Part shown: in pieces, positions 1 through 64,000 of the stretch
How the letters are laid out: each line of letters starts with the position of its first letter
How positions within the stretch are numbered: the stretch's first letter is position 1
Source: Affinundibacterium amnicola
GTDB taxonomy: Bacteria; Pseudomonadota; Gammaproteobacteria; Burkholderiales; Burkholderiaceae_D
Reading direction: 5' to 3'
DNA length: 64,000 nucleotides
Assembly: GCF_014284275.1 (NCBI RefSeq)
Contig: NZ_JACOFU010000005.1
Coordinates: 62,001 to 126,000 of the forward strand
Made by a program: the position numbers and the translations under genes
The notes under the pieces: generated by a model
Told to the model about the DNA's origin: nothing
Database searches by the model: none
The model's input: only the letters and a program-made list of their open reading frames with translations

Positions 1-2912
1 CTCGGTCTTCAGGATTAAGTCGCGTTGATTTAGCCAGCGGTGGTTTTAGCCGCTTTGTTCAGTTGCAGGATGATGCTACCGGTACCAGCGACAACCGCAT
101 CCGCGCCATCGCATCCGCAGGGCGAGATCATGTATGGTTAGGCACCTATTCTGGTGGTTTGCTTAAAATGAATTTGCTCAATCGCAAAGTGGAGGTTTGG
201 CAGAAAGAACCCGGCAAGAAATTGGCTTTGCAAGACAATCAAATCGTCAGTTTTTTACCAGAAAAGAATGGTCGCATGTGGATAGGCACCCGCACTGGCC
301 TGACTTTTTTTGATCCAGCAAAGAATACTTTCACACCGGTTTTTATTAGCCATGACACCAATGATAATTACATAGAACGATCCATCCTGGATCACACCGG
401 CGCACTCTGGGTGTCCAGTCGCGGTGGTCTACACCGAAAACTGCCTGAACAAAATCATTTCACGACTTTCAGACATGACGCCAAAGATCCACATAGTCTG
501 ACCAATAATTGGGCGATGACCTTGGTGGAAGATAAGCAAGGCAAGATCTGGATTGGCACGATGAATGGTCTCGATTATTTTGATCGCAAAACCGAGAAAT
601 TTATCCATTTACGCCATGACGAAAAAGATATTCATAGCCTTAGTCACAATCGCGTGCATAGTTTATTCATCGATAGCAAAGATCATTTGTGGGTAGGGAC
701 TTCTGGTGGCTTAAACCGCATGCAACAAAGTAGCGATGGTCGTATGCATTTTCAATTCTTTCCAACGCGTGCGGATGGATCAGCTGAATCGGTGGGCGGC
801 ATCCTAGAAGACAAATCAGGCAATATCTGGATCAGTAGTACTGCCGGAATCTCTCGCTTGGATACCAAAACAGGCAAGTTTAAAAATTTCACCGACAAAG
901 ACGGCATGATACAAGGCTCATTTCTCATTGGTGCGGTCTATCAATCCGATGACGGCACAATGAACTTTGGCGGCTGGACAGGTTTGACCCGATTCAAGCC
1001 AGAAGATATTTCCGACAATATCATTCCGCCTAAAGTGTTGATCACGGACTTTTTGATTTCAAATCAATCCATTAGTAAATTAAGCAAAGATGGTGTACCA
1101 CGACTGCAAATGTCAATTCACGAAATCAAAGAAATCTATCTGAGCTATCTGGATTCCATCTTTTCTATCGAATTCGCCGCCCTGCATTACGCAGATCCAA
1201 ACGAAAATCGCTACGCTTATCAGTTGGAAGGATTTGACAGCAGTTGGGTAGAAACGGATGCAAAGAAGCGCTTTGCAACCTATACCAACTTAGATCCGGG
1301 GCGCTATACTTTTCGGGTGAAAGCTAGCAATAAAAATGATGTGTGGAATGAACAAGCACAGGAATTAGTGATTTATATCGCGCCGCCATTTTGGAAAACA
1401 TGGTGGTTTCGGATCCTATTAGTAGTGTTTTTGATCGGTCTTACCTACGCGATCTTCTTACTCCGCGTACGTCAATTAATGCAGCAAAAACTCTTATTGG
1501 AAGAACAGGTAGCACTTCGTACTAAGGAATTACAGAACCAAAAAGTCGCCGTAGAAAAACAAAAGGAAACGCTAGAGCATGCGCATAGAAATATCTCGCT
1601 CTTGAGTGAAATTGGCAAAAGAATTACCGCAAGTTTGAATACCGAAGCGATTATTGATCTGCTATACAAGAATGTGAATAATCTGATGGATGCGACGGTA
1701 TTTGGTATTGGTTTTTATGACAAAGACCGAGGGCTAATCGAGTTTCCTTTCGTGATTGAAGATGGCAAACCTTACGCGCCGTATACCCGGGATTTTTCAA
1801 ATAAGAATCAACTGCCGGTCTGGTGTATAGAAAATCGCCGTGAGATTTTTATCGCTGATCTGTACCAAGAATATCAACACTATATTCAAGACTTGTCATT
1901 CACCATCAATCCTGATAGCTGGGGTGCAGTGATGCAAGATGGTAGCAGTTCAGTAACCCCGCTTTCGGTCTTATATGTGCCGTTCTTCGTGAAGGCAGAA
2001 ATCCGTGGTGTTATCTGCGTGCAGAGTTATCAAACGCATGCTTATGAAAGTACGGATCTTGATATTCTGCGAACCTTGGCATCGTATGTCGGCATCGCTA
2101 TGGATAATGCGGAAGCTTATCAACAACTGCAAGAGACACAAGCGCAACTAGTCGAGCGCGAAAAACTGGCGGCATTGGGATCTTTAGTTGCCGGCGTTGC
2201 GCATGAACTCAATACGCCGCTTGGCAATAGTTTGTTAATCGCTAGTTCAATAGAAGACAATATTCAACAGATTTCTGAAAAGATTGAATCTGGGCCTGTC
2301 AAGCGATCTGATTTCAAAAATTTTGCCGAACGCTGTCAAGAAGCGCTTACTTTACTGATGCGTAGTTTGCACACCAGTGCTAATTTGGTCAGTAGTTTCA
2401 AACAGGTAGCGGTCGATCAAGCCAGTGCCCAAGCCCGCAGTTTTGACTTGAAACAAACGACTGTTGAAATCATTGCGACCATGATGAATCAGGTGCGTCA
2501 TGCCGAGCACGAATTGATGATCGATATTCCTGAAAAAATCGAGATGCATAGTTATCCCGGCCCTTACGGACAAGTGCTGATTAACTTATTACAAAATGCG
2601 ATGTTGCATGCTTTTGAAGGGCGCAAACACGGCATCATGACAATTAGTGCACATCGCCTGTCTGGCGACTTAGTGCAAATATCGTTTAAAGATAACGGAA
2701 TAGGCATTCAAGAAGATTATCTGCATCGCATCTTCGAACCATTCTTCACGACCAAACTCGGTCATGGCGGCTCGGGCCTGGGCTTGAATGTGACTTACAA
2801 CATCGTCACCTCACTACTAGGCGGACAGATTTTTGTCGAGAGTGTGATCGGTGAGGGAACCGTATTTCGTCTGGAATTACCAGTCAATGTACTGGCTAAC
2901 TTCGCGACATAA
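1..2912 (+). CDS. Propeller-sensor hybrid histidine kinase (5' truncated by window)
   Basis: The reading frame is open from the first bases, so the gene starts upstream of the window. The visible protein begins with two-component-regulator propeller repeats of the 'GLxRxDxxTGxF' type (first ~330 residues), then a Y_Y_Y-type beta-sandwich, one membrane segment near residues 445-467, a coiled coil, a GAF domain (~515-690), a HisKA H-box (VAHELNTPLG, about residue 712) and a HATPase domain with the N-box (NLLQNAMLHAF) and the DNGIGI and GGSGLGL glycine boxes. It is probably an inner-membrane kinase whose periplasmic propeller senses a ligand, perhaps a polysaccharide product as in other propeller kinases (inference). 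No receiver domain or adjacent response regulator is seen. The GAF-kinase half closely resembles the kinase at 38555-41449. Confidence 0.9.
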   Translation, partial: RSSGLSRVDLASGGFSRFVQLQDDATGTSDNRIRAIASAGRDHVWLGTYSGGLLKMNLLNRKVEVWQKEPGKKLALQDNQIVSFLPEKNGRMWIGTRTGLTFFDPAKNTFTPVFISHDTNDNYIERSILDHTGALWVSSRGGLHRKLPEQNHFTTFRHDAKDPHSLTNNWAMTLVEDKQGKIWIGTMNGLDYFDRKTEKFIHLRHDEKDIHSLSHNRVHSLFIDSKDHLWVGTSGGLNRMQQSSDGRMHFQFFPTRADGSAESVGGILEDKSGNIWISSTAGISRLDTKTGKFKNFTDKDGMIQGSFLIGAVYQSDDGTMNFGGWTGLTRFKPEDISDNIIPPKVLITDFLISNQSISKLSKDGVPRLQMSIHEIKEIYLSYLDSIFSIEFAALHYADPNENRYAYQLEGFDSSWVETDAKKRFATYTNLDPGRYTFRVKASNKNDVWNEQAQELVIYIAPPFWKTWWFRILLVVFLIGLTYAIFLLRVRQLMQQKLLLEEQVALRTKELQNQKVAVEKQKETLEHAHRNISLLSEIGKRITASLNTEAIIDLLYKNVNNLMDATVFGIGFYDKDRGLIEFPFVIEDGKPYAPYTRDFSNKNQLPVWCIENRREIFIADLYQEYQHYIQDLSFTINPDSWGAVMQDGSSSVTPLSVLYVPFFVKAEIRGVICVQSYQTHAYESTDLDILRTLASYVGIAMDNAEAYQQLQETQAQLVEREKLAALGSLVAGVAHELNTPLGNSLLIASSIEDNIQQISEKIESGPVKRSDFKNFAERCQEALTLLMRSLHTSANLVSSFKQVAVDQASAQARSFDLKQTTVEIIATMMNQVRHAEHELMIDIPEKIEMHSYPGPYGQVLINLLQNAMLHAFEGRKHGIMTISAHRLSGDLVQISFKDNGIGIQEDYLHRIFEPFFTTKLGHGGSGLGLNVTYNIVTSLLGGQIFVESVIGEGTVFRLELPVNVLANFAT

Positions 2913-3049
2913 TACTGTGGCACTTCTATTGTTGGTGGTACTGAATAGTGAGTACCTAGTTGGTTTGTCACAAGCGGACAAGTCAAATGAACCTGCCCGC
3001 TCGTTCAAGTCGTGTATGAGCTAGTACAGCGAATACCCGATGATCTGGC

Positions 3050-5023
3050 TTAGCTCTTCACTGGCTCAATCAAACCCTTTTGCTTTGCCGTTTGTATCAA
3101 TTCCCAGATTTGCTTCTCTGCTTGTTGTGACAAATTTTCCATTTTTTTGCCCAGCTGTTCCATTTGTGCGCCCAAGGCTTCCATTGGTTTAGCGGCTTCT
3201 TCCATTTTCTTGCTCATGGCTTGCAATGGTTGCAGCGATTGTTCAAGTTGCTGATGATGTTGTTGAAATAGCTGATCATTCTTCTGCATCTCTTTCATCA
3301 ACTGTTGAAATTTGCCCTGCTCTTTGGATAGCTCTTCAAGTGCACGTTGGCGCGTTTGTGCGTTGCTAGCTTTTTCCACTTTCGCTGCTGCAGCTTCCAT
3401 TTTGAGTTCGAACGCAGCGACTTTGTTCTCGTAATCACGCATCTTCGCATCGAATTGCGCGCTGAATTTATCTTCCTGTCGAGGTTGCTTTTCACTCAGT
3501 GCCTGCATTTGCGCGCCGATTTTTTCCATCACGGCACCTTGTACTTCCATTTTTTTGCCATGCTGCTCCATCTGTTCACCTAACTCTTCCATTGGTTTAT
3601 AGGCGGCATTGGCTTGTCCTACAATTTCTGGATCTTTAATCAGATAGGATGTGCCTTGCTCTGAAAACCACAGAAAATCTTGCTTATTTTCTTTGCGCAG
3701 TTTCTCGATTTCGGCAAGCCCCTTTCGATCGCTGTTCACAAAGGTATTGTGTTTGTCAGCGGGTTTGACTAAGGCGAATTGCGGCTCTTTCTTTCCATTT
3801 TTGTGTTGCACCGATGGCGTCATCGCTGCTGCGCTGACGGGAGCCGGAGTAGCGCTTATGATCAGTGCAGGTGCTGTATTTTCTACCGTACTCTCTACTG
3901 CATCTTCTACCTTATTGACCACGGTACTTGCTACCGTATTAGCTGCCGTACTTAATAGTATTATCGGCGCAGTTGGGGGTACAACACTTGCTTGCGCGTA
4001 AAGTGCAAGGCATGCTGCCCCCAAACCCAGACTGGGTAAGACTATTTTCCAGCCCGCGGTTTTCACTGTTGAATCAGCTTGTATCAATCGTTTAATACGT
4101 AACATAAGATTTCCTCCATGTGCCACTTGGGCGAGTTGAGGGTGGGTGAACTGGAATCGCTCCAGTTCGGATAATGCAAGTGCCAGGCGCCGCGGTTCGC
4201 CTAACAGACTTGCGGCTAAATCATCTGCAATTTGCTCTCGTTCGATACGAATTTGTTTAGATAACCACCAAACGGCAGGGTGGTAAAACAAGACAACTTC
4301 GATCAAGCTCTGTAACAAATTCATCAAGTAATCAAAGCGCTTAATGTGGGCGACTTCATGCGCCAATAAGGCTTCTAACAATTCGGCAGGCATTCCACTG
4401 ACCAGCGAAGCCGGCAAGATGACAATCGGTCGCCACCAACCAGCGGTCACAGGAAATTCTAACTGCGTCGATATACCCAAACGTAATTTTTGCTGAATGC
4501 CCATCGCGTTTGCCATACGCTGCAATTTAGCTTGCCATATCGGATCACTGACTTGTTTGGCTTGCTGCACTTGTTGCGAAACCCAACGCAAACCCAACAT
4601 CATGCGCAACAATAAGACGCATACACCGGCCATCCATAGCCCAACCAGATAGGGCAGCAAGGGCTTTAAGCTAGACCATTGCGACTGCCATTGTGCAAAA
4701 GCAGAGTGCGTAATGTGCCTAATCGCAGTGCCATTTTCACTGATCAGTGATGGTGCAGCACCAGCATTCTTATCGGGCGCACTGTCGATCATCGCAAGAC
4801 TAACTAGGTCTTGTGCCGGCGCGTTTTGGATCAGGTAAATGACCGGAAGGAACAAACACAGGCATAAAGCCATGCCACTGAGCATATAGCGTGCTTGTGC
4901 CGGTGCACCACGTAATGCACGTAGCAGCACAGCGGCGACAGCGGCAATCACCAAGCCTTGCCAGACAAAATGCAGTAGCGCGGTGGCTACGACGATTAGC
5001 CATTCTTGGAAATTAGCGTTCAT
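3050..5023 (-). CDS. BlaR1-like M56 family membrane metallopeptidase
   Basis: I place the start at the ATG at 5021-5023, preceded by GAGGAC, which overlaps the end of the upstream blaI-like gene by 11 bp and implies translational coupling. The protein has N-terminal membrane helices (LLHFVWQGLVIAAVAAVLL and others), the M56 zinc motif HEVAH near residue 222 followed by EREQIADD carrying the third ligand, a further hydrophobic segment, then a long charged coiled-coil tail rich in 'EQMEQ.GKKME' units. In the family, BlaR1/MecR1 proteins sense a signal outside the membrane and cleave the partner BlaI repressor. A penicillin-binding sensor domain is not recognisable here; the coiled-coil tail replaces it, so the inducer is unlikely to be a beta-lactam (inference). 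Confidence 0.85.
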   Translation of the reverse strand: MNANFQEWLIVVATALLHFVWQGLVIAAVAAVLLRALRGAPAQARYMLSGMALCLCLFLPVIYLIQNAPAQDLVSLAMIDSAPDKNAGAAPSLISENGTAIRHITHSAFAQWQSQWSSLKPLLPYLVGLWMAGVCVLLLRMMLGLRWVSQQVQQAKQVSDPIWQAKLQRMANAMGIQQKLRLGISTQLEFPVTAGWWRPIVILPASLVSGMPAELLEALLAHEVAHIKRFDYLMNLLQSLIEVVLFYHPAVWWLSKQIRIEREQIADDLAASLLGEPRRLALALSELERFQFTHPQLAQVAHGGNLMLRIKRLIQADSTVKTAGWKIVLPSLGLGAACLALYAQASVVPPTAPIILLSTAANTVASTVVNKVEDAVESTVENTAPALIISATPAPVSAAAMTPSVQHKNGKKEPQFALVKPADKHNTFVNSDRKGLAEIEKLRKENKQDFLWFSEQGTSYLIKDPEIVGQANAAYKPMEELGEQMEQHGKKMEVQGAVMEKIGAQMQALSEKQPRQEDKFSAQFDAKMRDYENKVAAFELKMEAAAAKVEKASNAQTRQRALEELSKEQGKFQQLMKEMQKNDQLFQQHHQQLEQSLQPLQAMSKKMEEAAKPMEALGAQMEQLGKKMENLSQQAEKQIWELIQTAKQKGLIEPVKS

Positions 5024-5438
5024 TTTTGTCCTCGTGTAAAAAGGCTTGAATTTCTGCTCTGTCTTTCTCGCTGACATGTTCTTTCAGTGCCGCCATGATG
5101 AGCTCTTTGCCAGAACCGGAGAATGCACGCTGAATGAAATCCTTTAACAGATTTGTTTGTAATTTTTCTTGTGGCTGCGCGGCAGCATAGACATGCGAAC
5201 GCGCAGTTTCATCGCGAGAGAGCAAACCATCGGTATGCATAATTTGTAATTGCCGCAAGACGGTTGCTTGATTGATTTCTGGTCGATCTGCCTGAACTCG
5301 TTCAAACACTTGTTTTGCTGTCGCCGGACCTTGTTGCCACAACACCCGCAATAGTGCTAACTCGGCCGAAGTAGGCTTACGAGTCGGCATGGCATCGGAC
5401 AATGTGGTCTGAGAATTTGATTTTTTTGAGATCGACAT
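5013..5438 (-). CDS. BlaI/MecI/CopY family transcriptional repressor
   Basis: This is a winged-helix protein of about 141 residues from the ATG at 5436-5438, which has AAGGAAAA upstream; an alternative ATG 13 codons earlier overlaps the putative operator and is less likely. The BlaI fold is seen in 'SAELALLRVLWQQGPATAKQVFERV' style helices followed by 'NQATVLRQLQIMHTDGLLSRDE', the recognition-helix region, and a C-terminal dimerisation part. It is co-transcribed with the M56 peptidase downstream, the classic repressor-protease pair in which proteolysis relieves repression. It probably represses its own operon through the TCTAGA repeats directly upstream. Confidence 0.88.
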   Translation of the reverse strand: MSISKKSNSQTTLSDAMPTRKPTSAELALLRVLWQQGPATAKQVFERVQADRPEINQATVLRQLQIMHTDGLLSRDETARSHVYAAAQPQEKLQTNLLKDFIQRAFSGSGKELIMAALKEHVSEKDRAEIQAFLHEDKNER

Positions 5439-5476
5439 ACAGCTTTTCCTTTTCTGAATATCGATAGCATAGACCA

Positions 5477-5515
5477 TCTAGAATATTTTTTCTAGAAATA
5501 TTTTTCTAGATCTAG
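5477..5515 (-). promoter_or_regulatory. Candidate operator of the blaI-M56 operon (three TCTAGA, 14-bp period)
   Basis: TCTAGA occurs at 5477-5482, 5491-5496 and 5505-5510, exactly 14 bp apart, with AT-rich spacers, and the last copy sits in the perfect palindrome CTAGATCTAG (5506-5515). It lies about 40 bp before the preferred start of the repressor gene, the expected place for BlaI-type autoregulation. The family's usual operator core is different, so the assignment rests on position and symmetry. Confidence 0.6.
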
Positions 5516-5910
5516 TTTATTCAGAAATTCGCAAAAGTGATGAATAATTTTTTACACAAAAAAGGTGAAAAAGTAAGCAGATGAAGCACTTAAATTACCC
5601 AAAAGCAATAGTTAATAATCATCATCTAAATACAACAAAAAACAACAGTTTACTGACACTTTTATACATTTTTTTGAAAATGTGTTTGTCTAACTAAGTT
5701 GTTGAATACATACTCCGACTTGGCACTGGTATTGATATAAATCAAATTTCAAGTGCTGAATAAACAATTATGAGGAGACTGTTAGTTTCGATTAATTGAA
5801 TAAAATTAAAAACAGTTGATACATAATTGCAGTAAGAACGCGTCAATTTATCGACAGTTCAGTAATCTTCAACTTACATTTAATGCCAAACCTGGGGAGG
5901 CAAAATTATA
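5516..5910. other. AT-rich divergent intergenic region, no gene seen
   Basis: This 395-bp stretch separates the divergently transcribed blaI-like and subtilase genes. It is strongly AT-rich and contains no credible coding frame. It must hold the subtilase promoter. A ribosome-binding site (GGGGAGG) ends the region, but I cannot fix the -35/-10 boxes with confidence. Confidence 0.5.
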
Positions 5911-7743
5911 ATGAAAAAATTAGTAAAACATACGCTGGTAGCATCCGCTGTGATGTCCTGCTTTGCAGCGCAAGCTGGAGAAATCAAAGGAATCAACGCA
6001 GCAAACGTGATTCCAAACCGTTACATCGTGGTGTTTAAAGACACTGCAATGACAAACTTCCGCGGAGAAAAACAATCAACCGCCGTGGTCGCTAACGCTG
6101 TTGGTCAACGCTTTGGCGCAAAAGTGGAACGTGCTTTCAACCACGTGTTGAACGGTGCAGTCATTACAACGGATGTGCAAAACGCTAAACGTCTGGCAGA
6201 TGATCCTGAAGTTGCCTACGTTGAAGCTGATCAAATTATGCGAATCAGCGGCACGCAAACTAGCGCAACTTGGGGTCTCGATCGTATTGATCAAACCAAT
6301 TTGCCATTGAATGGCTCTTTCACTTATCCATCTAGCAGTGGTGTACACGCCTACATCTTAGATACCGGTATTCGCGGCACACACAACGACTTTACCGGTC
6401 GCATGGGTAATGGCTACACAGCGGTGAACGATGGACAAGGTACCAATGACTGCCAAGGTCACGGTACTCACGTTGCTGGTACAGTCGGTGGAACAACTTG
6501 GGGTGTAGCAAAAAATGTTACCTTGCATCCAGTACGCGTATTGGGTTGCGACGGTAGCGGCTCAAACTCTGGCGTGATCGCCGGGATGGATTGGGTCACT
6601 GCCAATGCGGTAAAACCAGCAGTAGCAAACATGTCTTTAGGTGGCGGGGCATCACAAGCGACCGATGATGCAATTGCACGTATGACAAACGCTGGTATTG
6701 CGACCGTGGTCGCCGCAGGTAACGATTCCAGCAATGCATGTAACTACTCTCCAGCACGTGCTCCAAGCGCCATTACAGTTGGCTCCACAACGAGCAGCGA
6801 TGCGATGTCCAGCTTCTCTAACTATGGTTCTTGTGTGGACGTTTATGGTCCAGGTTCCAACATCACTTCAGCATCTTACAGTTCCAACACTGGCTCCACT
6901 TCAATGTCTGGAACATCGATGGCTTCACCGCATTTAGCGGGTGTTGCTGCTTTGTATTTGGCTGCAAATCCAAACGCAACGCCTTCACAAGTGACCACAG
7001 CGATTGTCAATAATTCTTTGACGGGCAAAATCACTGGCATTCCGTCTGGCGTGAACAAGTTTGTTAACATCCAGTTCTTAAATGGTGATGTGGTAACACC
7101 GCCAACCGGTGGCGTATTGACGAAAGACGTTGCAAAATCATTCTCTGCAGCGACTGGTCAAAGTGCAGCTTACACTTTCGTTGTACCAACTGGCGCGACG
7201 AATTTGACATTCAAAATGTCTGGCGGCACGGGTGATGGTGATTTGTATACCAAATTAGGTTCTGCACCAACAACTACATCGTATTTGGCAAAGTCTGATG
7301 GTTCTACCAACGCAGAAACGATCACGATTGCAGCGCCAACAGCTGGCACTTACCACTTGTTAGCGAATGCTTATGCCGCAGTCAACGGTGCATCAATTGT
7401 CGCAAGCTACCAAACTGGTACTACGCCACCAAGTGGCACAGTATTGGTTAGCGGCACAGCACAAAGCGTGACATTGGCGACCAATGCATCCAAGTTGTAC
7501 TACATCACTGTTCCAACTGGCAAAACTAGCCTGACATTCACGTTGTCTGGTGGCACAGGTGATGCAGATTTGTATGCGCGTATGACAACGGCACCAACCA
7601 CTACAAGCTATACGAAGAAATCGGATGGTTCTACGAACACAGAAACCATCACTTTCAGCGCACCAGCTGCTGGCACTTACTACTTGTTAGTGAATGCCTA
7701 TGCTGCGACGAATGGCGCAAGCGTGAAAGCGGTTGTGCAATAA
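5911..7743 (+). CDS. Secreted subtilisin-like serine protease (S8) with two PPC domains
   Basis: A signal peptide (MKKLVKHTLVASAVMSCFAAQA) is followed by an inhibitor I9 propeptide ('NRYIVVFKD...PEVAYVEADQ'), then the S8 catalytic domain with Asp in 'ILDTGIRGTH' (~151), His in 'GHGTHVAG' (~185) and Ser in 'SGTSMASPHLAG' (~336). Two tandem pre-peptidase C-terminal (PPC) domains of about 95 residues follow, each with 'GGTGD(G/A)DLY' and 'GTY(H/Y)LL.NAYAA'. PPC domains of exported proteases are usually removed after secretion. Homologues (proteinase K/aqualysin type) are extracellular nutrient-scavenging enzymes. The gene stands alone, with a GGGGAGG ribosome site before the ATG and a strong terminator after it. 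Confidence 0.95.
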   Translation: MKKLVKHTLVASAVMSCFAAQAGEIKGINAANVIPNRYIVVFKDTAMTNFRGEKQSTAVVANAVGQRFGAKVERAFNHVLNGAVITTDVQNAKRLADDPEVAYVEADQIMRISGTQTSATWGLDRIDQTNLPLNGSFTYPSSSGVHAYILDTGIRGTHNDFTGRMGNGYTAVNDGQGTNDCQGHGTHVAGTVGGTTWGVAKNVTLHPVRVLGCDGSGSNSGVIAGMDWVTANAVKPAVANMSLGGGASQATDDAIARMTNAGIATVVAAGNDSSNACNYSPARAPSAITVGSTTSSDAMSSFSNYGSCVDVYGPGSNITSASYSSNTGSTSMSGTSMASPHLAGVAALYLAANPNATPSQVTTAIVNNSLTGKITGIPSGVNKFVNIQFLNGDVVTPPTGGVLTKDVAKSFSAATGQSAAYTFVVPTGATNLTFKMSGGTGDGDLYTKLGSAPTTTSYLAKSDGSTNAETITIAAPTAGTYHLLANAYAAVNGASIVASYQTGTTPPSGTVLVSGTAQSVTLATNASKLYYITVPTGKTSLTFTLSGGTGDADLYARMTTAPTTTSYTKKSDGSTNTETITFSAPAAGTYYLLVNAYAATNGASVKAVVQ

Positions 7744-7800
7744 TTTGTAGGTATCAATTAATGTGAGACTTGCGCATTACATCGATGCAAGCTCACATGC

Positions 7801-7840
7801 AAAAAGCCGTTGATTTTCCGATCAACGGCTTTTTCTTTTC
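7801..7840 (+). terminator. Rho-independent terminator after the subtilase gene
   Basis: Perfect 14-bp arms (AAAAAGCCGTTGAT at 7801-7814 and its complement at 7821-7834) enclose a 6-nt loop and are followed by TTTTCTTTT. It lies about 60 bp after the protease stop codon. Confidence 0.9.
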
Positions 7841-7897
7841 CCTACCATCACAGCCATCCAGCAACAAACTGCGGCACAAGCCTAGAGAACGGTCGAA

Positions 7898-8590
7898 CTA
7901 GGCATACAAGTTTTCCGCCCTCTGCATCAAAACCCAGCTAGTCAAAATGTATTTATCACCCGAAACTGGCACGCAGCCGCGATGTGTATGGGTGAAATAG
8001 GCGGGTGCAATCACCATGCGTCCAACTCGTGGGCGAATCGATTTCTTTTGATAAAAAAACTCGGTCTCACCACCGTCGTCGACATCATTGAGATAAAACA
8101 TAAATAGCAAACTACGATGCAATTGCTCATTATGCGGCGCCATAGGAAATACTTCGCAATGCCAATAGCGATAATTGCCTAAGCCTTGAGGATATTTTTG
8201 CGCCTGTACCGTACCCAAACGATAAAGATACTTCATGAGGTCTGCAGTCTTGCCAGCAGCAAGTTCATCAAAATTATCGATCGTCAGCGTAGTTGCTTGC
8301 GCTGTTACCGGATGCGGTAAGCTCAGCGCGAGCGGGGCAATTAGCGCAAAGCGATATTTCTCCATATACGCTGTGACATATTCTGCCGTCACCGTCGAAA
8401 TATGTTCAAGCAATTGTGTATATTCAGAATGAGCATTGAGTAATAAATCTTGACTGATCTTTTTACTGGTATCGACCAAGCCACCTGCTTTTCCTTGTAT
8501 CAAATGGGGACTTTGCTCAAATGCTGCGATCATCTGCTGGCAAAACTCAGGACTTAAAGCCCCGTCATACACTTCAATGAAATCGTCCAT
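7898..8590 (-). CDS. 2-oxoglutarate/Fe(II)-dependent oxygenase, prolyl-4-hydroxylase type
   Basis: This 230-residue soluble protein has the C-terminal double-stranded beta-helix of prolyl-4-hydroxylase-like enzymes: a first iron-ligand region in 'YRYWHCEVFP', the characteristic 'LLFMFYLNDVDDGGETEF', 'RVGRMVIAP', the distal His in 'FTHTHRG' and a 2-oxoglutarate-binding Lys in 'DKYILTSW'. The family hydroxylates protein or small-molecule substrates while decarboxylating 2-oxoglutarate; the substrate cannot be read from sequence. It starts at an ATG at 8588-8590 and is monocistronic, facing the subtilase terminator. Confidence 0.8.
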   Translation of the reverse strand: MDDFIEVYDGALSPEFCQQMIAAFEQSPHLIQGKAGGLVDTSKKISQDLLLNAHSEYTQLLEHISTVTAEYVTAYMEKYRFALIAPLALSLPHPVTAQATTLTIDNFDELAAGKTADLMKYLYRLGTVQAQKYPQGLGNYRYWHCEVFPMAPHNEQLHRSLLFMFYLNDVDDGGETEFFYQKKSIRPRVGRMVIAPAYFTHTHRGCVPVSGDKYILTSWVLMQRAENLYA

Positions 8591-8689
8591 GCATCCCCCA
8601 TCTTTTACGTTGATTTTTTATCGTCTACCTGCAATATGCATTTCACGTACATTCAATTTTATCAACCATTGCAGATCGAGGGAAACACT

Positions 8690-10225
8690 TTACTCAGCTT
8701 GTATCCTTTGTGCAGACAGACTATCGCGTTGATGTACTTTTCCACGCAAAATGACTTGCGTAATTGAATCGTAAGCGCCGACATCTAACAGTGGATTGCG
8801 CTTCAACAGTAGCAAATCTGCTTGCTTTCCCACCTCGACACTACCAACTGTATCCGCTAAGCCTAGTGCGCGCGCGTTCTGTATTGTCAATGCACGAAAC
8901 AGTTGCGGCAAACTAATCCCCGTTTCCAGCCAACGATCCATTTCCCAACGTCCATTTATGCCCGGAAATTGGGTATAAAACGGACCGCTCGGTGTATCGC
9001 TGCCAAATAGCAATTGTGCGCCACGCTGATTTAATTGCTTGGTCATGCGCGCTACGGTTGCCAAAGGTTTGGCATACATCGCCTTAATCGCTTGATACAT
9101 CTCGGCAGGTGATTTGTTTTCCTTAGCGACTTCTTCAGCCAACAAATTTCTCATCCATTGACCAGCTTCACTTTGGTACCAGCTCGCTAATTTTGCAGGA
9201 ATCGCGTGCGCAACGGCTGGATGTTGAAAGAAATCGGGATTTAATTCTTCTTGTTCGCCGTATAAAACTTGTATGGTTGGTTGGACTGAAATACCCGCCC
9301 GCGTGATTTCATCGGCGATCTGTTCTATTCGCTGCTGATTAGCAAATTGTTCGACATTTTTTGCCTCATGCCACATGCCGTGTACCAAGGTAGTAACGCC
9401 AGTCTTCAAAGCGAATTCATACGCCGCTTGCGAATTGCCGTGCAAATAGACGGGCATTTTCAAATTTTTTGCATGCTGCACGACAGCCTGAATCAGCGCA
9501 ACCGAAGGCACGGGCAAATTCTTTTGTGCACCAAATCCAGTTTCGTAAAACACCTTAATACAATTGGCACCATCTTTCTTGGCACTTGTCACGACTGCTT
9601 GTGGCGTGTGCATCGCTGGATCGAAGCTAGCTGGATACACATTCGCTTGTGCTGGGTCGAACAACATATACTTGGTGCCTTGTACTTGGAACTGCAATTC
9701 CTTGCCCATCCACACCGCAGGATAGCCATTCGGTATCGTCACAGGCGCACAAAAATGCGCGGTTGGCGCCGCGGGTTCTGCATTCCACTTGGCGATAAAT
9801 GCTGGATCGCCTGTCAAATCCAATACGGTCGTAAAGCCAAAGTAAGCATAGCTGCGTGGCATTTGCTTACGGGCTTGCAATAACATGGCTTCATCTTTGG
9901 CCTGTGGTGCTGCATATCCGGGCACTCCGTCGAGATGAACATGGCTATCAATCAAGCCAGGAATTAAGAACTGTCCGCGTGCATCAATTTGTCTATCTGC
10001 CTTCGTCGCTGCCTTGCTCAAATTGCTTGCGATCTGATGAATTTTGCCATCGCGGATCAAGACATCTTTTGGTACCGAGACTTTTGCCTGATCACCGCTG
10101 ATGATTTGTACTTGCTTAATCAATACGCTGTCAGCCCGCGCATCGGTGTGACTGAAACTTGCCAGTAGCCCAGCCGCAAGAAACATAGAAAAACCTGAGA
10201 ATGAAGAAAAATGAGAACACGACAT
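8690..10225 (-). CDS. Exported amidohydrolase family protein (imidazolonepropionase-like)
   Basis: I choose the ATG at 10223-10225 because AAGGAG lies 7 nt upstream and a signal peptide begins there (MSCSHFSSFSGFSMFLAAGLLA, Ala-rich cleavage site). The metal-dependent TIM-barrel shows the amidohydrolase markers in order: 'DSHVHLD', a conserved Lys in 'CIKVFYE', His in 'VYLHGNSQ', His in 'LVHGMWH' and Asp in 'LLFGSDTPSG', ending with the usual 'GSVEVGKQADLLLL' small beta domain. It hydrolyses a C-N bond of an unknown substrate, probably in the periplasm. It is transcribed away from the AraC-type regulator at 10459, which may control it. Confidence 0.85.
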   Translation of the reverse strand: MSCSHFSSFSGFSMFLAAGLLASFSHTDARADSVLIKQVQIISGDQAKVSVPKDVLIRDGKIHQIASNLSKAATKADRQIDARGQFLIPGLIDSHVHLDGVPGYAAPQAKDEAMLLQARKQMPRSYAYFGFTTVLDLTGDPAFIAKWNAEPAAPTAHFCAPVTIPNGYPAVWMGKELQFQVQGTKYMLFDPAQANVYPASFDPAMHTPQAVVTSAKKDGANCIKVFYETGFGAQKNLPVPSVALIQAVVQHAKNLKMPVYLHGNSQAAYEFALKTGVTTLVHGMWHEAKNVEQFANQQRIEQIADEITRAGISVQPTIQVLYGEQEELNPDFFQHPAVAHAIPAKLASWYQSEAGQWMRNLLAEEVAKENKSPAEMYQAIKAMYAKPLATVARMTKQLNQRGAQLLFGSDTPSGPFYTQFPGINGRWEMDRWLETGISLPQLFRALTIQNARALGLADTVGSVEVGKQADLLLLKRNPLLDVGAYDSITQVILRGKVHQRDSLSAQRIQAE

Positions 10226-10458
10226 AATGGCTCCTTGGTGTACGAAAAAACTCAGTTTGCCAATGTAGAGCCTATTTTTCGACTCAAAACGCGATTGAGG
10301 ACGTAGAAAAAGCTTATTTGCGCTCGTAATTTGTGTATAAATGCATGATTTGAATCGCACATTCAAATCTTTTGGCAAATTCAACAACGCCAGCGTCTGT
10401 TTTGCGTAAGTCCTAAGATTTCTTAAACCTATCCCTTGAAGCATTTACGATACGCAAT

Positions 10459-11568
10459 ATGACATCCATCATCAGCCATATTCAAATTGCCAATGCCGTG
10501 TTATGCGTCTTAATGGCTGCACAATTGTTCAGTATGACCGCAATGCGACCCGTTCCCAAACGCCTGCTCGCGTTCAATTGCTTGTTATATGCACATCAAA
10601 GTTTGGCCTTGGTGGTGATTTTGAACGCCACATTGGAGCGGAGCTTGAGCGGCTTTGGTCTGACCCGACCACTGCTCGCGATGTTGCTTGGTCCTGCGCT
10701 GTATGTTTATTTCTCTTGCGTGCGTCGTAACCCCTCACACCTCAAGCCTAGTGATGCACTACATTTTTTACTTGGTCTGATGACCTTTGCACTACTGGTC
10801 TGGATTAAACCCTTACGTGCCTTCATCGACGTGGCGATTTCCACCAGCTTTGTCATCTACTTTGTCTTAATCGCGATTCAGATGCGCGCTGGCAAGCAAG
10901 CGCTTGCTCACCTTCAAACTTATGCAGAACCAGCACATCGTTGGCTGATTTGTCTGATGATGATGGCTTTCATTAATATTGCACTAGAAATTGCTGTCAA
11001 TCTAGAAATGCAAGCAGGCGTGAGCTTGCGCGAGTCCAACGCTCTACTGATTGCCAGCGTCGCATTCTTCCTAATCAATATGACGATGATATTGGCCGCG
11101 CTTCGACGTAGTGATTGGTTGGAATGGATGTATCAATTTGGACAACAGACTTTGCAAGTGACAATGCAAGCCACGCCAAGCACGATCGATGCAGAACTTG
11201 CCAAGCAAACATTCGAACGTTGGCAAAATCTGGTCAACACCGAGCAATTACATAAACTAGAATTTGGTATCACCTTGGCGCAAGCAGCAAAAAAGCTACA
11301 AGTACCAGCCCGCCAGTTATCCAATGCGATTAATCAAGTTTATGGCCAGAGCTTTTCAGTCTATTTGAATGACCAACGCATACAAGAGGCACGAAAACTC
11401 TTAACTGAACGGGCTGATTTGAGCATTATCGACGTCATGCAAGAGTCTGGATTCAGTAGCAAATCGAACTTCAATAAAGAATTTTTGCGTGTTAGTGGCA
11501 CTTCACCTTCGGCATTTCGCGAAAAACACGCGCTCGCATCGCAAATTCAAAATTCGGTCGCACACTAG
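10459..11568 (+). CDS. AraC family regulator with N-terminal membrane domain
   Basis: The first ~215 of 369 residues are a run of about six or seven hydrophobic helices. The last ~100 residues are an AraC/XylS DNA-binding domain with two HTH units ('AAKKLQVPARQLSNAINQVYGQSF' region and 'IIDVMQESGFSSKSNFNKEFLRVSGTSPSAFR'). Such membrane-embedded AraC proteins are predicted to sense ligands at the membrane and act directly at DNA. It diverges from the amidohydrolase gene, with 233 bp between them, making that gene the likeliest target (inference). Confidence 0.85.
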   Translation: MTSIISHIQIANAVLCVLMAAQLFSMTAMRPVPKRLLAFNCLLYAHQSLALVVILNATLERSLSGFGLTRPLLAMLLGPALYVYFSCVRRNPSHLKPSDALHFLLGLMTFALLVWIKPLRAFIDVAISTSFVIYFVLIAIQMRAGKQALAHLQTYAEPAHRWLICLMMMAFINIALEIAVNLEMQAGVSLRESNALLIASVAFFLINMTMILAALRRSDWLEWMYQFGQQTLQVTMQATPSTIDAELAKQTFERWQNLVNTEQLHKLEFGITLAQAAKKLQVPARQLSNAINQVYGQSFSVYLNDQRIQEARKLLTERADLSIIDVMQESGFSSKSNFNKEFLRVSGTSPSAFREKHALASQIQNSVAH

Positions 11569-11582
11569 CCGTGTGACAGTTC

Positions 11583-11621
11583 CAAATAAAAAGCGCAGCA
11601 AATGCTAAATTTGCTGCGCTT
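11583..11621 (-). terminator. Terminator for the acylase gene (minus strand)
   Basis: A perfect 13-bp stem (AAGCGCAGCAAAT at 11591-11603 with 11609-11621) and 5-nt loop lies between convergent genes. Reading the minus strand, the stem is followed by TTTTTATTT, so it terminates the acylase transcript; the plus-strand side lacks a T-tract. Confidence 0.8.
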
Positions 11622-11653
11622 ACCTACATCAAGAAAACCGATCAAACCAAAGA

Positions 11654-13891
11654 TTATTGACCAGGATGATAACGACGCTTGGTATGCTTGGCCACGTCTT
11701 CAGGATAAAACAAAACGTCTTTGAACTCGCCTTTGCTATACATTTCACCTTGATCATTAAAATGTGGTGATGCCGGATCACCACTATTGCCACCCGCCAA
11801 AATACTCTTAGCTTGAATCCGTGGCCCAAACGTGACTGCTGCGACAAAGCTATTGCCACGGTCGCCATAAATACGCTTGGTGGTTTGCTTCGCGACCATT
11901 CCATAGGCAGCTAACGAGCCCCAATTGCCCGAAGCAAAAGCGACTGGCCAACTTGGTTTATTGTCGTCATAGGTCGCATTGATATCGCCAGATAAACGTT
12001 GGAAGCGATTAATCTCACCCCATGGCGTTTGCCACTTTCCAAAATCATCTTGCAGTCGCTGACTAGCGCGTTTTAATGCCGCCAATAGTGCTGGAGCAGA
12101 GACACTGGGCAAATAATCCACCACAGGAATATTTTTGTACTTAGCCTCACCACCGTGTTGCAAGACAAGATCTTGCGCCCAATAAATTGCCAGAGAAGTC
12201 GCTGTTGAATCTAAGGTGGCACGCATATCCCAGCTACGCAGATTTTGAATTTGCTCTGCCAGCATTGGGTCGGGCTTAACATCGTATGCTTTAAACAAAG
12301 ATGGTAATAATGATTCGAATGCGGTTAATTCGCTGTCATAGGCGAGTTTGATTAAGCTATCTAAATCTAAATTCTTTGCGTCTTTTAACACTTTTACAGC
12401 GTGTAAGCCACGCGCGTTTTCTCCGTTGGTCCACATGTATCGAGGAAAATCTTGCACGCGCGGACTACTACTATTGGCGCCAACACCAGAAGCTGAGAAT
12501 GGCCAATTATTGGTATTCTGTATCCAGCCGGTTGCCGGATTAAAAATCTGAATAATTTCTTTGACCGGATGCAAACCCTGCCAGTCAGCAGACCGCAAAC
12601 TGCCATCGACCGGTTTGGTCCAATCGAGCTGCGGGTTACGACGCGGCACAAAATTACCGTGAAAATAAGCGATATTGCCATCGCGATCGGCATACACGGT
12701 GTTATTCGACGAGTTCGCCCGCAACGCCATCACTTTGGCAAAACCCGCATAATCACGGGTTTTTGTCCGCAAGTAGGATTGCATCAGTGCCTTCATTGGC
12801 TCATTCATCAACTGCACGGCGATCCATTTTCCATTGGCCGAACGCACCACGGGGCCATGGTGACTAAAATAAGTCTTAATCTTACGACTCGCCATGCCAT
12901 TAAAAGCTTTATAAGGCAGGGTTTGTTCGACCACTTTTAAAGGACGTTGTTTGCCTTCATACAAATAGAAATATTTCTCTCCCTTTTGCGTGACATTCAA
13001 AGCGAACTCATCGATCACATCGGCAGCGTTGGAAGTATGCATCCAGCCGTTGTATTGATTAAAACCTTGATACACAAAAAATTGTCCCCAGGTCACCGCG
13101 CCGTAAGCGTTCAATCCCTGACCACTCGTTACCTGTACTTCTGGGCGGAAATAAAAAGAAGTGTGCGGATTAATCAACAACATCGCCTGACCGTTCGCGC
13201 TACGTGAAGGTGCAATCGCAAACCCGTTTGAGCCGCGCGGCTCAGGTAAAGTTACTGGGCTCTGTTGCGTCAAGAGCTCCGGTTTATCACCATATAAAGC
13301 TTCCAATTCCTTTAGATTGACTGATTCAATATCGCCACCGATACTGCCCTCACTAAACGCCAGCGCCATCCAAGGTTCAAAATGCGTAATTAAACGTGGC
13401 TTTACCTCGGGGTGGGTATGCAGGTAATAATTCAGCCCATCGGCAAACGCGATCATTAATTGCTTTAACCATGCTGGGCTTTTCGCATACTGCGCCTTTA
13501 ATTCAGCGGGTTGTATGAATAGCTTCATACGCAAATCACGCCAAATTTCCACTTCACCTTCGACCTCCGCCAATCGCCCCAGCGCGTTGATATAGTTAAG
13601 CTCGATACGCTTAAAATCATCTTCAGCCTGCGCATACAAAAGACCAAACACCGCATCCGCATCGGTCTTCCCCTGCACATGCGGAATCCCCCATTGATCA
13701 CGAGAAATCGTCACATTTTTTGCAGTCGCCTGCCAACGCGCACGATCCTTGGCATCTGCAACTGGAGCACTATGCGCAACGGCCAAACTACTAATACCTG
13801 AGCCCAGCAACAAGCAGATTGCCAACATTTTTTTGTGGAACAAAAAGGTCTTCAAGCCTGCCTGAGGATTGTTTAAAACATGTAAGCGCAT
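11654..13891 (-). CDS. Penicillin acylase family Ntn hydrolase (possible acyl-homoserine-lactone acylase)
   Basis: This exported 745-residue precursor has a signal sequence (FLFHKKMLAICLLLGSGISS) and the family N-terminus '[34 protein letters not shown]' in part. The autocatalytic serine is in 'PRGSNGFAIAPSRSANG' (about residue 221), where cleavage gives alpha and beta chains; 'NPHTSFYFRPE', 'ADRDGNIAYFHGN' and 'NTNNWPFSASG' are further conserved blocks. Relatives cleave amides of beta-lactams, acyl-homoserine lactones or lipopeptides in the periplasm; the substrate is unknown. A second, truncated copy of its 5' end and upstream region lies at 17606-18090. Confidence 0.9.
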   Translation of the reverse strand: MRLHVLNNPQAGLKTFLFHKKMLAICLLLGSGISSLAVAHSAPVADAKDRARWQATAKNVTISRDQWGIPHVQGKTDADAVFGLLYAQAEDDFKRIELNYINALGRLAEVEGEVEIWRDLRMKLFIQPAELKAQYAKSPAWLKQLMIAFADGLNYYLHTHPEVKPRLITHFEPWMALAFSEGSIGGDIESVNLKELEALYGDKPELLTQQSPVTLPEPRGSNGFAIAPSRSANGQAMLLINPHTSFYFRPEVQVTSGQGLNAYGAVTWGQFFVYQGFNQYNGWMHTSNAADVIDEFALNVTQKGEKYFYLYEGKQRPLKVVEQTLPYKAFNGMASRKIKTYFSHHGPVVRSANGKWIAVQLMNEPMKALMQSYLRTKTRDYAGFAKVMALRANSSNNTVYADRDGNIAYFHGNFVPRRNPQLDWTKPVDGSLRSADWQGLHPVKEIIQIFNPATGWIQNTNNWPFSASGVGANSSSPRVQDFPRYMWTNGENARGLHAVKVLKDAKNLDLDSLIKLAYDSELTAFESLLPSLFKAYDVKPDPMLAEQIQNLRSWDMRATLDSTATSLAIYWAQDLVLQHGGEAKYKNIPVVDYLPSVSAPALLAALKRASQRLQDDFGKWQTPWGEINRFQRLSGDINATYDDNKPSWPVAFASGNWGSLAAYGMVAKQTTKRIYGDRGNSFVAAVTFGPRIQAKSILAGGNSGDPASPHFNDQGEMYSKGEFKDVLFYPEDVAKHTKRRYHPGQ

Positions 13892-14317
13892 ATCTTGTCC
13901 GTATTCAAATTAAGCAGAAGTATTCTGCATGAAAGACTAACACAGCTAAAATGCAGTGCAGGAGAATCGAGCAAAATCAGAACAAGGTTTAAGAGCGTTG
14001 CTAGATTCTTCGCACACCTAAATTGATCCTCTCAATTGATTATTGTCATTGCATCACTTGGATAGAGACTCACCAGAGATAGATGAAGTTCCCGAACCGT
14101 TTAATGTGGGCTGCGTACTGAACGAAACTACCTAAGCAGATAAGCAAATAAGCCGTAAAAGAGCGTTCAACAAAAATCCGTCGTCAATTTCATGTTCTGA
14201 CCATATCAAGCATCGATAGCTTATATTTAAATTTATTAAATTATTTATTTGCTATGTATTTTGTTAATGTATCATTCTCCTATTGCATTCGACTTCAAAT
14301 AATTTATAAGGTCTAAT
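13892..14317. other. Acylase upstream region, partly duplicated at 17901-18090
   Basis: No gene is seen in these 426 bp. The part next to the acylase gene (about 13892-14105) has a recognisable copy upstream of the acylase fragment at 17606-17900: shared blocks include AAAGACTAACACAGCTA and AGATGAAGTTCCC. The last 100 bp before 14318 are very AT-rich and should carry the promoter of the PKD/Ycf48 gene. Confidence 0.6.
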
Positions 14318-16678
14318 ATGTTGAATCAGCTTTTTACCGTTCGGATAGCAAACATATTGTTGATAGGCGCCGTATTCCTAATTAGCGCCTGTGGCAGTAA
14401 CAGCAACATATCGCCAACGCAAAATACAGTGGTACTGCCACCAACACTTGAGCTTAGTGCGCCACCAAAAGCTGATCTGACGGAGATCGTCACCTTCTCG
14501 TCGAATACAACACCGCAGCCGGGTCTCAAATTTGTTTGGTTTTTTGGTGATGGTAGCAGTAGCACTGACGCAACACCTCAGCATCAGTACAGCAAATCCG
14601 GCGACTACGAAGTGATCCTCACTGTCAGTAACACGCTAGGCCATTCGATAGAATCAAAAACTAAAATCAGTATTAGTAATCTCGCAGGCCTACGCGGATT
14701 GATGTGCAGTGGAACAAATGATACGGGTTGGTGTTGGCAGGCTTCCAAGCCTAGTAGAGATACAACGAATTCTTTCACGCTTGCTAACGCAACCACTGGC
14801 TGGCGGGTGGGCAATGCAGGTGATATTTTTAAAACACAAGATGCAGGTCGATCATGGCAGCGGCAACCCAGCGGAGTCAACGTCAATTTGTATCAGATCA
14901 AGAACTTTGACGATAAGATAGCTTGGGTCTTAGGTGCAAACAATACGTTGTTGCAAACACTCGATGGCGGTACTAATTGGCGCACATTAGTCAGCCCAAT
15001 TGACGTGCGAGGTCAATCCCCAGAAATCATCGTATTTTCTGCAAATGATCTCCTATTAGAGTCGGGTTCGAACAGTTACTTGACTGATGATGGTGGACTA
15101 ACTTGGTACAGTGTAGACATGACATCAGCTAGACACACAGAGGCCGGGATCATCTATGAACTGCGCGGGTCTCATTTATTCAAATCAACTCGGCAAAATC
15201 GCCAATTGCGCGACATCATGAAATTTGAAGATGGAACGGGAGCTCGTCCGCCACAAATTCGTATCGGGTTGTCCGGTGAAAATGTCGTTATAGCTCGTGG
15301 CAGAGTGATTGATGTTGATGCTAGTGGCAAGATTATTTACGATAGGTCACTTGCTTGGCGCAGTGAAGATGCAGGGGAACATTGGACACCCTACACAATT
15401 TTGGGGCTTCCTATTGGAAGTGAAGGAAGTGACATATACTCCTTGGATAAAGATGGGAAAACATGGCTAACACTACATGCGGACATCATTTATCGATCAG
15501 ATGATGGCGGTATGAATTGGCGCGAACAAACTTATCTAAGCGAAGATCAAAAGATTTTTCACGACGATATCCTACAAATACTCGTGCATGGCTCCAAGAT
15601 ATTCATGTTAAGTCAACATGAATATTACTCACGACTCCGTTTCAGCGAAGATTTAGGTAAAACTTGGGTCGAAGTGAAAGGCCCATTAATTGATGGCGTG
15701 CGTGGGATTCAAATTAATACTATCAAGTTTGTAAATGACGCATTGATTGTACATAACGAATTAATAGGTAGCTTCGTAAGCACAGACATAGGTATAAACT
15801 GGAAACAAGTTTTTATTAAGGACGATATCTCCGCAAATGCTTCTCATGGCGTAGCATTTGCTAACACTAAGAATGGCTTACTTGTCGACACATCTAGCCA
15901 TATAAATAGTAGCAATGATGGTGGAAAGACATGGACACTTAAAACCACGACACTTCCCAAAATTCCTTATAACGATCAACTCCTAAAAAAAATACTGTTT
16001 GCATCCCCAAGTACCGTTTACCTACTGTGGAGTAATGGTTACATCTATAAAAGCCGAGATGGCGGTGCTACTTGGACCAATAGTGGGCCAAGCATCGTGT
16101 CAACTAACTTTAATTTTCTTGATGAAAAGAACGGTTGGGCATATTTAGGAATAAGCCCTGGGACGATTACAATTACACGAGATGGAGGAGCTAGCTGGAA
16201 AGAAGTCGCCACGCCTTCTAGTCCTATCAACAACGTATGGTTAGACAATACCAGCACACTAACCGTCATAGGCAACGCCGGACTCATTTCTCAGTTCAAT
16301 AACGTAATATGGCAGCAACGCTACACTGGTACTAGTCAAAATCTCCGAAAAGTGTATTCCCTCGATAGCAAAACAATGTGGGTGATCGGTGACAACGCCA
16401 CCGTCTTGCGATCAGATGATGCGGGACAAAATTGGAAAACAGTATATGTACCGGGTCAAGCCAATCTTAATGACATCCAGTTTATTGATACTAAAAACGG
16501 CTGGATTGTAGGTGAACACGGATTAGTCTTAGTCACTCAAGATGGTGGCATCACTTGGAAACAGCAAAACACAGGTACCAAGGCTGCGCTACTTCAAGTT
16601 CAATTTGTTGACACCAAAACGGGCTGGATAGTAGGAGAAAATGCGACTTTGTTAGCGACTGGGACGGGTGGGTTTTAA
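14318..16678 (+). CDS. Outer-surface lipoprotein with PKD domain and Ycf48/BNR-type propeller repeats
   Basis: The N-terminus is a lipoprotein signal with lipobox 'LISAC' (Cys ~25). A PKD-like domain follows ('FVWFFGDGSSSTDATPQHQYSKSGDYEV'; WFFGDG is the PKD signature), then many ~45-residue repeats of the Ycf48/BNR type, each with 'S.DGG.(N/T)W' (for example 'SRDGGATWTNSG', 'TQDGGITWKQQ') and 'D.KNGW.VG'. Ycf48 propellers assist photosystem assembly in phototrophs, but in heterotrophs such proteins are cell-surface proteins of unknown role. AAGG precedes the ATG. A small fragment of a related gene lies at 22842-22908. Confidence 0.85.
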   Translation: MLNQLFTVRIANILLIGAVFLISACGSNSNISPTQNTVVLPPTLELSAPPKADLTEIVTFSSNTTPQPGLKFVWFFGDGSSSTDATPQHQYSKSGDYEVILTVSNTLGHSIESKTKISISNLAGLRGLMCSGTNDTGWCWQASKPSRDTTNSFTLANATTGWRVGNAGDIFKTQDAGRSWQRQPSGVNVNLYQIKNFDDKIAWVLGANNTLLQTLDGGTNWRTLVSPIDVRGQSPEIIVFSANDLLLESGSNSYLTDDGGLTWYSVDMTSARHTEAGIIYELRGSHLFKSTRQNRQLRDIMKFEDGTGARPPQIRIGLSGENVVIARGRVIDVDASGKIIYDRSLAWRSEDAGEHWTPYTILGLPIGSEGSDIYSLDKDGKTWLTLHADIIYRSDDGGMNWREQTYLSEDQKIFHDDILQILVHGSKIFMLSQHEYYSRLRFSEDLGKTWVEVKGPLIDGVRGIQINTIKFVNDALIVHNELIGSFVSTDIGINWKQVFIKDDISANASHGVAFANTKNGLLVDTSSHINSSNDGGKTWTLKTTTLPKIPYNDQLLKKILFASPSTVYLLWSNGYIYKSRDGGATWTNSGPSIVSTNFNFLDEKNGWAYLGISPGTITITRDGGASWKEVATPSSPINNVWLDNTSTLTVIGNAGLISQFNNVIWQQRYTGTSQNLRKVYSLDSKTMWVIGDNATVLRSDDAGQNWKTVYVPGQANLNDIQFIDTKNGWIVGEHGLVLVTQDGGITWKQQNTGTKAALLQVQFVDTKTGWIVGENATLLATGTGGF

Positions 16679-16779
16679 TAGACATATAGTATCAGGAGTA
16701 CAGAGGCAATCCATTACACTAGGATCAATCGATTCAGACTCGGTTGATCCAAACTGGGCATATCTTGTTTCGATTACGG

Positions 16780-16805
16780 AATAACAGGGGTCAGATTAAA
16801 TTAAA
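16780..16805 (+). repeat. Left inverted repeat of the RAYT element
   Basis: AATAACAGGGGTCAGATTAA and six following bases match the reverse complement of 17558-17583 at 24 of 26 positions. Confidence 0.8.
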
Positions 16806-17511
16806 TTTTTACAATGTCAGCCTTACGCCAGCCAACTGGTCTACCCACCTTACTCACAGTCATTCGGCGTCCCGTCAAATTCTCTATTTCCGTCTCAAAG
16901 CGACTGTTACCAAATACAAATCCTTTGATAACAGAAGCGCGAATATTCTCTAACAATTCGCCATCGACATGGCTTTTAAAAAGATCACGATAATTGGCTT
17001 GCCTCTTCATTGCATCGCGGTCTAGAGCAAGGTAGCAAGAATGTGGTGTGCACAATTCCGACTCTTTTCCAAGCGCATTTATCTGGTAACTCGACCAAAC
17101 ATAGTCCGACGCCTGCATCACCATTCCCGCTCTCACAGGGTTCAATTCAATATAGCGATACAGCTGTAAAAGATAACTCTCCTGCTGCACTAGGCAAGAC
17201 TTGAATCGCCCCTCCCATAATGTGCCTGTGCGCTTATAGCTAAAATTAAAGTAACGCACATATTGCCTACCCAAGGCTTGCATCAAATGACTAACCGCGT
17301 TGTCAACCCGCGGCGTACACAGCAAATGCACATGATTCGTCATTAATACCCAAGCATGTAAGTCCACTTGAAACTTTTTCGCATACTCCTTCAACCAATT
17401 GGCATAGGCAGCAAAATCCTGCTCACTTGCAAAGCACATTTGCCTATTATTCCCACGTTGAATTACATGCTAGGGAATCCCAACTGGACACACTCGCGGT
17501 AACCTCGCCAT
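16801..17511 (-). pseudogene. REP-associated tyrosine transposase, amber codon at position 14
   Basis: The frame from the ATG at 17509-17511 reads MARLPRVCPVGIP-stop-HVIQRGNNRQMCFAS, the typical RAYT N-terminus with TAG (17470-17472) where the family usually has a Gln or similar codon. Downstream the frame is open for 212 residues and keeps the HUH motif ('TNHVHLL'), the 'GTLWEGRFKS' block and the Tyr helix region ('YRYIELNPVRAGMV'). It is thus a full-length transposase inactivated by one nonsense change, unless the amber codon is read through or translation restarts at Met25. Confidence 0.85.
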
Positions 17512-17557
17512 CTTTCACTCCGCACAAATCGCTTCAATTGTAGCTGTGTAGCATGCG

Positions 17558-17583
17558 TTTAATTTGATCTGACCCCAGTTATT
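17558..17583 (-). repeat. Right inverted repeat of the RAYT element
   Basis: This is the inverted partner of 16780-16805, with the shared core ATCTGACCCC. The two differing positions are single substitutions. Confidence 0.8.
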
Positions 17584-17605
17584 CCTCAGTTATTCCCGAT
17601 ATTCC

Positions 17606-17900
17606 CGATACGCTTAAAGTCATCTTCAGCCTGCGCATACAAAAGGCCAAACACCCCATCCGCATCGGTCTTCCTCTGCACATGCGGAATCCCCCATTGG
17701 TCACGAGAAATCGTCACATTTTTTGCAGTCGCCTGCCAACGCGCACGATCCTTGGCATCTGCGAGTGGAGCACCATGCGCAGCACTCACAGTCAGACTAC
17801 TTAAACCAGTACCAAGCAAAAAATACATTGTGACCAGTTTTTTATGGAACAAAAAAGTCCTGAGACCTGTCTGATGATTGCTTAAAACGTTTGAAGTCAT
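17606..17900 (-). pseudogene. Truncated second copy of the penicillin-acylase gene (5' end only)
   Basis: The first ~98 codons match the N-terminus of the acylase at 11654-13891, including the signal peptide region and '[23 protein letters not shown]', then homology stops at 17606 and the frame ends a few codons later at 17586. The missing part includes the catalytic Ser, so no enzyme can be made. Similarity continues upstream to about 18090, so the promoter region was duplicated with it. Divergence between copies shows the duplication is not recent. Confidence 0.9.
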
Positions 17901-18195
17901 ATCCTACCTGTATTCATGTTGAGGAAAAATATTCTGTGCAAAAGACTAACACAGCTATAAGCAAATGAAACCAGACGAGACTCATCTTTGACATCTCTGC
18001 TGAGCCTACCGGGTTCTATGCCGTAAATTGTATTTGTGAAGTAGAGACTAGCCAAAGACAGATGAAGTTCCCAAACATTCAGTAAGGCAGGAATTATTAA
18101 ATTCAAATAGGAAACCGAACTTCTCAAGCAAAAAATCTGATTTTTACTTTGGCATTCAAAAAGAATGCGTCATTTTTTACACTATGAGGCAATTT

Positions 18196-19092
18196 ATGGC
18201 AAAACTGTATCGGTATGGATTCTGTCTGTGGGCTCTATTGTTCACCCAATTATTGGCCGCACAGATACTGCCCGAAAAATTTCAACCCGGTCACATTTCT
18301 CATGGCGGGGTTTTCGGATTTACCCTTTCCCCCGATGGAAAAACCGCCTTATGGGTAGAGTCTCAGGGTAAACGCGAGAAACTCTACATCAAGCAATCTC
18401 AGCTTCTGAACGGCAAATGGACACCCGCAAAAACCGCGTCATTTTCTACCGAAAGCAATCAATGGAAAGATATCGATCCTATCTTTAGTCCACAAGGTGA
18501 CTTAGTACTATTTCAGTCGAATCGCCCGATTCTAAGTACAGAAAAAGAATTGAAAAAAGATTTCGACATCTGGGCGGTAAGAAAGACTGCCACAGGTTGG
18601 AGTGAAGCTTTTCATCTGGGAATGGAAATCAACACCGAAGCGTCAGAATCGTATGCGTCGATAACAAAAAATGGCAACATCTATTTTATGAAAGACCACG
18701 AAAATCAACCCGGCAATTCAGACATTTTCGTCTCTAAACTCGTCAATGGAAAATACCAAAAACCAGTAAACCTGGGTACACCTATTAACACAGAGCAGTT
18801 TAGAGAATCGAATCCTTTTATCTCACCGAATGAAGATTATCTGATCTATTTTTCTTCAGACACCACCGGGCTGGGTGAAGTCGATTTATATATCAGTTTT
18901 AACGAAAACGGCACGTGGACAAAACCAGTCAATCTGGGCTTGCCTATCAACTCAGAATTAGCGGAGTTCTGTCCATTTGTTCACAAAGATAAACTTTACT
19001 TCACTCGTCAGAAAAAAGAAGCCGACAGAATGATCGAAGATATTTATTCAGTTAACTTTGATCCGTATCGTTACAAACGGGTTGTTCAGTAA
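18196..19092 (+). CDS. Exported WD40-like (PD40) propeller protein
   Basis: Two in-frame ATGs compete (18184 and 18196); the second has AGG 6 nt upstream and I prefer it. A signal peptide (FCLWALLFTQLLAAQ) leads into PD40-type repeats: 'GFTLSPDGKTALWVES', 'DPIFSPQGDLVLFQSNR', 'YASITKNGNIYFM', 'NPFISPNEDYLIYFSSD'. Relatives resemble TolB-type propellers and exported hypothetical proteins; no active site is evident. The gene follows the acylase remnant and has no partner. Confidence 0.75.
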   Translation: MAKLYRYGFCLWALLFTQLLAAQILPEKFQPGHISHGGVFGFTLSPDGKTALWVESQGKREKLYIKQSQLLNGKWTPAKTASFSTESNQWKDIDPIFSPQGDLVLFQSNRPILSTEKELKKDFDIWAVRKTATGWSEAFHLGMEINTEASESYASITKNGNIYFMKDHENQPGNSDIFVSKLVNGKYQKPVNLGTPINTEQFRESNPFISPNEDYLIYFSSDTTGLGEVDLYISFNENGTWTKPVNLGLPINSELAEFCPFVHKDKLYFTRQKKEADRMIEDIYSVNFDPYRYKRVVQ

Positions 19093-19250
19093 CAAATTCC
19101 CCTAAATAACTAATCAAACCAGGAACAGCCGCTCAGCGGATCCCCCTTATCGATCCGCGATAACAGCGCAAATGGTGTTTTTGCAAAAGACATTCCGATA
19201 TTTGGACAAAAAAAATTCCTAACTAAAAATCTAATTTGAGCTTCAAAAAA

Positions 19251-22200
19251 TCAATACAAGGATATATCTTGGTGATTAATACCAACTAATGAAAGCGCTT
19301 GTTCAGTTGAGCTAGACGTTACCGCTGCAGCAATCGCCATTCCCTTTGAAATTGATTCTGCGTCACTGTTAAAACTAATCCCCCAATCAATCGCCACTTT
19401 TTTCCCTACCGCGATTTTGTTATCTAGCAAGTCAGCGACAAATCCCCATTGTGCGTCTCCTTTAAAACCGTGTGCGGAATTAAGAATCGCTACCGCCAAT
19501 GACCCGTGTGTAGCCCTTCCACTGACTAACTCACCCTTCCAATAATTAAGACCTTCGACATCTGCACCGCCCACTCTACCGAGGGTGTTTTTATATATGG
19601 TATTAATGAAATCAGCATCAGTCATCGTTGCCGAATAACCGGTAAGTAATGGATATTGAGAACCAGCATTAAAGAAGGACTCCGCAATTTGCGTGATATT
19701 TTTCCCTCCTTGCATTTCGTCAATCCAATAAAATAAGCCGTTAGCATCTGGTACACGATTAAAGAAGGCGATGTAGAGTTCAATCAGATTCTGGATTTCT
19801 GTTGCACTACTCCCTGTCGCTTTACTTTGAATACTTAAATTGATGTTGATATCAGAGAATTGAATGGTTTCAATATTGATCAGGGAGTCTGAGCCATCAT
19901 TACCAAATTTAGAACTGACTTCAAAATGCGAATTTTGGTTTTTTATGGTGTAATTCGCGAGATTACTACGATAAATAACTGTGTCGTGACCAATTCCACC
20001 ATTAAAGAACTCGTCTTCAATTTGACTCGCGAATTGGTCGTTCTTTTCTGTGCCAATAAAATTTTTTCCTACTGTTTTACTCGAGATACTTGCCACTGCC
20101 TCACGTGTACCGCCTAAATCTAAATATTGTGCAGTGACCGAAATTGTTTTGCCCACTTCTTTTTCGCTAATTAAGAAACCCGACTTATTCGCGCCATCAA
20201 TTGCAACCCCATTTGCTTTCCATTGATAAGTAATCGCTCCAATGCCGTCTTGGTCTGTCAAGTTGTTCGACACACTAAGTGTTTGTCCAACTGTGAATTT
20301 GCCACTAATAGATACGGAACCCATCGGGGAATCATTAACTGGTATAAGGCTAATTTTGATCGTAGAGGAAGCCGAAGTATCTGCACCATCACTCACCTTA
20401 ACGCGAAAGCTGGTGTAATCACTTCCATTTCCATTAAGAGCCCCTTGATAAAACAGTTTGCCGGTAAGAATATCGCGAACGTCTATCGTATCTGCAATAT
20501 CTACAATCCGAACGCCACCACCATTGACACCTTTTGTATATAAACTTCCTATTGCAGGAATTCCAGTAATGACAATAGATTGCAAGCTATCGGCAGAGTC
20601 CAGGTCTTTGAATACAAAGTCACTCAATTTCAGGCTATATGCTTCATCTTCACGACCAACAATAGCACTATCAGCTGATGTCGGTGCATTCAAGTTGGGA
20701 GAGGCAAGAATATTCACTCTGGTAGTGCCCGTGGTAAAACTATTTGCTGTGCCACTACCGTCGTCAAATTTCCAGCTAATCGCAATATTTTTAGTCAGGT
20801 GGTTGTTTGTATTTTGATAGGCTATCTGGCGCATGCCCGCGCTCACCAACTCCTGCGTTGCGTTGCTATTAAAGGTGATTTTCAGTTGCCCATCAACCAA
20901 ATAATAGGTCCCGATATTAATATCAAGCACGTGCACTTTGCTACTTTCCAACTTTAAGCTACCACTCCCCAAGAAAACATCTTGTACATGAGCGCCGCCA
21001 ACACGCTCCAAAGTCAGAGTGCTTTGGGCATAATTACTGTTATCAAAGTCGGCGTCATAAACCGTCGCATCGTTGTCGAGCACAACAGGCATCCCGCCGC
21101 CACTAAAGGTGACGATAGCATCGACCGTATTATTAACGCTAATTGCTTTATCAAGAGTACCATTTGAATTAAGCCGCACCAAAGCGACATCTGAATTTTT
21201 GCTTGAGGAAAATACGATTTTCCCATCTTGTTGAATATCAACCCCGGTGGCGCCACTTAATCCTTCATCTAACACCAAAATACCTGTTTTGTTGAAACTA
21301 GTATCTAAACTGCCATTTGAATTAAACCTCGCAGCAATGAGTACGCCGTCACTAATAAGTCCATTAATGCCAGCGAAAAGAATTTTCCCATCGCTCTGAA
21401 TATCAATCGCTTCCGGGTCGATTCGGCCGTATCCGGTTGACACAGAAAGCTCTACGTATCCAACACCATTAAAGGTCGTATCAAGGGTTCCATTCTCATT
21501 AATCCTGGCAACAAAGGCTCCAGTTGTACATTCTCCAGTGATGATCATCTTTCCGTCGGCTTGTAACTTTACTGCCGCTGGCGAAGCCCATCCCCAATTC
21601 GCGCCATTAAAGTTCAATTTCCCGCTATTTCCATAGCTAAGATCGATAGTTCCATCTGATTTCAATCTAGTAATGGTAGTAAAGCTATCAACACGGGACG
21701 CAAGTAGAATTTTTCCGTCGGTTTGAATAACTGCCGTTTGAAAAATGTCGGCTATCCCAAAATTGAATTCTGCATATCCAGTCTTGTTAAAACTGAGGTC
21801 TAGACTCCCATCTACATTCAATCGTTCAACAACCGAGTTAAAGTCATACTTATCTGCATTTGCTTGTTCATTAGATTTAAAGCCAGCCATGACAAGTTTG
21901 CCATCGGATTGCATGCTGAGATGATAAATAACTGCACCAATTTTTGATTGTCCAAGAAAACTAGTATCAAGCTGACCATCCGTTGTAGCACGCAATACAT
22001 TGTAGCCACCAAATACAATTTTTCCATCAGCTTGAATGATGAGTGCGGTTTTCTCTTGCACCACTGCAATCGCTGTCGTCAGAAGCGTTCCCGTGCCATT
22101 AAAACTCAAATCTAAACTACCGTCTGAGTTATATCGTGTTACGAAGTAATATGCACTTGTACCGACGCTCCTAACTCCAGCAACAACAACTTTTCCATCT

Positions 22201-22364
22201 GCCTGAACTGCAACAGCATTACCGGATTCATTTGATCCTAAATCTGTGGTGATAATTCCTGTTCCAACTGAAAAACTTGGCGAGTGATTGAGGCTATTTG
22301 GTGCGGGTGATTGACTATTATTTGTCAAACTCTTACTTAGTTGCGTCATGGCGTGATTCTTCAA
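19251..22364 (-). CDS. Large delta-60 repeat / DUF4214 surface or secreted protein
   Basis: The first ~400 of 1037 residues are delta-60 repeats (recurring 'Q.DGKI(V/L)..G....L.R.N.(N/D)GSLD.SFN.TG'), a beta-propeller-like fold. The middle is a set of cadherin/Ig-like segments ('VNDSPMGSVSISG.....LTDQDGIGAITYQW', the bacterial adhesin type). The C-terminus holds DUF4214 units ('LYIAFFNRVPDANGLFYWIDEM', 'TIYKNTLGRVGGADVEGLNYW'). There is no Sec signal peptide; with this architecture, type I secretion by a C-terminal signal is likely (inference). No transporter genes are adjacent. It probably acts as an extracellular adhesin or S-layer-associated protein. Confidence 0.8.
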   Translation of the reverse strand: MKNHAMTQLSKSLTNNSQSPAPNSLNHSPSFSVGTGIITTDLGSNESGNAVAVQADGKVVVAGVRSVGTSAYYFVTRYNSDGSLDLSFNGTGTLLTTAIAVVQEKTALIIQADGKIVFGGYNVLRATTDGQLDTSFLGQSKIGAVIYHLSMQSDGKLVMAGFKSNEQANADKYDFNSVVERLNVDGSLDLSFNKTGYAEFNFGIADIFQTAVIQTDGKILLASRVDSFTTITRLKSDGTIDLSYGNSGKLNFNGANWGWASPAAVKLQADGKMIITGECTTGAFVARINENGTLDTTFNGVGYVELSVSTGYGRIDPEAIDIQSDGKILFAGINGLISDGVLIAARFNSNGSLDTSFNKTGILVLDEGLSGATGVDIQQDGKIVFSSSKNSDVALVRLNSNGTLDKAISVNNTVDAIVTFSGGGMPVVLDNDATVYDADFDNSNYAQSTLTLERVGGAHVQDVFLGSGSLKLESSKVHVLDINIGTYYLVDGQLKITFNSNATQELVSAGMRQIAYQNTNNHLTKNIAISWKFDDGSGTANSFTTGTTRVNILASPNLNAPTSADSAIVGREDEAYSLKLSDFVFKDLDSADSLQSIVITGIPAIGSLYTKGVNGGGVRIVDIADTIDVRDILTGKLFYQGALNGNGSDYTSFRVKVSDGADTSASSTIKISLIPVNDSPMGSVSISGKFTVGQTLSVSNNLTDQDGIGAITYQWKANGVAIDGANKSGFLISEKEVGKTISVTAQYLDLGGTREAVASISSKTVGKNFIGTEKNDQFASQIEDEFFNGGIGHDTVIYRSNLANYTIKNQNSHFEVSSKFGNDGSDSLINIETIQFSDININLSIQSKATGSSATEIQNLIELYIAFFNRVPDANGLFYWIDEMQGGKNITQIAESFFNAGSQYPLLTGYSATMTDADFINTIYKNTLGRVGGADVEGLNYWKGELVSGRATHGSLAVAILNSAHGFKGDAQWGFVADLLDNKIAVGKKVAIDWGISFNSDAESISKGMAIAAAVTSSSTEQALSLVGINHQDISLY

Positions 22365-22841
22365 AATAAACGAGAAAATAGAGTGTCGTTAAGCATTATT
22401 CTTTATTTAAGCATTTGACGCAATACTCGACTTTTATGAGCATCACTAGAATCAAGGTGCGCTTGAGTGCAGCAAATAAAATTGGCTTTCAAGTATTTCA
22501 TTGCAATTCTCTACGCGTAATGTAGCCATACTAAAATCATACAAAATTACATTCGACCAGTTTCTGGTTAGATCCACAAAGTTCACAAAAATCAACTCGC
22601 AGGGGGATAGTATTTAAGAATGCTTACATGCGATGAATTTATGAGTACGTAGATAAATACAGAATTTGGCAATAGCTGGAATCATGTCAAGACATTTCTG
22701 GACACTTAAGGAGGACTAATGAGGGGGCAAAACATGGGCAATAAGGAGCACGACTCTTGCTGGGATTCCTTACAGCAATTAGGACTCAAAAAGTACGGTT
22801 TGCGCCCCCCCAACCACCGCATATTTACGTTGAGATAACAG

Positions 22842-22908
22842 CGCTACACTGACGACAATAAAGACCTCCGTAAAGTGCATTCCTTCGCCGAAAAAATAAT
22901 GTGGGGGA
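22842..22908 (+). pseudogene. Fragment of a Ycf48-repeat gene
   Basis: The sequence CGCTACACTG...CTCCG.AAAGTG.ATTCC...ATGTGGG matches 16318-16384 inside the PKD/Ycf48 lipoprotein gene. Translation gives RYTDDNKDLRKVHSFAEKIM against RYTGTSQNLRKVYSLDSKTM. Only about 22 codons survive, so it is a relic of a paralogue. Confidence 0.65.
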
Positions 22909-23130
22909 AGCGGCTATAATTCGATTTTTTTGGTGACTAGGACTAGCGGATTTTGATGTAATTTGAAATTGGCCGCTTGCATCGTATGTGAAACTGCCTT
23001 GAGGGAGAATGGTCCTGCTGACACCGACACCAAGGCCACTCATCCTTCCTAAAGTGCGTTGAAACACTGGTGCAGCAAAATAGTAAGCGATGTAGTCCTT
23101 ACTTAGGACTGGTTGAACTGATGGCGTGCT
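22850..23130 (-). pseudogene. Possible DUF4214-like remnant
   Basis: An open minus-strand stretch encodes 'YIAYYFAAPVFQRTLGRMSG' followed by about 40 residues of low complexity. 'FQRTLGR' resembles the DUF4214 motif (compare 'YKNTLGRVGG' in the 1037-aa neighbour). No start with a ribosome site is present and it is short, so a relic is likelier than a working gene. Confidence 0.3.
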
Positions 23131-23346
23131 GGTTGATCCCCGTCACCACAGGCCGATAAGGCAAATAAAATGCAAAGTGAACTAATGTTCGCATAAGGAA
23201 TTCTTGAAATGTTTTTTTATGAGGGCAATTTTGATTCCGTAACCCCATTGTGTTTTAAAGCAATTACGCCTTGGTGTTAACAAATGACAGTCATCGTTCT
23301 CCTTTCGTTTAATGTCAAATTAAGTAGGTTGTGGCTCGCCATTCAC

Positions 23347-24102
23347 TTACATCGGCTTAAACCGCCACGCATAAGCCTGGCTCACTTTTAGCACTTCTTT
23401 GGTACCGCGCAGTTCTACGGTGACTTTTCCCAGTTCATCCCGATGGGCTTTGGCGATGGCGTCGGCACGAACCACGACGCTGCGATGGATTTGCCAGAAA
23501 ATTTCTGGATCAAGGCCGTCGATGATTTCTTTTAAAGGTTTGCGTACATGTGCTTCGTCGTCGGTACAAACGACCCGCGTGTATTTTTCGTCGGAGGTAA
23601 AGAACAGGATTTTATCGATAGGAAACATCTTGATCGTATCGCCGACACTGGCGCTGATCCAGCGTATGCGTTCGACATTTTGTGGGCGCAATCGCTTATC
23701 CAATTCTTGCATCAAGCTACTTAAATCAGACGGTGCAGCTTTGACTTCCAAACGCGCTTTGAGGCGTGCGATGGCATCGACTAAACGTTCGCGCGAAATT
23801 GGCTTGAGCAAGTAATCAATCGCACCAGCCGAGAACGCTTCTAGCGCATGATTATCGTAGGCTGTAGTGAACACGGCGTGACAACGGCCTTTGGTCGCAT
23901 TTGCGACATCGAGGCCAGTCATTCCTGGCATGCGAATATCTAAAAAAGCGATGTCTGGATTGTGCTGATGGATCGCTTCTAAGGCATCTGCACCATGCTC
24001 ACATTCAGCAATAATTTGCAGCTCTGGCCATAATTCGTCCAACATACGGCGTAAATCTTTACGCGGTAAATCTTCGTCGTCGGCGATGATGGCTGTGGTC
24101 AT
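23347..24102 (-). CDS. LytTR-family response regulator (LytT/AlgR type)
   Basis: A receiver domain (N-terminal 'TTAIIADDEDLPRKDL' acidic pocket, phospho-acceptor Asp in 'IAFLDIRMPG', Lys in 'IDYLLKPIS') is joined to a C-terminal LytTR DNA-binding domain ('KILFFTSDEKYTRVV', 'IHRSVVVRADAI'). GAGGAC precedes the ATG. It lies 83 bp downstream of the LytS-like sensor and is surely its cognate regulator. LytTR regulators control extracellular polysaccharide, autolysis or virulence genes; the target here is unknown. Confidence 0.92.
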   Translation of the reverse strand: MTTAIIADDEDLPRKDLRRMLDELWPELQIIAECEHGADALEAIHQHNPDIAFLDIRMPGMTGLDVANATKGRCHAVFTTAYDNHALEAFSAGAIDYLLKPISRERLVDAIARLKARLEVKAAPSDLSSLMQELDKRLRPQNVERIRWISASVGDTIKMFPIDKILFFTSDEKYTRVVCTDDEAHVRKPLKEIIDGLDPEIFWQIHRSVVVRADAIAKAHRDELGKVTVELRGTKEVLKVSQAYAWRFKPM

Positions 24103-24185
24103 ATTTGTCCTCGTTAGTTCGTTATCGTAATATTTTAAGTAGGTGATTTTAGATGCAAAGTAGATTATTGACGAGTTTCTGCCAA

Positions 24186-25568
24186 CTAAGCAATCAAGGG
24201 AATCACAATGCTTGCGATCACACCACCTTCGGGTCGCGCTTTTAGAGTGAGGCTCGCTTTATCACCATACATCGACTCCAAGCGCTCACGAATATTGGCT
24301 AAGCCGATGCCAGAACCTGATGTGGTTCCACCAAAACCAACCCCGTTATCGCTGACCGAAACTTCTAATTTTTCTTCATCACCATCATCAAAATAACGTG
24401 CGTTGACCGTGACATGTACCGGACCAATTTTCGGTTCAATACCGTGTTTGATTGCGTTTTCAACCAAAGAAATTAAGAGTAAAGGTGGGAAAGCCGCATC
24501 TTTTAATTCCGATTCAACGCTGTAACTCAGGCGTGGGATGCGCGCCTGCATTAAACCTAAATAGGCACGTGCAGCTTCTAATTGTTTGGCGAGGCGCCCT
24601 TGTTCAGAGCTGCCATCACCACGCATTTGTGGAATGGTTGAACGCAAATAATCCACCAAATGATCAACAATCGCAGTGGCGCGTAAAGGTTCGGTCAAGA
24701 TCGCGGAACGCACACCAGCTAAAGTATTAAACAAGAAATGGGGCTCGACTTGCGCCACTAATACGGATAAGCGTAACTCTGCTTCTCTACGGGCATCTTG
24801 CGCACGTTTCAACTCTTGTTGACGCAGCGCTTCTGCTAAGCGTTTGCGTTGACGGAAGAAGAACCATAAATCGAATCCACTCGCTGTATAAATGATCAAG
24901 AATGCCATTGGAAAAGAGCCAACGATTAGTTGAATCAATTTGTCGATCTTAACGCTTTCGCTATCTTCTGATTTAGCCGACTTACTCGCAGCACTAGCAG
25001 CGGTTGTTGCCACTGTAGGTGATGCAGGAGCAGCGGCGCTTGCGGTCGCTGATGCACTAGAAGCACCTGCGCTGTGATCCGCAGTTGGCGCATGTTCCGC
25101 AGCCGTTTTTTTATTCTTTGGAATAATTTTATAATTTGCATCGCCGTACACCACAAACTTGGCGAGATTATCGGTCGCTTGCACAACACCATAGCTGATC
25201 GCAACACCGGACAACAAGGCGATACACAAAAGAATGCTTTCCTTACGGCTGGCAAAGTTCTTTTGCCTAATCCACACCGCCATCGCCTGACCTACAGTCG
25301 TTAAACTGATCGCCGCAAAAATGACGGGCACCATCGTCACTGCATACATTTTCCAATCACCTTTGGTCACCACTGCAATCAGCGAGATTAAGGCCGCTAA
25401 AAAGATGTAGACGCCAATAAATGCAATCGTCCGGTACCGAAACCAGGTTTTAGAAAAAACGGGAAAATTGCGATAACGATTAAGCCAGGTGTCACTTTGA
25501 ATTGACACTTCAGAGGGTAATGCTTGTTCGGACATAACAGGTCTTGCGGGAATTGATGACGGATTCAT
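24186..25568 (-). CDS. LytS/AlgZ-type sensor histidine kinase
   Basis: A 460-residue membrane kinase. Four or five hydrophobic helices occupy ~40-130 and ~205-230, separated by an Ala/Ser/Thr-rich linker (~150-195). The His_kinase domain has the phospho-acceptor box 'QVEPHFLFNTLAGVRS', an N-box 'SLVENAIKHGIEP' and glycine boxes 'DNGVGFGG' and 'GIGLANIRERL'. AAGGAG lies just before the ATG. It forms an operon with the LytTR regulator downstream. Confidence 0.92.
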   Translation of the reverse strand: MNPSSIPARPVMSEQALPSEVSIQSDTWLNRYRNFPVFSKTWFRYRTIAFIGVYIFLAALISLIAVVTKGDWKMYAVTMVPVIFAAISLTTVGQAMAVWIRQKNFASRKESILLCIALLSGVAISYGVVQATDNLAKFVVYGDANYKIIPKNKKTAAEHAPTADHSAGASSASATASAAAPASPTVATTAASAASKSAKSEDSESVKIDKLIQLIVGSFPMAFLIIYTASGFDLWFFFRQRKRLAEALRQQELKRAQDARREAELRLSVLVAQVEPHFLFNTLAGVRSAILTEPLRATAIVDHLVDYLRSTIPQMRGDGSSEQGRLAKQLEAARAYLGLMQARIPRLSYSVESELKDAAFPPLLLISLVENAIKHGIEPKIGPVHVTVNARYFDDGDEEKLEVSVSDNGVGFGGTTSGSGIGLANIRERLESMYGDKASLTLKARPEGGVIASIVIPLIA

Positions 25569-25724
25569 GGCGTCTCCTTATTGATAGCCGCTACTATAAG
25601 TGAGCGATGAGGTTCGGTGTGAAGATGCGATGAAATCGATTATGGCTAGATAAAATCCATACTTGCAGCGATGAAAGACTGCAATGAATTGGCTCAATAC
25701 ATGGATGATTTGCTGAACGCAGAT

Positions 25725-26177
25725 CTACTCTGGATGATTTGGGTCTTGTGCCGCAGGACTGGCGGCAGCTGCCAGAACGGGGTCGTCTTGTTGCTTGGAA
25801 CGCGCTTGGCTTGCGATCCGCAAAATAGTATTGCGAATCGAGCTAAGGACTGCTGTCGCATTAAATGGTTTTACGATAAAGCCAGCAACACCACGACTCT
25901 GTGCTGCCGCAATAATCTCCGCATCGATCCTCGCAGAGACTAAGAAAATCAAGGCTTTTGGCAACTGTGCTTTGAGGTTTTCTAACAATGCCAAGCCGGT
26001 CTGATCTGGCTCACCAATATCCACACAGACGATTTGCGGTTGTAGCTTCACCATTTTTGCCAGATTAGTCGAGCTATGATTGCCATCACCAATGACCTCG
26101 TGCCCACCACTCATGAGCACAGAGCCCAATAAATTACGGGCGACTGCCTGATTATCAAGAATGTAAGCTCTTAGCAT
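25725..26177 (-). CDS. Single-domain response regulator (CheY-like) with Ala/Pro tail
   Basis: The ATG at 26175-26177 begins the receiver fold ('MLRAYILDNQAVARNLLGSV'); an upstream in-frame ATG would add 26 unrelated residues. The phospho-acceptor Asp is in 'IVCVDIGEPDQTGL', the conserved Ser/Thr in 'LVSARID' and the Lys in 'IVKPFNATAVL'. A short Lys/Gln/Ala-rich tail (~20 residues) follows instead of an output domain. The LytS-type kinase gene lies upstream at 25568 in the same direction but 'talks' to its own LytT partner, so the kinase for this regulator is not clear. Confidence 0.8.
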   Translation of the reverse strand: MLRAYILDNQAVARNLLGSVLMSGGHEVIGDGNHSSTNLAKMVKLQPQIVCVDIGEPDQTGLALLENLKAQLPKALIFLVSARIDAEIIAAAQSRGVAGFIVKPFNATAVLSSIRNTILRIASQARSKQQDDPVLAAAASPAAQDPNHPE

Positions 26178-26286
26178 AGCGAGGAATGATGAAGATGATA
26201 TGCGTTCATCATAATAGAAAACCTGAGACTTGTATTCACAAAAGTAGCGAATCACAAAGATTCACCGAACTGTCGCAACGATTGAC

Positions 26287-28773
26287 TTATTTTGTGGTGG
26301 GCTTGGCATTCTTAACATAGCGATTAAGCCATTGATCCTGCTCCCAGAGCATGTGCATTAAGGATTCTCTTGCTCGGTAAAAATGGCTCTCGTATGGCAA
26401 CATCACCAGACGCGATGGCGTTCCCAAACCTTGCAAGGCTTGATACATGCGTTCGCTTTGCATAGGAAACGTACCAGGATTATTATCATCTTCACCATGA
26501 ATCAACAGTAATGGCACATCAATATCATCGGCATAATTAAACGGTGACATTTCCTTATACGTGTTAAAGGCTCGCCAATAATTGCGGTCTTCGGACTGAA
26601 AACCAAATGGCGTCAGACTACGGTTATACGCACCTGAACGGGCAATTCCAGCTTTAAATAAACTCGTATGTGCCAACAAATTCGCCGCCATAAATGCGCC
26701 GTAACTGTGACCGCCGATCGCAATTCTATGTCGGTCAGCGACGCCTAGCTTAACCACTTCGTCAACTGCGGCTTCCGCATTCATTTTGAGTTGCTCGATA
26801 AAAGTATCGTTTGGTTCTTTGCGCCCTTCGCCAATAATCGGCATAGAAAACCCATCTAACACGGTATATCCACGTGCCAACATGACTTGCGGCCCTTGCA
26901 CATTAATCCGGTTAAATTTATACATGGAACCACTGAGCTGACCCGCACTTTCCGCCGATTTAAATTCACGCGGATAAGCCCACATCAACATCGGTCGCGG
27001 ACCATCGCGCTTTTCATCGTATCCCGGCGGCAAATACAGGGTTGCACTCAAACTCACACCGTCTTCACGTTCGTAATGAATCTGGCGCTTTTGTATGCCA
27101 CGAAATTTCGGTGTTGGATGTGGATAATTCGTTAAAGCTTTGGGTGCGGCGGTACCGGCTAGGTTTCGTAAAAACAAATTTGGCCGCTCATCTGCTGCCT
27201 CGCGACTGGTGATAATCTGGTGTCCCTGATCGTCTAATACCCCCAGCACTTCTTCATAATACGGTGCCTTTGAACGCCATAGACGGATTCCTTTTTCGGT
27301 TGGAATAAAGTAACGATCAAGAAATGGACGATCACCTTCAGGGCTAGCGCCAACACCCGTCAAAAACATTGATTGTTCGTCAGAGGTTAAACGAATCACC
27401 GAGCGACCATACTGATTTAGCTCCATGATCGGCGTGCCAGGGTTGCTATATTGATCTTCGGTTTTTCGGTTAAATAATAAATCTGGCTTAGTAAACGGTG
27501 CACCCGGTTGTATTCGCCAAGTGCGGGTTTCGCGGGTTTTCGCAGAACTTTCTGTCACCAACGCGACATGATCGTTACCCCATAACACCTGATTAAAACG
27601 CCAAGGCAGATCCATTAGCTTTTGTGGTGTACCACCAAAAGGAACACCGTGCTGCCACAACACATCTGAGATTCTGGCATTGGCATCTGCTTCAGCACCA
27701 TGCGCCTCAACCCAATACAAAGTTGCGGGCTGATCGTTACGCCAGGCGAAATTACGAGGTCCTGCCTGTACCACTTCATTGGCACTTGGCAGTCGTTCAC
27801 GCATCACAACATCAGCAACCGTTTTTAATTTCTTGCCATCGGTACCCCACACTTCAATTAAATGACCGAATCGCTCCCACGGCAATTGATAGGAATACGG
27901 CCGCTTTAATTGTGTTGTAAGTACCCACTTGCCATCGGGTGATGCTAATACTTTAGATAAGGTCATCACAGGACCAAAGCGACGTACCGATCCGTCCAGA
28001 TGAACAGTCGCCAATTGTGTCTGTAATTGCCAATCGAGCATATCCGCATCGTGCGCATTTTTTAACAAATCAGGATAAGTACGCGTCTGGGCTAATTTCC
28101 CACCACGTGTTTCTTGCAGATTTGGCCCCGGCGGTACTCTTGGTTCGACGGGTGCCGGTTTTTGTGAACGTGGCAACAAACGCACCAACAATTGATCGCT
28201 ACCGTTCAACCATGAAAACCCCGCTCCCATCACGGCATTGAGTTTTTCATAAATTAGTGGGCGTGCACTCGCTTGTTTGACATCCAGCAGCCACAGCTCA
28301 ACCCCATTACGACCCCACACACTAAATGCCAACCATTTTTCGTCTGCCGACCACGCCATGTCAGCAATCTTGATCTTATTCGGCAAGCCAGTCACTTTTC
28401 GCGTCTTACCACTAGGAATGTCTAATAAGCTCAAACCATCACTGAAACTACTCCGTGTCGCTGTCCGAAATTTAGGATGGATGCGCAGACCCGCAAGTTT
28501 TAGTTCTGCTTGTGCAATTTCAGCGATGCTTGGCAAACCTGGGATATTGACAAGTAAACCAGTCTTGTTCTTAGGACCAAGTCTAAATTCTGGGCCACGT
28601 GGCGCATCGACCAAGGCTTGTAACTCTGGCGATGGCAATTGAAATCGGCTGTCGCTTGCCCAAACTGGTTGGGCTAAACAAACTATTAAACTAACAGCTG
28701 AGCTAACAACCAAGCTAGCAATTGAGGTGCGAGTAAAAATCAACATGCCACGCGGGGTAAATCTTGACGACAT
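26287..28773 (-). CDS. S9 family serine peptidase (prolyl-oligopeptidase-like, exported)
   Basis: An N-terminal signal or anchor (SIASLVVSSAVSLIVCLAQP) precedes a ~550-residue propeller and a C-terminal alpha/beta-hydrolase domain. The catalytic triad is visible: Ser in 'GGHSYGAFMAANL', Asp in 'LLIHGEDDNNPG', His in 'YESHFYRARE'. The architecture resembles periplasmic acylaminoacyl- or glutamyl-peptidases of family S9. AGGA lies upstream of the ATG. It is transcribed away from the HD-GYP operon. Confidence 0.9.
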   Translation of the reverse strand: MSSRFTPRGMLIFTRTSIASLVVSSAVSLIVCLAQPVWASDSRFQLPSPELQALVDAPRGPEFRLGPKNKTGLLVNIPGLPSIAEIAQAELKLAGLRIHPKFRTATRSSFSDGLSLLDIPSGKTRKVTGLPNKIKIADMAWSADEKWLAFSVWGRNGVELWLLDVKQASARPLIYEKLNAVMGAGFSWLNGSDQLLVRLLPRSQKPAPVEPRVPPGPNLQETRGGKLAQTRTYPDLLKNAHDADMLDWQLQTQLATVHLDGSVRRFGPVMTLSKVLASPDGKWVLTTQLKRPYSYQLPWERFGHLIEVWGTDGKKLKTVADVVMRERLPSANEVVQAGPRNFAWRNDQPATLYWVEAHGAEADANARISDVLWQHGVPFGGTPQKLMDLPWRFNQVLWGNDHVALVTESSAKTRETRTWRIQPGAPFTKPDLLFNRKTEDQYSNPGTPIMELNQYGRSVIRLTSDEQSMFLTGVGASPEGDRPFLDRYFIPTEKGIRLWRSKAPYYEEVLGVLDDQGHQIITSREAADERPNLFLRNLAGTAAPKALTNYPHPTPKFRGIQKRQIHYEREDGVSLSATLYLPPGYDEKRDGPRPMLMWAYPREFKSAESAGQLSGSMYKFNRINVQGPQVMLARGYTVLDGFSMPIIGEGRKEPNDTFIEQLKMNAEAAVDEVVKLGVADRHRIAIGGHSYGAFMAANLLAHTSLFKAGIARSGAYNRSLTPFGFQSEDRNYWRAFNTYKEMSPFNYADDIDVPLLLIHGEDDNNPGTFPMQSERMYQALQGLGTPSRLVMLPYESHFYRARESLMHMLWEQDQWLNRYVKNAKPTTK

Positions 28774-29106
28774 GACTTCGTCCTTATGAATTCAACAATC
28801 AGCATACGTGACGAGCTGGACGAACCCAGCACAGCACACGTGAAAGCACGCATTATAAAGAGAAAAGTACATGCAATCTCACACAGCACCTTATGCGCGA
28901 CCAAAACAATACTTGTATGGAAAGTAAAAATCATAAGTCAAGAACAAAGTATGAAAAGCACTTCATACAAAATAGCTCTGTTGTTTTGCCATGAATTCGT
29001 AGGAAAAAAAATCTCTTGGAAACGCTTTATCGCAATTTACAAAGTAGACTAGAACTATCCATTAAATACGAACAGAAACACTCAATTCGAAATTAACGAC
29101 GAAATC
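28774..29106. other. Divergent promoter region between S9 peptidase and HD-GYP operon
   Basis: These 333 bp contain only short frames without homology or ribosome sites (a plus-strand frame at 28786-29052 is Lys/Ile-rich and not convincing). The segment should hold promoters for both flanking transcripts. Confidence 0.5.
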
Positions 29107-30738
29107 ATGTCAGAACTCAATCAGCAACAAATCGCTCAAAGACTACAACACCTGACTGAACTCAGCCTCGCATTGAACGGACTCGCGGATACAAATGCGC
29201 TGCTGGAGCGAATTTTACAAACCGCTAAAAAACTGACCAACGCCGATGGAGGAACACTCTATCGTGTGAACAAAGAAAAAACCCAACTGGAATTTGATAT
29301 CGCCATCAATGACAGCCTCAATATTCACATAGGTGGTTCGCATCCCCGTGTGAAAGATATGCGTTCGATTCCATTACTAGATGAAAACGGTCATCAAAAC
29401 TTACAAGCTGTGGTTGCCTACGCGGCCAATCTCAAACAATCGATTCGCATTGCCGATGTTTATGCTGCGGACTTGTTTAGTTTCTCTGAAATGCGTCGTT
29501 TTGATGAACTCAATCACTATCGATGCCAATCGTTACTAACCGTACCGATGCTTAATCACGAATCAGAATTAATCGGTGTTTTACAACTCATCAACGCGAC
29601 AGCGCCTGATCAAGGCCAAGTGATTTCATTTACGGAAACCGATCAAGGTTTTATCGAAGCCTTAGCATCACAAGCAGCGATCGCGCTGAGCAATCAAGAA
29701 CTAATCTACCAGTTAGAAAATTTATTTGAATCTTTAGTCAATCTGATCAATATCGGTATTGATGAGAAATCACCGAACACCGGACGGCATTGCCAACACG
29801 TCCCAGAACTGACGATGATGTTGGCAGAAGCCGTGCATCGCAGCGACTTACCAGTGTTTAAAAATTTCCACATGAATGAACGAGATCGCCGAGAATTATG
29901 GATGGCGGGGCTATTGCACGATTGCGGAAAAATCACCACGCCAGTTCATGTGATCGAAAAATCCACCAAACTAGAAACCATTTTTGATCGCATACATCTG
30001 ATCGATACGCGTTTTGAAATTCTCCGTCGCGATATTGAAATTCGTTATCTCAAAATGGCTGCAACACAGGCAAACTCCAGCGAAGTAATCACGAAGATGC
30101 AACAAGAATTGGCGCACATTGATAGTGATCGCGCATTCTTGCGGCATGCCAACATCGGCGGCGAACGTATGCGCGATGAAGATCAAGAACGAGTGCATCT
30201 GATTGCTAAACGCACTTGGATTGATAGCAATGGTGTGCAACAACATTTACTTAGCGCTGATGAAGTTGAAAACCTCAGCATCAAAGCGGGAACCTTAACC
30301 GCCGAAGAACGCAAGATCATTAACAACCATATTGCAGTAACAATTCGAATGTTAGAAGCCTTACCCTGGCCAAAACATTTAAAAAATGTACCTGAATTTG
30401 CAGGTGGCCACCATGAGCGCATGGACGGCAAAGGGTATCCACGCGGCCTCACTGGTGAACAGATGTCGGTACAAGCCAAAATCATGGCGATTGCGGATAT
30501 TTTTGAAGCACTTTCTGCCAAAGACCGCCCCTACAAAACTGGAAAATCATTGACAGAGTCTCTGGATATTCTTGGCAAATTTAGTCTCAATGGACACATT
30601 GATCCCGATCTCTTCCATGTCTTTGTCAAGGAAAAAGTTTATCTAGAATACGCGAAGAAATTTATGGATAGTGCGCAGATTGACGATGTAAATGAAAGAA
30701 AAATACCGGGTTATCAGACGCCATCACACCTGTCATAA
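29107..30738 (+). CDS. GAF-HD-GYP cyclic-di-GMP phosphodiesterase
   Basis: A GAF domain (~20-195, 'TNADGGTLYRVN...LLTVPMLN...GVLQLIN') is followed by an HD-GYP domain. The catalytic metal ligands are present: 'TGRHCQHV', 'HDCGKI', and the signature 'GGHHERMDGKGYPRGL'. An insertion of about 110 residues sits between HDCGKI and the GYP half. The family hydrolyses cyclic di-GMP, here probably under GAF control. It is the first gene of a four-gene run with a CHASE2 cyclase, an SH3 protein and an M48 peptidase (gaps of 1-16 bp). Confidence 0.92.
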   Translation: MSELNQQQIAQRLQHLTELSLALNGLADTNALLERILQTAKKLTNADGGTLYRVNKEKTQLEFDIAINDSLNIHIGGSHPRVKDMRSIPLLDENGHQNLQAVVAYAANLKQSIRIADVYAADLFSFSEMRRFDELNHYRCQSLLTVPMLNHESELIGVLQLINATAPDQGQVISFTETDQGFIEALASQAAIALSNQELIYQLENLFESLVNLINIGIDEKSPNTGRHCQHVPELTMMLAEAVHRSDLPVFKNFHMNERDRRELWMAGLLHDCGKITTPVHVIEKSTKLETIFDRIHLIDTRFEILRRDIEIRYLKMAATQANSSEVITKMQQELAHIDSDRAFLRHANIGGERMRDEDQERVHLIAKRTWIDSNGVQQHLLSADEVENLSIKAGTLTAEERKIINNHIAVTIRMLEALPWPKHLKNVPEFAGGHHERMDGKGYPRGLTGEQMSVQAKIMAIADIFEALSAKDRPYKTGKSLTESLDILGKFSLNGHIDPDLFHVFVKEKVYLEYAKKFMDSAQIDDVNERKIPGYQTPSHLS

Positions 30739-30753
30739 TTGGCCATCTTCGCG

Positions 30754-32586
30754 ATGAAATCTTCACTGCGTTTTATTCATATTTTCACGCTACTGCTCGC
30801 ACTTCTGGCGAGTTTTGAAGTGTTATGGCCACGCTACTTACTCAATCTCGATGGTAAATTTTCTGACTGGCTGGTAAAGCTACACGCAGAAAAATTATCA
30901 GCGGATTCCGATATCGTCATTCTCAATATTGACGACCGCAGCCTAACCCAGATGGAAGACAAAGTCGGCAGATGGCCTTGGCCTCGTTCGGTCTATGCCG
31001 AAGTGATACAGGCCATCGTGCAACAGCAGCCTAAAGCCATTGTGTTCGACGTGACTTTTAATGAACGTGATTTGGACAGACCCGATAGCGACCAACTATT
31101 CAACCAAGCGATAAAAGACCAAGCAACTATTTTTTTTCCGTTTATCCGAAGTGAACTAGATCGCGCTGCCTATGTAGGAAAACTCAGCGATTTACAAACT
31201 CGCTTGGGATTAATCAAGACATCACAGGCGGATGAATTGGCACACGGCGCCTTTTTATTGCCAATGGCAATAGACTCTAGCCAATGGCGCATCGGTACCG
31301 TGAATTTCACCGGGGATGCCGACGGCGTAGGACGACGCTACGAACTTTACACCGATATTTCTGGCTGGTTGGTTCCCTCTCTCCCAGCTCGCGTCGCCCA
31401 AAACTTAGGTTACGCGGTACCACAGAAAGCGGATTTAATATTGACTTGGTATGGTGACCGCAATCCCTATCAACGCATTTCGTTCACCGACCTTTATGCC
31501 GACATCGACCGTGAAAAACCCCAGCGCTCTCCGCAGGAATTCAAAGATAAAATAGTCATCATCGGTGCCAATGCCTCGTCTCTACACGATCTGCGGGTCA
31601 CGCCGATTGATAGCCAATATTGGGGCTCAAATATTCTGGCCACCGCGATTGATAACCTAAAAAATCAACAGTTCATCTCCACACCACCTGCATGGTCTAT
31701 GCTCCTAGCAACGTTAACCATGATCGCTTTAATTTATGCATGTTTCTTGCGAAGGGTTAATGCACTTTACCCTGCACTCGGCTTAGCTTTAGTTACCCCG
31801 ATTTCCATTGCTGGTGCCTACTGGGCATTATCACAAAGCCTATTGCTGCATATTCTCATCCCCTTGTTTTTTGTTTGGGTCTATTACTTTTCACTAGCAC
31901 TACGTGAGTATTGGATCGTGCATCGTTCCTACCAAGCGACGATTAAAGAGTTTGGGCGTTACGTCAATCCGCATGTGGTCAAGGAATGGGTCGCTCGCGA
32001 AGGCTCTGAGCATGTCGGTGAAAAAGCCGAGAGCCGTGAAATTACGATTTTGTTCTCGGATATTCGTGGTTTCACTTCATTGTCAGAAACTCGCACACCA
32101 GAGCAAATCGTGGATTTGCTTAACCGCTACTTCACACTTCAAGTCGAAGTGATTTTTCGGTATAACGGCACCATCGACAAATTCATCGGTGACTGCATTA
32201 TGGCATTTTGGGGCGCACCGCTCGACAACAAACAGCACGCCTTAGATGCGGTAAAAGCGGCAGTTGAAATGTCTGAAGTGCTGGAAAAATTCAAATTGGA
32301 ACTAGGTGACCAGTCAGCCGACTTTGACGTTGGAATTGGCCTGCATTCTGGACCGGCTGTGGTAGGCTCCATAGGTTCATCTGAACGAAAAGAATTCACA
32401 GCGATTGGCGACACTGTCAACCTCGCCAGCCGCATTGAAGGCTTAACCAAAGGCGTGTCGCGCATTCTCGTATCAAAGGAAACCATGTTGCTATGTGGCG
32501 ATGCGCTTGACTTTGAAGCCTTTGGCTCCTATAAGGTAAAAGGACGCGAACAGGAAGTTGAATTATTTGCCCCCATCTCGAGGTAG
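30754..32586 (+). CDS. CHASE2-domain adenylate/guanylate cyclase
   Basis: I prefer the ATG at 30754 over a TTG at 30739; both lie just after the HD-GYP stop. A membrane helix and a CHASE2 sensory domain (~30-300, 'IVILNIDDRSLTQME..GRWPWPRSVYAEVI', 'GAFLLPM', 'VIIGANASSLHD') are followed by three membrane helices (~310-385) and a class III cyclase domain with 'ILFSDIRGFT' (metal Asp), 'IGDCIMAFWGAP' (second Asp) and 'NLASRIEGLT'. Lys at 'DKFIGD' fits adenylate cyclase. It probably makes cAMP in response to an extracytoplasmic signal. Confidence 0.9.
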   Translation: MKSSLRFIHIFTLLLALLASFEVLWPRYLLNLDGKFSDWLVKLHAEKLSADSDIVILNIDDRSLTQMEDKVGRWPWPRSVYAEVIQAIVQQQPKAIVFDVTFNERDLDRPDSDQLFNQAIKDQATIFFPFIRSELDRAAYVGKLSDLQTRLGLIKTSQADELAHGAFLLPMAIDSSQWRIGTVNFTGDADGVGRRYELYTDISGWLVPSLPARVAQNLGYAVPQKADLILTWYGDRNPYQRISFTDLYADIDREKPQRSPQEFKDKIVIIGANASSLHDLRVTPIDSQYWGSNILATAIDNLKNQQFISTPPAWSMLLATLTMIALIYACFLRRVNALYPALGLALVTPISIAGAYWALSQSLLLHILIPLFFVWVYYFSLALREYWIVHRSYQATIKEFGRYVNPHVVKEWVAREGSEHVGEKAESREITILFSDIRGFTSLSETRTPEQIVDLLNRYFTLQVEVIFRYNGTIDKFIGDCIMAFWGAPLDNKQHALDAVKAAVEMSEVLEKFKLELGDQSADFDVGIGLHSGPAVVGSIGSSERKEFTAIGDTVNLASRIEGLTKGVSRILVSKETMLLCGDALDFEAFGSYKVKGREQEVELFAPISR

Positions 32587-32591
32587 ACAAT

Positions 32592-33107
32592 ATGAAATAC
32601 TATACGGCTCCCATCTTACTTGTCGGTACACTAATGTGCTCGCAGGCATTATGCCAAACTCAAAACCAAGCCATCGTTGTCCGCAGTACCGAATTAAAAG
32701 CCAAACCATTTAGCGATGCTGAAACACTCAAATCCTTGAAAGAAAATCAAAAGCTTGAGGTAGTCTCGCGTAAGGCGAGCTGGACAGAAGTGAAAGCACA
32801 GGACACCGTGGGTTGGGTGAAAATGTTAAGTCTGCGCTTTGAAGGAAGCCAAGGCGGCGGAAGCAATTTGGGAAGCTTTCTACAATCTGGACTAGATTTG
32901 AGACGCGGAACAGATACCGGTAGCACCACAACTACCGCTGTCAAAGGACTGGACAAAGAGAGTTTCAAAAATTTATCGCCCAACACCGATCGCTTCCAGA
33001 AAATGCAGGGTTTTAGTGCCAACAAACCTGACGCCAAGATCTTCGCCGTCCAACAGAATCTGAACCAACAAGAACAGGCGTACGTGAAAGCAGAGGGAGA
33101 CAAATAA
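32592..33107 (+). CDS. Exported SH3-domain protein
   Basis: A signal peptide (MKYYTAPILLVGTLMCSQALC) precedes a bacterial SH3 domain ('IVVRSTELKAKPFSDAETLKSL', 'WTEVKAQDTVGWVKM') and a low-complexity C-terminal half. It lies 5 bp after the cyclase gene and its TAA shares one base with the ATG of the M48 gene (TAATG), so the three are translated together. A role in cell-envelope targeting is likely but not shown. Confidence 0.8.
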   Translation: MKYYTAPILLVGTLMCSQALCQTQNQAIVVRSTELKAKPFSDAETLKSLKENQKLEVVSRKASWTEVKAQDTVGWVKMLSLRFEGSQGGGSNLGSFLQSGLDLRRGTDTGSTTTTAVKGLDKESFKNLSPNTDRFQKMQGFSANKPDAKIFAVQQNLNQQEQAYVKAEGDK

Positions 33108-33976
33108 TGGCCAAGTATATTCTTACAACAAGCGTGCTTGCCCTCGGCCTTATATTCGCCCCTGCAACTGCAACACCATCACCTCAATTCAACTTGACTA
33201 AGCTGTTTAAGACCGCCACCGATGCCACCAAGGCAGCCAAGGAATTTTCAGAACCTGACGAAATAGCGCTGGGGCAGGAAGTTACCGCAAATTTGTTAAG
33301 CCTGGGACCTCTCCTAGATAATCAAGACGTACAAGACTACGTGAATCGTGTTGGTCGTTGGGTCACTATGCACAGCGAGCGTCCCGACTTACCTTGGACT
33401 TTTGTCGTACTCGACTTAGAGGATGCCAACGCCTTTGCCGCACCGGGCGGCTATATCGTGATTACAAAAGGTTTGCTTCTCAAGCTAAACAGTGAAGCAG
33501 AACTCGCTGGCGTGCTCGGACATGAAGCATCTCATGTGGTTCGAAAACACCATCTGAGTGCGATAAAGAAGGCCGATACCATCGCCTTTGCGAAAGGCCT
33601 CGGAGACAATATTTTGGAAGCCACCGGGAAGTCCAGCGGTAAAAACAGAGCAATGCTGGAGCTAGTAAGCGCTAGCATGGCGCTGTACGGAATTGGCTTA
33701 GATAAGGACTCAGAGTTCGAAGCGGATCGCATGGGTGTAGTGCTGGCAACCAGGGCTGGTTACGACCCCTTCGGATTGCCTGCAGTCTTACAAACCATAC
33801 AAGGAAGTAAGGGTGACGAGCTTAGCTTCCTTCTCTCTACCCATCCACCAGCAGGCGATCGCTTGAACAGCTTAGATCGCGCCATGGGGTCAAGCTTTGA
33901 CCGCTATGACACGCTGCCCGCGGTCGAAAAGCGCTTTGCGAAAATTAAAGACCTTATTGCCGCGAAGAAGAAATAG
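33107..33976 (+). CDS. M48 family metallopeptidase (exported)
   Basis: A signal peptide (LTTSVLALGLIFAPATATP) leads into an M48 peptidase domain: 'NAFAAPGGYIVITKGLL', zinc motif HEASH in 'VLGHEASHVVRKHH' and the third ligand in 'DSEFEADRMGV', then 'STHPPAGDRLNSL'. It resembles small BepA/LoiP-type periplasmic proteases that act in envelope quality control. The translational overlap with the SH3 gene suggests a shared process. Confidence 0.9.
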   Translation: MAKYILTTSVLALGLIFAPATATPSPQFNLTKLFKTATDATKAAKEFSEPDEIALGQEVTANLLSLGPLLDNQDVQDYVNRVGRWVTMHSERPDLPWTFVVLDLEDANAFAAPGGYIVITKGLLLKLNSEAELAGVLGHEASHVVRKHHLSAIKKADTIAFAKGLGDNILEATGKSSGKNRAMLELVSASMALYGIGLDKDSEFEADRMGVVLATRAGYDPFGLPAVLQTIQGSKGDELSFLLSTHPPAGDRLNSLDRAMGSSFDRYDTLPAVEKRFAKIKDLIAAKKK

Positions 33977-33981
33977 ACAAA

Positions 33982-34018
33982 AGCCCGTGCATCATCTCTG
34001 ATCCACGGGCTCTTTTTG
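33982..34018 (+). terminator. Terminator of the HD-GYP/cyclase/SH3/M48 operon
   Basis: AGCCCGTG (33982-33989) pairs with CACGGGCT (34004-34011), followed by CTTTTT, directly after the M48 stop codon. Confidence 0.85.
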
Positions 34019-34062
34019 ATAGATGTACCGAAACCTCTGTACTGAGACTCCTGCACTAAAGA

Positions 34063-35241
34063 TTATGCACGTTCAATCGCCAGCGCAACCCCCATACCGC
34101 CACCGATACACAAGCTTGCTAAACCTTTCTTCGCATCACGACGTATCATTTCGTGAATCAGGCTGACCAGAATACGGCAACCAGATGCGCCGATAGGGTG
34201 ACCAATCGCAATTGCGCCACCGTTCACATTGATTTTGCTAGTATCCCAAGCCATTTCACGATTCACACCAATCGCTTGTGCCGCGAAGGCTTCGTTGATC
34301 TCCATTAGATCAACTTCTTCATGCGTCCAACCAGCTTTCTTCAAACATAATTGTGCGGCAGGTACTGGGCCCAAGCCCATGATCGTTGGATCGATACCGG
34401 CTGAGGAATAAGCCTTAATTTTTGCTAACACTGGCAAACCCAGCTCGGCTGCTTTTTTTGCAGACATCATAATGACTGCTGCAGCGCCATCATTCAAACC
34501 AGAAGCATTACCCGCAGTCACCGTACCTGCTTTATCAAAGGCTGGACGTAACGCAGCTAATGAATCTAAAGTGCAACCGTGTTTAATGAATTCATCGGTA
34601 TCAAAAACCGTCGTGCCTTTTTTGCTGACGATTTCGTAGGGAATAATTTCATCAACAAACTTGCCCGCTTTTTGTGCGGCTTCGGCTTTATTTTGCGAAG
34701 CCAATGCAAATTCATCTTGTTCTTCACGCGTGATGCCATGTTTCTTAGCGACGTTTTCAGCTGTAATACCCATGTGATATTGGTTATACACATCCCACAA
34801 ACCGTCAACGATCATGGTGTCGACAAGTTTTGCATCGCCCATACGGAAGCCATCGCGTGAACCCGCTAATACGTGGGGAGAAGCGCTCATATTCTCTTGA
34901 CCACCAGCGATGATGATTTCAGCATCACCTGCCATGATCGCCTGCGCTGCCAAATGCGTGGCTTTGAGACCGCTGCCGCATACTTTATTGATCGTCATCG
35001 CGGGCACTGTGTTTGGCAAACCAGCACGAATAACAGCTTGTCTTGCCGCATTTTGACCGACACCGGCAGTTAAAACTTGTCCAAGAATGACTTCACTGAC
35101 CGCCGCACCACTTAAACCTGTTTTTGCCATCAAAGCTTTAATCACATGCGCGCCTAAATCTGACGCAGCCACTTTTGCCAATGAACCACCAAATTTACCA
35201 ACCGCGGTGCGTCCAGCGGCGACGATTACGACTTCTTGCAT
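34063..35241 (-). CDS. phaA: Acetyl-CoA C-acetyltransferase (biosynthetic thiolase)
   Basis: The 392-residue protein aligns by eye with PhaA/PhbA thiolases along its whole length: '[20 protein letters not shown]', active Cys in '[10 protein letters not shown]', '[13 protein letters not shown]', '[21 protein letters not shown]', catalytic His in '[13 protein letters not shown]' and second Cys in '[12 protein letters not shown]'. It condenses two acetyl-CoA to acetoacetyl-CoA, the first step of polyhydroxybutyrate synthesis, or runs the reverse. The phasin gene next door supports the PHA role. It starts at an ATG (35239-35241). Confidence 0.92.
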
Positions 35242-35396
35242 GTGAAACTCCCTAAATAGTTTGAGTCAAGGTTGCGGTGAATCCGTAAGATTACACCAGT
35301 CTGTCCGGCTTAGTACTGATTTGCCTTGGAAAATATTGCACCGCATTAGAATTGCTGAATTTTTAGACAATTAATTTGATCCAGAAATTTTGGACG

Positions 35397-35429
35397 AAAA
35401 AAAAGCTTCCTTTTCGGGAAGCTTTTTTT
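35397..35429 (-). terminator. Bidirectional hairpin terminator downstream of the phasin gene
   Basis: AAAAAAGCTTCC pairs with GGAAGCTTTTTT around a short loop (centre ~35413), giving T-tracts on both strands. It ends the phasin transcript on the minus strand and lies before the phaA start. Confidence 0.8.
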
Positions 35430-35538
35430 ACTTTGAAATCGCATTTATTGTTCGAACAAGCTTAACTGCACTTGCGGACGAAATTTGCGGCTTCGTAGTC
35501 GTTTAGCACTTGGTTTAGCCAAAGGCTGATCGGCTAGA

Positions 35539-36105
35539 TTACTTCTTTTTTGCAGTTGTCGTTGCTTTTTCAGCAGCTTGTGTGAATTGCTTGGTTGCAT
35601 TCGCCAAGTTGTCTTCCAAAGTTGCAACAGCTTGCTTGGTTGTTTTAGACATTTGCTCGTAACCTGCGTTGATGTTACCAACCACAGATTTCAAGGCTGT
35701 TACCGCTTGCTCGGAACCAGCTGGTGCATTTTTTGTGACTTCATCGATCAAAGAAACTACTTTTGCGTTTGTTTCAGCGATATGAGATTCCACTGCTTTA
35801 GTGAATTCTTGCTGTGTTGCTGAAGTGATCGTTGCCAAGTGACGGCCGTATGCCAAGGCTTTTTCTGCATTTGGTTTAGCTTGAGCAGATGCCAAAGCGA
35901 TCAATTCTTGTGCGTCTTTTGCGTTCAACAATTGTTGCGTTGCTGCTGTACCTTCTTCGAAAGTCGCTTTAGCAGCGTTCACGTTCAAAGATACGAATTG
36001 CTCCAAGCCTTCAAATGCTTTTTGGTTCAATGCAGTGATTGCAGCAAATTGCGCTTCCAAGTTAGTCTTAGTAGCAGCGATAAATTGTTCTGGTGTTGTG
36101 TACAT
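35539..36105 (-). CDS. phaP: Phasin family protein (PHA granule-associated)
   Basis: This 188-residue, almost wholly helical protein has the phasin domain: 'TPEQFIAATKTNLEAQFAAITALNQKAFEGLEQFVSLNVNAAK' region at the start, 'LLNAKDAQELIALASAQAKPNAEKALAYGRHL', and a Lys/Ala-rich C-terminus (EKATTTAKKK). Phasins coat polyhydroxyalkanoate granules and control their size. It is a single-gene transcript with its own terminator and a 236-bp AT-rich upstream region. The nearby thiolase supports a PHA-storing host. Confidence 0.92.
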   Translation of the reverse strand: MYTTPEQFIAATKTNLEAQFAAITALNQKAFEGLEQFVSLNVNAAKATFEEGTAATQQLLNAKDAQELIALASAQAKPNAEKALAYGRHLATITSATQQEFTKAVESHIAETNAKVVSLIDEVTKNAPAGSEQAVTALKSVVGNINAGYEQMSKTTKQAVATLEDNLANATKQFTQAAEKATTTAKKK

Positions 36106-36357
36106 GGAATTCTCCGATAAGTTAACGATTCAGATTGGCGATTCAGTTTGAATCAAAATGGCAGTGAGTCCCAAAAAATCTTAAACATGGTGCACCGCAA
36201 CAATTCGCATTCTACTGACTATTTTTTAAGCGTCAAGCTTTTTTTGTGCATTGCATCAAAATAGTTATTAACCGGGATTTTTTTGTTTGTTTTACGCTAA
36301 TTTTCCTTTGCTTTTCAAAGGTTTAGGGTGAAATTTGCCACACACATTTTTTTGCTA

Positions 36358-36843
36358 TTAGGCAACAAAATGTCGCTCTAAAGCCAGCAAGCGTTGTTTG
36401 TTTTCTAAGCCACCAGCATAGCCTTGCAAATCGCCATTGGCCGCGATCACACGATGGCAGGGAATAATGATGGACAAGGGGTTGCGCCCATTCGCCGCGC
36501 CCAAAGCCCGAATCGCCTTCGGTCTGCCTATCTGTTGTGCAAGCGCAGAATAACTACACACCGCACCGTAAGGAATCGTACATAAGGCCCGCCAAACTTC
36601 TTGTTGAAACGCAGTGCCTTGTGAGCAATCTAAAGGCAAATCAAAATCTCGTAAGCTTCCAGCGAAATAGGCGTCTAATTGTTGAGCCGCATGTTGTAAT
36701 AAGGCGTTCTGTGGATCGGCTTGCCACGCCGGATCAATTTGCACATGTTTATGCTCAGCAAAATAGACTCCGGCTAAACCCGTCTCGCTGGCGAGAAGAC
36801 GCAAAGGGCCAACTGGCGAGGAATGAATGAGATATTTTTTCAT
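36358..36843 (-). CDS. ogt: Methylated-DNA--protein-cysteine methyltransferase
   Basis: The 161-residue protein carries the active-site motif 'IIPCHRVIAANGDLQGYAGG' and the winged-helix 'GTAFQQEVWRALCTIPYGAVCSYSALAQQIGRP'. It transfers O6-methyl groups from guanine to its own Cys and is consumed in doing so. It lies 31 bp downstream of the alkA-type gene, forming an alkylation-repair operon. Confidence 0.93.
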   Translation of the reverse strand: MKKYLIHSSPVGPLRLLASETGLAGVYFAEHKHVQIDPAWQADPQNALLQHAAQQLDAYFAGSLRDFDLPLDCSQGTAFQQEVWRALCTIPYGAVCSYSALAQQIGRPKAIRALGAANGRNPLSIIIPCHRVIAANGDLQGYAGGLENKQRLLALERHFVA

Positions 36844-36874
36844 GATGCTTTATTTGTTCAATTGAGCTGGGACT

Positions 36875-38386
36875 TCAGCCGATAAGGCCAGCACTGGCTT
36901 CTGGCAAATCCGATAAAGATTGCCACAACAACAGTGCAGCGTAACTACGCCACGGCGACCACGCCTCAGCACGCAGCAGTAATTGTTTTTCCGTGCAGCG
37001 TGCTACCAATTGGGATGCTTCGCCACTAACTGCTTTTTGCAATCCAAGATCCCCGGCGGGGAATGCATTGGGAAATCGCAAAGCGCGCATCGCGATGTAT
37101 TGCGCAGTCCACTCACCAATCCCCGGCAATGCTTTCAGACGCAAAATGAGCTCTTCCAGCGAGATACCTGCTTGTACTTGCAAACCACCGGCCACCGTAA
37201 AACTGGAAAAATGCTGTATGGTCGCTGCACGTGTTTTTGGTACACCTATCGTTGCGATCTCTTCTACACTGAGTCCTGCTAAGCGTTCCGGGCTAGGAAA
37301 ATGATGTGTGACACCAACCCAAGGGCTCTCTGCCAATGCGCCAAATTTATGCACCAAGCGACCAGAAACGGTAGTCGCACCAGCGACGCTCACTTGCTGC
37401 CCCAAAATCGCTCGAATCGCCAATTCAAATGCATCAAAGCTTCCTGGCACCCGCAAACCTGGGGTGCGAACAATTTGTTGCGCCAACAAAGGATCTTGTC
37501 GCAAATGCTGAGCAATCACAACGGGATTAGCCTCCACGTCAAACTGTTGACGAATCTTTGCTAGCAGAGGTAATAAGACTGAACTTAAAGTCGGTGCAAT
37601 TTGCAAGAGCAATTGCTGCTTATCCGCCAAATGACTCACTTCTATCCATCCGCATTTTCCATCAATCTGCACGCTGCGACGATAACAACCCTGTTGCAAA
37701 TCTACTTGCTCCAAACCTGACATTGCTCGTCCATGCAAGTAACGCAATAGCGCATTCCATGCATACGGTGGTCGATAAGCCAGACGCAAAGTGATGCCTT
37801 GTTGGCTTTGCGAAGTAACTTGCAAACGGCGAATTGAGGCTGGTGTCATTTTGTAACGCGCTTCAAACAAGGCGTTAAACCGACGCACACTACCGAAACC
37901 AGCGGCAAAGGCAATTTCTGTCATGCCTAGATGTGTTTCCTGTATCAGTTTTTTCGCAAATAGTAGCCGCTGGGTTTGCGCCAACTCAATCGGACTTACG
38001 CCAAATTCTTGTAGCATCACTCGTCTTAATTGACGAGACGATAAGCCGACTTGTTCTGCCAATACTTCTACACTTGCTTCATTCAGAGCCCCAGCGCTAA
38101 TTCTGTGCCAAATCGCGTGCGCCAAATTTTGCTGTAAGTTATACGGCGCTAATTCTGGTCGACAACGCAAACAAGGGCGAAATCCAGCCGCCTCTGCCGC
38201 TGCTTGTGAACTAAAAAAGACACAAGAAGTCTGACGAGGTGTTTTGACACGGCAAATTGGGCGACAATAAATTCCCGTCGTCGTAATACCGGCAAAAAAG
38301 ACGCCGTCAAAACGGGCATCCTTAGCGGCTAGGGCGCGGTAATAATCTTGCTCGTGTATAGGAGTTTGCGACTGCATTTTTGTCAT
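36875..38386 (-). CDS. alkA: Ada-AraC-AlkA fusion: 3-methyladenine DNA glycosylase with methyl-sensing domain
   Basis: Three domains lie in order over 503 residues. The first is an Ada methylphosphotriester domain with four zinc Cys ('GIYCRPICRVKTP' and 'FRPCLRCRPE'). The second is an AraC-type HTH pair ('LAEQVGLSSRQLRRVMLQEFG', 'IAFAAGFGSVRRFNALF'). The third is an AlkA glycosylase with the helix-hairpin-helix 'LKALPGIGEWTAQYIAMR' and catalytic Asp in 'FPAGDLGLQKA'. The N-terminal part can sense methyl damage and activate transcription, while the C-terminal part excises alkylated bases. The O6-methyltransferase lies downstream in the same operon. Confidence 0.92.
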   Translation of the reverse strand: MTKMQSQTPIHEQDYYRALAAKDARFDGVFFAGITTTGIYCRPICRVKTPRQTSCVFFSSQAAAEAAGFRPCLRCRPELAPYNLQQNLAHAIWHRISAGALNEASVEVLAEQVGLSSRQLRRVMLQEFGVSPIELAQTQRLLFAKKLIQETHLGMTEIAFAAGFGSVRRFNALFEARYKMTPASIRRLQVTSQSQQGITLRLAYRPPYAWNALLRYLHGRAMSGLEQVDLQQGCYRRSVQIDGKCGWIEVSHLADKQQLLLQIAPTLSSVLLPLLAKIRQQFDVEANPVVIAQHLRQDPLLAQQIVRTPGLRVPGSFDAFELAIRAILGQQVSVAGATTVSGRLVHKFGALAESPWVGVTHHFPSPERLAGLSVEEIATIGVPKTRAATIQHFSSFTVAGGLQVQAGISLEELILRLKALPGIGEWTAQYIAMRALRFPNAFPAGDLGLQKAVSGEASQLVARCTEKQLLLRAEAWSPWRSYAALLLWQSLSDLPEASAGLIG

Positions 38387-38554
38387 TAATTAAGTTCGAG
38401 TAAAAACATCCGTAATCTCTTAAAGGTACCCAAATGAACTCAGGCACGCCGTTAGCTTAAACCGGAACACAGCCACACGACTAGCCATTTTCGGACAAAC
38501 AAATGTTAGACAAGCATCATAAAAAACAATCGCATCGTCACCACGAATAAATAC

Positions 38555-41449
38555 ATGAACGATATCATCCAGCGCATCGAACATTGTTCCCGACGGCATC
38601 CGCAATTGGCGATCAGATTGTTTCTCCACCTCGAACAACGCTCATACCAGGAAAAACGCTTGTCACAAGCATTGAACGCCTTAGCGCGTCGATTCTTTAT
38701 TTGTGAGCGCATGGGTACTGGTGCGGAACTCAATGATGCGCTGTATACCGGTTTACAAAGTGCAGAACAACAAGGCTTAACCTACCAGGCCGGACGCATC
38801 ATGCTATGTCTGGGACGCATTCGCTACACCCAAGGCATCTATAAAGAAGCGATCTATTTTTGGACCCGCTGCATCGATCTGTGCAAAATCACCCACGACA
38901 CCGAAGTCTTGATTGAAGCCCGTATCGGTCTAGGACAAATTTATGATGCAATGGGTGACTGGGAAACTGGTGCACGCTTTCACCAACATGCGGGTGACTT
39001 GCTCGACACATTTGACCGTCCCTACTTAAAAAGTAAGCAGGCAATCAACCTCGGTGTAAACTGCATGCAATTAGGACAGCTCGCCCAAGCAAAACAATTA
39101 TTTCAATCGGCAATTGAACATGCACAGCGCGGCAACATCGCTGAATATGTAGCAGAAGCACATTGGTATCTAGGAACACTAGCGCAACAAGAAGGCGAGC
39201 TTTCCTCTGCCTCAGACACAGTCGGGCTGGCAATCAGATTGGCGCAGGCCTGTAATTATCCTTGGCTAATCAGCGCTGCATCAAATACGCTGGGTGAAAT
39301 TCTGATTGCACAAGGCGCAGAACGACAAGCCATCGAAGTCTATTTACAAGCCTTGCAATACGCAGAAAAAATTGGATCACGCCAACAAGCTGCAACTTGT
39401 CATCAAGCGCTCTCCTCACTCTACGAAACGATAGGCGAAGCACAATTTGCATTGAACTACGCGCGCAGTCATCATCTGATCATCAAGGAAATCAACGGAC
39501 TTAGCGTCATTGACCAATTTAGTGAGCTACGCGAATATGATTTATCCAAAAAACCACCCGTAGAACTATTACTCGATTTGTCTTCGAATAGCCAACTCGA
39601 AAATAGGAATTTGGCCGAGGCTTTAAGTTATGTCTGTCAGGAAGCGCTAAAAATTCTGGAAGTCGATACAGTTTGCCTATGGCTCAAAGAAAAACATCAG
39701 TTACGCTGCGAGATGATCGCTGGCGAACAAAATGTTGGTTTTGGGATTGGAAAAATCTTACGGCAACAAGATTTTCTTAAATATTCACAAGTGATCCAGA
39801 ATTTACATGCGCCAATCGCGACGCATGATTTACGCATTCACCCAGCAGCAGGTGAAATTGCTGCGCTTTATCTGCCTGTCAATCTGTGCTCCTTATTAGA
39901 AATATCCGTACGCTTACACGGTAATCAAATTGGCGTCATCAGCTTTGGCAAAGCTGGACAAAGAAAAAATTGGCGACGCGAAGATCTGTTATTTGGCAGT
40001 CATATTGCCAACTTGATTCAACAAATACTTAGTCTGGATGAACATAGAAAGGCTCAGAGTCGTTTAGAAAATCGCGTTGCCGAACGCACGCAAGAATTAC
40101 AAGAACGTACAGAGCTTTTGCGTACCGCGCATCAAAATATTTTCATCCTCAGCGAAATAGGCAGAGAAATCACCTCTCAACTAGATCGTGAAAGCATCAT
40201 TCACACTTTGTATCAACATGTGCATAAGCTGATGCCTGCTGAGTTTTTGTCGGTGGGCATTTATCAAGCGGAACAAGAACTAATTGATTTTCCCTGCAAT
40301 ATTTTGCACGGCAAAAATCTATTACCTTACCAACGTAATTTACAAGACCCTGATTTGCTCTCGGTCTGGTGTGTACAACACAAGAAAGCCATTTACATCA
40401 ACGATGTGCATGAAGATTATTTGCACTACATCGGTATTGAAGGCTTGGAAAAATTGTTTGCGGAAGAGTCTCTGAACAATAAGGAAGTCAGCTTCGCGCC
40501 ACTTTCCATCATCTATGTCCCCTTAATCGTCAAGGATCGATTGCTTGGCTTGCTCTCCATGCAAAGTGAACATCGCAATGCGTTTGAACGTATGCACGTC
40601 GACATGTTGACGACACTCGCGGCCTATACTGCCGTCGCGTTTGACAACGCCGATACATACCAGCAATTGTCTTCGGCACAGCAGCTTTTAATGTCGAAAG
40701 AAAAACTAGCCGCATTAGGCGCATTGGTGGCCGGCATTGCGCATGAAATCAATACCCCACTCGGTAATTGCTTATTGACCGCAACGACCTTGAAAGAAAG
40801 CTCAGGTAAATTTATTCGTCAATACACCGAGGGGCAATTAAAGCGCTCCGATTTCACGCATTTCACGAGTGTTTTGAATGAAGCAAACGATATGTTGATG
40901 CGCAATTTGCTCAACGCGAGTGATTTAGTGAGCAGCTTTAAACAAGTGTCCGTAGATCAAACTAGTCAACAACGTCGTTCATTTAATTTGCTCAAGACCA
41001 GCCAAGAAATCGTACGCACGATGCAAAGCCGGATCAATAAACAAAATCATCAATTGATGATTGATATTCCCGAACAAATCGTGATTGATAGCTATCCCGG
41101 CCCTTATGGACAAGTGATTACCAATTTCATTAATAATGCATTGCTACATGGTTTCGAAGATCGTGATGCCGGCATCATGCGTTTAAGTGCAGAGCAAACT
41201 GATCGCAAGCACATCAAAATTTGTTTTAGCGATAACGGCAATGGTATTCGTGAAGAACATTTACGACGGGTGTTTGATCCTTTCTTCACAACAAAGTTGG
41301 GACATGGCGGCAGCGGTTTAGGTTTGAACATCGTACACAATATCGTGACAGATTTATTAGGCGGTACGATTAGCGTGGACAGCAAATTCGGTGAGGGAAC
41401 CAAGATCACACTACATTTACCAGTTCATCTACCAATGCGCGCGGATTGA
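38555..41449 (+). CDS. TPR-GAF-GAF soluble histidine kinase
   Basis: The first ~330 of 964 residues are TPR-like helical repeats ('YKEAIYFWTRCIDLCKITHD', 'GDWETGARFHQHAGDLL', 'GQLAQAKQLFQSAIEHA'). A GAF-like domain (~345-490), a coiled coil, a second GAF (~530-710), a HisKA box ('VAGIAHEINTPLGN') and a HATPase domain ('DNGNGIREEHLRRVFDPFFTTKLGHGGSGLGL' region) follow. No membrane segment is evident, so it is cytoplasmic. The C-terminal half is strikingly like the kinase at the window start, with the sensor replaced. It is divergent from alkA, and no response regulator is adjacent. Confidence 0.88.
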   Translation: MNDIIQRIEHCSRRHPQLAIRLFLHLEQRSYQEKRLSQALNALARRFFICERMGTGAELNDALYTGLQSAEQQGLTYQAGRIMLCLGRIRYTQGIYKEAIYFWTRCIDLCKITHDTEVLIEARIGLGQIYDAMGDWETGARFHQHAGDLLDTFDRPYLKSKQAINLGVNCMQLGQLAQAKQLFQSAIEHAQRGNIAEYVAEAHWYLGTLAQQEGELSSASDTVGLAIRLAQACNYPWLISAASNTLGEILIAQGAERQAIEVYLQALQYAEKIGSRQQAATCHQALSSLYETIGEAQFALNYARSHHLIIKEINGLSVIDQFSELREYDLSKKPPVELLLDLSSNSQLENRNLAEALSYVCQEALKILEVDTVCLWLKEKHQLRCEMIAGEQNVGFGIGKILRQQDFLKYSQVIQNLHAPIATHDLRIHPAAGEIAALYLPVNLCSLLEISVRLHGNQIGVISFGKAGQRKNWRREDLLFGSHIANLIQQILSLDEHRKAQSRLENRVAERTQELQERTELLRTAHQNIFILSEIGREITSQLDRESIIHTLYQHVHKLMPAEFLSVGIYQAEQELIDFPCNILHGKNLLPYQRNLQDPDLLSVWCVQHKKAIYINDVHEDYLHYIGIEGLEKLFAEESLNNKEVSFAPLSIIYVPLIVKDRLLGLLSMQSEHRNAFERMHVDMLTTLAAYTAVAFDNADTYQQLSSAQQLLMSKEKLAALGALVAGIAHEINTPLGNCLLTATTLKESSGKFIRQYTEGQLKRSDFTHFTSVLNEANDMLMRNLLNASDLVSSFKQVSVDQTSQQRRSFNLLKTSQEIVRTMQSRINKQNHQLMIDIPEQIVIDSYPGPYGQVITNFINNALLHGFEDRDAGIMRLSAEQTDRKHIKICFSDNGNGIREEHLRRVFDPFFTTKLGHGGSGLGLNIVHNIVTDLLGGTISVDSKFGEGTKITLHLPVHLPMRAD

Positions 41450-41451
41450 GC

Positions 41452-41484
41452 AAAAAAAAACGCCTCCCAAACTACTGAGAGGCG
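41452..41484 (-). terminator. Terminator of the torF-glnK-amtB operon
   Basis: CGCCTC (41461-41466) pairs with GAGGCG (41479-41484). On the minus strand it is followed by nine T residues (41452-41460), about 90 bp after the amtB stop. Confidence 0.85.
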
Positions 41485-41576
41485 CGAAGTCCCACCAAGA
41501 AACTGTACGAATTTACTTATTTTTCAAGCAAATCACTGCATGAAGATTCAAATTAAGAATCAGCTTACGAGTGAGC

Positions 41577-43154
41577 TTAAGAGTGGTATGCAGACTCACC
41601 GTGGCTAGTGATATCCAAGCCTTCACGTTCTTCATCTTCTGCAACACGTAAGCCGATCACCAGATCAACCAATTTGTAAGCGATCACAGAAACCACGGCT
41701 GACCAGAGAATAGTGACGCCGACCGCTGTTGCCTGGGTCGTGACCTGACCAACGATGCTGTACGCGTCTGCCGACATTTTATTGGCAACATAATCAAAAA
41801 TGCCTTGACCGCCCAACGATGGTGACGCAAATACGCCAGTCAATAAAGCACCTAAGATACCGCCAACACCATGAACACCGAACACGTCAAGAGAGTCATC
41901 AGCACCTAGCATACGTTTAAGACCGTTCACACCCCACAAGCAAACGATACCTGAAGCCAAACCGATCAGTAAGCCGCCCATAGGTCCAACGAAACCACAC
42001 GCAGGTGTAATCGCCACCAATCCAGCCACAGCACCAGAAGCAGCACCTAACATGGATGGCTTACCTTTGCTCATCCACTCGCCGAATACCCAGGAAACCG
42101 TTGCAGCAGCAGTTGCCAGCAAAGTATTCACGAAGGCCAATGCGGCAATATCATTTGCTTCATAAGCAGAACCCGCATTAAAACCAAACCAGCCCACCCA
42201 CAGCAATGATGCACCAATCATGGTCATCGTTAAGGAGTGTGGTGCCATCGCTTCTTTGCCGTAGCCAACCCGTTTGCCAATCATGAAAGCGCCCACCAAA
42301 CCAGCAACCGCCGCATTGATATGCACCACGGTACCACCAGCGAAATCTAATGCCCCCATTTGGAACAAGAAGCCCGCTTTTGCTGTTTCTGTCGCCAAGC
42401 TTGCGGCATCTTTAATCGCGTCAGGACCAGTCCAGAACCACACCATGTGTGCGATCGGTAAGTAACTGAAAGTGAACCAGATAACGACAAACGCCAAGAC
42501 AGCTTTGAATTTTGCACGTTCAGCAAAAGCACCAATAATTAAAGCGCAAGTGATTGCCGCAAAAGTCGCTTGGAATGCCACAAAGACGAATTCAGGTAAC
42601 ACCACACCTTTGGTGAAAGTCGCTGCTGTCGTGAAACTCGCCTGCACTGGATCCCAAATTCCTTGCAACAGAACGCGATCAAATTTTCCGATAAAGCGAC
42701 TGCCTTCGGTGAACGCTAGGGAGTAACCGTAAATACACCAAAGCACAATGATCACAGAAAAAATCATGAACACCTGTAATAAAACAGAGAGCATATTTTT
42801 GGCACGGACCAGACCACCATAAAACAGCGCCAAGCCTGGAATCGCCATCATTGTGACCAGTAAAGTCGCCACTAACATCCACGCGGTATCGCCTTTATTC
42901 GCGGTTGGAGCAGGTGCTGCTGCGGCTGGTGCGGCTTCTGCCACGACAGGAGCTGCACTGGTACCACTTGCAGCAACGGGCTCAGTAGTCGTCGTTGCAC
43001 TCGCGGTCGATGCAGCAGCAACTTCTGCGACTGCCGATGCAACGCTCGCAGCAGCACTGGCGCTAGCCGCCAGATCTTCGGTGTTTGCCCAAACAGTTTG
43101 TGCCATCGCCATCACGCAAACCAAGGCGACAAGAGATTTCAATAGTTTTTTCAT
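41577..43154 (-). CDS. amtB: Ammonium transporter AmtB with Ala-rich N-terminal extension
   Basis: The signal peptide (MKKLLKSLVALVCVMAMAQTVWA) is followed by an unusual ~65-residue Ala/Ser/Thr/Pro-rich segment before the first membrane helix. The eleven-helix Amt core follows, with 'PGLALFYGGLVRAKNMLSV', 'FEFAFAATFAA'-type helices, the twin-His region 'DFAGGTVVHINAAVAGLV' and 'DVFGVHGVGGILGALLTG'. AmtB conducts ammonium or ammonia across the inner membrane and is blocked by GlnK. It is the last gene of a torF-like/glnK/amtB operon. Confidence 0.95.
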   Translation of the reverse strand: MKKLLKSLVALVCVMAMAQTVWANTEDLAASASAAASVASAVAEVAAASTASATTTTEPVAASGTSAAPVVAEAAPAAAAPAPTANKGDTAWMLVATLLVTMMAIPGLALFYGGLVRAKNMLSVLLQVFMIFSVIIVLWCIYGYSLAFTEGSRFIGKFDRVLLQGIWDPVQASFTTAATFTKGVVLPEFVFVAFQATFAAITCALIIGAFAERAKFKAVLAFVVIWFTFSYLPIAHMVWFWTGPDAIKDAASLATETAKAGFLFQMGALDFAGGTVVHINAAVAGLVGAFMIGKRVGYGKEAMAPHSLTMTMIGASLLWVGWFGFNAGSAYEANDIAALAFVNTLLATAAATVSWVFGEWMSKGKPSMLGAASGAVAGLVAITPACGFVGPMGGLLIGLASGIVCLWGVNGLKRMLGADDSLDVFGVHGVGGILGALLTGVFASPSLGGQGIFDYVANKMSADAYSIVGQVTTQATAVGVTILWSAVVSVIAYKLVDLVIGLRVAEDEEREGLDITSHGESAYHS

Positions 43155-43170
43155 TTTCTACGCTCGCCGA

Positions 43171-43527
<357 letters not shown>

Positions 43528-43556
43528 TTAGTTTGGTCTGAAGTGTGGTCTAAAGA

Positions 43557-44315
43557 TCAGAATGCTTTCACTGCAGAGAGGACTAAACCGGTTTTGCCAG
43601 TAAATTTGCCTGCTGGAGTGTAGTAATACTTAACGTCAGTGCTGGTACCAATGACAGCTAAGCTAAAATTAACGCCGACCAATTCTTTGGTGACGCCGAG
43701 TTTCCAATCGTTGTACGAATAGGAGGAATTATTTTTGATCGTTTGACGGCCGTAATGCAGGTTGAAGGTGTAGCCCTCACCCATATCTAAATTGGCACCC
43801 AAATCCAGATAGCCACTATTTTTGCTATCAACAAAGCCGAATAAGTTCGTCACGGAATGCGAGTATTTTGCATACACCGGACCAGTACTAATTTGACCGT
43901 AAATTTCTGTCGTATTGGCATCCGCGAAACCAGCAACATTTTTCAATCCATTACTTGGATAAACATAAGACAGAACACCAACGTCGTAGCTAATATCTGC
44001 GGTGATGGAACCACGCTTGCCAGCATACAAATCCATTTCGATTTCACCGCTACCACCAGCATCCTTAGTCCATTTAATGGTAGACAACCACGTGCCGGCA
44101 TAAAAACCGTGAGTGTTATTGACATAATCTGCACCGCCTTGCAATGCAGGTTTCAAACGTGATTGAGAAATTCCACGATAGCGATAATCGCTCACTGCAC
44201 CTAAGTTGAAACTTACTTCATGCTCTGGTTTTGCTTCTTGAGCCGACACATTGCTAGCGAATAAACCACTAACAAAACAACTACTCATTGCTGCGCAGAA
44301 TAAAATCTTTTTCAT
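43557..44315 (-). CDS. TorF-family putative outer-membrane porin
   Basis: A signal peptide (MKKILFCAAMSSCFVSGLFASNVSAQ) leads into a beta-barrel protein of the Gcw_chp/TorF family: 'SFNLGAVSDYRYRGISQSRLKPALQGGADYV' region, alternating aromatic strands and a C-terminal strand ending in Phe ('GKTGLVLSAVKAF'). It is the first gene of the glnK-amtB operon, so it may let nitrogen compounds across the outer membrane under nitrogen limitation (inference). AAGGA precedes the ATG. Confidence 0.85.
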   Translation of the reverse strand: MKKILFCAAMSSCFVSGLFASNVSAQEAKPEHEVSFNLGAVSDYRYRGISQSRLKPALQGGADYVNNTHGFYAGTWLSTIKWTKDAGGSGEIEMDLYAGKRGSITADISYDVGVLSYVYPSNGLKNVAGFADANTTEIYGQISTGPVYAKYSHSVTNLFGFVDSKNSGYLDLGANLDMGEGYTFNLHYGRQTIKNNSSYSYNDWKLGVTKELVGVNFSLAVIGTSTDVKYYYTPAGKFTGKTGLVLSAVKAF

Positions 44316-44407
44316 GGCATTTCCTTCTTTCGTTAATATGGCGTTTGTTGGCTTTAATTTCAGTTTTAAAAATTAGTGGCGCAAAATCAGTTGCTTTACC
44401 ACCTACT

Positions 44408-44423
44408 AGCAGAACTCGTGCCA
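44408..44423 (-). promoter_or_regulatory. Sigma-54 promoter of the torF-glnK-amtB operon
   Basis: On the minus strand TGGCACGAGTTCTGCT matches the RpoN -24/-12 consensus TGGCACG-N4-TTGCW with one mismatch (C for the first T of TTGC) and exact spacing. It lies 93 bp before the TorF start, as expected for an NtrC/RpoN-controlled nitrogen operon. A dyad just upstream (about 44431-44453, GCGGTGC...GCACGGC) could bind a regulator but is not a classic NtrC site. Confidence 0.7.
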
Positions 44424-44733
44424 GCTTTATTGCGGTGCGCAAAAAGCACGGCAAACCGAGGGAAAGGACGCAATACCACTTTGGGTTTAACTCGGAAACA
44501 GACTAGATAGACGTGTTTTCACTGTGAAAATTGGTTTTTCTGTCGAATTCCAAATTTTCTTCGATGACGTAAATTATTTGCAATTATTTATATTAATTTT
44601 TAATTTCTCGCACTAAAATGACGCAAAATCATTTTGAGAAAAATCTATAATGCACCGGAAAAGCACTTTTCTATTTTTCCATCTACCGTTTGCCGGACAC
44701 ACAGGCTTACCAAATCACATTAGGACATTTCTC

Positions 44734-44976
44734 ATGGAACCGAATCAATTTTTCAACGATATGCAAACCAAGATGCAGCAGGCTTTGGAAAACTCGCCTG
44801 CGAAGGATATTGAAAAGAATCTAAAAGCAATGATGTCACAAGGTTTTGCCAAGCTTGATTTGGTCACCCGTGAAGAATTTGATATCCAAGCTCAGGTTTT
44901 AGCAAAAACACGCAGCAAGCTCGAAGCCCTAGAGTTAAGAATTGCTGAATTAGAGGCGCAGTTACGAGACCAATAG
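44734..44976 (+). CDS. ubiK: Ubiquinone biosynthesis accessory factor UbiK (BMFP family)
   Basis: I take the ATG at 44734 ('MEPNQFFNDMQTKMQQAL'), where the family begins; an upstream frame adds unrelated sequence. The 80-residue protein has 'FAKLDLVTREEFDIQAQVL' and a C-terminal coiled coil ('LEALELRIAELEAQL'), the BMFP signature. UbiK assists the Ubi complex and binds lipids. It is 37 bp upstream of comM. Confidence 0.88.
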   Translation: MEPNQFFNDMQTKMQQALENSPAKDIEKNLKAMMSQGFAKLDLVTREEFDIQAQVLAKTRSKLEALELRIAELEAQLRDQ

Positions 44977-45013
44977 CATCATCAGCGTCTCTATTTTTAG
45001 GTGAATAGACAGG

Positions 45014-45886
45014 ATGGCACTTGCAGTTCTTAAAAGTCGCGCCTTAAATGGCATGGATGCACCAGAAGTTACGGTCGAAGTTCATCTGGCAAATGGACTT
45101 CCTGCTTTTACCATAGTCGGCTTACCTGAAACAGAAGTCAAAGAATCAAAAGACCGAGTGCGAGCAGCCTTACAAAATGCGCGCTTTGATTTTCCTGCCC
45201 AGCGCATTACCGTCAATTTAGCGCCGGCAGATTTACCTAAAGAATCGGGGCGTTTTGATCTGCCAATCGCCTTAGGAATTTTGGCGGCATCTGGCCAAAT
45301 CCCAGCCGACGCTTTAGATCAGTATGAATTCGCCGGAGAGTTATCACTCTCGGGCGAATTAAGACCCATACGTGGCGCACTTGCGATGACATTTGCGATT
45401 TGTCAGAGTGCACAACGCCAACAAACAGATGCCCGCGCTTTTATACTTCCTAAAGAAAATGCAGAAGAAGCGGCATTGGTCAGCGAAGCCCGCATTTTTC
45501 CCGCGGAATCTTTACTTCAAGTTTGCGCGCATTTCGCAGCGATCGATCCAGATTCGAAAATAACTGCGCATCAAAGCCGTCCACACAGCGAGCGCATTAC
45601 TTATCCCGATTTTAGCGACGTCAAAGCACAGACTCAGGCCAAACGCGCGCTTGAGGTTGCTGCCGCTGGACGTCATAGCGTCTTACTGATTGGTCCGCCA
45701 GGTACAGGAAAATCGATGCTGGCAAGTCGCTTTCCTGGAATCCTACCTGGCATGACAGACCAGGAAGCACTGGAATCAGCGGCAGTTCAATCGCTCAGCA
45801 ATGGCTTTCATCTGACAAAATGGAAGCAACGTCCCTATAGAAATCCACACCACACTGCTTCTGCGGTTGCCTTGGTTGGAGGAGGG
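45014..45886 (+). pseudogene. comM: comM (YifB) interrupted by a mobile island; 5' part only
   Basis: The N-terminal 291 codons encode the ComM Lon-like domain ('MALAVLKSRALNGMDAPEV', 'VKESKDRVRAALQNA', 'RFDLPIALGILAASGQI') and the AAA+ Walker A ('LIGPPGTGKSMLASRFPGIL'), then 'RNPHHTASAVALVGGG', after which the family normally continues with Walker B and the rest of ~500 residues. At 45887 the sequence switches to TGTAAAAATTAG, giving an early stop. ComM is a branch-migration helicase for natural transformation, so transformability should be reduced. comM is a known target of AbaR/Tni-type islands in Acinetobacter. Confidence 0.93.
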
Positions 45887-45960
45887 TGTAAAAATTAGAA
45901 TTATTTGAGAATAACAACAATAAATGAGACTAATTAAAAATAAATGAGAATAAGAAAATC
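45887..45960 (+). repeat. Transposon left-end sequence, type 1 (TGTAAAAATT...)
   Basis: The end starts TGTAAAAATT and holds three direct repeats: TTTGAGAATAA (45904), AAATGAGACTAA (45922) and AAATGAGAATAA (45942), 19-20 bp apart, followed by AAGAAAATCTACG. Such spaced repeats are typical of TnsB/TniA transposase binding sites. GAGGG (45882-45886) is the predicted 5-bp target duplication. Confidence 0.7.
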
Positions 45961-46210
45961 TACGATTCTTAAGTTGCAGTTGACCAATTAAGAAACTCAT
46001 TGAAGTAGTTATTTCCTGACCTAAAGATTTGCGTACAAAATTAAGGAATGTTCGCGATTTTTAAGATAGACGATGTCTACGGAATTAGGGGGAAGTCCAT
46101 ATTGCAGGCAATAATTAGGGCGAGAACAATGAGACCGAATGGCAAAATCGAAAAAGACTCTTTGACTTTTTAGCTTGTTGTTAAACATCCTTGCGAAAAC
46201 CTCTTTTATA

Positions 46211-46240
46211 GAATAAACTTCCTATACAGGAAATTTATTC
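46211..46240. promoter_or_regulatory. 30-bp palindromic operator before the XRE gene
   Basis: GAATAAACTTCCTAT and TACAGGAAATTTATTC form a near-perfect dyad (outer GAATAAA/TTTATTC, inner TTCCT/AGGAA) about 17 bp before the XRE start. Its place and symmetry suggest autorepression. Confidence 0.65.
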
Positions 46241-46256
46241 ATATAGGAGAAATAAA

Positions 46257-46907
46257 ATGAGCGAACAACATACACTTGGTAAAATACTACGAAAATTACG
46301 CATCGATCTCGGTTTTTCTGCCGAAGATATTTCAGGCTTGATTGGAGTTACCACTCGTATGATTTCTGCGTGGGAATCCGATGCATACCCGATGCCATAT
46401 GAACGCATGGAACTTCTTTTAATGAAGATTGAGCGTAAAGTACCCGAAGGCGGTTTAGTTATCGTACATGACGTCAACCGACATACAGTCATTGATGTCG
46501 TTACTGAAGGTAATTTTGCTGGCTTTAGTCTGAATCCCGATAATGCGACTATTAAGTCACTGGCCATCGATCGCCGTACAGGTCGCCCTTATATCCATGA
46601 AACAACGTTTAATATTGAAGGAAACGAACATGTAGTGGAAGTTGGGTTCAAATGGAAACGAAATCTATTGCTAAACTTTCAATCTGAGTTCGGTGCAGAA
46701 CTGGATCGGTCAATGATTGCTGTGATTGAATCGATAATAAGACTGGTTAAAGATGCAGAACATTGCAATCCGACATTGCGTCAATTGAAAGATCAAATCG
46801 AGCACGCATCAAACGGTTACTATTCCGCTAAAACGCCAGAAGAACGTAACGCTTATCAACTTGAACAGGACAAAGCAGTTAAGGATTTGCTCAAAATGGT
46901 TAATTAA
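46257..46907 (+). CDS. XRE-family transcriptional regulator, first gene of the island
   Basis: An N-terminal HTH ('LGKILRKLRIDLGFSAEDISGLIG', 'RMISAWESDAYPMPYERMELLL') is followed by ~150 residues without a recognised fold, ending in a charged helix. ATAGGAG lies before the ATG and a 30-bp palindrome just upstream. It is convergent with the CBASS operon and could be either a master regulator of the island or an antitoxin-like protein; neither is proved. Confidence 0.75.
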   Translation: MSEQHTLGKILRKLRIDLGFSAEDISGLIGVTTRMISAWESDAYPMPYERMELLLMKIERKVPEGGLVIVHDVNRHTVIDVVTEGNFAGFSLNPDNATIKSLAIDRRTGRPYIHETTFNIEGNEHVVEVGFKWKRNLLLNFQSEFGAELDRSMIAVIESIIRLVKDAEHCNPTLRQLKDQIEHASNGYYSAKTPEERNAYQLEQDKAVKDLLKMVN

Positions 46908-47196
46908 ACATTACATTACTGCAACTTCTTCATTTTGACAACAACTCCTTTATTTTCTGAAGTAGGGATTTGATACGGATACGCCCACAAGTAAGCTGGC
47001 TGCGAAGATTAAAATAAACGAAAATATTTGTAATTTTCTGCTTTGTCATCAGTTATGCACGATACTCATTTGACGGAATCGAAGCAATTCACAGTGTTAC
47101 CGTCTCTTGTTTCGGTGGGTAAGGAGCTTCCTCAAATTAATCTTTAGATCCACTGTACTGTAATGATGATACCTATATTTTTCGGAGATCGTTAGG

Positions 47197-47976
47197 TCAA
47201 ATACTGGCCAAACTTTTCTTTATTTTTTCCCATTCGAGCGAGAGACACGGATTCATTTTTTCGAACACGCTACCTGACTGCAAGATACCACAAAGCGTCT
47301 TACCAGTTTCATATTCACCAAATAGATCAATTGCATGCACTTGGATAAGTGCATTTTTTGGATGAACAGAAATTAATGAAATCATTTTTTGAAACAACTT
47401 TTCTGCGCGATTTCTCAGCCATTCCATTCTGATCCATTTTGAAATGATAGTTTCGCTAAATAAAAGGTGAACACATATGATTGTCCAATCAAGTGTTCCT
47501 TCCCTATAAAAGACTAGCAATGAAAATACACCGGCGCAGAGGAGGACTTTTGCACGCTCAAGTGCCAACATCTTTAATAGAATTGATTTGCTAAAAAACG
47601 CGTTTTCTAAGACACACAAGATAAGACGTCGATAAGGTTCTTTTTCTTCATTGTTGTAATAGCCGACGGTACGTTCATGGGTAAGTTCAATGTTGAAGAC
47701 ATTAGATAAAAAGTCCTTTCTCCTCGCATCTTCCGCCCTTGGAAAAAAATACAGGCGAATGAATATACCAAGTCCAAAAAACACAATGCCGACGATCTCG
47801 AAAACATGCTGAAAAAACTGCGAAACAGAAGGATGCGCTTTTTTGTCAACAATCAAAACAGCGATCGATAAACAGACACCGACGTAAAATATACCATCTG
47901 AAATTTTCTCGGCCAATTCTAATGGTCGATAGTGGTTTTCCCGAATGGGATCTTCACGTTTAACTGTATTACTCAT
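47197..47976 (-). CDS. CBASS effector with S-4TM membrane domain
   Basis: I start at the ATG at 47974-47976 (AGGTGG 7 nt upstream) rather than 20 codons earlier. The 259-residue protein has four hydrophobic segments (~26-44, ~55-78, ~150-168, ~175-195) and, between the second and third, the S-4TM pattern 'RAEDARRKDFLSNVF', 'HERTVGYYNNEE', 'LENAFFSKSIL'. S-4TM proteins are known CBASS effectors predicted to break the inner membrane once a cyclic nucleotide binds, killing the infected cell. It is the third gene of the operon, 103 bp after the E2 gene. Confidence 0.88.
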   Translation of the reverse strand: MSNTVKREDPIRENHYRPLELAEKISDGIFYVGVCLSIAVLIVDKKAHPSVSQFFQHVFEIVGIVFFGLGIFIRLYFFPRAEDARRKDFLSNVFNIELTHERTVGYYNNEEKEPYRRLILCVLENAFFSKSILLKMLALERAKVLLCAGVFSLLVFYREGTLDWTIICVHLLFSETIISKWIRMEWLRNRAEKLFQKMISLISVHPKNALIQVHAIDLFGEYETGKTLCGILQSGSVFEKMNPCLSLEWEKIKKSLASI

Positions 47977-48078
47977 ATTTGACCACCTATAAATTTGAAA
48001 GTGAAGTTCTCTAATGATTTTGATGCCAGATGGCACTCATATCTAGCTGAATATTAAGACCATATCTTTAGTTAAAGC

Positions 48079-48513
48079 TTAATCGGGATGAACGCCTCCA
48101 CCAGCCCAAACACCTGTATATAGCCAATCTTCGAAGTACCAAAGCCATTCAGTAGTCCAAGGTATGAACGTATCTGTAAATTTCATTTGCGGTAGCCATT
48201 CTCTTTTTCGCGGGTACCATAAACATAACTTGGTACCTTTTCCCTTATGGGTATAGATATGGGGAAGTTTTCTATTCTCAGCAATCAATTCGAGGTCTGG
48301 TGACAAGACTATTAACTCTGGAATTCGAGCGTCCGGTGTTACGCGCAAGAGACATTCATAACTTCTTGAAAAGTGACTTGGTGAGGTTGTGAATTTGTAG
48401 TGTAATTCGCGCCCAGACCAAATTTTGACCTCAGAATTAGGCAGGTCTAATCGTTTCAATTCGATTGCTCGTTGAGCCAATGATAAATTTCTTTGTGCAG
48501 GATGATTCATCAT
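48079..48513 (-). CDS. CBASS stand-alone E2-like conjugating protein (type II-short)
   Basis: The 144-residue protein has the CBASS E2-like pattern: 'LHYKFTTSPSHFSRSYECLLRV', 'PELIVLSPDLEL', the catalytic Cys97 in 'GTKLCLWYPRKREW', and 'IPWTTEWLWYFEDWLYTGVWAGGG'. Its ATG overlaps the CD-NTase stop (ATGATG/TGA), so the two are translationally coupled. In type II-short CBASS, a lone E2 without E1 or JAB acts on the CD-NTase C-terminus to raise its activity. No E1 or JAB gene is nearby. Confidence 0.88.
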   Translation of the reverse strand: MMNHPAQRNLSLAQRAIELKRLDLPNSEVKIWSGRELHYKFTTSPSHFSRSYECLLRVTPDARIPELIVLSPDLELIAENRKLPHIYTHKGKGTKLCLWYPRKREWLPQMKFTDTFIPWTTEWLWYFEDWLYTGVWAGGGVHPD

Positions 48514-49766
48514 TTCGATCCGAAAAATGTATGAGGTCGAGCTTGCACACTGATTGGCGCTGAAGCAGCAGTAATTATGGAAATTTTTCCTACATCTTTT
48601 AGCCCACTAAATTTGTCGGATTCAATTCGTTGAATTGCTGTAACAGCTCGTTCACCAAAGGCATCTCTGATTCGCTCCAATAAAACATTCATTCCATATC
48701 GACCTTCTATCGCTTCGAGCAATCCACGTAAGTCACTAACCAGACGCTCATGCCACCAAATAAATGCAGCTTGTTTCGTTGGTGTGTTCATACCGCTAGC
48801 AAGGTTGTCGTTTGGAGCAGAAGGATTTTCTAACACCCATTCTTCGGTGCCATCTGGGTAGACGTTTCTTTGAAATGCTGTTGGCATGTCTTCCACAATG
48901 TCCAGCATGAGATCAAGCGGGCTAAAGTGTTCATTTATTGCATTTTTGGCGTAACACATCGCCGCCAAAGATGTAATAAAGGTCGAAGACGGTATTAGGT
49001 TTTGATCTATGCCTTCCGAAGAAAACGCCAGATTTCGATGCAATTTCATAATCTGAACCAACCGACTCAGTAGGCGGTTGAAAACTTCCTGTGGTTCGGA
49101 CAAAGGCATAATTTCCGCCCTTACACTGTCAAATGTCTTTGTTAGTGCCTCCATCGCTATATAGCGAGGAGAAATTGCAGCAATTTCGTCAAAAAATTTT
49201 GCGTACCCCCGTGGGTTAGTGGAGTCATACAACTTCAATTTGCGGTCAGGAATTCTTCCATGCGTATCGCCGAAACGTGTCGCCAACATTGGATCGTCAA
49301 TAATTGGTGCAATATCAGCGCACATTCCACCTGCATATTCCAATGTGATACAACGCTCCCAACGTTTGATCCCAAGTTGATGCTTATCTGCATATCGACT
49401 AAGTGCATCGCCAAGATTTTTTAGAAGCAAAGATGGGCCATTTTCACCGCCATATTTCAGCATTGCACGTCGATCCAAGCGCGCAACAAGGTCAATATCA
49501 AAACCGTCTCTCGAATTATTCATTGGCCGAATAATTGTTCCAAGTTGGCGCGATCCTTGAGGGTGAATATGTTGAAGTAAGTCTGAAAATTCGGGGCATT
49601 CGGACAGAAAATCACCTGTACTTCGGTAAGAAGATTCCAAAGAATCCAACTGTGTTGCTGTTGGTTCATTGTTTCGCGCTATTGCATCGATAAGATAAAA
49701 AAACCGCGCGGATGAATTTGTCGAGATGTGAGCCCTATTTGAAAAAATAGAAATGTTCTTGTTCAT
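48510..49766 (-). CDS. CBASS CD-NTase (cGAS/DncV-like nucleotidyltransferase)
   Basis: I start at the ATG at 49764-49766, with AAGGAAAG upstream; a TTG six codons earlier is possible. The ~418-residue protein has the polymerase-beta-like core: Gly71-Ser72 in 'HPQGSRQLGTIIRP', metal Asp90 and Asp92 in 'DGFDIDLV', and the third Asp151 in 'GGMCADIAPIID'. CD-NTases make cyclic di- or trinucleotides on phage infection. The product cannot be predicted here. The C-terminus (RPHTFFGSK) is the presumed conjugation site of the E2 protein next door. First gene of the defence operon. Confidence 0.9.
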   Translation of the reverse strand: MNKNISIFSNRAHISTNSSARFFYLIDAIARNNEPTATQLDSLESSYRSTGDFLSECPEFSDLLQHIHPQGSRQLGTIIRPMNNSRDGFDIDLVARLDRRAMLKYGGENGPSLLLKNLGDALSRYADKHQLGIKRWERCITLEYAGGMCADIAPIIDDPMLATRFGDTHGRIPDRKLKLYDSTNPRGYAKFFDEIAAISPRYIAMEALTKTFDSVRAEIMPLSEPQEVFNRLLSRLVQIMKLHRNLAFSSEGIDQNLIPSSTFITSLAAMCYAKNAINEHFSPLDLMLDIVEDMPTAFQRNVYPDGTEEWVLENPSAPNDNLASGMNTPTKQAAFIWWHERLVSDLRGLLEAIEGRYGMNVLLERIRDAFGERAVTAIQRIESDKFSGLKDVGKISIITAASAPISVQARPHTFFGSK

Positions 49767-50022
49767 TGGAAGCTTTCCTTCCAAATCATCGACAGGCTAT
49801 TTTCTAATTGGCATAAAGATATTTCGGACGAAATATCGAAAGATGAAGAGAAGTATATGCATTTACTCAAATTTTGAGCATTGCACGTAATGACACACTT
49901 TGGCATAGGAGTCTCCTTTTAACGCCAAAGCAAAGGTCATTAAATGATCAAAAAGAGCATCAGAAATCTAAAAAAAAGCGGTTGACAAACAAAAATCTCA
50001 ATCAATAACCGTTAAATTTCTC

Positions 50023-50051
50023 TTTACTGATGTACTTTCACATCATATAAT
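50023..50051 (+). promoter_or_regulatory. Sigma-70-type promoter for the candidate small RNA
   Basis: TTTACT (50023-50028) and a perfect TATAAT (50046-50051) are 17 bp apart. The predicted start is about 50058. No coding frame follows before a terminator, so this looks like an RNA-gene promoter. Confidence 0.6.
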
Positions 50052-50057
50052 TTCCTT

Positions 50058-50170
50058 CGCTGTTAAGAAAAACAAGCGCTCGCATAGGTCCGCCAAGATT
50101 CAATGCTAGCGCTTTGACAATGTTTCGAAAGATAACCGGCATGCCATCGGCATTGCCGGTTTTTCTTTTT
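50058..50170 (+). ncRNA. Candidate structured small RNA upstream of the CBASS operon
   Basis: About 113 nt lie between a good promoter and a strong intrinsic terminator. An internal stem pairs AAGCGCT (50074-50080) with AGCGCTT (50108-50114). The terminator stem pairs ACCGGCA (50135-50141) with TGCCGGT (50154-50160), followed by TTTTCTTTTT. No start codon with a ribosome site occurs. It is divergent from the CD-NTase gene, 290 bp away. No known RNA family is recognised. Confidence 0.5.
50131..50170 (+). terminator. Terminator of the candidate small RNA
   Basis: The hairpin ACCGGCA...TGCCGGT followed by TTTTTCTTTTT at 50160-50170 is a typical intrinsic terminator. Confidence 0.8.
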
Positions 50171-50184
50171 CTAACGCCACAATT

Positions 50185-50211
50185 TTAGCACTCAATAACA
50201 AAGAGTGCTAA
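50185..50211. promoter_or_regulatory. Perfect CIRCE element (HrcA operator)
   Basis: TTAGCACTC (50185-50193), a 9-nt spacer (AATAACAAA) and GAGTGCTAA (50203-50211) match the CIRCE consensus at all 18 defined positions. CIRCE is bound by the heat-shock repressor HrcA, usually before groES, dnaK or related genes. No chaperone gene lies within reach on either strand here; the nearest intact leftward genes are the CBASS operon 420 bp away. Confidence 0.85.
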
Positions 50212-50463
50212 CAAAATTAAAAATATTTCCATTTCCCCTAAATAATATCGATTTAAAAGCCATTTGAGGCCATTTTTAGCCGCTTTTTACCATTTGGTAT
50301 AGTCAGCAATCAATTCAGGCCAGCACCCTAAAAACACCTTTAGATTACTTTAGACGACTTATGTCATAAACCTTATTCTATCTGAAATATTTATGGCATT
50401 ACAGAATATACTGTGTATCCAATCAGGTCAACCAATGGCAATTTATTGCTTTTTGGAATTAAT

Positions 50464-50677
50464 CTATTTGTGAAGCCCTCCTTTGCGAGTTGCTTGCCGC
50501 TTAATTTCTTTTACCTTCTCTAGATCAGGAGCAATCGCTTTCAATCGCTCGACTAACCCTGATAAATCGTATTCATTACTGATTTTCCCTTGATTAGCAG
50601 CGCGTCGTTCGATACGCTTTACCAAACCCGCCTTTTCTAGGTCTGCGATATGACGTTGAATTTGGCGCGTACCTAGT
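50464..50677 (-). pseudogene. 3' fragment of an HTH (replication/plasmid-type) protein, cut by a transposon end
   Basis: The minus frame reads 'LGTRQIQRHIADLEKAGLVK', 'RRAANQGKISNEYDLSGL', 'VKEIKRQATRKGGLHK' and stops at 50464-50466. This is the winged-helix end of a DNA-binding protein type common on plasmids and prophages. The upstream half is absent because the sequence changes at 50678 to the TGTAAAGATT end repeat. It is thus a relic that marks an insertion point. Confidence 0.75.
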
Positions 50678-50767
50678 TGTAAAGATTGGAGTTAAATGAG
50701 AAAGTTGGCACTAAGTGAGAACATTTTTTAGCTAAAAATTTGGAATTTTCTTAGCAAAATAATTCAT
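50678..50767 (+). repeat. Transposon-end-like repeat, type 2, copy A
   Basis: It starts TGTAAAGATTGGAG, carries AAATGAGAAAG (50694) and TAAGTGAGAAC (50712) about 19 bp apart, then an AT-rich tail ending AATTCAT. It shares about 90 bp of layout with copies at 54815 and 57873. It cuts an HTH gene at its first base. Confidence 0.75.
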
Positions 50768-50872
50768 ACCAAAAAATTGAAATTGGAAACGCGGAAATAT
50801 TAGCGTCCGAAGTATTTGAGTTTATTTATAGGTTTCTGCCAAAAAACTAATTGTGGACAAAATCCTCTAAAG

Positions 50873-51169
50873 CTAATTTTTTATTTTTTCGACTTTAAAT
50901 AGCTCACTTATTTGACACTGAAAAATATCTAAGAAAATCTCGATAAATTCCACTTTCCAATGATCGGCACGGTTATCTACAATCCGCGATAGCTGGGAAT
51001 GGGAAACGGCGACCTGCTTGGATATTAATAAGCGATGAAGCGCGGCAACGGATTTGATACCTCGTTCGGCCATTAGCTCGTTGATTCGCAATTTTACTTT
51101 GGGATGTGATGACACTAGGGGGCTTGATGTCCCTGTCTCTACTAGACTGGGTAATGATTTAGATGGCAT
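50873..51169 (-). CDS. XRE/Cro-type HTH regulator
   Basis: I use the ATG at 51167-51169 (GAGG 7 nt upstream) rather than a GTG four codons before. The ~98-residue protein has a Cro-like HTH ('KLRINELMAERGIKSVAALHRLLISKQVAVSHSQLSRIVDN') and ends with 'IFQCQISELFKVE'. It is small enough to be a TA antitoxin or an element control gene, and it faces away from the small gene at 51346 across two palindromes. Confidence 0.75.
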   Translation of the reverse strand: MPSKSLPSLVETGTSSPLVSSHPKVKLRINELMAERGIKSVAALHRLLISKQVAVSHSQLSRIVDNRADHWKVEFIEIFLDIFQCQISELFKVEKIKN

Positions 51170-51207
51170 ATCGAACCTCACTTCGAAGAGGCGAAATTAT
51201 ACATCAA

Positions 51208-51264
51208 ATGACGATTCTTCGCATTTGTTGCAAAAAATCGTCATCCCATGCAAATATTTTGCAT
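51208..51264. promoter_or_regulatory. Two palindromes in the XRE divergent promoter
   Basis: ATGACGATT (51208-51216) is inverted at 51236-51244, and ATGCAAATATTTTGCAT (51248-51264) is a 17-bp palindrome. Both lie between the XRE gene and the divergent small gene, fitting operator sites. Confidence 0.55.
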
Positions 51265-51345
51265 TAAATGCTTGTTTTTATTTTTGTGGCATGGCATAGT
51301 TCAGTCATCGCAACACCGAACACTTTTTTAATTTTAGGATTTATC

Positions 51346-51591
51346 GTGAAAACAGCATTGCTCCCAAAACTGATACAAAAACTGCGCACAACTGCGCTGC
51401 GTTTTGTCGCGGCGAGCAAATCACTCACGACCACGCAGCGCCATACAGCGCATTCCATCAATTCAATTAATTCGCCAGTCGCATTCAATGAGTGTGAGAT
51501 GACCAATGAATTTAGCCCCTTAAGTTATCAAGGGAAGCCGTACCAACAAAGCAGACGAGGGCCTAGCCCTGAAATCGCTGGAGCAACTTAA
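51346..51591 (+). CDS. Small hypothetical protein divergent from XRE regulator
   Basis: A GTG at 51346 with AGGA 7 nt upstream opens an 81-residue frame (MKTALLPKLIQKLRTTALRF...); a longer frame from 51268 lacks a ribosome site. The protein is basic and rich in Ser/Thr/Asn with no known domain. An intrinsic terminator follows 24 bp after the stop, which supports expression. Function unknown. Confidence 0.4.
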   Translation: MKTALLPKLIQKLRTTALRFVAASKSLTTTQRHTAHSINSINSPVAFNECEMTNEFSPLSYQGKPYQQSRRGPSPEIAGAT

Positions 51592-51614
51592 AAGTTGACC
51601 AGAGATAGAAGCTC

Positions 51615-51655
51615 AAAAAGCTCGGATGCCTAAACGCTCCGAGCTTTTTTGTTTT
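51615..51655 (+). terminator. Terminator upstream of the tRNA array
   Basis: AAAAAGCTCGGA (51615-51626) pairs with TCCGAGCTTTTT (51638-51649), followed by more T residues. It isolates the small gene from the tRNA array. Confidence 0.85.
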
Positions 51656-51823
51656 TAACGATCTCATAACGCAGATCGAATTTTTGTAGTGAAACCCGCT
51701 GAAAGGCGGTCGTGCCGTAATCATCGGAACCACACGGGATTTCTTTAACAATCTAGGAAGATCAATATTATTCGCTTTAGTGTCTTGCTCATTATTTGGG
51801 TTCGGCACTTTAGCTAATAATGT

Positions 51824-51897
51824 GCGGGTATAACTCAACGGTAGAGCTGAAGCTTTCCAAGCTTATGACAAGGGTTCGACTCCCTTTACCCGCTCCA
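51824..51897 (+). tRNA. tRNA-Gly (anticodon TCC)
   Basis: Acceptor GCGGGTA pairs with TACCCGC, the anticodon loop is TTTCCAA, the T-arm has GGTTCGACTCC, and CCA is encoded. First member of the island array. Confidence 0.9.
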
Positions 51898-51945
51898 TTC
51901 TAAAAGTCTCTTAGCTTGATTGAGCTAGGGGATTTCTAGAATGAT

Positions 51946-52020
51946 GAACCGTTCGACTTCAGGTGAGGTCAGCGCCCTTTCAAGGCGCATAGATGGGTTC
52001 GATCCCCATACGGTTTACCA
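51946..52020 (+). tRNA. tRNA-Glu (anticodon TTC)
   Basis: Acceptor GAACCGT pairs with ACGGTTT (first pair G-T), anticodon loop CTTTCAA between GCGCC and GGCGC, T-arm GGGTTCGATCCCC and encoded CCA. Confidence 0.88.
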
Positions 52021-52022
52021 CT

Positions 52023-52106
52023 GGGTCAATATGCCGCTAAGGACGCGGGGCAGTCTGTAAAACTGTTGCAATTGCTGGCTAGGATCGTTACCTAGGTGAC
52101 CCACCA
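52023..52106 (+). tRNA. tRNA-Tyr (anticodon GTA), divergent T-loop
   Basis: A long variable arm and the anticodon loop CTGTAAA identify Tyr. Acceptor GGGTCAA pairs with GTGACCC except at the last pair. The T-loop reads ATCGTTA instead of TTCRANY, an unusual feature that could weaken maturation. CCA is encoded. Only 2 nt separate it from tRNA-Glu. Confidence 0.75.
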
Positions 52107-52114
52107 AAAAACAT

Positions 52115-52191
52115 CGGAGTGTAGCGCAGCCTGGTAGCGCATCTGCTTTGGGAGCAGAGGGTCCAAGGTTCAAATCCTTGCACTCCGACCA
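52115..52191 (+). tRNA. tRNA-Pro (anticodon TGG)
   Basis: Acceptor CGGAGTG pairs with CACTCCG; anticodon loop TTTGGGA; T-arm AAGGTTCAAATCCTT; CCA encoded. Confidence 0.92.
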
Positions 52192-52215
52192 CAATTAATA
52201 AGAAGAAAAATAACA

Positions 52216-52449
52216 ATGTTTAAGATTTATTGGACTGAGCTCCAAGAGAACGAGGCAACGGCCTTATTTAAAGACTTTACGGGAGATGGATTGACCGACG
52301 CCTTGCAATTTGCAGAATTATTGAGAAAGCGTCGACGTGAAGGTGAAGACATACGGCACGTTGTACTGTCATCAGAAAACCCCAACTCTGTTGGGGAACC
52401 GGGTGTTGCGGCACCGTCACCATCCTATTCATGGAAGAAACGTCGCTAA
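52216..52449 (+). CDS. Small phage-type hypothetical protein within the tRNA array
   Basis: The 77-residue frame starts 'MFKIYWTELQENEATALFKD' and ends 'SENPNSVGEPGVAAPS...YSWKKRR'. Similar short proteins with a 'SENPN.VGKPGV...YDWKKRR' tail are, as I recall, common in tailed phages and plasmids, but I cannot confirm this here. It lies between tRNA-Pro and tRNA-Phe. The ribosome site is weak. It suggests that the array came from a phage-like source. Confidence 0.6.
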   Translation: MFKIYWTELQENEATALFKDFTGDGLTDALQFAELLRKRRREGEDIRHVVLSSENPNSVGEPGVAAPSPSYSWKKRR

Positions 52450-52456
52450 AGTACAT

Positions 52457-52532
52457 GCAGAAATAGCTCAGACGGTAGAGCGCAGGTTTGAAGAACCTGG
52501 CGTCGAAGGTTCAAATCCTTCTTTCTGCACCA
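52457..52532 (+). tRNA. tRNA-Phe (anticodon GAA)
   Basis: Acceptor GCAGAAA pairs with TTTCTGC; anticodon loop TTGAAGA between CAGGT and ACCTG; CCA encoded. Confidence 0.92.
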
Positions 52533-52539
52533 AAACCAT

Positions 52540-52615
52540 GGGGATATAGCTCAGATGGTAGAGCACCTGCTTTGCAAGCAGACCGTCGTCGGTTCGAATC
52601 CGACTTTCTCCACCA
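52540..52615 (+). tRNA. tRNA-Ala (anticodon TGC)
   Basis: Acceptor GGGGATA/TTTCTCC retains the G3-T70 wobble that marks tRNA-Ala but has a T-T mismatch at pair 6. Anticodon loop TTTGCAA; CCA encoded. Confidence 0.88.
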
Positions 52616-52639
52616 TTTTCATTATCAAGGGAGTAAAAC

Positions 52640-52843
52640 ATGAAGCAAAAGAGCATGGTGCCTCGCAATCCTTATGCGATGGTCGCCAAAACAAAAAAAG
52701 CGGGCGCACATCGAAAACCATTTAAATCGTTGCGTCGTCAAGAAAAAATCCAACTACGGATGTGTAGCTCAACTGGCCAGAGCACTCGACTTTTAATCGA
52801 TAGGTTGCGGATTCGAGTTCCGCCACATCCACCAAAAATTTAA
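52640..52843 (+). CDS. Small basic protein running through tRNA-Lys
   Basis: GGGAG lies 7 nt before the ATG. The first ~40 residues (MKQKSMVPRNPYAMVAKTKK AGAHRKPFKSLRRQEKIQLR) look like a small basic phage protein; the frame then continues in full through tRNA-Lys (52758-52834) and stops at 52841. The real protein probably once ended before the tRNA, and the tRNA gene was joined to it. Whether it is translated is unknown. Confidence 0.5.
   Translation: MKQKSMVPRNPYAMVAKTKKAGAHRKPFKSLRRQEKIQLRMCSSTGQSTRLLIDRLRIRVPPHPPKI
52758..52834 (+). tRNA. tRNA-Lys (anticodon TTT)
   Basis: Acceptor GGATGTG pairs with CACATCC; anticodon loop CTTTTAA; T-arm GCGGATTCGAGTTCCGC; CCA encoded. Confidence 0.92.
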
Positions 52844-52890
52844 TCAAAGCCTCATTACTAATGCGTAGGCGGTTTTAATTAATTTTTTGA

Positions 52891-52966
52891 TTCTCGATAG
52901 CTCAGCCGGCAGAGCGACGCACTGTTAATGCGTATGTCCGTGGTTCGATCCCACGTCGAGGAGCCA
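52891..52966 (+). tRNA. tRNA-Asn (anticodon GTT)
   Basis: Acceptor TTCTCGA pairs with TCGAGGA (one T-G); anticodon loop CTGTTAA between ACGCA and TGCGT; CCA encoded. Confidence 0.92.
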
Positions 52967-52970
52967 GTTT

Positions 52971-53048
52971 AGGGGGTTAGCCAAGTGGTCTAAGGCATCT
53001 GGTTTTGAACCAGACATTTCGAAGGTTCGAATCCTTCATCCCCTGCCA
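52971..53048 (+). tRNA. tRNA-Gln (anticodon TTG)
   Basis: Acceptor AGGGGGT pairs with ATCCCCT; anticodon loop TTTTGAA between CTGG and CCAG; discriminator G and encoded CCA. Confidence 0.92.
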
Positions 53049-53055
53049 AATATTC

Positions 53056-53122
53056 GTTCCTTTAGCTTAGACGGGTAGAGAGCGTAGCGGGGTCGTCGGT
53101 TCGATTCCGGCAAGGAACACCA
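53056..53122 (+). tRNA. Aberrant tRNA lacking the anticodon arm
   Basis: The acceptor (GTTCCTT/AAGGAAC), a D-arm and a canonical T-arm (GTCGG TTCGATT CCGGC) with encoded CCA are intact, but only about six nucleotides lie where the 17-nt anticodon arm should be; total length is 67 nt. It cannot decode. It is either a deletion pseudogene or a tRNA-shaped decoy. Discriminator A and the variable region recall tRNA-Val, but isotype cannot be fixed. Confidence 0.7.
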
Positions 53123-53140
53123 ATTTTAAGCGTATTTTGG

Positions 53141-53217
53141 GGTGGCTATAGCTCAGTTGGCAGAGCTCTAGATTGTGATTCTGGTGGTCATCGGTTCGAT
53201 TCCGATTAGTCACCCCA
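53141..53217 (+). tRNA. tRNA-His (anticodon GTG)
   Basis: It has the extra 5' G (G-1) facing C73, the His identity mark; acceptor GTGGCTA pairs with TAGTCAC; anticodon loop TTGTGAT; CCA encoded. Confidence 0.92.
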
Positions 53218-53241
53218 AAGTACGTTTCTTCTACAAACAGC

Positions 53242-53318
53242 AGATGTGTAGCTCAGTTGGTAAGAGCGCCGTGTTGATAACGCGGAGGTCCTTGATTCGA
53301 GTTCAAGTACATCTACCA
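53242..53318 (+). tRNA. tRNA-Ile (anticodon GAT)
   Basis: Acceptor AGATGTG pairs with TACATCT; anticodon loop TTGATAA between CCGTG and CGCGG; CCA encoded. Confidence 0.92.
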
Positions 53319-53327
53319 AGAATTAAT

Positions 53328-53401
53328 GCGTGGTTGCGAGAGAGGTCTAATCGCGCGGATTGCAAATCCGTTGTTCGTCAGTTCGAATCTGACATCACGC
53401 T
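53328..53401 (+). tRNA. tRNA-Cys (anticodon GCA), CCA not encoded
   Basis: Acceptor GCGTGGT pairs with ATCACGC; anticodon loop TTGCAAA; discriminator T as in Cys tRNAs. The genome reads TCA after it, so CCA must be added. Confidence 0.88.
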
Positions 53402-53410
53402 TCAATTTAT

Positions 53411-53486
53411 CTCGCCTTAGCTCAGTTGGAGGAGCGCGACGCTACGAACGTCGAGGACGCAAGTTCGAATCTTGCAGGCGGGTCCA
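53411..53486 (+). tRNA. tRNA-Arg (anticodon ACG)
   Basis: Acceptor CTCGCCT pairs with AGGCGGG (one T-G); anticodon loop CTACGAA between CGACG and CGTCG; CCA encoded. A34 would be read as inosine after TadA editing. Confidence 0.92.
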
Positions 53487-53491
53487 ATTAT

Positions 53492-53557
53492 GCCGCGCAG
53501 ACGAAAGTCGGTGATCCCTCACGATTGCTTTGTCCATGTTGGACAAGCGCGGCACCA
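53492..53557 (+). ncRNA. Non-canonical cloverleaf-like RNA with 7-bp acceptor and CCA
   Basis: GCCGCGC (53492-53498) pairs perfectly with GCGCGGC (53547-53553), followed by A and CCA as in a tRNA. Inside are three hairpins in the order of a cloverleaf: GAC-GAAA-GTC (500-509, GNRA loop), GTGA-TCCC-TCAC (511-522) and TTGTCC-ATGTT-GGACAA (530-546). No TTCRANY T-loop and no 7-nt anticodon loop exist. It sits between tRNA-Arg and tRNA-Ser at normal spacing. Function unknown. Confidence 0.55.
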
Positions 53558-53571
53558 GATCTATGTTTTTC

Positions 53572-53660
53572 GGAAGGTTCGCATAATGGTAGTGCACCGG
53601 ATTGCTAATCCGGCGATCTCGAAAGAGGTTATGTGAGTTCGATCCTCGCACCTTCCGCCA
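53572..53660 (+). tRNA. tRNA-Ser (anticodon GCT)
   Basis: Acceptor GGAAGGT pairs with ACCTTCC; anticodon loop TTGCTAA; long variable arm (CTCGAAAGAG); discriminator G; CCA encoded. Confidence 0.9.
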
Positions 53661-53675
53661 GTCATTTTATTTTAA

Positions 53676-53751
53676 GCCGGTTTAGCTCAGATGGTAGAGC
53701 GCCTGATTTGTAATCAGGATGTCGCGAGTTCGAATCTTGCAACCGGCACCA
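53676..53751 (+). tRNA. tRNA-Thr (anticodon TGT)
   Basis: Acceptor GCCGGTT pairs with AACCGGC; anticodon loop TTTGTAA; CCA encoded. Confidence 0.92.
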
Positions 53752-53758
53752 GGTTTAT

Positions 53759-53846
53759 GGAAGTGTGGCAGAGTGGTCTATTGCATCGGTCTTGAAAACC
53801 GAAGGGTCGAAAGGCTCCGTGAGTTCGAATCTCACCACTTCCTCCA
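53759..53846 (+). tRNA. tRNA-Ser (anticodon TGA)
   Basis: Acceptor GGAAGTG pairs with CACTTCC; anticodon loop CTTGAAA; long variable arm; CCA encoded. Confidence 0.9.
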
Positions 53847-53855
53847 ACATTAAGT

Positions 53856-53915
53856 CGTCATCGCATCGGTGTCGGCGCTGGCAGTTAGCAGATAGCTTTC
53901 GCTGGTGACGTACCA
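53856..53915 (+). ncRNA. Possible second tRNA-like structure
   Basis: CGTCATC (53856-53862) can pair with GGTGACG (53904-53910) with one wobble, followed by TACCA. Internal hairpins are weak (AGC-TTTC-GCT at 53894-53903 and a 4-bp stem before it). It fills a wide gap between tRNA-Ser and tRNA-Leu. It may be chance. Confidence 0.25.
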
Positions 53916-53946
53916 ATGCCCTTGGGATTTTTCTGATGATCTTATG

Positions 53947-53982
53947 GCTGCCGAACATTTCGAAAGTTTATTTGTTCGGTAG
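53947..53982. other. Ten-bp-stem hairpin between tRNA-Ser and tRNA-Leu
   Basis: CTGCCGAACA pairs with TGTTCGGTAG (one wobble) around a 13-nt loop. No T-tract follows, so it is not a clear terminator. It may be a processing signal in the polycistronic tRNA transcript. Confidence 0.4.
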
Positions 53983-53992
53983 CAAACTCTAC

Positions 53993-54074
53993 GCGCAAAT
54001 GGTGGAACGGTAGACACGCTAGTCTTAGGAACTAGTACTTCGGTGTGAGAGTTCGAATCTCTCTTTGCGCACCA
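53993..54074 (+). tRNA. tRNA-Leu (anticodon TAG)
   Basis: Acceptor GCGCAAA pairs with TTTGCGC; anticodon loop CTTAGGA between CTAGT and ACTAG; long variable arm; CCA encoded. Confidence 0.92.
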
Positions 54075-54079
54075 AATAT

Positions 54080-54166
54080 CGGCATGTGGTGAAACTTTGG
54101 TAAACACAACGGACTTAAAATCCGTCGCTTCATTGCTTGCCGGTTCGATTCCGGCCATGCCGACCA
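54080..54166 (+). tRNA. tRNA-Leu (anticodon TAA)
   Basis: Acceptor CGGCATG pairs with CATGCCG; anticodon loop CTTAAAA between ACGGA and TCCGT; long variable arm; CCA encoded. Last member of the array. Confidence 0.9.
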
Positions 54167-54209
54167 TTTCAGATTTGATCTTCCTAGATTTTCTATCTCT
54201 AGGCAAACT

Positions 54210-54767
54210 ATGCAAGTCTTAGCATGTGACATCAGCGGAACACCATTCGATTGGATTTCATCCAATGATGCCGCCACCTATTACGCTTCACAAAAAGTGG
54301 CGTGGGACGTTGGCGACATTGCTCGGGTGTACCGTGGAGGAACTAATCTTGATGGTGATACCTCACTCATTGCGATTCGGCCTGTCATTGCGATTGCAAG
54401 TAATGCGCGTAAAACGAAAGTTTTGCGACACGTAATTCCTTTAGGTGATGGCAATCGTTTGTTATTTGCTCGCGATCGCAATACTTGCGCCTATTGCGGT
54501 GACATTTTTCCGCACAGTGAACTGTCGCGTGACCACATTCTTCCGAAGTCCAAAAATGGCCAAGATACCTGGACGAATTGTGTGACCGCGTGTCGCCGAT
54601 GCAATCAGGCCAAGGCAGACAAATTTGTGTATGATTTTAAGCCGCTTTTGTATGTGCCCTATGAGCCGTGTCGTTATGAACATTACCTACTTTCTGGTCG
54701 AAATGTGATCGCTGATCAGCACGATTACTTAGCGGCTAAATTGCCAAAGCACAGCCGAATTTTCTGA
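54210..54767 (+). CDS. HNH endonuclease at the end of the tRNA array
   Basis: The 185-residue protein has a Cys-type HNH domain (~90-140): 'CAYCGDIF', catalytic His in 'SRDHILPKSKNGQDTW', 'NCVTACRRCNQAKAD'. The N-terminal ~80 residues ('LACDISGTPFDWISSNDAATYYASQKVAW') recur in small bacterial and phage HNH proteins. It follows tRNA-Leu by 43 bp and may be co-transcribed with the array. HNH enzymes of this type nick or cut DNA and often ride beside phage tRNA clusters, where they can promote spread of the cluster. Confidence 0.85.
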   Translation: MQVLACDISGTPFDWISSNDAATYYASQKVAWDVGDIARVYRGGTNLDGDTSLIAIRPVIAIASNARKTKVLRHVIPLGDGNRLLFARDRNTCAYCGDIFPHSELSRDHILPKSKNGQDTWTNCVTACRRCNQAKADKFVYDFKPLLYVPYEPCRYEHYLLSGRNVIADQHDYLAAKLPKHSRIF

Positions 54768-54814
54768 AAGAAGTTTTTCAGGGTTCACTCGTCAAAATTT
54801 ATCTTCCGTCTGGA

Positions 54815-54906
54815 TGTAAAGATTTGAGCGAAATGAGAAAGTTGGCGATAGGTGACAACATTTTTTAACTAAAAAATTTGCTTCTTTTCTTGATGGAACA
54901 ATTCAT
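54815..54906 (+). repeat. Transposon-end-like repeat, type 2, copy B
   Basis: TGTAAAGATTTGAG start, AAATGAG (54831) and AGGTGAC (54850) 19 bp apart, AT tail ending AATTCAT. It closes the tRNA-array module. Confidence 0.72.
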
Positions 54907-55094
54907 TTCTTTAAGAATTTATCAATCGCCTGTATACCTGCTTCCATCTTTTGCCTAGCAGAAGAATTTGCTGAATGAACACTCGTCCTCGGTGGAATAA
55001 ATCCGTGGAGTACAACCGATTCATCTGGCCAATACACACGTACCCACCCTTCTGGCGTGGTGCGCTCATCATCTAAGAAAACACGAAGCGCCAG
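54903..55094 (-). pseudogene. Internally deleted cREC-REC (cyclic-phosphate processing receiver) gene
   Basis: The minus frame reads 'VFLDDERTTPEGWVRVYW' followed at once by 'VVLHGFIPPRTSVHSANSSA' and 'RQKMEAGIQAIDKFLKK'. From memory of the family, about 36 residues including the DHDLG motif should lie between these blocks, so an in-frame deletion is inferred. The stop overlaps the end repeat B. Confidence 0.6.
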
Positions 55095-55192
55095 CGAAGC
55101 CGGATCGGATTGGTCTCTTAGCTGCTTTTTCGTTGAGTTCCTTTTTGAAAATAGTATTGGAAGTCACAGTAATGAGAAACCTAGGATCTTGA

Positions 55193-55474
55193 TTAAATTA
55201 GATCATGTATCCTAAATTTCTCGCGGTTGTCTCCCATTTTCGACCGAATCTCTTTAATCGTCCAACCAGTTTCTTCATGAATGCGAATTAATAGAGTAGC
55301 CCCAATGGGTAATATTCGATGACGAATTTTGCTCACTACTGGTGGAGCTACTTCGAGACGGCGTGACAAAGCGGCATCGTTGCGAATGCCTAAATGTTTG
55401 ATGATTGCATCGAGTAAATTCTCCGGATCGTAGTTAAATTCAGATGTTTCCGGGATATCTAGAATATTTGGCAT
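55193..55474 (-). CDS. Small XRE-like DNA-binding protein
   Basis: The 93-residue protein has a compact HTH ('DAIIKHLGIRNDAALSRRLEVAPPVVSKIRHRILPIGATLLIRIHEETG') and a charged tail (SKMGDNREKFRI). Close relatives are frequent in betaproteobacteria. It is monocistronic and divergent from the secreted protein gene at 55681. Target unknown. Confidence 0.7.
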   Translation of the reverse strand: MPNILDIPETSEFNYDPENLLDAIIKHLGIRNDAALSRRLEVAPPVVSKIRHRILPIGATLLIRIHEETGWTIKEIRSKMGDNREKFRIHDLI

Positions 55475-55680
55475 AGATGCGATTCCAAAGTGATTTTTTC
55501 AGTTCTCTACTGTAGTGGATGTCTATAAATTGTTAGTTATAAGTTGTCTTGCTTTTAAATATATATTATATTAATTCTGCAAATACAAATAGGCAAAGTG
55601 ATTTTTATTTGTGTCGTTATGCCAACTTAACGACAATTAAAGTAATGATTTGTCATTATGATATTTTATAGAAAGAAAGT

Positions 55681-56373
55681 ATGAAGAACATTCTTTTTTG
55701 TACGGGTATCGCTATTTGTGCGTTAACCTCTTCGGCCGCATATGCACAGACTGTTTCTGCGAACAAGGCATCAACAGTTTCATACGCTAGGGATCTTCGC
55801 GGTAACACGCAAGTGAAATTAGAAAATCAGGGTGGGAAAACAAAAGTTACGAATACGGCGACTGGTGAATTTATCATTGCAGATGGTGAATTGGCTGGGA
55901 AATTGACTGACCATCAATATACGCACATGATGCTAATAAAAAATGAACAAAAGATCAAAATGCTTAAAGGCGAGTCCGATGCTGCAATTCTTGGGCTGGA
56001 CCGCGTAAACTCAACCTCATTACCATCACGAGCACTGATCGCTGCGACAAATTGCACATTTAGCTATAGTATTACAGGCGGTGGCGGTGGATGGAGTTCT
56101 CCATTGTGTTATCTGCCATCTACATCAAACGCTTCAATTTCAATTTCTGCGACATCTAGCTCATCAAAAACCTATACAGCAACTCTGTATCGGGATATTT
56201 CATTTTGGCCCGACAAATCTTACGGCACGAAAAATTTTTCTACCAGTGGAAGCAGTACTACCAACTCATCTGCGAGCTGGACCAATATCGATGCGGGTAG
56301 TTATTATTACGTAACTTTGTCAACGACTTATGATGGTCGTTCTGTTTGGGGGCAATTCACATTAAGCCAATAA
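55681..56373 (+). CDS. Secreted hypothetical protein
   Basis: A signal peptide (FCTGIAICALTSSAAYAQT) is followed by ~200 residues rich in Ser, Thr, Gly and Tyr with beta character in the C-terminal half (repeated 'ISATSSSSKTYTATLYRD', 'DAGSYYYVTLSTTYDGRS'). AGAAAG is the ribosome site. No domain is recognised. A long perfect hairpin follows its stop codon. Confidence 0.65.
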   Translation: MKNILFCTGIAICALTSSAAYAQTVSANKASTVSYARDLRGNTQVKLENQGGKTKVTNTATGEFIIADGELAGKLTDHQYTHMMLIKNEQKIKMLKGESDAAILGLDRVNSTSLPSRALIAATNCTFSYSITGGGGGWSSPLCYLPSTSNASISISATSSSSKTYTATLYRDISFWPDKSYGTKNFSTSGSSTTNSSASWTNIDAGSYYYVTLSTTYDGRSVWGQFTLSQ

Positions 56374-56375
56374 GA

Positions 56376-56422
56376 ATTACTCAAAATCGACGCATATAAG
56401 CGGTGCGTCGATTTTGAGTAAT
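56376..56422. terminator. Perfect 19-bp inverted repeat after the secreted protein gene
   Basis: ATTACTCAAAATCGACGCA (56376-56394) is exactly inverted at 56404-56422 around a 9-nt loop, three bases after the stop. There is no T-tract beyond TTTG, so it may be a stabilising or bidirectional terminator hairpin. Confidence 0.55.
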
Positions 56423-56501
56423 TTGTGAAATTAGCGTATTAGTTGCTTGTTAGCTCTGGGTTTCGTGGGGCAAAACCTCCCCCCTAGACACAATCGAAAA
56501 G

Positions 56502-56530
56502 AAACGGCTCACGACGGTGAGCCGTTTTGC
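56502..56530 (+). terminator. Intrinsic terminator
   Basis: AACGGCTCAC pairs with GTGAGCCGTT around GACG, followed by TT. It lies in a gene-poor stretch downstream of the secreted protein. Confidence 0.6.
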
Positions 56531-57057
56531 TTACCGCTCGGAAAAATCAAATTTAGCTGAGTTACTTTGCCTTTGAATATTTTTTAGCAATGCAAAGTGG
56601 CAACGAAATATCCACAGGTTTTGTGGATTAGCCTCTGGATAACAGTAAGTCGAATACCATCTTCAAAGGGAAACATCATTTTGCTTAAGTCTTGAGCAAA
56701 CACCTTTGACAAATCCACAATGCGGTCTGTAAATTGATTGTGTGGAGATAATTTGATGAGGCATGGACGCATAAGCAACCGTACACACGAACAATGACAG
56801 TAAAGATGCTGAGTTTCAGTTTGAGAAGATGATGTAAAGATTAATATTAATTGAGAATAAGAAATCAGCTATTTTTGTCCAATAACACAGCTCCGCTCAC
56901 GTCATTGTTAGATTGAGTAGTCTCCCCCCTGTAAATAACCTAGAGCTAGTAGTTCATTGTAAATACGAAGCGGTTTGTATAGGTCAAATATATTCATACC
57001 CAAATTTGAAGAATCGCAATGAAAGATTACAGGATACCCGACGCCGCGCTTAGCGAG
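56531..57057. other. About 530 bp without a convincing gene
   Basis: A 64-residue minus frame at 56584-56778 has no known domain or good ribosome site and is not called. The stretch contains an end-like repeat at 56833 and is otherwise unassigned. Confidence 0.5.
56833..56875 (+). repeat. Transposon-end-like repeat, type 1, copy F (short)
   Basis: TGTAAAGATTAATATTAATT followed by GAGAATAAGAAATC resembles the inner part of the island's left end (AATGAGAATAAGAAAATC). It is shorter and may be degenerate. Confidence 0.5.
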
Positions 57058-57096
57058 AAAAAGGGCGTGGAAGCTGCTTGCATCCACGCCCTTTTT
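57058..57096. terminator. Bidirectional terminator
   Basis: AAAAAGGGCGTGG (57058-57070) pairs with CCACGCCCTTTTT (57084-57096). It ends the minus-strand 174-aa gene and stops plus-strand readthrough. Confidence 0.85.
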
Positions 57097-57134
57097 CCGT
57101 ACATCTCAACTAAACGCCCCCGGAAGCTTTGAAA

Positions 57135-57659
57135 TTAATCATCGCCGTAGTCTTCAAGTCCCCATGGCCCCTCATCAACTTCCAAGTCGGCAGCCACATC
57201 CTGAATTAATTCAGAGGGGAAGCGCCCGCCAAACTCTTCTTCCAGTTCATAAGCCAAGTCAACGTCAGGCAAACTGAAGCCGGTTTCAGATTCGCTATCG
57301 TAATAGGCAAAGTTAACCAAGGGAGTATAGGTTACCCGGATCCATGTCGTCATTACTTCCACGGCATCTGTTACAACAACGGTGCGGACCGCCTTTTCGG
57401 CGATAAAGTCGCCAAGTACCTCATGGCGAAGAACCCTGCTCAGTACTTCTTGAAACTTGCTAGCGCCCAGCTCATCCAAATGCTTGTGCAGCATCGACCA
57501 ATTGGCATAACCAAGCCAGCGTGCAACTTGATCTTGATAATGTGTCAGCCGTTGGCTAGGCTGATCTATTGACTTTGCAGTCTTCGCAAATCGTTTTAGA
57601 AGATTAATTAAATCAGCATTATTGATATAGTCGACGTAAGAGAAGGTGATGGTTTCCAT
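57135..57659 (-). CDS. Acidic hypothetical protein
   Basis: The 174-residue protein has 'YQDQVARWLGYANWSMLHKHL', a motif seen in several mobile-element proteins, and an acidic C-terminus ending EDYGDD. The rest shows no known fold. It stands alone between end-like repeats F and E. Function unknown. Confidence 0.6.
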   Translation of the reverse strand: METITFSYVDYINNADLINLLKRFAKTAKSIDQPSQRLTHYQDQVARWLGYANWSMLHKHLDELGASKFQEVLSRVLRHEVLGDFIAEKAVRTVVVTDAVEVMTTWIRVTYTPLVNFAYYDSESETGFSLPDVDLAYELEEEFGGRFPSELIQDVAADLEVDEGPWGLEDYGDD

Positions 57660-57825
57660 GTAAGCTCCTAGAGCACAAACGTAGGCACGACCCGCAATCC
57701 CTTAAGCGCTCAAGGTTAAACATAGGTTTGGTTGTGACGAGATGCATTTGCTTCGCCGAATGCGGGCCGGCTGGCTTTCTCCAAAGCGCACTATGATCGT
57801 AGCACGTATGCTGGCGTCAAGCAAT

Positions 57826-57862
57826 TGTAAAAATTAAATGACAATAGGAAAATCGACGTTTC
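57826..57862 (+). repeat. Transposon-end-like repeat, type 1, copy E (short)
   Basis: TGTAAAAATT is followed at once by AAATGACAATAGGAAAATCG, a shortened form of the island's left end (which has AAATGAGAATAAGAAAATCT). Copy C begins 47 bp downstream. Confidence 0.6.
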
Positions 57863-57872
57863 TCTAGCCCAT

Positions 57873-57963
57873 TGTAAAGATTGGAGCTAGATGAGAAAGT
57901 TGGCGATAAATGAGAACATTTTTTTGTATAAATTCGCTTCTTTTTCTCAGCCAAAGAATTCAT
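57873..57963 (+). repeat. Transposon-end-like repeat, type 2, copy C
   Basis: TGTAAAGATTGGAG start, AGATGAG (57889) and AAATGAG (57908) 19 bp apart, AT tail ending AATTCAT. It matches copies A and B over about 90 bp. Confidence 0.75.
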
Positions 57964-58042
57964 TTACCGTCGCGCGACGCATAGATTGGCAGGCGACAAC
58001 GGGAATGGAGTGAGATGCATGCCAACTACACGATGACGACAA

Positions 58043-58795
58043 CTAATGAAACCAATGCCACGCTTTGTAAGCAAGTCCAACTAGGACGATACCACCTCCA
58101 AGAATCTTTACTAACCAATGCTCCCTGAACAGTTCAAAGAAGGCTAAGATTGGCCGACCATGTAGCTCCCTCCAGCCTGATGACGTTATGAGATCACCGG
58201 CATAAGCCCGGCCTGCGAAATTTGCGAGGACATCGACCTTGCGCAAGGTCGATTGATGCAGGCGCACGAACTGCTTCTGTTCGAAGGCATCAGCCTCTTG
58301 TTGGCCGATAAGGAAATCTCGTGCAGAGATGTGATTTTGCCCCATCAAGCTTTCGATTCGAGGATGCCTTGTATATTTAACTCCGTAAATACCGATTAGT
58401 ATGCGAGACAAATCGTATCTTTTTGATTCCGGGACCGACGTATTAGGTACGCTCCCCAGCGCTTTGAGGCGATTTTCAAGGGCTTCAAATCCATAGTTGG
58501 CGTCACGCATATTCCAATGCATCCATAAGCAATGCTGGCGCTCTTTCACTGCATCAAAGAATGTCAGAAGCATCTCACGCTCAAGATCGTCGTAATGCTG
58601 CTCGATGCTATCAAGCAGCCCGCGTTGCTCTGCAATCAAGTGTATCGAAAAAGATTTGGTTTGCCCGCTGTCGAGGTTACGTACTGCAATATATGTGGTT
58701 CGAGGTGAACGAGGATTTTCGCCACGATCATAAAAATTTTCGCAAGAATAATGGACGACCACAGTGTGCTCCGCATGCTTGAAGAGCTCGTCCAA
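58043..58795 (-). CDS. Hypothetical protein with C-terminal membrane anchor
   Basis: No ATG with a ribosome site is seen; the frame can begin at a TTG (58793-58795). The 250-residue protein is soluble except for a single hydrophobic segment near the end (~228-246, VKILGGGIVLVGLAYKAW). Conserved-looking blocks are 'LWMHWNMRDANYGFEALENR' and 'VRLHQSTLRKVDVLANFAGR'. It could be a tail-anchored effector, but there is no family evidence. It lies between repeat C and the Tn402-type repeat. Confidence 0.6.
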   Translation of the reverse strand: MDELFKHAEHTVVVHYSCENFYDRGENPRSPRTTYIAVRNLDSGQTKSFSIHLIAEQRGLLDSIEQHYDDLEREMLLTFFDAVKERQHCLWMHWNMRDANYGFEALENRLKALGSVPNTSVPESKRYDLSRILIGIYGVKYTRHPRIESLMGQNHISARDFLIGQQEADAFEQKQFVRLHQSTLRKVDVLANFAGRAYAGDLITSSGWRELHGRPILAFFELFREHWLVKILGGGIVLVGLAYKAWHWFH

Positions 58796-58923
58796 TTGCT
58801 TCAGGGGGGAAGCCGAAACCCCAGAAAATTCCGTCGAAGAGCGTCAGGGTGCGATTTGATGCTTGGGGCGCAATGGAACAGTGAACCGACTTAAGAATTT
58901 TGAAGTGTCGACAAGGGGAGACC

Positions 58924-58948
58924 TGTCATTTTCAGAAGACGACTGCAC
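58924..58948 (+). repeat. 25-bp terminal inverted repeat of the Tn402/Tn5053 family
   Basis: The 25 bases beginning TGTCATTTTCAG and ending GACTGCAC match the IR of Tn402-family transposons and class 1 integron ends (as I recall it). Orientation places the transposon body to the right. AGACC (58919-58923) would be the 5-bp target duplication. No second copy was found by eye up to 64000. Confidence 0.85.
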
Positions 58949-59037
58949 GCGAGTGAATGCGGTACCCAAGGGCTGAAACTAACCCAAAGCCGACCACGGT
59001 GACCAGAGCAAGCAGACACCCCCAATCCCGAATCCAG

Positions 59038-60594
59038 TTACCGCCGGTTCGCGAACTCCGGAGACACGGAGGCAACTACCTCACGGAAAGCGCCGCCGTT
59101 GACGCTCTCGAAAAATGACGCAATCCATCGTTGGCTATCTGGCGCCCACTCCAGCAAGTTATACGAGAGGGGCGAGCCTTCAGCCCCAAGAGAACTACCG
59201 CAGCCAATCGATGTGAGCGGCATGCAATCTGACCCGTATTCGACCTCGCGCTCGACGTAGCGGGCCTTGTGCTTGTGACCGTGAAGAATCGTCTTCACCT
59301 TCCAGTCGAGGCACCATCGATGCAGGTCTTTGGCGTCGACCATCTCAAGGAAGGCCTCGTCCCTGAGACCGACAACGCTGAGCGCTCGTTGCACCCAAGT
59401 CTCAGGCGGCACATCGAAGGAGAACGGGTGGTGGTGTACCAACACGATCGGCAGGAAGTCCTTGAGTTCCGGCCTGGCCGCCTTTAGCGTTCGGTATTCG
59501 GCGCCGATCTGCCTGAACTGAGACTGCGTGATCTTCCCGCGAGCGAAGCTCCCCTTAACCGACGAGTTGAAACAGATGAAGACCATCTGGCACTGTTCAT
59601 CGACAACGATCTTGGTGGAACCGATCAACGCAACCTGCTTGTAGTTGTCGCCGAACAGGCCAATCATTCGTTGGTCGTGATTGCCGGTGATCGAGATCGG
59701 CTCTCGGCCGCCTGCCAAGTAGGTGATGTTCTGCTTGAATCCCGCGAACATCGCTGCATAGTTCTGGTTGGGCGTGTCGAACAGGTCGCCGGTGATGACT
59801 ACCCTATCTACTGACTTGACGATGTCGCGAAGTTCGGCGTCGAGCAGCGGCTGGTTCTCGGTCGCATCGATGGTGCCGAAGTGCAGGTCGCTGAGGTGCA
59901 GCAGCCGCCGACAGTTGCTGGGCCTGTTTGACGCCCAGCGCCGAAGTACGGCATCGAATCCGCCGCTGCCTCGGTAGCCCGGGAACGGCCCTCGGCGATG
60001 CCTGCCCTCATGCATGCCATTTTCAAGCTCACGCATGAGTTCTGGAACGCTTTCCATGCGAGCGAAGGCGCTCGCACCATTGGCGGTCCAGAACACGATG
60101 CCGGGCCAATCCGCAGCTGCATGCAGCGCAACCGAGAATGCCGCGATTGGGTCGAGGACTTCGAAGTTCCGATCCGTCATGTCCTGCTCGGGAATCAGCA
60201 CAAGCAGTTGGCCATACATGGGCGCGCTTGCGATCTGCCTCGCTGTCTCCCGCAACCGGTCACCAGCACCGACGGCAAGCGCGAACAGCGCGTAGTCGGA
60301 AAGTTCGGACCGCAACTCTTCCAGAACACGCTCGACGACGAGGCCGGGCAACGTTTCTCGGTCACTGAAATTGTGTGTCTCCCGTAGCTGTGAAGCGGCT
60401 CGCGATGCAACTTCAGCGATCTCTTCCGGCCAGGACTCGAAGGCCGGCTCAGAAATGAGATAGCGCCTCGCGTCGTATGTCAGCGCTTCGAGAAACTCAA
60501 TTAGGTCGCCACGGCGAACCCGTGGTGCACTTTGGGACCTGGAGGTCACGAACGCCATGATGTTAGCGTGATTAAGTCTAAAGATTGCGCCCAT
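59038..60594 (-). CDS. Calcineurin-like metallophosphoesterase with N-terminal extension
   Basis: The ATG at 60592-60594 has AAGGCG upstream; another ATG lies 7 codons earlier. After a ~230-residue helical N-terminal region of unknown fold comes a complete metallophosphoesterase domain: 'HLSDLHFG', 'VVITGDLFD', 'ITGNHDQRM', 'VLVHHHPFS' and 'ILHGHKHKARYV' supply the metal ligands. The family cleaves phosphodiesters or phosphomonoesters, including nucleic acids and cyclic nucleotides. GC content is clearly higher than the island to its left. It lies just inside the Tn402-type repeat and is followed by the protease-hydrolase gene. Confidence 0.85.
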   Translation of the reverse strand: MGAIFRLNHANIMAFVTSRSQSAPRVRRGDLIEFLEALTYDARRYLISEPAFESWPEEIAEVASRAASQLRETHNFSDRETLPGLVVERVLEELRSELSDYALFALAVGAGDRLRETARQIASAPMYGQLLVLIPEQDMTDRNFEVLDPIAAFSVALHAAADWPGIVFWTANGASAFARMESVPELMRELENGMHEGRHRRGPFPGYRGSGGFDAVLRRWASNRPSNCRRLLHLSDLHFGTIDATENQPLLDAELRDIVKSVDRVVITGDLFDTPNQNYAAMFAGFKQNITYLAGGREPISITGNHDQRMIGLFGDNYKQVALIGSTKIVVDEQCQMVFICFNSSVKGSFARGKITQSQFRQIGAEYRTLKAARPELKDFLPIVLVHHHPFSFDVPPETWVQRALSVVGLRDEAFLEMVDAKDLHRWCLDWKVKTILHGHKHKARYVEREVEYGSDCMPLTSIGCGSSLGAEGSPLSYNLLEWAPDSQRWIASFFESVNGGAFREVVASVSPEFANRR

Positions 60595-60615
60595 GGTTGA
60601 TCGCCTTTTTTTCAT

Positions 60616-60957
60616 TCGTTTTTGTCACATCTTGAAAGATACTGCTTTCGCTTAGATCCCAGCCTGCGGTCGTCGCTATCCAAAAGTCCACGCGTGCAGT
60701 AATGATGCTTCCGCCTTTACGAATAAGTTATAAGGGAACAGGTGAGTGTGATGAGGTTTGCATTAGTATCCTTGGTTATGTCCGACGAACTTGCCTCTTT
60801 TTACAGATAGGTAAGGCGGCCGCCGGGTGCTATAAATTGAATTACACAGAGCAGACTTGTTCAGAGCCACGCCGCTGCGTCGACGCTGTCCCCAAGTCAT
60901 GCATCGGGACAGTTGTTGATTTGCCCCACAACCACGCAATTTTTGCGTCATCTATGA
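60616..60957. other. Intergenic 340 bp, no gene seen
   Basis: The segment between the two GC-rich genes has no supported coding frame or RNA. A promoter for the metallophosphoesterase is expected near its right-hand part but is not obvious. Confidence 0.45.
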
Positions 60958-63090
60958 TCAGCGCTTGGTCTGATTGTCGATATCCATTCTTGTACGGATA
61001 AGGCTGGTCGCGGACATGGCAAAAGACAGGTTGGCCGGGTCGATGGTGATGGTCGCGTTCTTGACCGGGGCCGCGCCCAAGATCCGGCTGAACGTCGACG
61101 CCACGGTGTTGTCGTCATCATCAAAGGCCCCATGTTGGCGAGCCTTCGAGGCCTTGATGGAGGTCTTTGCCTCATCGTTTGGCGCGATCACCCAATCGGC
61201 TGCGCCGCTCTTACCGAACAGCTGCTTCAAGTCAGGATCATTTTTGACGGTGTTTTCCATTCCCAGGATGGGCACACCTTCGCTAAAGCCCGGAATGCGC
61301 TGGGTTTCTTCAAAGGCGTTCGAGACGAGATAGAGCAAGCTTTTGTTGTAGATGCGCGCGCAGTTATCGCTTTGTTCAGCGGTATCAGACAAGCTGTACA
61401 TTGCGAACTTGCCGATTTGTCCGTTCTCGATCAGGGGCAGGTAACTTGATTTGAACAACTGCGCCGTACACGCCGGCGCCCACAAGGTGCAAGTTGCCAC
61501 CGACAGATTCGCGCCGGTCTGCCCTTTCATCGGGCCGCTGGTGATGACACCTTTGCTAGCCAGGAGCTGAATCAGTGGCGCATGCAAAATTGATCCGGCG
61601 CTGTGGCCAACCACATGCAACTCGAGGTCAGGAAATTGTTTGGTCAGCGCGATGATGAGCTGCACCACGCGGCGTGCGCCACCGTCCTTGCCGCTGGCGG
61701 CCAGCGCGTTTTCCTTCATCTCGCTCCATGCCGCCTTGCCGCTCATCGTGCGCGCGAGCGGCTCGAGGGCGTCGTCGAACCGGTCGAGCATAAAGTCCTT
61801 GGCCTTGTCGAGAAAGCCTTCGGGTCGGCGCCGCCGCACAGCATCCTGGAGCATATTCGTCAGGGTCGACCAATAGTCCGTGTTCCAGATGAACGCAAGC
61901 GGGTACACTCCTTCCGCGAGCAGCGCGCCGCGGTATTCAGCCACGCGCTGTACCGCTGCATCGGCAGATACCAGGCCGCCGTGCGCAAACAACAACAGCC
62001 GCTTTTTCTTCGTGCTGGCGTTGAACATGGTCGGGATATCGTTCTTGAAAATGTTGGTCACTTCCTCGTCGCTGGTGCCATAGTCGCCACCAGGTTTGAA
62101 GCGCCCTTGATTGCCCAGACTGATCAGGTGCGGGCGCAGGTCGCTGTAGGTGTAAGCCACCGACATGCCAGAGCCGCTGGCGTGGGCAGTCGCAAATGAA
62201 AGCGGTTTGTTGAGCACTACTGGTGCGCCAAGGCGCGCGACCCAGACATCGGTGCCGTTTTCGAGCCAGTCGTCGTAGCTGACGTGGCCCATGCCGTCCT
62301 TGCCCCATCCGCTGCCCCATGAGTTCTGAATCCAGAATCCTTTGCTATCATAAGCGACGATCGCGAATGCGTGCCCGCCCAGCACGTCGGGGCTGTACTT
62401 GATTTCGCCATCGGCGCCGACCGCTTGCCAGCCGGCGTGCACCATTGAAGTCGCGTACAGTGCGCCGACGTCGGCAATCGCGGCATGCATCGCAATAAGG
62501 TCTTTATGGTTGACCCGGTAGTAGGCGCCCAGCGGGCAGGCGCGCGCGGCCACCAAACGCGCGTCATTGAGGCTGCCGCGCTTGCTTTTTTCAACGTGAT
62601 AAGGCCACTCTTCGTCGCGGCAAACACCATGCTTGTTCCATCCCTTCATGGCGCCGCGCGCGCTCGATCCGTCGTAGTTTTCGCCTGGCCATTCGTCGTA
62701 GCGGCGCGCCAGCTCGTAAAACATGCGCGGACTCACCTTGTTCAGGTCCGGGACGTGCTGGCGTCGGCGCAGCAGATAGTTGGCGACCGTGGCCAGGCCG
62801 AATCCAGTGCAAGCGCCCTCCGCACCCTGGTCAAGCACCGGCACCTTGTGTTTCAGGTAGTCGTTAAGCGGGATCTCGCAGGGCACTTCGACCAGGCTGG
62901 CAACGTACATCCGGTCGCGAAAATCGAGACTGTCACGGCGGGCGTTGAAGCGCCGCGCTGGCTCTGCCGCTGTATCGGCCGCCACCCCAGCTTTACCTGT
63001 CTTTCCAGCCTTGACTGGTTTCTCAGCCTTGCCATCTTTTTGCGTCGTGCTCGACTTGTTCGCTGTTTTGCCTGCCGGGGATTTTGCCAT
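60958..63090 (-). CDS. Fusion of a papain-like (C1) peptidase and an alpha/beta-hydrolase
   Basis: After a Lys/Ala-rich N-terminus (~1-40) the first half is a C1 peptidase: Gln and Cys in 'LDQGAEGACTGFGLA' (~95), His in 'GGHAFAIVAYD' (~238) and Asn in 'WIQNSWGSGWG' (~256). The second half is a lipase/esterase-like domain: 'LLLFAHGGLVS' (~370), Ser in 'VVGHSAGSILH' (~497) and a candidate His in 'ARQHGAFDDDD' (~655). There is no signal peptide. Such a protease-plus-hydrolase chain is uncommon. It may act as a self-processed effector (inference). AGGAAG precedes the ATG; GC-rich. Confidence 0.8.
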   Translation of the reverse strand: MAKSPAGKTANKSSTTQKDGKAEKPVKAGKTGKAGVAADTAAEPARRFNARRDSLDFRDRMYVASLVEVPCEIPLNDYLKHKVPVLDQGAEGACTGFGLATVANYLLRRRQHVPDLNKVSPRMFYELARRYDEWPGENYDGSSARGAMKGWNKHGVCRDEEWPYHVEKSKRGSLNDARLVAARACPLGAYYRVNHKDLIAMHAAIADVGALYATSMVHAGWQAVGADGEIKYSPDVLGGHAFAIVAYDSKGFWIQNSWGSGWGKDGMGHVSYDDWLENGTDVWVARLGAPVVLNKPLSFATAHASGSGMSVAYTYSDLRPHLISLGNQGRFKPGGDYGTSDEEVTNIFKNDIPTMFNASTKKKRLLLFAHGGLVSADAAVQRVAEYRGALLAEGVYPLAFIWNTDYWSTLTNMLQDAVRRRRPEGFLDKAKDFMLDRFDDALEPLARTMSGKAAWSEMKENALAASGKDGGARRVVQLIIALTKQFPDLELHVVGHSAGSILHAPLIQLLASKGVITSGPMKGQTGANLSVATCTLWAPACTAQLFKSSYLPLIENGQIGKFAMYSLSDTAEQSDNCARIYNKSLLYLVSNAFEETQRIPGFSEGVPILGMENTVKNDPDLKQLFGKSGAADWVIAPNDEAKTSIKASKARQHGAFDDDDNTVASTFSRILGAAPVKNATITIDPANLSFAMSATSLIRTRMDIDNQTKR

Positions 63091-63181
63091 TGTCGCTTCC
63101 TGGTTGTGCTGCCGTTGAAATAGCGAATTAAAATACTTTTATGAAATAAACATAATGATATTGAATATCTTAATGTTCTGA

Positions 63182-64000
63182 TTAAAGTTTAACCCCCAAA
63201 TAGATGCCAGTCGACACCTTCTTTTCTATTGATGTGCTGAGCATTTCCCGACCAATTGAACGTTCAATAAGCAAGGAAAAAAGTGTTTGGCCTTTGGGTG
63301 GATTAGCTGCATCGTAGAATGCGTATTCAAGTTGAATTTTGCCTTTTTTATAGGTATCTTTTAATCGATCACCCGAAGCCGTGATGTCTCGGGCATATGT
63401 ACCGGAGAAAGTAATCTTCGCCCGGTCGCAAAATGATGTGAACAAGTCAACATTTATATTGACTGATAATCCAGCAGTCCGCCCTTTTGGTGCTTTTACT
63501 GGATCGTCCGTCTCGAGCGTATTTAGATAATAAATATTCGTCTTTGGACGAATAAATAGTCCCCAAGTATTCGGAGTGTAGCCTAGCCCAAATTTTAGCG
63601 AGGGTACATTAACAGGTTCGACAGAAAATTTACCTTCAAGGCTACTTGTTCCAGCAATTCTATCTCGAGATCGTGCTAAGTCCGAGTCAATCAACCAAGA
63701 GGTTCCATGTGTAATATCACCAAAAACGGATTTAACACCGAGTTCAAATGACTTTTGATCGGATCCGACCGATGCGTTGTCATTAACCACAAGTGCGATA
63801 AATGGTTCATACAAAAAATTACTGTTGGAACCACCCTTAACGATGCTATAAGCCAAAGCGAATTGTGTCACTCCACCATTTGCTTTATTACTTGAGGAGT
63901 ATCCTAATCTTGCAGGCATGGAACTAGTCCCAGGATCATCTAATGCAGGATCTAACCGCAGGGTCATTTGTGCACATACTGACGACGATGTCATGAAAGC
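63182..64000 (-). CDS. Beta-rich exported protein, 5' end outside the window
   Basis: The frame is open through the window edge; the visible start 'AFMTSSSVCAQMTLRL' looks like the end of a signal peptide (SVCAQ), so the real start is upstream. The ~270 visible residues alternate polar and hydrophobic positions with many Gly/Ser/Thr and aromatic residues ('FIRPKTNIYYLNTLE', 'GIYLGVKL' end), suggesting an outer-membrane beta-barrel. GC content falls back to the lower level. No family is recognised. Confidence 0.6.
   Translation of the reverse strand, partial: AFMTSSSVCAQMTLRLDPALDDPGTSSMPARLGYSSSNKANGGVTQFALAYSIVKGGSNSNFLYEPFIALVVNDNASVGSDQKSFELGVKSVFGDITHGTSWLIDSDLARSRDRIAGTSSLEGKFSVEPVNVPSLKFGLGYTPNTWGLFIRPKTNIYYLNTLETDDPVKAPKGRTAGLSVNINVDLFTSFCDRAKITFSGTYARDITASGDRLKDTYKKGKIQLEYAFYDAANPPKGQTLFSLLIERSIGREMLSTSIEKKVSTGIYLGVKL

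Follow-up and report, generated by a model that had tools for sequence, protein, structure and literature searches.

A perfect CIRCE element upstream of a type II CBASS operon in Affinundibacterium amnicola and its recurrence before related cyclase genes

The stretch of DNA analysed here, called the window, covers 64,000 nucleotides of the Affinundibacterium amnicola genome. To the left of a CIRCE inverted repeat it holds a full type II CBASS operon, in which cyclase, E2 and 4TM effector were all recognised by profile matches (Table 1). The active-site motif of CD-NTases is GS...DxD...D; residues G72 S73, D91, D93 and D152 of this cyclase are invariant across the nine rows of our alignment A2. 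The cyclase start was set at the ATG which overlaps the stop codon of a short putative leader ORF. The coordinates of the effector use the listed GTG start, and the true start may be internal.

Table 1. Features of the CBASS locus and its upstream region (window positions)
Feature	Coordinates	Strand	Basis or remark
CBASS 4TM effector	47197..48036	-	PDLC00719 E=2.9e-85
CBASS E2-like protein	48079..48513	-	PDLC00863 E=1.6e-49
CBASS CD-NTase (oligonucleotide cyclase), 418 aa	48510..49766	-	PDLC00817 E=4.1e-188, SMODS E=2.2e-12
Putative 47-aa leader ORF, AAGGAG-like ribosome site	49763..49906	-	stop overlaps cyclase start (ATGA)
Sigma-70-like promoter TTTACT-17-TATAAT, 10 of 12, pointing away from CBASS	50023..50051	+	G139 (L255) counterpart TTTACG-18-TATAAT
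Candidate small RNA, ~110 nt, ending in an intrinsic terminator before CIRCE	50055..50170	+	G139 counterpart L255 2947-3060
CBASS-directed promoter-like site embedded in CIRCE, TTAGCA-18-TAAAAT, TG before -10, 9 of 12	50182..50211	-	sequence pattern
Perfect CIRCE inverted repeat (putative HrcA operator)	50185..50211	.	consensus match
Winged-HTH-like gene, C-terminal fragment truncated at an IS-like end	50466..50680	-	by eye; no Pfam match

The CIRCE element reads TTAGCACTC-AATAACAAA-GAGTGCTAA, with 0 mismatches to the consensus TTAGCACTC-N9-GAGTGCTAA, and is the sole match at ≤3 mismatches within the 64-kb window. The whole genome (4.58 Mb, 99.8% complete, 32 contigs) holds three matches at this threshold, every one perfect, and a reversed control pattern matched one place in it. 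As located by tblastn, these elements lie 199 bp before groES, where a TATAAT abuts the operator, 76 bp before the rpoH match, and at 50185. The hrcA gene of the same genome is intact (PF01628, E=1.3e-63; a 346-aa open frame with 0 stops), which disposes of the absence of HrcA from the host, named in the initial annotation as grounds for rejecting its proposal. That annotation was also right about the perfect element and its exact position, about the lack of a chaperone gene nearby (by eye, none among the ORFs listed for 44000-56000), and about CBASS beginning 420 bp to the left; by measurement the cyclase ATG (49766) is 418 bp away and the 47-aa leader ORF 278 bp.

The island around the operon has been rearranged on its right side. 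There, a 69-nt direct repeat, 84% identical between its copies at 50673-50741 and 54810-54878, resembles an insertion-sequence end and cuts off the winged-HTH fragment; between the two copies we noticed no transposase gene. They enclose an array of 18 tRNA genes on the plus strand (51824-54166), followed by an HNH endonuclease gene (54210-54767). At the left edge of the island a comM/YifB-like Mg-chelatase gene (45014-45898) is cut short at 294 aa, and it was the sole match in the genome when its N-terminal part was used for the search. Phage and plasmid collections gave no match to 49800-51820. A phage origin of the CBASS was rejected after two scans of viral contigs with the cyclase as query found no relative.

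It is instructive to ask how unusual a third CIRCE is. Among 43 genomes of the genus, some of them incomplete, two elements at ≤1 mismatch were counted in 38, one in four, and three in the genome of the window only. One locus per genome was fetched for 29 of the 42 other genus genomes, and every one stood at groES or rpoH. The same holds for all 58 loci (55 distinct places) fetched outside CBASS, a set that lacks, for most genus genomes, their second CIRCE and, for a Massilia strain described below, one of its three.

Relatives of the cyclase were collected by scanning 84,980 species with the cyclase alignment and keeping the best 80 of 204. Eight are close, with 44-53% identity: two Paraburkholderia, Variovorax, Herbaspirillum, Polaromonas, Massilia, Pseudoduganella and B. 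cenocepacia. A CIRCE at ≤4 mismatches was present in one of these best 80 loci, that of Massilia sp. YIM B02443, where it is perfect and lies directly before the cyclase; the 72 remoter relatives among the best 80 had none at this threshold. A search of 392 family genomes returned five cyclases, namely those of the window, Herbaspirillum and Massilia and two new close members, G215 and G139. Both new members have a CIRCE-like site upstream of the cyclase, with one mismatch in G139 and two in G215, where the inverted repeat is nevertheless perfect. CIRCE-like sites thus occur in 4 of 11 clade members. All members except the window were retrieved by protein alone; since the window was picked for its CIRCE, the fair count is 3 of 10, with the operator 39-335 bp upstream. 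The search for CIRCE beside CBASS in related islands, which the initial annotation had proposed, is therefore positive, and the 7 of 11 members lacking the element were counted against recruitment, as were the 72 remoter relatives. Among 62 genomes of the genus Massilia only the known clade member was found. Wider sampling, with 399 genomes of the order and 369 of the class, added to the window no more than 4 and 1 remote cyclases, respectively, at 27-34% identity.

The separation between members with and without the operator is sharp. When the 460 bp upstream of each cyclase gene are searched for the best site, four members score 0, 0, 1 and 2 mismatches and the other seven score 7-9, a bimodal distribution in which the second group is background. 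Markov nulls (2000 per region) gave a mean best of 7.5-7.8 mismatches and a minimum of 4-5, and in the four members none of them reached the observed value. In 100 dinucleotide shuffles of the window the mean number of matches at ≤3 mismatches was 0.01, a single shuffle having one. Both this figure and the recurrence at CBASS in independently retrieved loci speak against a chance inverted repeat, an explanation which we regard as scarcely credible.

The genomes of these members also help to place the third element. At ≤2 mismatches, Massilia has three CIRCEs and the genomes of the other seven close relatives have two each; at ≤3 mismatches, G215 and G139 have three each, at groES, rpoH and CBASS. 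The groES gene carries a CIRCE in Massilia, G139 and G215, and rpoH carries one in G139 and G215. Third CIRCEs are exceptional, and in all four genomes which have three such sites one of them is located at CBASS. The label "orphan", given to the element in the initial annotation, is consequently too strong, as the third site stands upstream of CBASS in 4 of 4 genomes having one. The control pattern, reversed, hits four places of the G215 genome at ≤3 mismatches, so that the case for the G215 site leans on its position.

The three other loci differ in arrangement. Massilia has the most compact one, in the order TATAAT, perfect CIRCE, 39 bp, start codon and cyclase, then E2 and 4TM. The operator touches the TATAAT; a promoter-like site with a -35 was looked for and was not found. 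On the other side of the operator, 12 bp away, starts a probably spurious ORF of 127 aa (TTG start, no Pfam match), and the cyclase is the sole recognisable gene adjoining CIRCE in either direction. In G139 the operator lies 335 bp upstream of CBASS, behind a phage-type integrase which stands on its far side and points toward CBASS; this CBASS (L255 / L262) has two different cyclases (PDLC00817 and PDLC00802) with one E2 between them, and a 4TM effector. In G215 the distances are 204 bp to the cyclase and 169 bp to a leader ORF, and on the opposite side a divergent AbiEi gene, with AbiEii behind it, starts 121 bp from the operator, so that AbiE is nearer than CBASS. Leader ORFs overlapping the cyclase start (ATGA) were seen in three of the four members with CIRCE, at 49763-49906 of the window, at 2748-2786 of the G215 locus (L254) and at 2739-2816 of the G139 locus (L255). 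Their peptides, of 47, 12 and 25 aa, respectively, are mutually unrelated in sequence.

Could the element be a functionless piece of a groES or rpoH promoter that the island has captured? The initial annotation had offered a groES promoter fragment as an alternative, and to the right of the window's CIRCE there is indeed a CTAACAA, as at several groES promoters. However, among the 392 family genomes the six others with a match have it over the operator and up to ~12 bases beside it only, no groES coding remnant was noticed by eye, and the operator recurs at CBASS in three other genera with unrelated flanks. Comparison of the four sites gave a flank identity of 16-37% and spacers agreeing in 1-3 of 9 positions, which means that the operator alone is kept. 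As almost nothing matches beyond the operator, we consider the captured fragment very improbable. The operator requires three changes on the cyclase tree, at least two of them forced, and its distribution is unclustered (133 of 500 label shuffles scored as low); a single origin of the operator was sought in this tree and is not shown by it. Judged from these comparisons, the operator may either have been gained more than once or alone have been retained over a long time.

Between CIRCE and the cyclase, the window and G139 share a layout on the strand opposite to the operon: a 10-of-12 sigma-70 promoter, ~110 nt of candidate RNA, a strong terminator and then CIRCE. The -10 ends 133 nt before CIRCE in the window and 136 nt in G139, and the terminator stem ends 24 and 19 nt before it, respectively. 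We found no similarity between the two RNAs beyond promoter and operator. Fold z-scores with the terminator are -3.1 for the window and -5.95 for G139; without it they are -1.2 and -3.0, so that most of the signal in the window RNA is the terminator. No Rfam family reaches its gathering score for either RNA (the window gave two matches below that score, L255 none at E up to 1), and a known RNA family was on this ground rejected. Promoter-like sites on the opposing strand are present in 3 of 4 members with CIRCE versus 0 of 7 others, a difference favoured by composition, since the G+C content is 36-46% in the three and 40-61% in the seven. The opposing RNA candidate and its terminator, lying between the window's CIRCE and the cyclase, were counted against recruitment of the operator by CBASS.

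In which direction, then, does the regulated promoter point? A profile built from the sequences around CIRCE in 49 of the 58 groES and rpoH loci oriented 48 of 49 left-out known sites correctly, an accuracy which is optimistic because many of the sites are related. Its log-odds toward CBASS are +10.4 in Massilia, +9.9 in G215, +5.7 in G139 and +0.94, near zero, in the window. Single -10-like hexamers tell otherwise: of those next to CIRCE, the better one faces away from CBASS in the window, G139 and G215. This test is weak; it was right in 28 of the 49 known sites, with two ties. In the window the comparison is between an away-pointing CACAAT with 4 of 6 positions and a CBASS-directed hexamer with 3 of 6. 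CBASS-directed promoter-like sites, such as the one embedded in CIRCE, are no commoner than chance in this region (5 versus 5.4 in shuffles).

These data leave room for a real operator that serves another transcript: in the window either the RNA next to it or a transcript on the away side, whose gene the IS-like end has since cut away, and in G215 the AbiE genes. The near-zero orientation score and the away-pointing CACAAT of the window fit such an assignment, as do the TAAAAT which points toward AbiEi and abuts the operator in G215, the greater proximity of AbiEi there, and the rearranged right side of the window, to which the winged-HTH fragment and the IS-like repeat testify. Against it, the first listed plus-strand ORF to the right of the window's CIRCE starts ~0.8-1 kb away and the ORF at 51268 has no Pfam match; the G139 integrase on the away side is directed toward CBASS; in Massilia no other recognisable gene than the cyclase adjoins the site; and CBASS is the neighbour common to all four sites. 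We therefore hold service to another transcript to be unlikely. Preference goes to the reading in which the element at 50185 is a functional HrcA operator recruited to the type II CBASS operon of cyclase, E2 and 4TM effector, which on sequence grounds we think probable. The initial annotation had suggested that CIRCE places CBASS under HrcA control, and this part of its proposal gains support from the 3 of 10 recurrence and from the Massilia operator, which abuts TATAAT 39 bp before the cyclase. Support for recruitment is strong in Massilia and moderate in the window, because there the cyclase is 418 bp away and the orientation score is near zero.

The clade contains another kind of upstream gene as well. 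A Peptidase_M78 gene precedes CBASS in 5 of 7 members without CIRCE (L154, L155, L156, L157 and L161), its HTH partner being confirmed by Pfam in L154 only. The two remaining members, L158 and L160, had no M78 among the four and five upstream proteins scanned, and L158 has an HTH gene. For the four members with CIRCE, the neighbour proteins scanned include neither M78 nor WYL, the chance of zero M78 in these four being p=0.045. Given this value, and since the five M78 loci include three near copies, the contrast between CIRCE and M78 across the clade is a hint only.

It is useful to compare the window with known systems. CBASS regulators CapW, CapH+CapP and CapK+CapS are encoded beside the operon and have DNA damage as signal, according to the accessible text of PMC13373217 and, for CapW, also of PMC9122588. 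The HTH repressor and Peptidase_M78 of CapH+CapP form a transcriptional repressor module upstream of CBASS which releases under stress, and M78 genes stand in this position in the same cyclase clade, as described above. The window has HTH genes at 46257 and 50873, and the nine proteins scanned there gave no M78 match; HrcA, a housekeeping repressor, would take the place of a dedicated one, and the expected signal would be GroE load, in contrast to the single-stranded DNA described in the accessible part of PMC13373217. CapW, a WYL protein, also acts through a palindromic operator in the CBASS promoter region and represses before infection (PMC9122588, as far as its accessible text goes). Repressor, operator and signal are others here, and the same nine proteins gave no WYL match. 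The defence-island repressor RptR likewise has a conserved operator before defence genes and is, unlike HrcA, encoded within the island it controls, as stated in the accessible part of PMC12255303, a part which holds nothing on heat-shock control. With the CIRCE/HrcA regulon, the class I heat-shock control, the window shares operator sequence and spacing, both identical to the consensus, and the genome has an intact hrcA with other CIRCE copies at groES and rpoH. The difference is that the neighbouring operon is antiviral and not a chaperone or sigma-32 gene. Among the full-text literature matches listed, a scope in which subscription journals mostly do not fall, there was no report of HrcA or CIRCE control of CBASS, and no paper naming CIRCE, HrcA and CBASS jointly.

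CIRCE elements were also traced in viral contigs, where 104 stretches carried one. By tblastn, 11 of them lie by GroES/GroEL, and the other 93 had no match to GroES, GroEL, RpoH, HrcA or the three CBASS proteins within 1.8 kb, with queries that missed some hsp20-like or GroES-like ORFs visible by eye near CIRCE. No CBASS match was found near CIRCE in any of the 104. By eye, a perfect CIRCE lies 28-29 bp before Hsp20-like small ORFs in ten contigs (L050, L059, L071, L077, L081, L092, L104, L124, L126 and L142), so that in some viral contigs a small heat-shock gene seems to have an HrcA-type operator before it. One contig, L074, has three perfect CIRCEs in tandem at 5424-5548 with 49-bp spacing, and no GroES, GroEL, RpoH or HrcA match within 1.8 kb.

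If the operator has been recruited to CBASS, how would it act? In other bacteria HrcA binds CIRCE better with the help of GroE; unfolded protein draws GroE off by titration, and the genes are thereby released, as described in the accessible text of PMC6032397. By analogy, under normal conditions GroE-assisted HrcA would bind CIRCE and CBASS transcription would be kept low. When GroE is occupied, by heat, misfolded protein or possibly the folding of phage capsids, HrcA would lose DNA binding and CBASS would be made, its derepression running parallel to that of groESL and rpoH. Such a switch would set the amount of CBASS, and activation of the cyclase would still need its own trigger. HrcA occupancy, repression and induction are inferred, as is the direction in which the regulated promoter of the window points. 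The position of the operator beside CBASS in four bacteria suggests that an overloaded folding machinery could raise production of an antiviral system.

Phages may supply the folding stress by occupying GroEL. A more specific version of the recruitment reading would make HrcA a chaperonin-load sensor for infection: viral proteins occupying GroE would inactivate HrcA, and CIRCE-bearing CBASS, groESL and rpoH would be derepressed together, with basal expression held down by the small RNA of the opposite strand and by the leader ORF that overlaps the cyclase start. We put this forward tentatively, as a possibility that is more doubtful than recruitment itself. If it is true, immunity would be wired to a host machine which many phages need, with no dedicated regulator gene.

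Operator and operon are each known, and their combination appears to be new. A borrowed heat-shock repressor would represent a different logic of CBASS control, in which folding stress serves as the danger signal and the same switch would raise chaperonin and sigma-32.
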